The notes under the pieces: model-generated
The model's database searches: none
What the model was told of the DNA's origin: nothing
What the model saw: the letters and a program-made list of their open reading frames with translations, nothing else
From: a virus
Direction: 5' to 3' (one strand)
Virus record (IMG/VR): IMGVR_UViG_3300034120_001596
Coordinates: 1 to 23,852 of that record
DNA: 23,852 bases
Part shown: positions 1 through 23,852 of the stretch, in pieces
Layout of the letters: each line of letters begins with the position of its first letter
Position numbering within the stretch: position 1 is the first letter of the stretch
Made by a program: the position numbers and the translations under genes

Positions 1-199
1 GTAAAACAGATACTACGGTTTCATCAAAATTCCAAATAAAAATTGCTTTTAATGAATCGTGTTCGTATGTTTTGAGTACTTCTACTTTCTTTGCTTTTGA
101 CCTTTGTTTTGAAGCAAGAGCAAGGATTTCAAACACAAATGGATTTGTAGGAAGAATTTCGAGTTCAGTCTCTGTCTTCTTCGTCGTCGTTGTCGTCAT
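1..199 (-). CDS. Conserved-looking cyanophage protein, 3' end outside window
   Basis: The reading frame stays open from an ATG at 199 to the window edge, giving 66 residues that begin with a poly-Thr stretch and continue with LEILPTNPFVFEILALASKQ and KTYEHDSLKAIFIWNFDE. It overlaps the end of the upstream 80-codon gene by 35 nt in another frame. There is no clear ribosome site, so the start is uncertain; the poly-Thr leader lies in the overlap. From memory the sequence resembles a small protein widely conserved in T4-like cyanophages (DUF6433-like), but I cannot assign a function. The gene is partial, lacking its C-terminus. Confidence 0.7.
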   Translation of the reverse strand, partial: MTTTTTKKTETELEILPTNPFVFEILALASKQRSKAKKVEVLKTYEHDSLKAIFIWNFDETVVSVL

Positions 200-407
200 A
201 ATTGTTTTCAAATCGTACTGCCAAAATTTCGTCTGGTATAATATTACCGTTTTCATCAAACATTTCTGGATGTGTCACTATTCTATTTTTATTCATTAAT
301 GAATAAAACAAGTCATTACCAAACCATCCTATCATAATTCCAATCAAAAAGGAACCAATAATTCCTATACCACAAAAGAAAAGAATATAAGGTGTTGCTG
401 ATTCCAT
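165..407 (-). CDS. Small single-span membrane protein, 80 aa
   Basis: A hydrophobic segment rich in Ile, Gly and Phe covers about residues 5-29 and is followed by a soluble, acidic C-terminus ending in an Asp/Glu run. This fits a small inner-membrane protein with its tail on one side. The start is taken as ATG at 407 because GGAG lies seven bases upstream; a TTG at 419 is in frame but would place that GGAG inside the gene. The gene follows the 61-codon ORF in the same transcript. I do not recognise a family beyond a general likeness to conserved cyanophage membrane proteins. Confidence 0.7.
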   Translation of the reverse strand: MESATPYILFFCGIGIIGSFLIGIMIGWFGNDLFYSLMNKNRIVTHPEMFDENGNIIPDEILAVRFENNYDDNDDEEDRD

Positions 408-423
408 TTTTTTCTCCAAGAGA

Positions 424-609
424 CTACGTTTTTTTAATTAATTTTAGTTCAATTTTAAAATGTATCTCTCTATTAAAAAGAGAAAACATTTTTCCAAAAC
501 TGAACTGTCTAGAATCCAATTCTGGTTGATTTGTTCCTCCTGTTTTTCGAAGTATTAACTCAACACCACGATTGATGTTTGTTCTTCCAGAATTATTTAT
601 AGTACCCAT
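424..609 (-). CDS. Hypothetical protein downstream of nrdC, 61 aa
   Basis: The ATG at 609 shares one base with the stop of nrdC (TGATG), which implies translational coupling. A TTG one codon earlier is less likely. The protein is basic and polar, with MGTINNSGRTNINRGVELIL at its N-terminus, a phenylalanine-rich middle and a lysine-rich end. It has no membrane segment, signal peptide or motif I recognise. Its position directly after the glutaredoxin gene suggests co-expression, not necessarily a shared function. Confidence 0.65.
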   Translation of the reverse strand: MGTINNSGRTNINRGVELILRKTGGTNQPELDSRQFSFGKMFSLFNREIHFKIELKLIKKT

Positions 610-857
610 CAAAACATATTATTCTCTTGTAAGTACTTCACTGTATCACTACATCCACCAATATGCTTTTGTTCAAAAACAACTTGTGGAAATGTAGAAC
701 CTTCCCCAAATTCAGCATAGAATTCTTCTCTTGTGAATTGGGTTCCGAGTTCATAACAAATAACTGGGTATCCTTTCTTGATACTCAAATCACTTAGAAC
801 CATTTTAATTTTGTCGCAATAAGGACAACCTTTTTTTGAATAAACTGTGAAACTCAT
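609..857 (-). CDS. nrdC: Glutaredoxin (NrdC-like)
   Basis: This 82-residue protein has the thioredoxin-fold layout of a glutaredoxin: an N-terminal strand, the redox motif CPYC at residues 11-14, the cis-proline TFP at 55-57, and the glutathione-binding GG pair at 67-68 followed by CSD. In T4-like phages NrdC supplies electrons to ribonucleotide reductase, supporting dNTP synthesis; no nrdA or nrdB lies in this window. Its ATG overlaps the stop of a 31-codon membrane ORF (ATGA), and its own stop overlaps the next start. The length is normal for the family. Confidence 0.93.
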   Translation of the reverse strand: MSFTVYSKKGCPYCDKIKMVLSDLSIKKGYPVICYELGTQFTREEFYAEFGEGSTFPQVVFEQKHIGGCSDTVKYLQENNMF

Positions 858-949
858 AAAACTATTAATAAGGGTATAAGAATTATTAAAATTGATATTA
901 AAGTCCCCATTACTTCTACAGCAATGGGGTAAAAACTACCATCTTCCAT
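854..949 (-). CDS. Membrane micropeptide, 31 aa, coupled to nrdC
   Basis: The ATG at 949 lies one base after the stop of the HNH gene, and the stop TGA overlaps the nrdC ATG (ATGA), so the ORF exactly fills the gap. The peptide starts MEDGSFYPIAVEVMGT and then becomes a run of Leu and Ile (about residues 17-31) long enough for one membrane span. Four of its seven isoleucines use ATA. I know of no function. The close fit to both neighbours and the strong hydrophobicity favour a real gene over chance. Confidence 0.65.
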   Translation of the reverse strand: MEDGSFYPIAVEVMGTLISILIILIPLLIVL

Positions 950-950
950 A

Positions 951-1322
951 TTAAGAAGCGTTGTTCCTCCTTTGACGATACTTATACAAAGGTTGTTTTT
1001 CTTTATTACTCATCCAATCAACTATAGCATTTCTTTTTGCTTCTGTAAAGAAGTCTTGATTATAATACCAAGTTTCCCAATCAGTGTGTGCCTTATCACG
1101 ATTGCAAGATTCACAACAACAAACAACATTTGTAATAAAATCACTTCCACCTTTTGCTTGTGGAACTATATGATCGATTGTTAAATTTTGATTCGAATCA
1201 CAATAAGCACATTGATGATTCCATTTTTCTTTAATTGATTTTCTCCACAATCGTTTTGCTTCTTGATTTGATAAAGTTTTAAGATTAAAAAGATATTCTT
1301 GTGGAGAAGTGTAAAGTTCCAT
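951..1322 (-). CDS. HNH endonuclease family protein
   Basis: The protein has 123 residues. It carries a zinc-stabilised HNH fold: CAYC at 38-41, LTIDHIVP with the catalytic His51, GG then F.TN with Asn65, and CESCNRDK at 70-77 supplying the second cysteine pair. HNH proteins nick or cut DNA; in phages they are often free-standing homing nucleases but also serve in packaging. The start is ATG at 1322; a TTG at 1334 would add four residues. It sits inside a dense run of unrelated small genes with no intron near it, so a free-standing homing role is plausible but unproven. Confidence 0.9.
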   Translation of the reverse strand: MELYTSPQEYLFNLKTLSNQEAKRLWRKSIKEKWNHQCAYCDSNQNLTIDHIVPQAKGGSDFITNVVCCCESCNRDKAHTDWETWYYNQDFFTEAKRNAIVDWMSNKEKQPLYKYRQRRNNAS

Positions 1323-1341
1323 AAAGTTTAGCAACTTATTT

Positions 1342-1464
1342 TTATTTATTATTAGTCTTAATCACTTCTATAAGTTCCTTAAGAGTAATGTAGATGTAAT
1401 AAAACTCATCAGTATAAGTAATATCTCGATCTCTCTCAAAAATCAGTAATATTTTTCTCATCAT
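1342..1464 (-). CDS. Putative small protein, 40 aa
   Basis: A frame opens with ATG ATG at 1464-1459, inside the end of the zinc-motif gene, and closes with TAA at 1344. It fills the otherwise empty gap before the HNH gene. The product reads MMRKILLIFERDRDITYTDE and continues with an aromatic and isoleucine-rich segment and a lysine end. There is only a weak purine-rich ribosome site and the 29-nt overlap is larger than is typical here, so it is less certain than the neighbouring micro-ORFs. Confidence 0.4.
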   Translation of the reverse strand: MMRKILLIFERDRDITYTDEFYYIYITLKELIEVIKTNNK

Positions 1465-1645
1465 ATTTTTTCTTACAAGCATCTTGTGCCCAAGCACGAC
1501 TTAGACTATTTACATGAGAACAAGATTTTCCAGATTCCCCACAGTAAGGACATTTAGCATCTGGGGGGTCTCCAAGATAACCCTCAGGTGTATACATCTT
1601 TTTCTTTTTAAGCTTTTTTGATTGCTTATGTTTTCTGTGATTCAT
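1436..1645 (-). CDS. Small basic zinc-motif protein, 69 aa
   Basis: The protein begins with a very basic stretch (MNHRKHKQSKKLKKKK). It then has CPYCGESGKSCSH, with Cys and His residues spaced as in a small zinc knuckle, and ends with a mixed charged tail. Such basic zinc-binding proteins usually bind nucleic acid or partner proteins, but that is inference. The start ATG overlaps the stop of the 101-codon gene (ATGA). I do not recognise a named family. Confidence 0.7.
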   Translation of the reverse strand: MNHRKHKQSKKLKKKKMYTPEGYLGDPPDAKCPYCGESGKSCSHVNSLSRAWAQDACKKKYDEKNITDF

Positions 1646-1947
1646 ACAACCACAGGATCTCCTTGACCTTGTGGTAGTTTAATTTGTGGTAGTTCATTAA
1701 TTTTTTCCACCATCCAATTATCCTGATGCTCTTTGTAACCAGTAGTATCAATCAAACTGGTTGGAAGTGCCTTTGGAATCTCAATATCAATTACAGGACT
1801 CATCAGAATTTTATTTCTTGTAATCGTTCGGTTTTGTGGATCAAACGCAACCATTGTCAGCGCGTCTATTTCATCACCACAATCAACAATCTTTCTTCCA
1901 GTCTTAGTGTCAATAACTGAAAAATAATCTTCGTTATACTTCTTCAT
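1642..1947 (-). CDS. Hypothetical protein, 101 aa
   Basis: A soluble 101-residue protein with no membrane segment. The N-terminal half contains DYFSVIDTKTGRKIVDCGDE and the C-terminal half is proline-rich (EIPKALPTSLID, LPQIKLPQGQGDP). The ATG at 1947 has AGGA about eight bases upstream, inside the end of the preceding 40-codon ORF. Its stop overlaps the start of the following zinc-motif gene. I cannot name a family. Confidence 0.7.
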   Translation of the reverse strand: MKKYNEDYFSVIDTKTGRKIVDCGDEIDALTMVAFDPQNRTITRNKILMSPVIDIEIPKALPTSLIDTTGYKEHQDNWMVEKINELPQIKLPQGQGDPVVV

Positions 1948-2056
1948 TTTCTAATTCCTTTTCTTCATTATAAAATGGTTCTGGTTTTCTGTAAAGACCA
2001 GGCCAAGTATCCCTGATAATCTCTGCGAATTTATAAGGTGTTTCCGAACTGATCAT
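1934..2056 (-). CDS. Small acidic protein, 40 aa
   Basis: This ORF links two larger genes. Its ATG at 2056 overlaps the stop of the metallophosphoesterase gene (ATGA), and its end overlaps the start of the 101-codon gene by 14 nt. The product begins MISSETPYKFAEIIRDTWPG, then LYRKPEPFY, and ends in a glutamate-rich tail. The mixed, protein-like composition and the couplings on both sides support it. Function unknown. Confidence 0.65.
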   Translation of the reverse strand: MISSETPYKFAEIIRDTWPGLYRKPEPFYNEEKELENEEV

Positions 2057-2766
2057 TTATATTTTTCAAGTGAGTAGATTCCATTTTTTTCTACAATCGC
2101 AGAGCACGTATCACACCAATCACCACAGCACATATACAAAAGTTTATTAAAATATCTAACATTTCCATGATGAATATGACCACAAATTACACCATCATAT
2201 TTTTTATCTCTCTGAATACAATATGATGCAATATCAGTCTCATATTGATTGATATATTTTTTTCCTTTCACTGTATTCTTCAAAGCATAGACTAGAGAAA
2301 ATTTAAAGAACCTCTCTAACCAAAAACTTAATGGTGTAATAATCTCATATCCCTTATTAAACATCAACTGCTTCCAAGATCCAGAAGAATACTCCGAATA
2401 CTTATCACCATGAACACAAAGAAATTTATTTCCTTTTGAGTCCTTGTGTGTATATTCTTCTACCATTCTGAAGTTCTTATGTTCAAAATCACAATAACGA
2501 CGAATTTCTGCTTCGTGATTTCCAAGAATATAAATGACCTCTGTTCCTTTCTTTGCCAAGTTTAAAATTTGATGAACACATTTTGTATGTTCCTTTGTCC
2601 AAAGGGTATTATATTTTTCCATGCAGTGAATATCAATAATATCACCAACCAATACTAACTTTTTGGTTTTTAAGTTTTTAAGAAAATTATAGAATTTTTC
2701 AGTATCACATCTTGGAGTCCCAAGATGAACATCACTGACGAAGACTGTATCAAAATTTAAACTCAT
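2053..2766 (-). CDS. Calcineurin-like metallophosphoesterase (LpxH-like)
   Basis: The 237-residue protein shows all five motifs of a two-metal phosphoesterase: SDVHLG (Asp12, His14), GDIID (Asp42), GNHE (Asn83, His84), VHGD (His119) and GHIHHG (His197, His199). The arrangement and the insert between GNHE and GHIHHG resemble UDP-2,3-diacylglucosamine pyrophosphatase (LpxH) and related phage enzymes. The substrate cannot be read from sequence; a nucleotide or lipid-linked pyrophosphate is possible. The start is ATG at 2766 with GGAG just upstream; a GTG at 2778 is in frame but would absorb that site. It is not next to the glycan genes, so a role in lipid A synthesis is only a guess. Confidence 0.9.
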   Translation of the reverse strand: MSLNFDTVFVSDVHLGTPRCDTEKFYNFLKNLKTKKLVLVGDIIDIHCMEKYNTLWTKEHTKCVHQILNLAKKGTEVIYILGNHEAEIRRYCDFEHKNFRMVEEYTHKDSKGNKFLCVHGDKYSEYSSGSWKQLMFNKGYEIITPLSFWLERFFKFSLVYALKNTVKGKKYINQYETDIASYCIQRDKKYDGVICGHIHHGNVRYFNKLLYMCCGDWCDTCSAIVEKNGIYSLEKYK

Positions 2767-2811
2767 TTTAATCTCCACCCATTATACTGTGTTCTTTTAT
2801 ATGTAGGATTC

Positions 2812-2886
2812 TTAGAGGTCTTGTGTTACTGACATTATAAACATAAAGATTCCGAAGAGTATGAAGACTGTGAGAATGAAAAACAT
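2812..2886 (-). CDS. Membrane micropeptide, 24 aa
   Basis: The ATG at 2886 lies four bases after the stop of the 50-codon membrane ORF. The product starts MFFILTVFILFGIFMF and ends in the polar SVTQDL, so it is almost wholly one membrane span. There is no clear ribosome site; expression would depend on coupling to the ORF before it. Function unknown. The evidence is the tandem arrangement with another membrane ORF and the extreme hydrophobicity. Confidence 0.5.
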   Translation of the reverse strand: MFFILTVFILFGIFMFIMSVTQDL

Positions 2887-2890
2887 ATTC

Positions 2891-3043
2891 TTAAAAATAC
2901 ATTACTGAAAGAGTAAATATGACGAATATGATAACTGTGAACATCATAATACCTACGCCTGCCCAGATTATCCAGGATTCCATAGGTTCGTGTTGAGGAT
3001 TGTGACTCATATTATTGGTGCTTTTAATTATTGGGTTTATCAT
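2891..3043 (-). CDS. Single-span membrane peptide, 50 aa (39 aa from second ATG)
   Basis: From ATG at 3043 the ORF shares one base with the stop of the zinc-ribbon gene (TAATG). A second in-frame ATG at 3010 would give a 39-residue product starting MSHNPQHEPMESWIIWAG. Either form has a polar N-terminus and a strong membrane span made of Ile, Val, Phe and Met. I favour the first ATG because of the coupling. Function unknown. Confidence 0.6.
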   Translation of the reverse strand: MINPIIKSTNNMSHNPQHEPMESWIIWAGVGIMMFTVIIFVIFTLSVMYF

Positions 3044-3240
3044 TAGTATCTAGTTCCTTTATAATTGCAGTTTCTACAAAAAGTAAGATACTGTGGAGGG
3101 TAACTAGTTAAAACTATGTTATTAGGAGAATCAAACAATTCATTACCACAGGTTGGACAAGCAATTCCATTTCCTCCAGTCTCGTTAATCTGCGTTGCAA
3201 TTCTATTATGCTCTTCTAATGAGATAAGTTTTTTAGTCAT
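3043..3240 (-). CDS. Zinc-ribbon protein, 65 aa
   Basis: Two cysteine pairs form a zinc ribbon: CPTCG at about 28-32 and CRNCNY at about 55-60, with a beta-rich segment between. The N-terminal half is a charged helix containing ISLEEHNRIATQINETGGNG. Such ribbons bind nucleic acid or act as transcription accessory folds, but no specific role can be assigned. It is the first gene after the psbA terminator and probably heads the leftward transcript from the promoter at 3283-3311. No Shine-Dalgarno site is evident. Confidence 0.75.
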   Translation of the reverse strand: MTKKLISLEEHNRIATQINETGGNGIACPTCGNELFDSPNNIVLTSYPPQYLTFCRNCNYKGTRY

Positions 3241-3255
3241 AATGCTTTTTTATAC

Positions 3256-3279
3256 AAAAAAGGAACCCCGAAGAGTTCC
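3256..3279 (-). terminator. Intrinsic terminator after psbA
   Basis: On the minus strand GGAACTC, loop TTCG, GGGTTCC (3279-3262) is followed by six T. The stem is seven pairs including one G-T, with a stable UUCG-type tetraloop. It lies 29 bases after the psbA stop. A promoter-like sequence directly upstream would start transcription at the foot of this hairpin. Confidence 0.85.
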
Positions 3280-3282
3280 CTT

Positions 3283-3311
3283 ATTATACCATTATTTTGA
3301 TTTTATATCAA
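3283..3311 (-). promoter_or_regulatory. Sigma70-like promoter at the psbA 3' end
   Basis: TTGATA (3311-3306) and TATAAT (3288-3283) are separated by exactly 17 bases on the minus strand. The -35 box overlaps the psbA stop codon. The expected start, around 3276-3278, is at the 5' base of the terminator hairpin. It would drive the zinc-ribbon gene and the genes beyond it. No transcription data are available here. Confidence 0.6.
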
Positions 3312-4387
3312 CCGATAGTTGGTGCAGTTAGAGCAACAGGAGTTGCTTCAACGGCTGCCAAATCCAAAGGAAAATTATGTGCGTTTCTCTCATGCATAAC
3401 TTCCATCCCGAGTCCACCACGATTCAGAATATCAGCCCAAGTAGGAATGACACGGTTCTGACTATCAGTAATCGACTGGTTGAAATTAAATCCATTGAGA
3501 TTAAAAGCCATCGTGGATACACCAAGAGCAGTAAACCAGATGCCTACAACGGGCCAGCTAGCAAGGAAGAAGTGCAGTGAACGAGAGTTGTTAAACGATG
3601 CATATTGGAAAATAAGGCGTCCAAAATAACCGTGAGCAGCAACAATGTTATAAGTCTCTTCTTCTTGACCGAATTTGTAACCGTAGTTCTGCGATTCAGT
3701 TTCAGTTGTTTCACGAACCAGTGAAGAAGTCACCAGCGAACCGTGCATCGCACTAAACAGAGAACCACCGAAGACACCAGCAACTCCAAGCATATGGAAG
3801 GGGTGCATCAGGATGTTGTGCTCTGCCTGGAACACAAGCATGTAGTTAAAAGTACCAGAGATACCCAGAGGCATTGCATCAGAGAAGGAACCTTGTCCAA
3901 AAGGATAAACCAGGAATACGGCAGATGCAGCAGCAACAGGAGCACTGTAAGCAACCATAATCCAAGGACGCATACCTAGACGGTATGAGAGTTCCCATTC
4001 ACGACCCATGTAGCAATAGATGCCAATGAGGAAGTGAAATACAACAAGTTGGAAAGGTCCACCGTTATAAAGCCATTCATCAAGACTTGCTGCTTCCCAG
4101 ATAGGATAGAAGTGAAGTCCGATTGCGTTACTTGAAGGAACAACAGCACCAGAGATGATGTTGTTTCCGTACATGAGTGAACCAGCAACAGGTTCACGAA
4201 TACCGTCAATGTCCACTGGGGGAGCACCGATGAATGCGATAATGAAGCAAGTGGTTGCAGCAAGCAACGTTGGAATCATCAGAACACCAAACCAACCAAC
4301 ATAAAGGCGGTTATTGGTTGAAGTAACCCACTGGCAAAATTGTTCCCAGGAGTTAGTAGATTGTCTTTGAGCAATTGTAGCAGTCAT
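3308..4387 (-). CDS. psbA: Photosystem II reaction-centre protein D1
   Basis: A full-length, uninterrupted 359-residue D1. Functional residues are all in place: Tyr161, Asp170, Glu189, His190 and His198 (chlorophyll P680 region), His215 and His272 (non-haem iron), His332, Glu333, His337 and Asp342 (manganese cluster). The C-terminal cleavage point is after Ala344, in [11 protein letters not shown]. Residue 130 is Glu, the form linked in cyanobacteria to high-light D1. Phage D1 replaces damaged host D1 so photosynthesis continues during infection. The gene has visibly higher GC than its surroundings, in keeping with a host origin. No intron or homing endonuclease interrupts it. There is no Shine-Dalgarno site; its ATG overlaps the stop of a possible 35-codon leader ORF. 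Confidence 0.99.
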
Positions 4388-4491
4388 TTTTCGTTAAAGG
4401 GTAAATAAAAGTCCAGGGGGAACTGGATAGTATAATATTTCCCACAACACCCTCCATTGTGGGTATGAGAGACTATGTTTAACCTCCCCAT
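4384..4491 (-). CDS. Possible psbA leader ORF (uORF), 35 aa
   Basis: In the psbA leader an ATG at 4491 opens a 35-codon frame whose TGA overlaps the psbA ATG (ATGA), the coupling seen at many junctions in this window. The product would start [20 protein letters not shown]. The composition is not typical of a protein and there is no good ribosome site, so chance is a real alternative. The frame also spans two hairpins. It is listed because psbA itself lacks a ribosome site. Confidence 0.3.
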
Positions 4492-4553
4492 AGGTCTCGG
4501 TTAGGTAGAGGATTAATGTTAAGAAATATGAGGATTTCGTAACATTTGTTTAC
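4388..4553 (-). promoter_or_regulatory. psbA: psbA 5' leader with two hairpins
   Basis: About 165 bases separate the predicted transcription start near 4553 from the psbA ATG. Two stems are visible: CCCACAA paired with TTGTGGG (4463-4441, nine-base loop) and TCCAG paired with CTGGA (4427-4412, six-base loop). The second ends about 25 bases before the ATG and is followed by a T-rich stretch. The leader is long for this compact genome and may control psbA translation or RNA stability; that is inference. Confidence 0.45.
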
Positions 4554-4559
4554 CTATTT

Positions 4560-4588
4560 ATCATACTACGGTTTTCTTCTGGTGTCAA
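4560..4588 (-). promoter_or_regulatory. psbA: psbA promoter (sigma70-like, with late-like box)
   Basis: TTGACA (4588-4583) and TATGAT (4565-4560) lie 17 bases apart. The -10 region runs into GATAAATA (4562-4555), which differs by one base from the T4 late box TATAAATA, so the gene might be read by host-like and late phage polymerase. The -35 box starts two bases after the T-tract of the upstream terminator. Confidence 0.8.
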
Positions 4589-4590
4589 GC

Positions 4591-4615
4591 AAAAAAAAGT
4601 CCCCTTTCGGGGACT
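4591..4615 (-). terminator. Intrinsic terminator of the 70-codon gene
   Basis: The minus strand reads AGTCCCC, loop GAAA, GGGGACT, then a run of T (4597-4591). This is a strong seven-pair stem with a GNRA tetraloop. It lies just after the stop of the coiled-coil gene and directly before the psbA promoter, insulating psbA from late transcription upstream. Confidence 0.92.
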
Positions 4616-4620
4616 GAAAA

Positions 4621-4833
4621 TTATTCTACTACTTCCGTTTCTGAAAGTGGAATTTCTTCTGGTTCTGGTTCTGGAAGAGTTACACCTGTTTGTGTAAGAT
4701 ACTCAATCGCACCTTGAACCTTCAAAAAAAGTTCTCTTTTTGCTGTAGATTTAGTTTGCAGTCCTTCCAATTCAAGGGAGAGGTCTTGTGCTTGCTTTAC
4801 AAGATTTGCAAGATGTTCTTGTTGTTCGGTCAT
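4621..4833 (-). CDS. Small coiled-coil protein, 70 aa
   Basis: The first 45 residues form a likely amphipathic helix (EQQEHLANLVKQAQDLSLEL, then ELFLKVQGAIEYL) suited to a coiled coil. The tail is proline- and glutamate-rich (LPEPEPEEIPLSE). Its promoter is an exact T4-type late box 22 bases upstream and a strong terminator follows, so it is a late single-gene transcript. This suggests a virion or assembly role, but I recognise no family. No clear ribosome site precedes the ATG. Confidence 0.8.
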   Translation of the reverse strand: MTEQQEHLANLVKQAQDLSLELEGLQTKSTAKRELFLKVQGAIEYLTQTGVTLPEPEPEEIPLSETEVVE

Positions 4834-4854
4834 AAAAAATTAATTAATTCGATT

Positions 4855-4862
4855 TATTTATA
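4855..4862 (-). promoter_or_regulatory. T4-type late promoter (leftward)
   Basis: An exact TATAAATA on the minus strand ends 22 bases before the ATG of the 70-codon gene. A TATAAT six-mer immediately precedes it, so an overlapping sigma70-like -10 is possible, although only a poor -35 lies 17 bases upstream. Confidence 0.75.
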
Positions 4863-4898
4863 TTATACCACAAGTAGTCAAATATTGAAAGTTATATC

Positions 4899-4906
4899 TA
4901 TAAATA
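4899..4906 (+). promoter_or_regulatory. T4-type late promoter (rightward)
   Basis: An exact TATAAATA on the plus strand ends 24 bases before the ATG at 4931 and is the only promoter candidate for the four-gene plus-strand block. It diverges from the leftward late box about 40 bases away. Confidence 0.78.
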
Positions 4907-4930
4907 CTTACAAACCTTACTCACAGAACA

Positions 4931-5392
4931 ATGAAAAGATTAGCACTTATCTTTTCGTTATTCTTTACTACTCCTGCTTTTGCTGGTGAAATCACATCAA
5001 AAATCACTGACTCCATTCAATTAAGCGTTCAGGGTGCAGCGGTACAATCAGAGAGAGTCGGTGCCTCATATGCAGTTTCAGGCACTAATATTAATGTAAC
5101 AACTCTTGGAGGAGTTGGTGGAGCAGGTTCTTATGGCATCAACACAAACGGACAAGCATTTAGTTTCTCTGAAACATCAATTACTGCAGATGTTGATGTT
5201 ACCTCTCAGTCGGCAGCTTCTGGAACAATTGCTTCTCCCAACCTTTATAGCAACTCTACTACTCAATTAGGTGGAGATAAGGGTTCTCTTGCTGGTACTT
5301 TAAGCGGAACTGGTGTTCCAACAATTACTGCTGGTGGTTCAGGAACAACTGGAACAGCACAACGTAGCGTTGAATTGAGCGTATTTAAGTGA
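4931..5392 (+). CDS. Exported protein with signal peptide, paralogue A
   Basis: This 153-residue protein starts with a classical signal peptide, MKRLALIFSLFFTTPAFA, with likely cleavage before GE at 19. The mature part is rich in Gly, Ser and Thr and low in charge, as in beta-rich surface proteins. It shares with the next protein SYAVSGTNIN at 46-55 and Y.I.T.G..F.FSET at 68-82, so the two are tandem paralogues. It is the first gene after a late box. Signal peptides are unusual for virion proteins; periplasmic or outer-membrane delivery late in infection is the simplest reading. I know of no function. Confidence 0.85.
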   Translation: MKRLALIFSLFFTTPAFAGEITSKITDSIQLSVQGAAVQSERVGASYAVSGTNINVTTLGGVGGAGSYGINTNGQAFSFSETSITADVDVTSQSAASGTIASPNLYSNSTTQLGGDKGSLAGTLSGTGVPTITAGGSGTTGTAQRSVELSVFK

Positions 5393-5751
5393 GACATATA
5401 ACTCTCGGACTGGTTACAGTTCTGGGAGTTATAAGTCCCTCATATGCTGGACCCGTAACTCCCAACTTTACTAGTGGGACCATTACCTCAGAAACCAAAA
5501 CTCGTACTGAAGTTGTAGAAACTATCAGGCAAATAGAGTATTCTACTGGAACATCTTACACAGTAACTGGCACCAACATCAATATACCAGGAACTCCTGC
5601 TCCTGGTATGAATTACACAATTCAAACTCAAGGTGCTCCATTCCAATTTAGTGAGACTTACCTGACTCCTGGAGTGGCAAAGGAAACATGGATAGACAGA
5701 AAAACAACAGAAGATTCTATAACAAATACCATATCAGTCTTTACACAGTAA
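5389..5751 (+). CDS. Exported protein with signal peptide, paralogue B
   Basis: The start is GTG at 5389, overlapping the stop of paralogue A (GTGA). The 120-residue product begins with a signal peptide ending ISPSYA, cleavage expected before GP at 21. The mature region repeats the paralogue A motifs: SYTVTGTNIN at 56-65 and Y.I.TQG..F.FSET at 76-90. It lacks the Gly/Ser/Thr-rich C-terminal half of paralogue A. The end of the gene overlaps the next by 64 nt. Function unknown; co-secretion or a two-part complex with paralogue A is inferred. Confidence 0.85.
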   Translation: MRHITLGLVTVLGVISPSYAGPVTPNFTSGTITSETKTRTEVVETIRQIEYSTGTSYTVTGTNINIPGTPAPGMNYTIQTQGAPFQFSETYLTPGVAKETWIDRKTTEDSITNTISVFTQ

Positions 5752-6299
5752 TCTTTCTTTTACTGTTGACATTGACTGGATCAAACAAATCTAGAGCAGA
5801 ACAAGCACCATCAAATACTAACATCGCAGGACCTTCAGCATCTGCTACTGGTAATGTAACTAACCAGGCAGTTCAGGTGCTTCAAGGTCCTTTTGCTTTG
5901 AATACTTTTGGTGCTGGTGTTTCTTGCCAGGGACCAACATTAAACTTCCAAACCTTCGGATATAATAATACAAATATGAATAATGATCCAGGAAGTTATC
6001 AAACTGGTTCATTAAATGTTGGTCTTTCCGCAGGATTTTCTATTCCTCTTGATGGTTCATTACAAGAACTTTGCAAAACAAGAGCTAGAACAGAAATTAC
6101 AAGACAACAAGCAGAAGCGGATAAAGCAAGACTTGACTTTGAGTTAGTCAGATTATTGAAGTGTGGTGAAGCATTAAAGAATGGAATTTCATTTCATCCA
6201 CAAAGTCCTTATGCAAAAATATGTGCTGATATTGTTGTGAAGTATCCAAGAGTACAGGATGTAGCAAATGGAAATCAAACCAATCCAAATAAGAAGTGA
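5688..6299 (+). CDS. Exported or membrane-anchored protein, 203 aa
   Basis: A basic N-terminus (MDRQKNNRRFYNKY) is followed by a hydrophobic stretch at about 17-30 and SRAEQA, fitting a signal peptide or signal anchor. The mature part has an Asn/Gly/Ser-rich domain with two cysteines at about 80 and 128. Then comes a helical, charged segment (RTEITRQQAEADKARLDFEL) and further cysteines near 158 and 178. AGGA stands seven bases before the ATG. It overlaps the preceding gene by 64 nt and the following one by 32 nt. The four cysteines suit disulphides outside the cytoplasm. Not a family I recognise. Confidence 0.8.
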   Translation: MDRQKNNRRFYNKYHISLYTVIFLLLLTLTGSNKSRAEQAPSNTNIAGPSASATGNVTNQAVQVLQGPFALNTFGAGVSCQGPTLNFQTFGYNNTNMNNDPGSYQTGSLNVGLSAGFSIPLDGSLQELCKTRARTEITRQQAEADKARLDFELVRLLKCGEALKNGISFHPQSPYAKICADIVVKYPRVQDVANGNQTNPNKK

Positions 6300-6936
6300 A
6301 CCACCGCCTATCATTCCAACGATAGAACCTCCCGTAACTCGCAGATCAGAACGAACTGTGATACCTGAAATTGATATGCCTATCGTCAATATGCCAGATA
6401 CAACTATCAAGTATCCAGTGATTAATGTTCCAACTCAAGAAGAGTTTGATGCTGCAGTCAGAGCAGAACAAAGAAAGCAAGAAGAAGAAAAGGAAGAAAA
6501 GACCAGAGGACTTCCTGATACTCAACCAGTCTTACCTCAGGTTCAAGTTCCTGTTCAGGATACTCAAGATAATCGGAATATTTCCAATCAACCGTCTACA
6601 AATACGAATCTGGGAGTACCAGTCATTGAAGTACCAATCGTCGGGGAAGTTCCAATTCCTCCAAAAGAACAGGTTATACTTGCTGGCACCACTGCTACTG
6701 CTTCTGTTGCTGCGGCTATTATTGGCAAATCTATGGTGGAATGGATGGTAGGTAAAATGAAACCTATCGTTCAACAAATATTCATAAGAGGCAAGAAACT
6801 CTTGAACAGAGACCTTACCCCCTATGAATTGCAACTTTATTTTGCGGCAGAATTAGATAGAAAGAATCTCAAATTACTTAAAAAAGAATGGAAGAAAGAA
6901 AAGGTAAACCAATACAAAAAAGCACACGATAAGTAA
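6268..6936 (+). CDS. Proline-rich membrane protein, 222 aa
   Basis: The N-terminal 130 residues are rich in Pro, Val and Ile with repeated short PI/PV units (PPPIIPTIEPP, PVIEVPIVGEVPIPP) around a charged helix near 65-80. A hydrophobic, Ala-rich segment at about 137-153 can span the membrane. The C-terminal 65 residues are strongly basic and helical (LKLLKKEWKKEKVNQYKKAH). This suggests a membrane-tethered stalk. It ends the plus-strand block, and its stop abuts the stop of the nuclease gene on the other strand with no gap. Function unknown. Confidence 0.8.
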   Translation: MEIKPIQIRSEPPPIIPTIEPPVTRRSERTVIPEIDMPIVNMPDTTIKYPVINVPTQEEFDAAVRAEQRKQEEEKEEKTRGLPDTQPVLPQVQVPVQDTQDNRNISNQPSTNTNLGVPVIEVPIVGEVPIPPKEQVILAGTTATASVAAAIIGKSMVEWMVGKMKPIVQQIFIRGKKLLNRDLTPYELQLYFAAELDRKNLKLLKKEWKKEKVNQYKKAHDK

Positions 6937-7341
6937 TTACTTCTTACGTTTAGCAGACAGTTCATCAAAATCTTTCTTTTTTGTTCCACCATCATAAGTC
7001 CAAGCATATCCTTCAGAAATCATACGATCATTAAGACATACATCATCAACATATAACCTTCCAAGAATTCTCCCATACTTTTCAGTTGAGTCTGGAAGTT
7101 CTGTTTTAATAAGAATATTTTTTTTACTATCAAGATTTTTTTTCAACCATTCTTTGACTTCTAATCCAAGTGTTTTTTCTTTGAGATCGGTTGTACGACT
7201 TTCTGGAGTATCAACACCACTAAGGCGTACTCGCTTAGTAAGAGAAATATCGAACCCAAGATCAATGTCCGCATCGATTGTGTCACCATCAACTACTCTT
7301 AATACTTGTTTTACTCTATAGATATATGGGTCTTTATCCAT
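6937..7341 (-). CDS. Staphylococcal-nuclease-like (thermonuclease) protein
   Basis: The 134-residue protein has the SNase core with its active-site residues: VDGDT with Asp18 and Asp20, RLSGVDTPE with Arg39, Asp44 and Glu47, and KYGR with Arg91. The length matches a single SNase domain. The enzyme is a Ca-dependent DNA and RNA hydrolase. There is no signal peptide, so it would act in the cytoplasm, perhaps in degrading host DNA or RNA. Its ATG shares one base with the stop of the 70-codon membrane gene (TAATG), and the gene ends the leftward operon. Confidence 0.92.
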   Translation of the reverse strand: MDKDPYIYRVKQVLRVVDGDTIDADIDLGFDISLTKRVRLSGVDTPESRTTDLKEKTLGLEVKEWLKKNLDSKKNILIKTELPDSTEKYGRILGRLYVDDVCLNDRMISEGYAWTYDGGTKKKDFDELSAKRKK

Positions 7342-7553
7342 TAGAATGGCAATTTAAACTTCTCAGTATTTAGTTTAGGAATAGGAAGTTTCTCAAATGC
7401 CTTTGATACTTGCTTCTCCACAACAGCACCAACAAATGCTTCTGGATTATCTAGAATCTTTTGTGCCTTTTGATAAGTTACATAAGCACCATAACAAATT
7501 GCTCCACTAATGGTGAGACTTGTGATTGATAGAATCAGACTCAGATGTTTCAT
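7341..7553 (-). CDS. Small membrane-anchored protein, 70 aa
   Basis: An N-terminal hydrophobic segment (MKHLSLILSITSLTISGAIC, extending to about residue 25) acts as an anchor. It is followed by a helical region with Lys, Glu and Ala and a basic, proline-containing end. GGAG stands seven bases before the ATG. It overlaps the preceding 50-codon membrane ORF by 47 nt and couples to the nuclease gene by TAATG. The anchor could also be an uncleaved signal peptide. Function unknown. Confidence 0.7.
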   Translation of the reverse strand: MKHLSLILSITSLTISGAICYGAYVTYQKAQKILDNPEAFVGAVVEKQVSKAFEKLPIPKLNTEKFKLPF

Positions 7554-7659
7554 TTTGCATCTCCAAATATGCTAGTCTTAATATGTAGTAAATTACATAG
7601 GCAGTAAATATCAAACCAGAACCAAGAACTATAATAACTCCCCAAGGCAAATTACTCAT
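7507..7659 (-). CDS. Small membrane peptide, 50 aa
   Basis: The ATG at 7659 is preceded by an AGGAGG-type site about eight bases away, the best ribosome site in this stretch. The product starts MSNLPWGVIIVLGSGLIFTA and forms one membrane span of about 25 residues, followed by a polar tail with Ser, Asn and His. The first 36 codons fill the gap between two larger genes and the rest overlaps the next gene. It overlaps the 66-codon gene by eight bases. Function unknown. Confidence 0.6.
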   Translation of the reverse strand: MSNLPWGVIIVLGSGLIFTAYVIYYILRLAYLEMQNETSESDSINHKSHH

Positions 7660-7852
7660 TCCATCCCCCCTCCTGTTTGTGTATCCATACCTTTAAATCT
7701 TTCACATATTTTCTTAATATTTGTGCTTGTTCTTCATGCCAAAGATCACCCGTTTCCAATTGAAGACGGGTGTGATTGTCTATGGCTTTAAGAATTTGGT
7801 GAATTGGAGCATTCCAACATTCACGTTTGGGAGTATTCCACTCTCTTGGCAT
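7652..7852 (-). CDS. Hypothetical soluble protein, 66 aa
   Basis: A soluble, Trp- and His-rich protein with MPREWNTPKRECWNAPIHQI at its N-terminus and a helix-forming middle (QILKAIDNHTRLQLE, HEEQAQILRKYVKDLK). GAGG is five bases before the ATG. It lies between the lysine-rich peptide and the 50-codon membrane peptide. I believe similar proteins occur in other cyanomyoviruses but cannot give a function. Confidence 0.72.
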   Translation of the reverse strand: MPREWNTPKRECWNAPIHQILKAIDNHTRLQLETGDLWHEEQAQILRKYVKDLKVWIHKQEGGWNE

Positions 7853-7861
7853 AATACCTCA

Positions 7862-7966
7862 TTATTTCTTCTTACCACCGTTTTTTGCTTTTTTTGCTGT
7901 AGCATTACCTTGATTCTGTTTGGATCCAGCAGAACCTTTCTTACCTTTGTTTGCTGATTTTGCCAT
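7862..7966 (-). CDS. Lysine-rich basic peptide, 34 aa
   Basis: The ATG at 7966 shares a base with the stop of the holin-like gene (TAATG). The product is nearly all Lys, Gly, Ala, Ser and Asn (MAKSANKGKKGSAGSKQNQG, then TAKKAKNGGKKK), with about a third lysine and no hydrophobic residues. It resembles histone-tail or nucleic-acid-neutralising peptides. The extreme composition with correct coupling argues that it is translated. Function unknown; binding DNA, RNA or the cell wall is possible. Confidence 0.65.
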   Translation of the reverse strand: MAKSANKGKKGSAGSKQNQGNATAKKAKNGGKKK

Positions 7967-8322
7967 TATGCCCCTGTGCGAGGTTGAACAAATCCTTCAC
8001 CATCTTCTACTTTGGTTTCTAGTGCCTCAACTCTTGCTTCAAGAGTTTCTGGTGGTGCTTCAAGAGCAGGTGGTTCTGGTGGTGTTTCTACAAACTCTTC
8101 TCTTTTAGGTTCTTGTTTTTTTTCATCTTCATCATCTCCACCTTTCTTCATTGTATTAATACCAAAAGTAGCAGCAGATGCAGTGAAAACTGTCGCAATA
8201 AAGGTGGGATCCATCTTAGATAGAGCACCCGAATAACTTGCGGTGAGAAGAGCAGCAGACCAACCCAAAATACATATACGAATTAGTTGTCCCATAGCAT
8301 TTTCGTTTTTCTTGTTAGTCAT
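7966..8322 (-). CDS. Holin-like two-span membrane protein, 118 aa
   Basis: Two hydrophobic segments (about 12-30 and 39-58) are separated by a short loop containing KMDPT. They are followed by a highly charged, proline-rich region (60-90) and a short heptad-like helix (LEARVEALETKVED). Small size, two spans and a charged C-terminus are the common plan of class II holins, and the gene directly follows the lysozyme gene in the same operon. No family signature is evident, so holin is an inference from layout and context. No Shine-Dalgarno site is visible at the start. Confidence 0.6.
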   Translation of the reverse strand: MTNKKNENAMGQLIRICILGWSAALLTASYSGALSKMDPTFIATVFTASAATFGINTMKKGGDDEDEKKQEPKREEFVETPPEPPALEAPPETLEARVEALETKVEDGEGFVQPRTGA

Positions 8323-8340
8323 TGTAGTTTGTGATTGTGG

Positions 8341-9012
8341 TTAACCTTTTTTCCAAGATTCACCTTCTGCTTTTCTTCTACGAGCAAGTCCTGCTTCTAC
8401 ATTAGAACCAGGATTTCTGTAGAGGTAAAGCGCATCGGGAACTTTGTCCCATTCTTTATTCTTCAGTGTACGAGTAATAGTATTAAAGTTATCGCCACCA
8501 TAAAACCCAGCACCAAGATTATAAGCAAAAGAAAGTAGGGCACCTCTTTTACCATCAGACATTTCATTCCAGTGTGGAATTTTACGAAGTGATGGAAGAA
8601 ACTGGTTCTTACACTGACTAATCAGAAGTTCATCTGCTTCTTGTTGTGTAATTTGGTCTCCCATTTGGAATGCAGATCCATCTTTCTTGCGAGTTGAACC
8701 CCAACCAATTGTGATTGGAAGTCCACCTGAGAGAGGATCTGGATATGCTTTCAGATGGCATCCCTCGAACTCTTTGATTAATTTAAGGCCCATCATAGGC
8801 ATATCGTCACCACCTGCTACGGGAGCGGCAACAGATGGTCCTGATGCTGGTGCCGCATTACCCTTTTTTCCTCTATAAATCTCTGCCCAATCTACATTAT
8901 CTTCTAGATATTTGACTGGTAAATTATCTTCTAACCACTGAACTGCCTTGACATGGTTGGGGTTTTTCTCATCATAAAATTTGAAAAAGTTATGTAAATC
9001 AATTCTTGCCAT
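8341..9012 (-). CDS. GH24 lysozyme (endolysin) with extra N-terminal module
   Basis: The 223-residue protein has an N-terminal module (1-45, LHNFFKFYDEKNPNHVKAVQ) also found in the C39-like peptidase two genes upstream. An Ala/Pro/Gly linker (about 52-70) follows, then a GH24 lysozyme domain. Alignment by eye with T4 lysozyme puts the catalytic triad at Glu83 (FEG), Asp92 (AYPD) and Thr101 (TIGWG). The C-terminal GLARRR..EG.SW is typical of the family. It would cleave the glycan of host peptidoglycan. There is no signal peptide, so release needs a holin or delivery on the virion. GGAGG precedes the ATG. Confidence 0.92.
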   Translation of the reverse strand: MARIDLHNFFKFYDEKNPNHVKAVQWLEDNLPVKYLEDNVDWAEIYRGKKGNAAPASGPSVAAPVAGGDDMPMMGLKLIKEFEGCHLKAYPDPLSGGLPITIGWGSTRKKDGSAFQMGDQITQQEADELLISQCKNQFLPSLRKIPHWNEMSDGKRGALLSFAYNLGAGFYGGDNFNTITRTLKNKEWDKVPDALYLYRNPGSNVEAGLARRRKAEGESWKKG

Positions 9013-9136
9013 TGTTTCCTCCGAAATACTTTTGATAAAGGTCGTTTGCTTCTTTATGTTTTCCGTGATTTGTAAGATCTTTTATGATCTTAAGAATCTT
9101 TCTTTTAAAATCAATCGAAGATTCTTCCCCACCCAT
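8999..9136 (-). CDS. Small charged helical protein, 45 aa
   Basis: The start is ATG at 9136 because a perfect AGGAGG lies five bases upstream; an upstream in-frame extension to 9199 would run deep into the peptidase gene. The product, starting MGGEESSIDFKRKILKIIKD, is a probable helix with Lys, Ile, His and Tyr. It overlaps the end of the peptidase gene by 26 bases and the lysozyme start by 14, and carries the lysozyme ribosome site within its last codons. It sits between two cell-wall enzymes and may act with them. Confidence 0.72.
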   Translation of the reverse strand: MGGEESSIDFKRKILKIIKDLTNHGKHKEANDLYQKYFGGNNGKN

Positions 9137-9782
9137 CGTTTCCTCCTGGGCACCAACGATGCTTGAGAACTGCTTTGGTATAAATGGTCTTCTTACCATT
9201 TGTGACTGGACCAGTATAGTTATCGTTTAGAGAACCATATGGATCATTTACATAGTATCCTTTACCATCTGGAGTCTTACCGATGACTACACACATGTGC
9301 CCACCAGTAGGAGAAGATAGAGAACCACGGTGCAAAATACCAATAACAACTGGTTTTCCTCTATCAAGACTCTTATCAATGTCAGCAAAAGAAAGATTGT
9401 AACTAAAATGTGACTTAATACCATAACCTGCGAGAACCTTTGTCTGAACCGCATGGTCAGTTGTGTCACCAATCGCAAATACTTTTTTAACATATTCATC
9501 ATCACCCTTGATGCTTCCTGGCTTGAGGAAAGCAAGGCACATAGCACACGATGAACTGTTACAAGTTCTATGAGCATCTCTGTAGTTATCTACTTGGTTG
9601 AAATATGGAACGTCAAGAACTGCTGGGGTAGGTGGTTTGGTTCTAAACATTCCGATCCAATCGGTATCTGCGTCATCCATAAACTCAACAGGAAGGTTAT
9701 CTTCTAACCATTGAACTGCTGCTACATGGTTTGCATTATTCTCATCATAATACTTAAAAAAGTTATGAAGATCTAAGGTCAT
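9111..9782 (-). CDS. C39-like cysteine peptidase with lysozyme-shared N-terminal module
   Basis: Residues 1-47 match the N-terminal module of the lysozyme (DLHNFFKYYDENNANHVAAV, then QWLEDNLPV). From about 55 a C39/papain-like domain follows: YFNQVDNY with Gln63 as oxyanion residue, NSSSCAM with Cys79 as nucleophile, GGHMCVVIG with His162, and VNDPYG with Asn179/Asp180. Related phage proteins act on peptidoglycan peptides or are carried on tails. There is no signal peptide. GAGG is five bases before the ATG. The pair with the lysozyme suggests attack on both glycan and peptide, but the substrate is not proven. Confidence 0.85.
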   Translation of the reverse strand: MTLDLHNFFKYYDENNANHVAAVQWLEDNLPVEFMDDADTDWIGMFRTKPPTPAVLDVPYFNQVDNYRDAHRTCNSSSCAMCLAFLKPGSIKGDDEYVKKVFAIGDTTDHAVQTKVLAGYGIKSHFSYNLSFADIDKSLDRGKPVVIGILHRGSLSSPTGGHMCVVIGKTPDGKGYYVNDPYGSLNDNYTGPVTNGKKTIYTKAVLKHRWCPGGNDGWGRIFD

Positions 9783-9805
9783 TTTGCCTCATCTATAACA
9801 CTATT

Positions 9806-9880
9806 TTATTTAGATGATGATGCTTTTACTAAAATCAAAAATAAAATAATTCCATAATAAGCAGCAAAATAATATATCAT
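9806..9880 (-). CDS. Membrane micropeptide, 24 aa
   Basis: The ATG at 9880 overlaps the stop of the 53-codon gene (ATGA). The product, MIYYFAAYYGIILFLILVKA followed by SSSK, is one membrane span with a small polar tail. Position and coupling support it, but it is very short. Function unknown. Confidence 0.5.
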   Translation of the reverse strand: MIYYFAAYYGIILFLILVKASSSK

Positions 9881-10038
9881 CTATAATACTCCTGAATTTT
9901 ATCCAGAACTTGATTGAGATATTTGTTTGCTAATCTTTTTGGGTCTGATCCATAACCAATCTGTTCTCTATACAACTGATCTTTTAACTTCTCAACATGA
10001 CACCTAATTTCTTCTTTTGAAAATTCGTTTCTAGGCAT
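9877..10038 (-). CDS. Small helical protein, 53 aa
   Basis: The product starts MPRNEFSKEEIRCHVEKLKD and continues QLYREQIGYGSDPKRLANKY, a charged protein predicted to form two helices with one cysteine. The SD-like GGTGGAGAT lies 11-12 bases before the ATG, inside the 3' arm of the hairpin that ends the hli operon. This is probably the first gene of the leftward lysis/nuclease operon. I do not recognise a family. Confidence 0.65.
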   Translation of the reverse strand: MPRNEFSKEEIRCHVEKLKDQLYREQIGYGSDPKRLANKYLNQVLDKIQEYYR

Positions 10039-10043
10039 ATAAT

Positions 10044-10075
10044 AAAAAATCTCCACCCATATTTAGAGTAGAGAT
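10044..10075 (-). terminator. Terminator after the hli genes
   Basis: On the minus strand ATCTCTAC (10075-10068) pairs with GTGGAGAT (10056-10049) through eight pairs including one G-T, with an 11-base loop, then six T. It is weaker than the psbA terminators. The downstream arm contains the GGAG ribosome site of the 53-codon gene, so the hairpin could also limit translation of read-through RNA. Confidence 0.6.
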
Positions 10076-10104
10076 AAGTAGGAATACTTAATTATGTTAG
10101 GGTC

Positions 10105-10212
10105 TCACCACACTCCAGGAATCACTTGCCCAGTCAGTGCATAGGCACCCATAGCAGCCATAATTCCAATCATAGCAAACCAACCATTAATACGTTCTGC
10201 TCGTTCGTTCAT
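10105..10212 (-). CDS. hli: High-light-inducible protein (Hli), minimal 35 aa
   Basis: The 35-residue product (MNERAERINGWFAMIGIMAA, then an Ala/Gly-rich end with TGQVIPGVW) is the core Hli helix: the ERAE..NG..AMIG motif with the chlorophyll-binding Glu and Asn, followed by the TG end. Hli proteins sit in the thylakoid membrane and protect photosystems by binding chlorophyll and carotenoid. AAGGAG lies seven bases before the ATG. It is shorter than typical Hli, having only the core. It is the third gene of the hli operon. Confidence 0.9.
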   Translation of the reverse strand: MNERAERINGWFAMIGIMAAMGAYALTGQVIPGVW

Positions 10213-10223
10213 TGTTTTTCTCC

Positions 10224-10310
10224 TTAGTAAGTTTCAGAAAGTTGATTGACAGAATGTGCAAGAAGCACAAAGAAAGTAATACTAGTAATAGTAAAAATTA
10301 CTTCCCCCAT
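10224..10310 (-). CDS. Membrane peptide between two hli genes, 28 aa
   Basis: The ATG at 10310 shares one base with the stop of the first hli gene (TGATG), and the stop lies just before the ribosome site of the second. The product, starting MGEVIFTITSITFFVLLAHS, is a single span with a short polar end (VNQLSETY). Location inside the hli operon suggests a thylakoid membrane role, perhaps with Hli or the photosystems; that is inference. Confidence 0.6.
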   Translation of the reverse strand: MGEVIFTITSITFFVLLAHSVNQLSETY

Positions 10311-10519
10311 CAGATTACACCAAAAAAGAGGTGTCCAGTTGTCGCATAAGATACAAGTGCAGCAACAAATCCAAGCATAGCAACACGTCCATTCAGTTTT
10401 TCTGCACGTTCGTTATGAGTTTCAAGTGCATAACGTTCTGCATCAGATTGAGACACATACATTTTAGGTTCTTTAGCAAACATATTTTGTTGCCCGAACT
10501 CATTAGTTGTTACAGTCAT
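10310..10519 (-). CDS. hli: High-light-inducible protein (Hli), 69 aa
   Basis: A polar N-terminal region of 35 residues (MTVTTNEFGQQNMFAKEPKM) precedes the Hli helix NERAEKLNGRVAMLGFVAAL, with the conserved Glu, Asn and Arg, ending TTGHLFFGVI. The length matches phage Hli proteins. It would sit in the thylakoid and protect photosystems, in line with psbA carriage. It is first in the operon, behind a consensus-like promoter (TTGACA/TATACT). Confidence 0.95.
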   Translation of the reverse strand: MTVTTNEFGQQNMFAKEPKMYVSQSDAERYALETHNERAEKLNGRVAMLGFVAALVSYATTGHLFFGVI

Positions 10520-10546
10520 TTACGTTTTGTTACGAAACATTACAAA

Positions 10547-10575
10547 AGTATATAGCAAAAAGAAAGGGGTGTCAA
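10547..10575 (-). promoter_or_regulatory. hli operon promoter (sigma70-like)
   Basis: TTGACA (10575-10570) and TATACT (10552-10547) are 17 bases apart. The -35 box starts inside the loop of the preceding terminator. The string TGCTTGACACC also surrounds the -35 of the psbA promoter. Transcription would start near 10540, about 20 bases before the hli ATG. Confidence 0.8.
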
Positions 10576-10581
10576 GCACCC
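10557..10581 (-). terminator. Probable terminator of the glycan operon
   Basis: On the minus strand GGGTG (10581-10577), loop CTTGA, CACCC (10571-10567) is followed by the T-rich CTTTCTTTTT. It stands eight bases after the stop of the last glycan gene. The stem is only five pairs, so it may leak. It overlaps the hli promoter. Confidence 0.6.
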
Positions 10582-10588
10582 AATTGTA

Positions 10589-11296
10589 TCAATTATCACT
10601 TTTCCTTTCTATCCTATATGCTCTTCCTGCTTCATCGAATCCATCAATTTCGATATATTCCGTTTCTTCATTAATATCATCATTTGGAACTAAACAAAGA
10701 TATGGACCAGGTATTCTATCAGTATTACTGTAATTTCTATGACCAGAAATATGGTAATGTGCGGAAACAATTTGTTTGCCTGGATTTTTTAATTTATATC
10801 CTTGATCTGCCATTAATTTGGCAATTTTATTATCACATCCAGGTTTACCTAAAGTAAATTCCATCTCATCAGTTGTTGTGATTGGAGTCTTAAACAACCA
10901 AACATCTTGAGACGATGAATTGTTAAATGGAGCAATACACCATTCACCATTTTCACAAAATACTTCCCATCTAGTTAAAGCAAGAAAAACTTTATCCAAA
11001 TCAGCATCTTTTACAACTGCAATACTATCATCTAAGATAATATCTGCATTTGCAATTATGCAAATTTGATCTTTTAAATTTTTATTACAAAATTCAAAAA
11101 GATCTTTATAAGTAGGTCTTTCTTCTCTTTGAATTATTTCTATTTTATCTGATTTAAAATTTAATTTAGAATCATCAGAAATGAAAACATATATCTTTTC
11201 AATGTACTCATTTTCCAAATTCTCGTGAATACAAGTAAGATATTCACTATGCCTCTGATAATCAGGGGATCTAAAATATTCTATCAATAAATTCAT
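10589..11296 (-). CDS. Glycosyltransferase-like protein, 235 aa
   Basis: The N-terminal half looks like a GT-A fold: MNLLIEYFRS as first strand, YVFISDD, and ICIIANADIILDD at about 78-90 with an acidic metal-binding motif. Later blocks SQDVWLFK and CDNKIAKLMADQGY resemble the acceptor side of phage and LPS glycosyltransferases. I cannot name a CAZy family. It is the last gene of the glycan operon; its ATG overlaps the epimerase stop (ATGA). Donor and acceptor are unknown. Confidence 0.7.
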   Translation of the reverse strand: MNLLIEYFRSPDYQRHSEYLTCIHENLENEYIEKIYVFISDDSKLNFKSDKIEIIQREERPTYKDLFEFCNKNLKDQICIIANADIILDDSIAVVKDADLDKVFLALTRWEVFCENGEWCIAPFNNSSSQDVWLFKTPITTTDEMEFTLGKPGCDNKIAKLMADQGYKLKNPGKQIVSAHYHISGHRNYSNTDRIPGPYLCLVPNDDINEETEYIEIDGFDEAGRAYRIERKSDN

Positions 11297-12186
11297 TGAG
11301 TTTTAATCCAATCCATTAAATTTACTTGAGGTCTCCATCCAAAAATGGTTCTCAATTTTCCATTATTTGCAAGAGTAATTCGTGATTCTCCAATTCTTGC
11401 TGGAATATTTATTTGTTTATCAGATATAACATTTGCAATTTCATTAATTGAGTAATTCACACCATTACCCACATTATAAAGTTCACCATAATATTCATCA
11501 TCAATATCTTTTGTTGCTGCAAGAATATTTGCTTGAACTACATCAGATACGTGTGTAAAGTCTCTACGTTGTTCCCCATCCCCAACAATAGTAAGAGGTT
11601 CACCATCCTTTCGTTGACGTAAGAAAATACCAATAACTGGAGCATATTGTCCTTTTAAAGGTTGCCTTTCACCATAAACATTAAAATACCTAAAGGAAAT
11701 TGTTTTAAGACCAAATAAGTCATTATACATTTTGCAGAGTTTTTCTCCAGCAACTTTAGATACCGAATATGGATTTAAACAATCATCTCGTTGATTTTCG
11801 TGATTTGGTTTTTCATTAAATCCATAACCAGAAGATGTAGAAGAATAAATCACTTTCTTTACTCCTGCTTCTCTAGCACACTGAAGGACTGTAACAGTAC
11901 CTACACAATTAATACTAACTGTTTCAATAGGACTTAAAATTGCTGGTTGAATCCTTGCCTCAGCAGCAAGATGAAATACATAATCTACACCTTCATACAA
12001 AGGTCGCGTATTTTCATAATCCCGAATATCATACTTATAATTTTTTGCTTTTGTATTCCAATAAAATTGATCATGAACATCGGAAAATTCATTATCAATA
12101 ACAATTACATCATGTCCCAATTCCAATAGTTTATCTACAATATGAGACCCAATAAATCCAGCACCACCAGTTACTAATGATTTCAT
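11293..12186 (-). CDS. NAD-dependent sugar-nucleotide epimerase/dehydratase (SDR)
   Basis: An extended SDR enzyme: GGAGFIG at 7-13 binds NAD, YVFHLAAEA at 69-77, SSTSSGYG at 115-122, and catalytic Tyr140 and Lys144 in YSVSK. RYFNVYGERQ and FTHVSDVV are typical of UDP-glucose/UDP-glucuronate 4-epimerase and related proteins. At 297 residues it is slightly short for the class. The likely reaction is C4 epimerisation of a UDP- or dTDP-sugar, for example UDP-Glc to UDP-Gal, which would feed the UDP-galactopyranose mutase in the same operon; substrate choice is inference. It is preceded by a 36-base gap. Confidence 0.88.
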   Translation of the reverse strand: MKSLVTGGAGFIGSHIVDKLLELGHDVIVIDNEFSDVHDQFYWNTKAKNYKYDIRDYENTRPLYEGVDYVFHLAAEARIQPAILSPIETVSINCVGTVTVLQCAREAGVKKVIYSSTSSGYGFNEKPNHENQRDDCLNPYSVSKVAGEKLCKMYNDLFGLKTISFRYFNVYGERQPLKGQYAPVIGIFLRQRKDGEPLTIVGDGEQRRDFTHVSDVVQANILAATKDIDDEYYGELYNVGNGVNYSINEIANVISDKQINIPARIGESRITLANNGKLRTIFGWRPQVNLMDWIKTQ

Positions 12187-12222
12187 TTTTATACTAAATC
12201 CTCAATTTTAAAAATTAATTTT

Positions 12223-13317
12223 TTATATAATCTCAGAATAAAGATCAATAATTTGTTGTTTTACTTTATCGTAAGAGTATTTTTCAAAATATTTATTCAA
12301 TGTATTTTCACTCATTTCACGATAAAGATCTTTATTATCTTGAATTGATTTAAGTTTATTTGCATAATCTTCAACAGTATATGCCATATAACCACATCCG
12401 TCTATCTGCTCCAAATGCCCCATAGATACAGTTCCTGGGTGTGTAACAATTGGTTTTCCGTGATACATTGCCTCAATTATTGCAACAGAACAAACTTCAC
12501 CATCAATTCTTGCGTGTGCGTATACATCAATTGCACTAAGAAAATTATGAATTAATTCTTGATTTGATGAAAAATCAATAAAGTGTATATTTTTTAAATC
12601 TAATTGCTTTGCCAATTCTCTGTGCTTAGTACTTCCTCCAAGTAAAATAAAATGATTATTGGAATCAGATATCATTGAATATGCATATAGAGAAACTGGA
12701 GAAAAAAGATTTAAATCATCTCTTTGATGAAATCCATAAACAAAAGCATCTTCAGGAATACCAAGTTGTTCCCTAAGATTAGATTTAAATTTTTTAGGAA
12801 CAGAGACTAAATTTGGTATAACAACTGCCTTTTTAATATTACCTCCATTGTTTGCCCATTTATTTGCCTGCCAGTTTGATATTAAAATTGCTTTTACAAT
12901 ATTATCTTTATCTTCTCCCCCATCCCCATGAATGCTATCAACAATTTTTGTTTTGTTAATTAAATTGAAAGGGTATTCTGAATATCCACCCCTAGCAGTT
13001 TGGATTACATCATAATCAGTTTCATTAAAAAGATCCCAAAAATTAGTATTATTCCAAATAAATGGAGAATTGTGACCGTCTTTAGACTCAACATAAACAG
13101 GTATTGTATTAATACCGAATGATTCTACCCATTGTTTACGTTCTTCATCATTGTCTGGGTGAACAAACCAATGATTTAAAAAGGGTGCTGCATTAGTATA
13201 ATAATAATCAACAACATAATCATCTTGTTGAGATAGAATCATCGCAATGTTTTGCAATGATTTTTCAGTTCCTCCTGATGCCAATCCAGCAAATTTAATA
13301 CAAGCTATTTTTTTCAT
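12223..13317 (-). CDS. GT4-type glycosyltransferase (GT-B fold)
   Basis: The 364-residue protein has the two-domain GT-B plan. The N-terminal domain starts KKIACIKFAGLASGGTEKSL with the glycine-rich loop; SIHGDGGEDKDN follows near 128-139. The C-terminal domain has YGFHQRDDLNLF, then ILLGGS, and the donor-binding EX7E motif at Glu274 and Glu282, followed by AMYHGKPIVTHPG. These are signs of a retaining GT4-like enzyme using a nucleotide sugar. Its start overlaps the FkbM gene stop (ATGA). Confidence 0.85.
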   Translation of the reverse strand: MKKIACIKFAGLASGGTEKSLQNIAMILSQQDDYVVDYYYTNAAPFLNHWFVHPDNDEERKQWVESFGINTIPVYVESKDGHNSPFIWNNTNFWDLFNETDYDVIQTARGGYSEYPFNLINKTKIVDSIHGDGGEDKDNIVKAILISNWQANKWANNGGNIKKAVVIPNLVSVPKKFKSNLREQLGIPEDAFVYGFHQRDDLNLFSPVSLYAYSMISDSNNHFILLGGSTKHRELAKQLDLKNIHFIDFSSNQELIHNFLSAIDVYAHARIDGEVCSVAIIEAMYHGKPIVTHPGTVSMGHLEQIDGCGYMAYTVEDYANKLKSIQDNKDLYREMSENTLNKYFEKYSYDKVKQQIIDLYSEII

Positions 13318-13961
13318 ATATCATTCTTTTTAAAAAGTATGTCATTAACTCCAAGTTCATCATCCATTTCTATGGAATATCCCTTTGATATCATATAGTC
13401 TATTATAACTTTTCTTCTATGATCCCAACTGGCAGTTTCTATAAGAAAATAAGTAGGTGAAACCTTTTCAAAAGTCAATCCATTAAGTGCAGATATTTCA
13501 TATCCTTCTACATCTAAGGAAAACAAATCAATATGGTTTATTTTATGTTTTTCCAAAAGTTCATCAATTGTTTTTGCGGGGACCTCTGTTAAATCATTTG
13601 CAATCAAATCTTTATGTTCTTTTAAAATTTCATCACACCAATCTCCAGAATCATAAACCATTGCAGTCAATGACTCTGCATATCCAGTATGATTAAAATT
13701 GCCAGTAATAGTTTTTTTATCATAATTATGACTAACTAAAGCACAATTTTCCACTATAGAATTTTTTCTATGTGCTTTACATTCAAGATATTTTTTAAAA
13801 TTAGGTTCTACCAATAAACCTTTCCATCCATACTCAAATTCATATAAAGCAGTATTTGATTGGGAAATCCCATCATTTGCTCCTGCCTCAACAAAAAATC
13901 CATTTTCAAAATTTAAAATCTTTAAAATTTTTTCATCCAAATTATGCAATCCGTAAGACAT
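13314..13961 (-). CDS. FkbM-family SAM-dependent methyltransferase
   Basis: The 215-residue protein shows FkbM motifs: FFVEAGANDGISQSNT at 22-37 for SAM binding, WKGLLVEP at 46-53, and IDLFSLDVEGYEISALNG near 143-160. Enzymes of this family O-methylate sugar hydroxyls in LPS, capsules and natural products. In this operon it probably caps or decorates a sugar in the glycan, which can also block receptor recognition. The length is typical. Confidence 0.9.
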   Translation of the reverse strand: MSYGLHNLDEKILKILNFENGFFVEAGANDGISQSNTALYEFEYGWKGLLVEPNFKKYLECKAHRKNSIVENCALVSHNYDKKTITGNFNHTGYAESLTAMVYDSGDWCDEILKEHKDLIANDLTEVPAKTIDELLEKHKINHIDLFSLDVEGYEISALNGLTFEKVSPTYFLIETASWDHRRKVIIDYMISKGYSIEMDDELGVNDILFKKNDI

Positions 13962-13965
13962 TTAA

Positions 13966-14679
13966 TTACCTCAAAGTTGAATTATAATCACCACTTTTAG
14001 ATCCCTGATAAAACAGTGATGGGAGTGACCAGTACACATTCATATTTAACTTATAAAATTGATATGCCAATTCCCAATCACTTACAAGTTGAAAAGGAAT
14101 AATTGACTCATAGATTTTTTTCGCAGTATCTTTTTTTATTAAATATGCTTCCGCACAATTAGTAGAAGGGGGAGGAACATAAAATAAATTATCACTAATT
14201 TGTTTTAAATTATCAATTTTGGAAGAAATAAAATCATACCCACAACCTTGACCCAAAAAAATTGCATCCCAATCTTTTGGTGCTTGTTCAATTATTAAAT
14301 CTATTTTATCAAAAGGATTTTCAAATGAAGGCAAAATATCATCTTCAACCACTAAACAAAAATCATCTTCCTGTTCTGAAACTTTTTTTAAAGCACAAAT
14401 ATGCTTAATAGTACAAGAAATTTCAGCATCATTTAAAACTCTAAACCAATTTTCTCTCAAATCCCATTCAGGAGGATTAAAAGCAGTTTCAATTTTATGC
14501 TCAAACATATCTTTGTCTGCTTTATAAAATTGGTCTACAATTTCTTTAGTAAAGTCATCTTTATCATATTCTTCAATAAATTCATATTGAATAGGAATAT
14601 TTTTAAAAATTTCTAAAACTTTTTTTCTTCTTTCTTTTAATCTAGTGTAATGAATTACAAAAACTTTGTTTAATTTCAT
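13966..14679 (-). CDS. GT25-family glycosyltransferase
   Basis: The N-terminus KVFVIHYTRLKERRKKVLEI is the family opening (strand, then a hydroxyl-rich turn and Arg-rich helix). ISCTIKHICALKKVSEQEDD precedes the acidic motif VVEDD at 110-114, the metal site. The 237-residue length fits LPS GT25 enzymes, often beta-galactosyltransferases. Four bases separate it from the glf gene and four from FkbM. Acceptor unknown. Confidence 0.88.
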   Translation of the reverse strand: MKLNKVFVIHYTRLKERRKKVLEIFKNIPIQYEFIEEYDKDDFTKEIVDQFYKADKDMFEHKIETAFNPPEWDLRENWFRVLNDAEISCTIKHICALKKVSEQEDDFCLVVEDDILPSFENPFDKIDLIIEQAPKDWDAIFLGQGCGYDFISSKIDNLKQISDNLFYVPPPSTNCAEAYLIKKDTAKKIYESIIPFQLVSDWELAYQFYKLNMNVYWSLPSLFYQGSKSGDYNSTLR

Positions 14680-14682
14680 ACT

Positions 14683-15771
14683 CTATTTTATACTTGTTTT
14701 AAATTTATTAAAGGCAGATTCAATTACTACGTGCATATCCATATATTTGTATTCAGATAGTCTACCCCCAAATACAAAATTTTTCAAGGTTTTGCTTTTT
14801 TCCTGATATTTTTTGTATATAGATTGATTAAATTCATCATTTATTGGATAATACGGAACAAGTCCCTCTTCATATTTTTTTGAATATTCCTTTGTAATTA
14901 TTGTTTTATTAGTATCTGTTTTTTCAAAATGTTTATGTTCAACTATCCTAGTCCACTTTTTAATATTGCAAGTATAATTCAATTGGGAAACTCCCTGATA
15001 ATTATCAACATTTAGAATTTCAGTATCAAATTTTAAAGATCTATATTCAAGTTTACCAAATTCATAATCAAAAAATTCATCTATACATCCAGTATAAATT
15101 ACAGTATTTGCTAAAGAATTATAATATTCTCTATCCGAAAAGTAATCACAATTTAATTTAATGGGAATGCCATCCAAAATTTTTTCAAACATTTTAGTAT
15201 ATCCCCCTATAGGAATTCCTTGATACCTATCATTAAAATAATTATTATCAAATGTAAACCTTAAAGGAAGTCTTTTAATAATAAAAGAAGGAAGTTCAGT
15301 GGCAGGTCTTCCCCATTGTTTTTCGGTATATCCTTTAATTAAAATTTCATAGATATCTTTACCGACAAGAGACAATGCTTGTTCCTCAAGATTTGTAGGA
15401 AAATCTTTAAATTTTTGAGAATCTATAATTAACTTTGCATGTTGAGGATTTGCAGTATTCCACAATTCATAAAATGTATTCATATTAAATGGCAAAGAAT
15501 ATATTTTATTCTTATACCAAGCTTTTGGGGAATGAATATAATTATTAAATTCAGCAAATCTATTTACAAAATCCCAAACTATTTTATTGCTTGTATGGAA
15601 AATATGAGGTCCATACTTATGGACGTTAATTCCTTCTACATTTTCCGTATAGCAATTCCCTGCAATATGATTTCTTTTATCTACAATAATACAAGACTTT
15701 CCTACATCAGTAGCAAGTCTTGCAAAAGTTGCTCCAAATAAACCGCATCCAACAATTAAGTAATCATACAT
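14683..15771 (-). CDS. glf: UDP-galactopyranose mutase
   Basis: The 362-residue flavoenzyme shows GCGLFGATFARL at 8-19 (FAD fold), VDKRNHIAGNCY at 30-41, HKYGPHIFHT at 51-60, YTEKQWG and GIPIGGYTKMF. It converts UDP-galactopyranose to UDP-galactofuranose through an FAD-linked intermediate. This implies that the glycan contains Galf, a sugar common in bacterial LPS and capsules. Length and motifs are complete. It sits between the DUF3431-like gene and the GT25 gene, either of which could use its product. Confidence 0.95.
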   Translation of the reverse strand: MYDYLIVGCGLFGATFARLATDVGKSCIIVDKRNHIAGNCYTENVEGINVHKYGPHIFHTSNKIVWDFVNRFAEFNNYIHSPKAWYKNKIYSLPFNMNTFYELWNTANPQHAKLIIDSQKFKDFPTNLEEQALSLVGKDIYEILIKGYTEKQWGRPATELPSFIIKRLPLRFTFDNNYFNDRYQGIPIGGYTKMFEKILDGIPIKLNCDYFSDREYYNSLANTVIYTGCIDEFFDYEFGKLEYRSLKFDTEILNVDNYQGVSQLNYTCNIKKWTRIVEHKHFEKTDTNKTIITKEYSKKYEEGLVPYYPINDEFNQSIYKKYQEKSKTLKNFVFGGRLSEYKYMDMHVVIESAFNKFKTSIK

Positions 15772-15777
15772 AAATTA

Positions 15778-16419
15778 TCAATAATTCCAATTATTTTCAG
15801 TAAAAATATAAGCCCACATTCTTTCTAAGAAATGTGCCTCTTCTGGATTATGATGATTAGGAAAAGACTCCAAAAGTCTTTGATAAAAATCTTTTGTTCT
15901 AGATAAAATAAAATCCTTTCTAACCCCAAAGCATCCACACCAACAAACAGGAGTTATTTGTGGTATTTTATTAAAATGATTTTGCACATAATCTTTAAAT
16001 TTGATTTCACTTAATTTCAAAAATCCACTTTCAACCTGAGATTTATATCTTGGATCGGAAAGAAAGTCAATATCATTCCATAAAGTTTCATTAAAAAATC
16101 CAATATTACTAGCAGAAAATCCATTATTTTCAATTTCAACAACATATTGCATTAAGTTTTTAAAAACATTAATACCAATATCTTTTATATCACCTTGAAG
16201 AAATATTGTTCCATCATATAAAGAATCATAATTTTCTACAATATGATGAAGATATGTTTGAGATTCTCTCCCATAATTTGGCAATTCAACTACTGTATAG
16301 TTATTATTATCTATTTTTTCTCCTTTATTATAGACAATAATGTCAAACTCATCTTTCCATTTCATTAACCAATCTAAATTTTCACCATATCTTGATATGA
16401 CTAATTGATTTTTATTCAT
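15778..16419 (-). CDS. DUF3431-like protein, probable glycosyltransferase
   Basis: Motifs seen: NQLVISRYGENLDWLMKW at 4-21, ELPNYGRESQTYLHHIVENY near 45-64, TIFLQGDIKD, and CWCGCFGVRKDFILSR. These recall the DUF3431 family, found in sugar-transfer clusters of bacteria and fungi and often predicted to be glycosyltransferases. It has no DxD motif, so catalysis is unproven. It lies six bases upstream of glf in transcription order. Confidence 0.78.
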   Translation of the reverse strand: MNKNQLVISRYGENLDWLMKWKDEFDIIVYNKGEKIDNNNYTVVELPNYGRESQTYLHHIVENYDSLYDGTIFLQGDIKDIGINVFKNLMQYVVEIENNGFSASNIGFFNETLWNDIDFLSDPRYKSQVESGFLKLSEIKFKDYVQNHFNKIPQITPVCWCGCFGVRKDFILSRTKDFYQRLLESFPNHHNPEEAHFLERMWAYIFTENNWNY

Positions 16420-16423
16420 TTAA

Positions 16424-16945
16424 TTATAATTTAACCAAATGAGTAGAACAATAAGATTCAATATATTCAATTGATCCTGTTTTTTTAATATCATTAATTA
16501 GTTTCTCAATTTCTGTGCAGAAATTTTTATCCCCCATATAATGATTCATATCATCTATCATAATTACACTATCATTAAATTTTTCCGAATATTTTTGTAT
16601 AGCATTAATTTCTTTCGGTAAATAAACATTCATCAATTCACCAATATAATCTCCACCAGACCAATGAGCATCTAACCACAAAACAAAAGGATCATTAATA
16701 CTCTCTAATACTTTTGGAAGTTCTTCTTCAGAACTTCCACAAATTAAATGGACATTTTTTTTATCTTTAAATCTTTCTTTACATTTTTCAAAAAGATTTG
16801 GATTCAACTCAATACTATAAATTTCTTCAAACCCAGCATTTAGAGCACATTCAACTCCATCTCCATCTGCGGTTCCCGTTTCAATAAAAATTTTCCTATC
16901 TCCTCTACGTTCAATAAGTTCAGAAGCATTTGGATTTAATGGCAT
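16424..16945 (-). CDS. SAM-dependent methyltransferase-like protein, 173 aa
   Basis: A Rossmann-type SAM-binding start is visible in IFIETGTADGDGVECAL at 19-35 and IYSIELNPNLFEKCKERF. VLWLDAHWSGGDY and VIMIDDMNHY follow as strand-end motifs. It resembles class I methyltransferases seen in sugar-modification clusters. At 173 residues it is short, near the minimal fold. AGGAG precedes the ATG. The methyl acceptor is probably a sugar hydroxyl, by context. Confidence 0.75.
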   Translation of the reverse strand: MPLNPNASELIERRGDRKIFIETGTADGDGVECALNAGFEEIYSIELNPNLFEKCKERFKDKKNVHLICGSSEEELPKVLESINDPFVLWLDAHWSGGDYIGELMNVYLPKEINAIQKYSEKFNDSVIMIDDMNHYMGDKNFCTEIEKLINDIKKTGSIEYIESYCSTHLVKL

Positions 16946-16954
16946 TTTTTTCTC

Positions 16955-17875
16955 CTATTTTAAGATTTTTTCTTTAATAAAGTTAATAACATTTTTTGGT
17001 TTTGCAAACTCTGGTATTTTATTATCTTTAAACCAAGGTTGACTAATTATTTTAGCATACAAATCATAATTTGTATCTATTTCCATAATTTTATCTACAA
17101 CAATTTCATCATCCTCATACTGGTGCCAGTTTATAAATGATTCTTCATTAAAATCACCAACAACAGCATTTGAACCCCAATAAATTGGAATACAATTTGC
17201 AAACATAGAATGAATTATTTTTTCACTAACATACCCATAATCTGGGCAATTTTCCATACTAATGTTAAATTTAAAATTTTTCAAATAATCAATTTTCCAT
17301 CTTTGATCACCACGACCAATTATATTTCCATTAGTATTATTATACATTCTCCCAGCACAATGAACAAATTGTTTAAGATGTAATTTTGGAACAAACTCTA
17401 CTCTTTTACCAAAAGGTTGTGTATTAACAAAAGAACAAAATGCTTGTTTTTGTGATAGAATTTTTTCTGGATCTTTTGGTGCTAAAAATTCTTCCAATGA
17501 ATGAAGATACGATTGATCTCTATTATCATCATGAGGAACATTAAACCAATTAAGATGAAGGATCCAAAGAGGAAGTCTATAATTTCTTTCATCTCCAGTA
17601 TCCTCATACCCAAAAGAAAAATGAGTTTCATTATAATTGGGTCTATGAATATGAGGTGGTTCTGCTGTAAAATAAACTTTTTTTGTTATACCGTTATCAT
17701 AACGAAGATGTCCTTTTTGGTTATGATAATCTACACTATGAAATAAAATATCTGGTCTATTTTCTTCAATTACAACTTCATATTCTTGACTCAATAGATG
17801 ATAAAAATAATTATCGGTTTTAATAAAATTTGGCCAAAAGTCTACAAAGTCTACTGTCAATTTTTCTTTTTTCAT
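16955..17875 (-). CDS. GT10-family fucosyltransferase
   Basis: The 306-residue protein contains the GT10 donor-binding block FKFNISMENC at 201-210, YVSEKI at 215-220 with Glu218, then CIPIYWGS and DFNEESFINW near 228-250. An N-terminal AEPPHIHRPN is at 71-80. GT10 enzymes transfer L-fucose from GDP-fucose, usually in alpha-1,3 or alpha-1,4 linkage. Gmd and Fcl in the same transcript would supply the donor, so the assignment is consistent. The start overlaps the preceding stop (ATGA). Confidence 0.92.
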   Translation of the reverse strand: MKKEKLTVDFVDFWPNFIKTDNYFYHLLSQEYEVVIEENRPDILFHSVDYHNQKGHLRYDNGITKKVYFTAEPPHIHRPNYNETHFSFGYEDTGDERNYRLPLWILHLNWFNVPHDDNRDQSYLHSLEEFLAPKDPEKILSQKQAFCSFVNTQPFGKRVEFVPKLHLKQFVHCAGRMYNNTNGNIIGRGDQRWKIDYLKNFKFNISMENCPDYGYVSEKIIHSMFANCIPIYWGSNAVVGDFNEESFINWHQYEDDEIVVDKIMEIDTNYDLYAKIISQPWFKDNKIPEFAKPKNVINFIKEKILK

Positions 17876-18627
17876 AAATCAAACCACTCTTTTCTCCATT
17901 GTTGTCCACCAGCAAAATGACGAATAATCACATCTTCTTTTGGTGTTTTATTTATTAAAAATTCACAACTGGATTCCCCCTCAAGTTCAGTAACATTCCA
18001 AGCAGTTGGAAGAACTTCAACATGTTCATAAAGTTCTTCCAATGAATAAACAGTCCATTCATTTTTATCAGAATGCCAACCAAAATCAGACAAATTCCAA
18101 AATGGTTCATCAGAATGTCTTTTAATTCCCGCAAGAGAATACCAAGATGCTTGTTCACGAAATTCATGCCAAAAACTATTCACATACCCAAACCTTTCAT
18201 GTTTAGATACAACATCATTAAGTTCTTTATATCTATCTTCTGAAAGAATATTTGAAATTAATTGTCTAGACCATTCATTAATTTTAATAGAAAAAGATCC
18301 CATACAATGAGTATTTCCAGAATCAATAGAATATGAAAAAGATTTTGTTGTTTCATATGGAATATCTATTTTTGCAACGCACATATCAGCATCAAGATGT
18401 GTTACAATATCTCCATCTTTAATATATCCTTCATCAAGCATTTGCTCAAGAACAGTAAATTTTAACCAGGTATAACTTCCACGATACTTGTATAAATTTT
18501 CTTTTAACTCAAGATACTCAAATCCATGCTTATCTGCATATTCTTGATTTCTTGGAGACATATATTCATTGAAAAAATCTTGCCTTTGATCATTATAATC
18601 AGCAAAAACTAGTAATATTTTTTTCAT
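17872..18627 (-). CDS. GT-A glycosyltransferase, 251 aa (GT34-like)
   Basis: From MKKILLVFADYNDQRQDFFN the protein shows a GT-A start, WLKFTVLEQMLDEG, and GDIVTHLDADMC with the DxD motif Asp79/Asp81. FREQASWYSLAG and IIRHFAGGQQW resemble the galactosyl/mannosyltransferase GMA12/MNN10 (GT34) class; the family call is tentative. The start is ATG at 18627, where AAGGA is five bases upstream and the codon overlaps the previous stop (ATGA). An upstream extension to 18678 lies inside the previous gene. Confidence 0.78.
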   Translation of the reverse strand: MKKILLVFADYNDQRQDFFNEYMSPRNQEYADKHGFEYLELKENLYKYRGSYTWLKFTVLEQMLDEGYIKDGDIVTHLDADMCVAKIDIPYETTKSFSYSIDSGNTHCMGSFSIKINEWSRQLISNILSEDRYKELNDVVSKHERFGYVNSFWHEFREQASWYSLAGIKRHSDEPFWNLSDFGWHSDKNEWTVYSLEELYEHVEVLPTAWNVTELEGESSCEFLINKTPKEDVIIRHFAGGQQWRKEWFDL

Positions 18628-19535
18628 TCGTCCTTTCCAGTTAAAACATATTCTACAATATTTTTTGTAGTAAAGCAACCTACCACTTTTTTATATCCAT
18701 TTTCTGCTATACGATTTCTTTCCTGATCATTATTTAAATAAAATTGTATCTTTTCAAGTGCTTCTTCCTTCGTAGAATATAATACAATTTCCTCATCTTC
18801 AATAAACATATCTTCTAATTGTTTATTTGAATTAAGTCTATCAGTAATTACCAATTTTTTACAAGACATTCCTTCAAAAATACGTCGAGTAACTTCACCA
18901 TATCTTGCTTTTTGAAAAACTATTTTTCCATTTCTATAAAGATCTCCATTTTCAATATCTTTTAAATTATTTTTAAGATAAAAAGAAGATCCAAGTTTTT
19001 CTTGAAGATACTTAACAACTTCACCTCTGTCTCCATACATTGTTGTAACAACATCAAATGGTTCATAATTAGTAAAAGATGGATAGTAAATATTCAAATC
19101 TGTCCAATGTGAAGTAAATATAGTGCAATATCCCAAAGATTTATAATGCAAATAACAATCTATATCTGGTGTTAGTATAAGATCCGCATTTTTAGTTCTT
19201 TTTTGATTGTAATGAAATGTTTGAGGTTCATCTCCACAATCAACAACTAATTTGCTTTTTGGAAAATTATTTTTATCAAACAATTCATCAGGTGCTGGAC
19301 CACAAACTTGCCATAAAATAATATCAGGAATGAATTCACCAGAATCATATTGTTTTTTTAATTGATTAAAACCAAATGATTTATCATTACTAGGAGTTGG
19401 ATACCATCTTATTTCTGCGATTCTTTTATCACTAACAAAAGCATCAAATATTCCCCTAGGAGTAGACCAAAATTTTTCTTTTCCGTATTTTTTATATTCA
19501 TCTATAGAATAATCAGATAATAGTGCTATTTTCAT
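18624..19535 (-). CDS. CgeB-like glycosyltransferase, 303 aa
   Basis: The N-terminus (MKIALLSDYSIDEYKKYGKE) leads a GT-B-like fold. PDIILWQVCGPAPDEL, NADLILTPDIDCYLHYKSLG and the C-terminal RRIFEGMSCKKLVITDRL, then EEIVLYSTKEEALEKIQFYL, are typical of the CgeB/Glyco_trans_1_2 group. These act in glycan maturation with unknown specificity. The gene is joined to both neighbours by ATGA overlaps. Confidence 0.8.
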   Translation of the reverse strand: MKIALLSDYSIDEYKKYGKEKFWSTPRGIFDAFVSDKRIAEIRWYPTPSNDKSFGFNQLKKQYDSGEFIPDIILWQVCGPAPDELFDKNNFPKSKLVVDCGDEPQTFHYNQKRTKNADLILTPDIDCYLHYKSLGYCTIFTSHWTDLNIYYPSFTNYEPFDVVTTMYGDRGEVVKYLQEKLGSSFYLKNNLKDIENGDLYRNGKIVFQKARYGEVTRRIFEGMSCKKLVITDRLNSNKQLEDMFIEDEEIVLYSTKEEALEKIQFYLNNDQERNRIAENGYKKVVGCFTTKNIVEYVLTGKDE

Positions 19536-20395
19536 AATCTTTTTATAATGTTTTTAAACATTCCTTCAAGAGAAAAATATTCATCATATACTTTTTTTCC
19601 ATTTTCAAGCAGTCTATTATATTCTACATCATCTATTGATTTAAGTATAGCATCAATATCCTCAATCTCATCTTCATTTACAGGAACACAAAAATCATTC
19701 CAATCCAATTCATCAGTCCAAGGAAGATAATGAATATCTGAAATATAAACAGGGACAGTTCCAAGTTGAAGAATTTCATATAATCTAAAACTACTCTTCC
19801 CATATCCTCTTGGAGCAAGTCCAAATTTACTAGAGCAAGTTATGTCTAGAAATCTTTTAAAGTTGTCTATGGGGACTTCTGTAGACCAGTTGCCAGCAGA
19901 AATTTTATATCCTTCTTTTCCAGATAGATGATTACACATATCTATACGAATTGGATGAGTATTTCTAGAACCAACAAAAGAAGCAAAAATAGTTTTTTCT
20001 TTTTTAGGAATTAATTCTTTTGGAATAGAACTACAAATCAAAGGAATTGGAATAATATTATCTCCTTCACGGTTTCCACCAGCAGAAAAAATTAAAGTAT
20101 CTTCTGGAAATTTTTCAAAAGGTCCATCATCAAATTGAGATACAGTGAAATATTTCCCATCTTTATTCAAAACAGAATTCAATTGTTCTTGAATATTTTG
20201 ATACTGTTGTCCCGCAAACATTGAATTGCAAAAATTATTCGTCCAGAAGACATCAATGTATTGCCTATCAGTTTCAATATTTTCTTCGTTCCACCTCTTA
20301 AAGAAATATTCTTCAAGATACTCTCCAGTATGATATGGAGGATATGTTGGTGAGATAGATGCAGGTCTTAATACATCATTTTTTATAAGTACCAT
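19532..20395 (-). CDS. Exostosin-like glycosyltransferase (GT47)
   Basis: The block KFGLAPRGYGKSSFRLYEIL, then QLGTVPVYISD and LPWTDELDWNDFCV, is the hallmark of the exostosin/GT47 fold and places the nucleotide site in the C-terminal half. KTIFASFVGSRNTHPIR precedes it. The protein has 287 residues and lacks the membrane anchor of eukaryotic exostosins. GGAGG lies close before the ATG, within the last codons of the upstream gene. Donor unknown. Confidence 0.88.
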   Translation of the reverse strand: MVLIKNDVLRPASISPTYPPYHTGEYLEEYFFKRWNEENIETDRQYIDVFWTNNFCNSMFAGQQYQNIQEQLNSVLNKDGKYFTVSQFDDGPFEKFPEDTLIFSAGGNREGDNIIPIPLICSSIPKELIPKKEKTIFASFVGSRNTHPIRIDMCNHLSGKEGYKISAGNWSTEVPIDNFKRFLDITCSSKFGLAPRGYGKSSFRLYEILQLGTVPVYISDIHYLPWTDELDWNDFCVPVNEDEIEDIDAILKSIDDVEYNRLLENGKKVYDEYFSLEGMFKNIIKRL

Positions 20396-21048
20396 AGTTT
20401 TTCCTCCTTAAATCTTCTAGTCTTTTCTTCAACTCCAACCATCCAATTATTGTGAACTATTACAGCATTTTCTTTTTTGCCTTCATTATAATACACATGT
20501 CCGTTTGGGAACAAGTCTGGACTCAATATTGCAATATGGTCTCTATATTTTTTTAGAGCAATCTCATTTACAATCAATTGGTCATCTTCAAATTCATTTG
20601 AACCACATTCATTTACCAAAGATTCACATTCTTTAGTATCATTAAAAACCATAAATCCAGAACAAAGAATAGAACCTGGACTATCTGATTGAAATAAAAC
20701 TTCTTCGTTTTCTTCAATTAATTCGATTGGGTTTTCAACAAATACAATATCAGTATCCACCCAACACAGATTTTTATTTTCTTGATAAATCTTTTTAATA
20801 ATAGACCACTTAATTTTGACAATATTTCTAAAACCACTTTGACTATCAAAAGTCCAATCTTGATATTCTGTAATTGGTTGATCTACATAAAGAAAAGCAT
20901 TTTTATATTCTTTTAGATTTTCATATGCATTAGAATCCAAACAAGCAATATAAAAATCATTCATGTTAATTCCTACCCTTTCAGCAGAAATTAACATATT
21001 TTTACATATATCAATGCATCCACTATTCAGAAATGTAAGAAATTTCAT
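20383..21048 (-). CDS. Nucleotide-diphospho-sugar transferase-like, 221 aa
   Basis: The protein starts [20 protein letters not shown] and has CWVDTDIVFVENP at about 95-107 with the DxD motif Asp98/Asp100, ILCSGFMVFND, and DDQLIVNEIAL. The pattern fits the nucleotide-diphospho-sugar transferase family (PF03407, GT77-like). I take ATG at 21048; a GTG at 21087 would extend deep into fcl. It overlaps fcl by 26 bases. Donor and acceptor cannot be told. Confidence 0.8.
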   Translation of the reverse strand: MKFLTFLNSGCIDICKNMLISAERVGINMNDFYIACLDSNAYENLKEYKNAFLYVDQPITEYQDWTFDSQSGFRNIVKIKWSIIKKIYQENKNLCWVDTDIVFVENPIELIEENEEVLFQSDSPGSILCSGFMVFNDTKECESLVNECGSNEFEDDQLIVNEIALKKYRDHIAILSPDLFPNGHVYYNEGKKENAVIVHNNWMVGVEEKTRRFKEEKLWYL

Positions 21049-21994
21049 TGTTTTTATACCATTTATACGTTTTTTCAATGCCTTCACGGAGACTAATATT
21101 TGGTTTCCATCCTAGTGCTTTGATTTTATCTACATTTAAAACTTTACGAGGAGTACCATTTGGTTTTGTAGTATCCCACTCAATATCACCCATAAAACGA
21201 ACAACATCAGAAATTGTGTGTGCGAGTTCTTTAATTGTTACGTCCTCACCAGTTCCAACATTAATATGTTCTGCCTCATCATAGTTCTGCATACAGACAT
21301 AACATGCCTCTGCTAAATCATCAATGTGTAGAAACTCTCTCATAGCAGAACCATCACCCCAAAGTTTTACGGATCCATACCAAGGACCACCCATATCAAT
21401 TGTATATCCATTCTCCTTCATATAATGAAATTTAGCGATCATAGCAGGAAGAACGTGTGAGGTCTCCAAATCAAAATTGTCATTAGGACCATAGAGATTA
21501 CATGGCATCAAACTAATTGCATTAAATCCATGCTGTTGGCGATATGCTTGGCACATCATAATACCAGCAATTTTTGCAATTGCATAAGCATCATTTGTTG
21601 GTTCCAGAGAACCAGTCATTAACTGATCTTCTGAAATTGGTTGTGTTGCAAACTTAGGATAGATGCAAGATGATCCAAGAAACAGTAGTTTCTTCACACC
21701 AAAATTATAAGATTGTTGAATAAGATTAGTTTGAATTTGAAGATTCTCAGTTAAAAAGTCTGCCTTATAATTGTTATTTGCCATAATTCCACCAACTTTG
21801 GCAGCAGCAATAAAAACATATTCAGGTTCTTCTGAACAAAAATATCTTTCTACTTCTTCTTGATTTGTGAAATCTACATACTGACGAGTGCCTTTAATGA
21901 TATTCGTATAACCTTTACTCTCAAGATTTCGAACGATTGCTGACCCAACCATTCCATTAGCACCAGCAACTAAAATTCTAGAATCATTGTCCAT
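21023..21994 (-). CDS. fcl: GDP-L-fucose synthase
   Basis: The 323-residue enzyme has the NADP loop GANGMVG at 11-17, LGSSCIYPK from 106, and catalytic Tyr137 and Lys141 in [17 protein letters not shown] and [11 protein letters not shown] are family motifs. It performs the 3,5-epimerisation and reduction of GDP-4-keto-6-deoxymannose to GDP-L-fucose. The start is ATG at 21994; a TTG at 22012 would add six residues. It overlaps gmd by 11 bases and works directly after it. Confidence 0.96.
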
Positions 21995-22985
21995 GAATAC
22001 ACATATCCTCAACTAATTGTTCGAAAGAAATCTTAGGTTCCCAACCTAGTTTTTCTTTTGCCTTAGAGGCATCACCTAATAAAGTCTCAACTTCAGTCGG
22101 TCGAAAATATTTAGGATCTACACGAATAATTGGTTTTCTACTAAATTTTTCAACTCCAATTTCATCGAGTCCTTCACCTTCCCATTCAATATGAAGACCA
22201 AAATAAGGACCAGCAGCATTTACAAATTCTTTGACTGAATATTGTTTTCCAGTGGCAATTACAAAATCATCAGGTTCATCTTGCTGAAGCATTAACCACA
22301 TTGCCTCAACAAAGTCTTTTGCGTGTCCCCAATCTCTTTTAGCATTTAAATTACCAAGATATAAACAATCTTGCATACCAACAGAAATACGAGAAAATGC
22401 CTGTGTAATTTTGCGAGTCACAAAAGTTTCTCCTCTTCTTGGTGATTCGTGATTAAACAGAATACCAGTACAAGCATACATTCCATATGCTTCACGATAG
22501 TTTTTGGTTATCCAATATCCATAAACTTTAGCACATCCATAAGGACTGCGTGGATAGAATGGTGTATCCTCTTTCTGTGGAACTTCTTGAACCAATCCAA
22601 ACATTTCTGATGTAGATGCTTGATAGATGCGAACTTTGGTTTCCATTCCAAGCAAACGAACTGCTTCAAGAATACGAAGAGTTCCAAGAGCATCTGTTTG
22701 TCCTGTATACTCAGGCATCTCAAAAGAAACCTTTACATGACTTTGAGCACCAAGATTATAAATTTCATCTGGTTGAACTAACTGAATAACTCTAACAAGA
22801 TTGGTAGAATCAGTCAAATCTCCATAATGTAAATTTAATTTATTGTAAATATGATCGATACGATGAGTATTGATTAAAGAACTGCGTCGAATAATACCAT
22901 GAACTTCATATCCTTTTTCTAATAATAATTCGGCAAGATATGATCCATCTTGACCTGTAATACCAGTAATTAATGCTGTCTTCAT
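21984..22985 (-). CDS. gmd: GDP-mannose 4,6-dehydratase
   Basis: A 333-residue SDR enzyme with [15 protein letters not shown] at 8-22, [13 protein letters not shown] at 77-89, STSEMFG at 124-130, catalytic Tyr149 and Lys153, and [16 protein letters not shown]. It turns GDP-mannose into GDP-4-keto-6-deoxymannose. It is the first gene of the 12.4-kb glycan operon, behind a TTGTAT/TATAAT promoter, with a very short leader and no Shine-Dalgarno site. GDP-mannose must come from the host, since no manC or manB is in the window. Confidence 0.97.
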
Positions 22986-23006
22986 ATTAAAAATAATTTT
23001 TATTTT

Positions 23007-23035
23007 ATTATAGCAAAAAAGGAGAGTCTATACAA
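23007..23035 (-). promoter_or_regulatory. Glycan operon promoter (sigma70-like, extended -10)
   Basis: TTGTAT (23035-23030) and TATAAT (23012-23007) are 17 bases apart. TGC before TATAAT gives an extended -10. The -35 lies in the loop of the preceding terminator and the T-tract of that terminator forms the spacer. Transcription would begin near 23000, about 15 bases before the gmd ATG. Confidence 0.72.
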
Positions 23036-23041
23036 CTCTCC
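23015..23041 (-). terminator. Intrinsic terminator after the tRNA gene
   Basis: On the minus strand GGAGAGT (23041-23035), loop TGTATAG, ACTCTCC (23027-23021) is followed by six T. The stem extends by three A-T pairs. It would end the transcript carrying the antitoxin-like gene and tRNA. Confidence 0.88.
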
Positions 23042-23121
23042 TTTAAGTATTTTACACATTACTTATTTTCTATAGGGTCAGATTTGACTCCACCAGTTCT
23101 GTTATAGTCCATCCGTGACTA

Positions 23122-23193
23122 TGGGAATACTGGGAGTTGAACCCAGACTAACCCGTTATAAGCAGGCCGCTCTAACCATTAAGCTATACTCCC
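23122..23193 (-). tRNA. tRNA with anticodon UAU (Ile, codon AUA)
   Basis: A 72-base cloverleaf folds by hand: acceptor GGGAGTA with TATTCCC (one G-T), D arm GCTT/GAGC, anticodon stem GCCTG/CGGGT with loop CTTATAA, four-base variable loop, T stem CTGGG/CCCAG with loop TTCAACT, discriminator A. No CCA is encoded. The anticodon TAT would read AUA (isoleucine). Most bacteria read AUA with a lysidine-modified CAU tRNA, so a UAU tRNA is unusual and suits an AT-rich phage. The gene lies eight bases after the antitoxin-like gene. Confidence 0.88.
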
Positions 23194-23200
23194 AAAAATT

Positions 23201-23383
23201 TTAACAACCTTCTTCGTGATCTGTATAAATTTGAATCAGGTCTTCAGTTTCTTTATAATCTTTGTATGAAGTTATAATTGCTTTTCTTTTACCATCAACA
23301 ATTCTAAATGTTTCACCATTTTCAACTCTTTCAATAAGTTTATCAAATTTTTTTTGAAATTGCTTTAATGTAAATTCTTTCAT
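23201..23383 (-). CDS. Phd/YefM-like antitoxin, orphan
   Basis: The 60-residue protein starts MKEFTLKQFQKKFDKLIERV, then ENGETFRIVDGKRKAIITSY and KDYKETEDL. This is the Phd/YefM N-terminal DNA-binding pattern (F.k.fd.lie.ve.Ge...i...gk..ai..s...y.e). Antitoxins of this type bind a toxin through the C-terminus and repress their own operon. The C-terminal part here is short, and no toxin gene follows: a tRNA lies eight bases downstream. It could neutralise a host toxin or act only as a regulator. A palindrome overlaps its promoter. Confidence 0.75.
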   Translation of the reverse strand: MKEFTLKQFQKKFDKLIERVENGETFRIVDGKRKAIITSYKDYKETEDLIQIYTDHEEGC

Positions 23384-23400
23384 TTATTGTCTGAGTGTAA

Positions 23401-23433
23401 GATAAGTTTATCGTATATTGAATGATAAGTCAA
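23401..23433 (-). promoter_or_regulatory. Promoter with overlapping palindrome (candidate operator)
   Basis: TTGACT (23433-23428) and TAAACT (23410-23405) are 17 bases apart on the minus strand. The 12-base inverted repeat GATAAACTTATC (23412-23401) covers the -10 box, and ACTTATC recurs just after the -35. Phd/YefM proteins bind palindromes over their own promoter, so autorepression is plausible. Confidence 0.6.
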
Positions 23434-23436
23434 GAT

Positions 23437-23586
23437 TTATTTGTAATCTCCAAGAAATTTAGCAAAAGGATCTTTTTTAGTTTTTACAATCTCACATGCT
23501 CTAATATAAAACATATTTTTTATATTTCCTGACTTTTCAAATGTTTCTTTAATTTTCACCCAATTATCGTAAGTGTGTTGATCCAT
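23437..23586 (-). CDS. Hypothetical protein, 49 aa
   Basis: From ATG at 23586 the product starts MDQHTYDNWVKIKETFEKSG and continues through YIRACEIVKTKKDP to FAKFLGDYK. It is a charged, helical, soluble protein. An in-frame stop lies just upstream, fixing the start region. The stop is four bases before the -35 of the antitoxin promoter. A TATAAGTA sequence upstream differs in one base from the T4 late box. Function unknown. Confidence 0.62.
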   Translation of the reverse strand: MDQHTYDNWVKIKETFEKSGNIKNMFYIRACEIVKTKKDPFAKFLGDYK

Positions 23587-23648
23587 TTGTTTTGCATCAT
23601 TAGGATACTAATACTTATAAATTTTATTATTTTGAATTATATAAAAAA

Positions 23649-23804
23649 TCAAAACTTATTCAAATGATCTTCCAATCGATGTAATAGTTTTTCCATTTTT
23701 GGCATATCTGGAATTTCTATATTGGACGCATAAAGATATTCATCTAATGCAACTGTAAGCAATTCAATATCACCTTTAGACAGGTTTGGGGATTCCCAAC
23801 TCAT
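23649..23804 (-). CDS. Hypothetical protein, 51 aa
   Basis: The ATG at 23804 overlaps the stop of the upstream partial gene (ATGA). The product starts MSWESPNLSKGDIELLTVAL, then DEYLYASNIEIPDMPKMEKL and LHRLEDHLNKF: a soluble, probably helical protein. The coupling and composition support a real gene. Function unknown. Confidence 0.65.
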   Translation of the reverse strand: MSWESPNLSKGDIELLTVALDEYLYASNIEIPDMPKMEKLLHRLEDHLNKF

Positions 23805-23852
23805 TTAATTTCAAACTCCATTTTTCTAACTTTACGGTTTCTTCTTGCTTCT
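23801..23852 (-). CDS. C-terminal end of a gene extending beyond the window
   Basis: The last 16 codons (EARRNRKVRKMEFEIK) run in from the window edge, with the stop overlapping the ATG of the next gene. The tail is very basic. Only the C-terminus is visible, so no product can be named. Confidence 0.5.
   Translation of the reverse strand, partial: EARRNRKVRKMEFEIK

Follow-up and report, generated by a model that had tools for sequence, protein, structure and literature searches.

A late gene module of exported and membrane proteins common to cyanomyoviruses and cyanopodoviruses, and its candidate role in host lysis

Introduction

Phage T7 keeps its holin gene and the Rz/Rz1 pair between the tail-fibre and the terminase genes. 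How phages of Prochlorococcus and Synechococcus cross the outer membrane at lysis is of wider interest, since lysis of these cyanobacteria by phages drives a large flux of carbon in surface waters. In a large survey, some 20 phages of these hosts came out without a spanin, and the hosts were suggested to be able, perhaps, to dispense with one. Kongari et al. (2018; PMC6139136) list P-SSP7, Syn5, Syn9, P-HM1 and S-SM1, among others, as lacking spanins, and suggest that the i-spanin could be replaced by a protein of type I, N-out/C-in topology. In the part of their account that deals with them, Sullivan et al. (2010; PMC3037559) describe T4-GCs 218, 219, 234, 235 and 237 as a cluster made up of five hypothetical proteins and found in all marine cyanomyoviruses except S-PM2. 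That part gives no function, puts mobility down to a plasmid-stability gene and draws no link to podoviruses, lysis or export signals.

Here we analyse an IMG/VR virus record of 23,852 bases (the window), which carries psbA, a lysozyme gene and a long sugar/glycosyltransferase cluster. A preliminary description had singled out positions 4931 to 6936 as a four-gene late block of three exported proteins and a membrane protein, with no recognised family, that might build a structure in the host envelope, assist lysis or block other phages.

Results

Organisation of the locus

The four ORFs are contiguous on the + strand: P1 (4931–5392, 153 aa), P2 (5389–5751, 120 aa, GTG start), P3 (5688–6299, 203 aa) and P4 (6268–6936, 222 aa). 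Overlaps of 4 nt (P1/P2), 64 nt (P2/P3) and 32 nt (P3/P4) point to one transcription and translation unit. The P2/P3 overlap is present at every locus scored, with medians of 64, 166 and 112 nt in the three groups of loci described below, and the P1–P4 order is repeated in IMG/VR contigs.

A T4-type late promoter, TATAAATA, is found at 4899–4906 (+), 25 nt before the P1 start; one exact octamer in the window does not exceed chance, and its weight comes from position and recurrence. The general form of the late-promoter motif, NATAAATA, has been reported for cyanomyoviruses (PMC2984593). Upstream of P1, this form occurs in 25/59 freshwater and 28/68 marine homologues, against an expectation of ~1.3% (about 0.013 per site); the same scan never found it upstream of P2, P3 or P4. 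This is what a single late operon with P1 as its first gene would show, and it bears out the word "late" in the preliminary description. A second TATAAATA lies in the opposite direction at 4855–4862 (−), 22 nt before a 70-aa gene (4621–4833, −), so that P1 and this gene would have divergent late promoters. In the same region, a PhotoRC-II RNA (4427–4521, −; 79.1 bits, gathering threshold 39) is located directly upstream of psbA (3308–4387).

The exported proteins P1, P2 and P3

Span, signal and lipobox calls were made with simple hydropathy and motif rules rather than with SignalP or LipoSearch. P1 and P2 have classical Sec signal peptides, with cleavage predicted between TTPAFA and GE and between SPSYA and GP, respectively. 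In P3, for which a signal anchor had also been considered, the basic n-region is longer and cleavage between SRA and EQ is plausible, so that a cleaved signal is the likelier. A simple rule, which 22% of background ORFs of 100 aa or more also pass, recognised signal-like starts in 57/59 P1, 70/70 P2 and 75/77 P3 freshwater homologues. Thus, the three consecutive signal peptides initially noticed are confirmed, and the export signals are kept beyond chance.

All four proteins fall into existing families, contrary to the first impression, and these families have no functional assignment. P1, which is beta-rich, belongs to phrog_564 (T4-GC237; Syn9 gp167). By score, P2 is a member of DUF6322 (PF19847; 53.0 bits against a cut-off of 30.6) and of phrog_650 (T4-GC236; Syn9 gp166; P-SSP7_044), and P3 of phrog_848 (189.9 bits, E 1.1e-55) and also phrog_1755 (T4-GC235; Syn9 gp165; P-SSP7_045). 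Profile comparison of P1 with P2 (hhalign) gave 97.6% and E 3.8e-12, and on this sequence comparison P1 is a paralogue of P2; among the phages tested, P1 occurs only in myoviruses (cyanomyoviruses). At E up to 1e-3, tblastn retrieved 276, 388 and 465 phage records for P1, P2 and P3, all of them cyanophages or uncultured marine viruses. A homologue scan of genome contigs yielded four matches only, all in metagenome-assembled genomes where phage contigs may have been binned.

Mature P3 contains exactly four cysteines in 73/76, 72/73 and 71/73 homologues of the three groups, and no cysteine is conserved in mature P1 or P2 (P1 itself has none). For P3, such a pattern would be typical of a periplasmic protein that forms two disulfides. 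No lipobox was seen in freshwater P1 and P2 homologues, and a loose motif picked out 2/71 of those of P3; P1–P3 have no lipid anchor, and no barrel signal for the outer membrane is obvious in them.

Structure prediction had been proposed in the preliminary description. The P2 model (120 sequences; pLDDT 76, pTM 0.32) consists of two 24-residue strands and a small insert. In the PDB it is matched best, and in each case weakly, by phage collar proteins and beta-pore stems (Foldseek E no lower than 9e-3, VIA Z no higher than 3.6). The collar and tail proteins include those of Andhra (E 9e-3) and phi29 (E 2e-2). The two long strands also align with the beta-hairpin stems of aerolysin, lysenin and similar pores (VIA Z 2.0–3.6; Foldseek E 0.05–0.1, lowest 0.049), at scores too low for homology, any long ribbon matching any other. 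We take the matches of this model as a hint only. Searches of PDB sequences with the P3 and P2 profiles returned nothing below E 0.05. The P3 model is poor (pLDDT 48) and shows a strand pair followed by a long helix. A TolC-type identity for P3 was rejected, its match to the outer membrane efflux protein family (PF02321) scoring 14.3 bits, below the cut-off of 22.

Vibrio podoviruses (28–29 records) encode two consecutive signal-peptide proteins, the second of which has the four-cysteine pattern of P3 (loci L089:5286–6291 and L098:8411–9417). This relative of P3 outside cyanophages is preceded by an exported, Ser/Thr-rich protein, and its gene comes after a large structural-type gene. DUF6450 (see below) and a detectable P2 are absent from these phages; either P3 works there without this holin family, or the Vibrio proteins belong to another system.

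The membrane protein P4

P4 has the membrane span, proline-rich region and basic tail originally ascribed to it: a proline-rich N-terminal arm is followed by one moderately hydrophobic span and a basic C-terminal tail, with neither a signal peptide nor a lipobox and no coiled coil. In homologues the span lies at 56–71% of the length with a basic flank after it, and net charges after/before the span are +4.4/−1.9, +5.9/−1.6 and +5.5/−2.8. Flank charge gives N-out/C-in for 193/199 homologues, the topology predicted for P4 by the positive-inside rule. P4 (phrog_9426) diverges fast. With tblastn, it retrieved DSL-LC02 and DSL-LC03 only; the freshwater profile reaches P-SSP7_042 (2.7e-15), S-RIP1 (2.4e-10) and P-SCSP1u (1.8e-8), and marine GC234 proteins weakly (5e-6, 1e-4). 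P4 is thus related to P-SSP7_042 and T4-GC234 (Syn9 gp164).

Compared with described spanins, the locus lacks the o-spanin lipoprotein of two-component systems: a simple motif scan found no lipobox frame in the window or in the complete P-SCSP1u and P-SSP7 genomes. P4, with its late span, does not have the N-terminal type II anchor of an i-spanin, nor is it the single lipoprotein with a C-terminal span that defines a unimolecular spanin. Its predicted topology fits the type I, N-out/C-in protein proposed by Kongari et al. (PMC6139136).

A holin-like protein and neighbouring lytic enzymes

A DUF6450 protein of 118 aa (7966–8322, −; phrog_721/21865/2714) has two predicted spans. The family corresponds to GC218 in S-SM1, gp161 in Syn9 and PSSP7_043 in P-SSP7. 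A GH24-type lysozyme gene (8341–9012, −; endolysin matches to phrog_7 and phrog_28234) is located 18 nt upstream on the same strand, and a distance of 18–30 nt on the same strand was found in 19 locus pairs of freshwater phages. As a small protein with at least one span encoded beside an endolysin, the DUF6450 protein is a probable holin; PHROGs does not call it one. Late promoters precede DUF6450 at 28/45 marine and 9/58 freshwater loci.

The next gene (9111–9782, −) reads as a C39-peptidase-like protein, in line with the C39 annotation of the corresponding DSL-LC02 gene, and is probably a second lytic enzyme. It has an N-terminus of ~50 residues nearly identical to that of the lysozyme (LHNFFK.YDE.N.NHV.AVQWLEDNLPV), probably a targeting or wall-binding domain. 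Beyond it, a long run of glycosyltransferase, methyltransferase and nucleotide-sugar genes occupies 10589–22985 (−). By reading, this run includes a UDP-galactopyranose mutase-like gene (14683–15771), a GDP-fucose synthase-like gene (21023–22012) and a GDP-mannose dehydratase-like gene (21984–22985). A tRNA-Ile (23121–23194) adjoins the run.

Conservation across phages

The five families were called in 80 IMG/VR loci from each of three groups (freshwater, marine and podovirus); as the loci are the best matches to the seed and not independent, the counts measure consistency rather than frequency. In 45 freshwater loci P1-P2-P3-P4 are followed by DUF6450 on the opposite strand, and in 9 others P4 is inverted and so lies on the same strand as DUF6450. 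The latter arrangement is that of 53 marine loci. In 65 podovirus loci the order is P4-DUF6450-P2-P3, all on one strand. Most other loci have shorter forms of the same orders, as expected at contig or locus ends. The set stays together while the strand of P4 and the gene order vary between groups, which argues for a function rather than mere inheritance. Thus, P2, P3, P4 and DUF6450 form one module in freshwater and marine cyanomyoviruses and in T7-like cyanopodoviruses, a relationship that is new here. The four-gene block stands at its coordinates and was incomplete: the late module common to the two phage types has five genes, the fifth being DUF6450, and P1 is optional and confined to cyanomyoviruses.

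Genome labels equate GC237 with P1, GC236 with P2, GC235 with P3, GC234 with the P4 family and GC218 with DUF6450. As far as the relevant part of Sullivan et al. (PMC3037559) describes it, theirs is the same gene cluster in marine cyanomyoviruses, and the cluster as such has been known since that report. S-SM1 GC219 (L093:16710–17270; phrog_605; Syn9 gp163), a conserved protein that gave no Pfam match, lies between DUF6450 and P4 in marine cyanomyoviruses and is a possible extra member.

The P-SSP7 module comes after the tail-fibre genes and before those for terminase. The minimal, 38-gene genome of P-SCSP1u has kept it; among its 38 genes, a span or signal is predicted only in module genes 30–33 and in gene 21, whose position suggests the equivalent of T7 gp14, an internal virion protein. 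Presence across cyanomyoviruses, a check proposed in the preliminary description, was found in freshwater and marine phages alike, with exceptions. S-PM2 lacks P1, P2, P3 and DUF6450 together and infects the same hosts, so the module is not universally required. In S-CREM2, ORF174 and ORF176 had been candidates for P1 and P3 on size and spacing and were rejected; this phage lacks P1–P3, and its proteome therefore says nothing on their virion membership. The GenBank labels of S-SM1 were likewise rejected as virion evidence, GC15, published as a virion protein of this phage, being labelled hypothetical.

Discussion

Among the roles initially proposed, help in lysis is the best supported, envelope structure and phage blocking less so. 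On balance, we lean towards a late lysis module that disrupts the outer membrane without lipoproteins or spanins, with P4 as the N-out/C-in partner in the inner membrane. We favour this reading because P2, P3, P4 and the holin-like DUF6450 stay together in three groups of loci, the P-SSP7 module sits at the position of the T7 holin and Rz/Rz1, and the two-span DUF6450 protein is encoded next to the endolysin gene. It also draws on the late promoters before both P1 and DUF6450, the four cysteines kept in mature P3, the joint absence of P1, P2, P3 and DUF6450 from S-PM2, and the near-confinement of exported and membrane proteins to the module in P-SCSP1u, where no lipobox frame is found. Finally, these phages are listed as spanin-less and P4 has the topology suggested for an i-spanin substitute (PMC6139136). 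Against it stand the ability of S-PM2 to do without the module, the lack of a lipid anchor or obvious barrel signal in P1–P3, the moderately hydrophobic span of P4 without a coiled coil, the Vibrio podoviruses with a P3-like protein and neither DUF6450 nor a detectable P2, and the fact that PHROGs does not call DUF6450 a holin.

In such a scheme, P1–P4 would be the exported half of the lysis module, and DUF6450 and the neighbouring endolysin the other half. P1, P2 and P3 would be made late and exported via Sec into the periplasm, where two disulfides may stabilise P3. P4 would reside in the inner membrane, its proline-rich arm facing the periplasm and its basic tail the cytoplasm. After respiration has been stopped by the holin and the peptidoglycan cut by the endolysin, an assembly of P4 with P2 and P3, with P1 added in myoviruses, would form a bridge to the outer membrane and open it, as a lipoprotein-free counterpart of Rz/Rz1. 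We infer that these proteins oligomerise, that they touch the outer membrane and that they disrupt it. A more specific version, in which the long beta-ribbons of P2 (and P1 in myoviruses) and disulfide-bonded P3 form an outer-membrane pore or wedge that is activated by way of the P4 arm, is speculative and in our view rather unlikely; if true, it would constitute a third route beside spanins and membrane-active endolysins/disruptins.

The exported proteins might instead alter or mask the surface of the host at a late stage of infection, for instance by blocking a receptor against re-adsorption or a second phage, the holin-like neighbour being merely expressed at the same time. They are secreted, conserved and close to tail-fibre genes in P-SSP7, the Vibrio relative of P3 follows a structural-type gene, and cyanophages lack the r genes that serve T4 in lysis inhibition and superinfection (PMC2984593). 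We nevertheless regard surface masking as unlikely: the exported proteins stay linked to DUF6450 and P4 through strand flips and in two phage families, and expression is late, not early. Receptor blockers usually track the receptor, whereas P2 and P3 stay conserved among phages whose hosts differ.

Late expression, the fibre genes next to the module in P-SSP7 and the weak resemblance of the P2 model to the Andhra and phi29 proteins would also suit small decorations of the tail or capsid whose Sec signals are incidental. Such a virion role seems quite unlikely, since Sec export takes a protein out of the compartment where virions assemble, and the signals of P1, P2 and P3 and the cysteine pattern of P3 are kept across lineages; the proteins modelled by cryo-EM of P-SCSP1u are confined to those of portal, adaptor, nozzle, fibre and capsid, which leaves room for minor components. 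Still less probable is an outer-membrane channel, formed by P3 with P1/P2, for secretion or nutrient flux during infection: the efflux-protein match is below its cut-off, the strand-strand-long helix order that recalls such a channel comes from a low-confidence model, and the retention of the module by minimal 38-gene phages favours an essential over an accessory step.

A conserved candidate module in the two main lytic cyanophage families makes outer-membrane crossing at lysis testable. Like Rz/Rz1 of lambda and gp18.5/gp18.7 of T7, it consists of late, overlapping genes for an inner-membrane protein and an exported partner, includes a proline-rich part and, in T7-like phages, occupies the position of the lysis cassette. 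It differs from them in that no member is a lipoprotein, in that P4 is predicted to be N-out with a late span where i-spanins have an N-terminal type II anchor, and in that two or three additional exported proteins are part of the set.

Follow-up and report, generated by a model that had tools for sequence, protein, structure and literature searches.

What does a phage do with fifteen consecutive genes that seem to serve in making and linking unusual sugars? The question arises from a stretch of viral DNA of 23,852 nucleotides (IMG/VR record IMGVR_UViG_3300034120_001596, positions 1 to 23,852; the window). On its minus strand, 15 ORFs of 173–364 aa run from 22985 to 10589 (here g01 to g15, in that order). 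They are separated by −65 to +36 bases when the longest start is taken for each ORF, and coding sequence makes up 99.5% of the interval 10589–22985. The coding strand of this island holds 15 open frames of at least 170 aa, against none in 200 mononucleotide shuffles. Twelve of the 15 ORFs exceed a curated Pfam cut-off and were placed as gmd, fcl, PF03407, GT47, PF13524 (CgeB-like), GT10, DUF3431, GLF, GT25, FkbM, Glycos_transf_1, and epimerase; the three at 17872–18627, 16424–16945, and 10589–11296 have no Pfam placement. The initial annotation had described a compact, strand-uniform phage operon of 15 genes, and these results agree with it.

The left neighbour of the island is a tRNA-Ile (UAU) gene (23121–23194, minus strand; ARAGORN, and Rfam RF00005 at 66.9 bits), and a terminator-like hairpin read from the sequence lies between it and gmd (23018–23044, minus strand). 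At the other end, the island adjoins an hli-like gene (10310–10519, minus strand) whose PF00504 score of 22.3 bits is exactly at the cut-off of 22.3. Before hli, we read a site (10547–10581, minus strand) in which a terminator-like hairpin (10581–10567) overlaps a sigma-70-like promoter (10575–10547, 11/12), neither type being clearly commoner than in shuffles. Such hairpins are a weak signal, because shuffles give 4.4 (sd 2.2) and the interval 9500–23852 has 7. Nor is there enrichment of the late-promoter core ATAAATA, with 8 observed and 15.65 expected. Parts of the window have near copies in IMG/VR: L003 covers positions 7804–20917 at 99.95%, and L082 covers 11929–21049 and 21909–23852 at about 97% but lacks most of fcl.

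The first predicted product is GDP-L-fucose. The gene g01 (21984–22985) encodes a predicted GDP-mannose 4,6-dehydratase (Gmd), with 516 bits for PF16363 and 562 bits for TIGR01472 (cut-off 415). The putative GDP-L-fucose synthase (Fcl) is g02 (ORF limits 21023–22012; the likelier start is the in-frame ATG at 21994), an assignment that rests on homology and on its position beside gmd: it covers nearly the whole NF047922 model, although it stays under the equivalog cut-off (449.4 vs 500 bits). It contains the letters GSSCIYP, YAIAK, and SHVLPA, which we take to be catalytic. The predicted GT10 fucosyltransferase g07 (16955–17875) is over the gathering score of both PF00852 (47.1 bits, cut-off 23.9) and PF18025 (44.7 bits, cut-off 27.2) and has a solved relative in the alpha-1,3-fucosyltransferase 2nzw (82 bits). 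All three members of the proposed complete route from GDP-mannose to a fucosylated product are thus here, but the route is not fixed among relatives. We did not find fcl downstream of gmd in 12 of 80 gmd-anchored loci, of which four have less than 1.4 kb there; the 12 include L087, a relative about 97% identical from which most of fcl is deleted. None of the 15 island genes is a GDP-mannose supply gene, the window being part of a phage genome.

The second predicted product is UDP-galactofuranose. The product of g10 (14683–15771) appears to be a UDP-galactopyranose mutase (Glf), predicted to interconvert UDP-Galp and UDP-Galf: it passes the TIGR00031 equivalog cut-off (406.3 bits, cut-off 303.75) and has a solved relative in 1i8t (472 bits). 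With Gmd over TIGR01472 and Glf over TIGR00031, the proposal of enzymes for both GDP-fucose and UDP-Galf is upheld. The coupling of Glf to the epimerase g14 (11293–12186; PF01370, 199 bits) is not. When we compared 11 islands (the window, nine IMG/VR stretches, and the isolate S-SKS1), this nucleotide-sugar epimerase/dehydratase was a conserved bookend, edging islands with or without Glf: it is intact at the right edge of 10, the 11th having a fragment, and Glf occurs in one. Nor did g14 pass as GalE (UDP-glucose 4-epimerase), its TIGR01179 score of 149.7 bits being under the equivalog cut-off of 262.3. Its best 30 relatives, from 356 phage records, are 53–79% identical, and named cyanophages account for 27 of these records.

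The combination of fucose and Galf had been thought possibly new. In viruses at large it is not, as 12 of 80 viral loci anchored on Glf (near-duplicates included) also have gmd. For deposited cyanophages the suggestion stands, with no Glf among the matches listed, and the Glf arm, not seen there, would be the new element of the island. The phage Glf relatives of g10 come from Streptococcus (55% identical), Rhizobium and Agrobacterium (42–46%), and Aeromonas (about 35%) phages; Glf-bearing phages elsewhere thus infect other hosts, and the phage collection gave no DUF3431 match. A UDP-galactopyranose mutase is noted for the actinophage DSL-LC01 in the available text of PMC10611076.

The gene next to glf, g09 (15778–16419), does encode the DUF3431 protein initially reported (PF11913, 59.1 bits, cut-off 25) and is a candidate GT-A glycosyltransferase linked to Glf. 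A literature search found no function for DUF3431 in the texts available. The model of g09 (pLDDT 82.3) has a GT-A fold and matches mannosylglycerate synthase best (Z 10.3, rmsd 3.5, 161 aligned). Z also exceeds 9 for further GT-A enzymes and for nucleotidyltransferases of the GlmU type, and the Foldseek TM-scores of the model are just 0.23–0.46 among the 50 matches listed. The galactofuranosyltransferase GlfT2, also of GT-A fold, ranks 16th in Foldseek (E 1.5e-3), but with just 99 aligned columns, a TM of 0.27, nucleotidyltransferases ahead of it, and no sequence match. Of 50 viral loci with DUF3431, in a sample biased towards Glf, 32 have Glf nearby (abutting in 25), compared with 3 of 80 loci with gmd; Glf is absent from all three planctomycete genomes with DUF3431. 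From the genomic linkage, we guess that g09 may transfer galactofuranosyl from UDP-Galf. We tentatively suggest, as a possibility more doubtful than probable, that DUF3431 is a GT-A family with a phage branch transferring Galf, that Glf and DUF3431 form a mobile two-gene module among phage glycan islands, and that Galf is placed beside fucose on the cyanobacterial surface or on particles. DUF3431 would thereby gain a proposed fold class and donor sugar.

The other transferases are diverse. Five are over their Pfam cut-offs, as the initial annotation had it: the PF03407 nucleotide-diphospho-sugar transferase g03 (20383–21048; 61.7 bits, cut-off 22), the exostosin-type GT47 g04 (19532–20395; PF03016, 72.5 bits, cut-off 33.4), the CgeB-like g05 (18624–19535; PF13524, presumably the family named CgeB, 74.7 bits, cut-off 25), the GT25 g11 (13966–14679; PF01755, 42.1 bits, cut-off 24), and the GT4-type g13 (12223–13317; PF00534, 49.5 bits, cut-off 26.4). 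The GT34-like label of g06 (17872–18627) was not confirmed: the protein matches no family and a PDB search up to E 1 gave no relative, though its motif D79-A80-D81 is invariant in 11 sequences and we keep it as a putative GT-A transferase. The conserved right bookend g15 (10589–11296) has nothing over a Pfam cut-off and no PHROG or NCBIfam match. Its AlphaFold2 model (pLDDT 87.0) has a GT-A fold and resembles chondroitin polymerase (best Z 13.9, 171 aligned, rmsd 3.0) and the WrtF fucosyltransferase (Z 13.2, 186 aligned, rmsd 3.6); in Foldseek, protein O-GalNAc transferases come closest, a fold being no proof of substrate. One of the two methyltransferase-like proteins holds, the FkbM protein g12 (13314–13961; PF05050, 62 bits, cut-off 22.7; TIGR01444, 46.7 bits, cut-off 37.7). 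The other, g08 (16424–16945), is a possible methyltransferase with matches below cut-off (PF13649, 15.7 bits, cut-off 27) and 33% identity to an S-SCSM1 gene annotated as one.

The compared islands have fixed ends and a variable middle. PF03407, GT47, and g15 are present in all 11, gmd and the GT10 family in 10, and 36 of the 73 gene families are confined to one island; hli has a match in nine of the 11 stretches. The window's island is best explained as an allele of a glycan-assembly island that is hypervariable yet keeps one position, between tRNA and hli/psbA genes, in T4-like (Kyanoviridae-like) cyanophages. Such a design, bookended and with a swapped middle as in serotype loci, makes the product of one phage comparable with those of its near relatives.

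Systems of this kind are already known as the LPS or capsular clusters of cyanophages such as P-SSM2, near hli and tRNA genes. In the available texts of PMC3037559 and PMC7824862, these clusters are large, have epimerases/dehydratases and several glycosyltransferase families, lie near hli03 and tRNAs, and are polymorphic between relatives. The window shares the gathering of several glycosyltransferase families and NAD-dependent epimerase/dehydratases in one cluster (PMC7824862) and the site near hli and tRNA genes (PMC3037559). It differs in that these texts name neither Glf nor DUF3431 ('galactopyranose' is absent from that of PMC7824862), and in that they name sugar kinases and nucleotidyltransferases, of which none is among the 15 genes. 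Searching cyanophages for the gene order, as initially advised, returned the same frame in S-SKS1 (HQ633071): gmd, fcl, PF03407, GT47, a GT10-family gene, epimerase, g15, then an hli-like gene. However, most middle genes differ, DUF3431 has no match, and there is no Glf among the 60 of 88 matches listed. In S-SRM01, DSL-LC02, and DSL-LC03, the island runs from gmd/fcl to a far end with hli, ferredoxin, and psbA; in S-SCSM1 the far end has hli and ferredoxin. As annotated, these four islands carry other fucosyltransferase types and sugar enzymes than the window, and g03, g04, and g15 have no match in them (tblastn, E 1e-5).

We favour, at about even confidence, the explanation that the island remodels the surface of the infected cell and thereby hinders rival phages. 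We infer the enzyme activities from homology, and we guess at the acceptor, at the benefit, and at the substrate used by DUF3431. Soluble Gmd and Fcl would convert GDP-mannose to GDP-L-fucose, and soluble Glf UDP-galactopyranose to UDP-galactofuranose. Some nine transferases would extend a cytoplasmic acceptor stepwise with these and host sugars: GT10 with fucose, DUF3431 possibly with Galf, and also GT4, GT25, GT47, CgeB-like, PF03407, and two GT-A-like proteins without an assignment. One or two methyltransferases would modify the acceptor. That acceptor would be an LPS-type molecule or glycolipid of the host, on the inner side of the membrane and exported by the host, and the changed surface would hinder rival phages. 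This acceptor is the likeliest because no island gene resembles a lipid-carrier enzyme or, as initially noted, a flippase, polymerase, or exporter. None of the 15 island genes of the window has a predicted membrane segment, and 208 of the 209 genes of at least 100 aa in the 11 islands lack one; the controls psbA and hli gave two segments and one. The product must therefore use host export or stay inside. A Wzx/Wzy or ABC-type O-antigen cluster was rejected for want of polytopic membrane proteins. The same surface role is proposed for cyanophage clusters in the available text of PMC7824862. Against the explanation stand the missing fcl of some relatives and the lack of ATAAATA enrichment.

The main rival, possible but clearly less probable than surface remodelling, is decoration of the virion. 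Proteins of the capsid, tail, or fibres would receive a fucose/Galf glycan in the cytoplasm, which would shield the particles or adjust their adsorption. Virion proteins are an equally feasible target for soluble transferases; almost every island protein seems to be soluble, as cytoplasmic glycosylation without export would have it; and g15 is near protein O-GalNAc transferases in fold. Against this, no virion-annotated gene lies between gmd and hli in S-SRM01, S-SCSM1, S-SKS1, or DSL-LC02, where many genes are hypothetical, and Pfam describes GT25 as LPS biosynthesis. We consider it improbable that the changed surface guards the cell from grazers or other non-phage enemies instead of rival phages; the biochemistry would be the same, the present data fit both, and PMC2984593 mentions defence against protists in its available text. 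That the transferases glycosylate the phage DNA to protect it from restriction, as happens in T4, is very unlikely. The thymidylate synthase family PF00303, which we take to include dCMP hydroxymethylase, was found in none of six relatives searched (several are fragments), and ThyX in four; the transferases also far outnumber the need of a base sugar. In the texts available, such a role is suggested for DSL-LC02 and DSL-LC03 transferases (PMC10611076), whereas PMC2984593 reports no indication that cyanomyovirus DNA is modified or glycosylated.

Functionless stuffer DNA for headful packaging, a possibility given in the available text of PMC3037559 and consistent with the differing size and content of islands among phages, is scarcely credible, as all 15 genes are open and dN/dS is below 1 in all counted pairs (medians 0.12–0.42, largest single pair 0.518). 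These are Nei-Gojobori counts over related pairs, some with dS above 1; g05, g07, g08, g09, g11, g12, g13, and g15 have at most four pairs each, and pairs with dS outside 0.05–2 were dropped (12 of 69 for glf, 1 of 74 for gmd). The same available text asked in 2010 whether cyanophage LPS genes are working or filler, and dN/dS below 1 in every counted pair argues that they work.

A further point in favour of surface remodelling lies outside the island, near psbA: a phosphoesterase gene (2053–2778) shares 86% identity with an S-SRM01 gene whose annotation, UDP-2,3-diacylglucosamine diphosphatase, denotes a step towards lipid A, though its score is far below the NCBI cut-off (41 vs 134 bits).

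The operon proposed in the initial annotation is real: within the window, an IMG/VR virus record of 23,852 bases, its 15 genes form a contiguous minus-strand run from 22985 to 10589, with spacings of -65 to +36 bases and a coding share of 99.5%. Twelve of them score above curated Pfam cut-offs. The NCBI equivalog cut-offs are exceeded by Gmd and Glf but not by Fcl (449 vs 500), and the epimerase g14 lies far under that for GalE. The suggestion that this epimerase and Glf act as a pair is unsupported. Glf can be aligned over nearly its full length with the solved mutase 1i8t, and residues 21-277 of the GT10 protein (g07) with the fucosyltransferase 2nzw. Modelled at pLDDT 87.0, g15, the right bookend of the island, resembles GT-A enzymes in fold (best Z 13.9), with no family assigned. 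The model of the DUF3431 protein (g09; pLDDT 82.3) also matches GT-A enzymes, with Z up to 10.3. Since a nucleotidyltransferase heads its Foldseek matches, with low TM-scores (0.23-0.46 among the 50 matches listed), we restrict the claim to the fold class, which the model predicts to be GT-A. Profile searches of PDB sequences gave no match for g06 or g15 and one for DUF3431, at E 0.52. The earlier placement of g06 in GT34 was not confirmed, nor was the methyltransferase identity of g08.

We compared 11 islands: the window, the isolate S-SKS1 (HQ633071), and nine IMG/VR contigs chosen for a g15 match together with either a gmd match (eight contigs) or a g07 match (one, L084/L269). Genes of the PF03407 and GT47 families and g15 are present in all 11, gmd and GT10-family genes in 10, and fcl-family genes in seven; the epimerase is intact in 10 and a fragment in the other. 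All called ORFs of at least 100 aa have a single orientation across these islands. Thirty-six of the 73 gene families (single linkage, 35% identity; six L269 ORFs upstream of the island left out) are confined to one island. In L084/L269, g03-g06 are 85-92% identical to those of the window; gmd, fcl and glf are absent at this locus and the tRNA-side flank is partly conserved.

The variation reaches the gene after gmd. Among 80 gmd-anchored viral loci, fcl comes directly after gmd in 57, within 3.5 kb in seven and further along in one; it was not found in 12, and three loci were too short. In L086, L087 and L108 the distance between gmd and g03 is at most about 80 bases, and in L096, L101 and L114 a different gene, GT25-like by eye, takes the place of fcl. 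Since relatives lack or substitute fcl, this position is itself replaceable. L087 retains a short piece of fcl and, despite having only this remnant, encodes a GT10 protein identical to that of the window.

Much of this frame has precedents in named cyanophages. Excerpts of PMC3037559 describe big LPS clusters near hli03 and close to tRNAs in S-SSM7, S-SM2 and P-SSM2; those of PMC7824862 describe a P-SSM2 cluster of 15 genes, polymorphic among related viruses; and in part of PMC9602691 S-SCSM1 is listed as carrying gmd, fcl and fucosyltransferases along with further transferases. S-SKS1 shares the window's frame (gmd, fcl, PF03407 and GT47 genes at one end, epimerase and g15 at the other) and no other named phage has relatives of g03, g04 and g15 (E 1e-5). 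Relatives of g04 and g15 also lie near each other in LR756501 and LR756503, two unannotated 735-kb records; in LR756501, an uncultured phage, they occupy 331039-333348, with 30% identity for g15 and 39% for the GT47 gene g04. The novelty initially suggested for the whole combination does not extend to the frame, already found in known cyanophage clusters, and rests on the arm made of Glf and DUF3431.

Among the 11 islands, Glf and DUF3431 of this kind occur only in the window, and PF03275 was found in none of the nine IMG/VR contigs. Glf matched 88 of 50,697 phage records by tblastn, with no cyanophage among the 60 of these records listed (the organism tally allows for one record from a further organism), and a single DUF3431 query at E 1e-3 hit nothing in that collection. 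The papers found to name DUF3431 all deal with Aspergillus, and the mention of galactofuranose in PMC10611076 concerns the actinophage DSL-LC01. In IMG/VR, 360 stretches matched Glf, of which we kept 80; 12 of these Glf-anchored loci also have gmd at at least 50%.

DUF3431 is frequently associated with Glf. Glf was present in the available stretch of 32 of the 50 IMG/VR DUF3431 loci, abutting or overlapping in 25. After clustering at 70% identity, it accompanied DUF3431 in 16 of 27 clusters (13 abutting), and three of the 11 clusters lacking it are near a contig end; these shares are inflated because the search alignment was built from Glf-anchored loci. The 80 gmd-anchored loci are free of this choice: two have both genes, one Glf alone, one DUF3431 alone and 76 neither (Fisher p 0.0028), i.e., Glf in 2/3 loci with DUF3431 vs 1/77 without. 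These loci are shorter (median 12.5 kb vs 17.8 kb); Glf occurs in three of the 44 that reach at least 12 kb. In a DUF3431 tree of 47 sequences, 22 abut Glf, six are near it, 12 have none in the available stretch and seven are incomplete. The abutting copies are spread over several clades, and the label changes 10 times vs a shuffled mean of 15.9.

The arrangement itself is diverse, with DUF3431 before Glf, after it or on both sides, and Glf on the opposite strand in L196. There are also longer ORFs in which a part that is GT-A-like by eye makes up the first half and DUF3431 the second. Such ORFs directly precede glf in L006 and L033, and their first half contains LDHDMF; an additional DUF3431 immediately follows glf in L004, L006 and L007 (coordinates for these features: L006 8566-10005 and 11077-11787, L033 8563-10005). 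Copies without Glf are mostly, by eye, beside other sugar or transferase genes. In Bacteria, a pattern scan of genome contigs gave two loci, and a family search gave matches in 3/392 genomes of one phylum and 0/398 of another, where the controls likewise gave no match. All three planctomycete genomes with DUF3431 lack Glf, which argues against a strict rule linking DUF3431 to galactofuranose.

An excerpt of PMC3037559 raises the question of whether LPS clusters are functional or stuffer DNA. Median dN/dS values for the 15 genes range from 0.12 to 0.42, with a highest single value of 0.518 (Nei-Gojobori; relatives at 45-97.5% amino-acid identity, one usable pair for g11 to 73 for gmd, with 12/69 glf pairs and 1/74 gmd pairs dropped as outside dS limits); relatedness among the pairs and some dS values over 1 make these figures rough, but none is near 1. 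Only one of 209 island genes of at least 100 aa in the 11 islands has a Kyte-Doolittle segment of at least 1.6. Both controls, psbA and hli, were picked up, psbA with just two segments; judging from hydropathy, the scan would hardly overlook a polytopic flippase, polymerase or exporter, while a single weak helix might escape.

Remodelling of the infected cell's surface is the leading explanation, one we regard as having an even chance of being correct. Part of PMC7824862 proposes that the P-SSM2-type cluster changes the surface against rival phages. Near psbA, a Calcineurin-like phosphoesterase (PF00149; 2053-2778) is 86% identical to a gene of the cyanophage S-SRM01, also near psbA, annotated as UDP-2,3-diacylglucosamine diphosphatase; it scores 41 bits against NF003743 (cut-off 134). 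If LpxH-like, it would tie the island's neighbourhood to lipid A, and this lipid A-type relative may be taken as a weak hint in favour of the surface. Decoration of the phage particles with the island's glycan is the main alternative, less likely than surface remodelling.

Besides psbA and an hli-like gene whose Pfam score exactly equals the cut-off, the window flanks encode a phage lysozyme, a C39-type peptidase and a nuclease; the gene order is shared with DSL-LC02 and DSL-LC03, two Kyanoviridae genomes from lake metagenomes that are the top nucleotide matches to bases 1-10500. The GC content is 28.5% in the g03-g15 interior, 35.1% in gmd-fcl, 36.6% in the psbA flank and 28.3% in the short tRNA flank; as the latter is as GC-poor as the interior, base composition alone does not single out the interior as an import. 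In S-SCSM1, the region upstream of gmd has an annotated wcaG RNA; in the window, the only Rfam matches over cut-off were the tRNA and a PhotoRC-II RNA before psbA (4427-4521; RF01717, 79.1 bits), with no wcaG-type RNA. The late-promoter core ATAAATA was seen eight times vs 15.65 expected, never immediately upstream of gmd, and sigma-70 sites numbered 84 vs 88.9 expected. Terminator-like sites were barely commoner than in shuffles (seven vs 4.4, sd 2.2). Given counts so near expectation, it is position, not number, that leads us to name two terminator-like hairpins, one preceding gmd and the other following g15, each at an end of the island.

Beside the tRNA, a small Phd/YefM antitoxin (PF02604; 23201-23383) has relatives on the same gmd side in several loci. 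The lysozyme (8341-9012) and the peptidase (9111-9782) have a similar N-terminal stretch, DLHNFFK.YDE...WLEDNLP, whose DNA is about 82% identical across 77-78 bases, as if one domain were present in two lytic enzymes. Opposite to psbA, four plus-strand ORFs (4931-6936; no Pfam family in the two tested) are arranged like four hypothetical genes of DSL-LC02.
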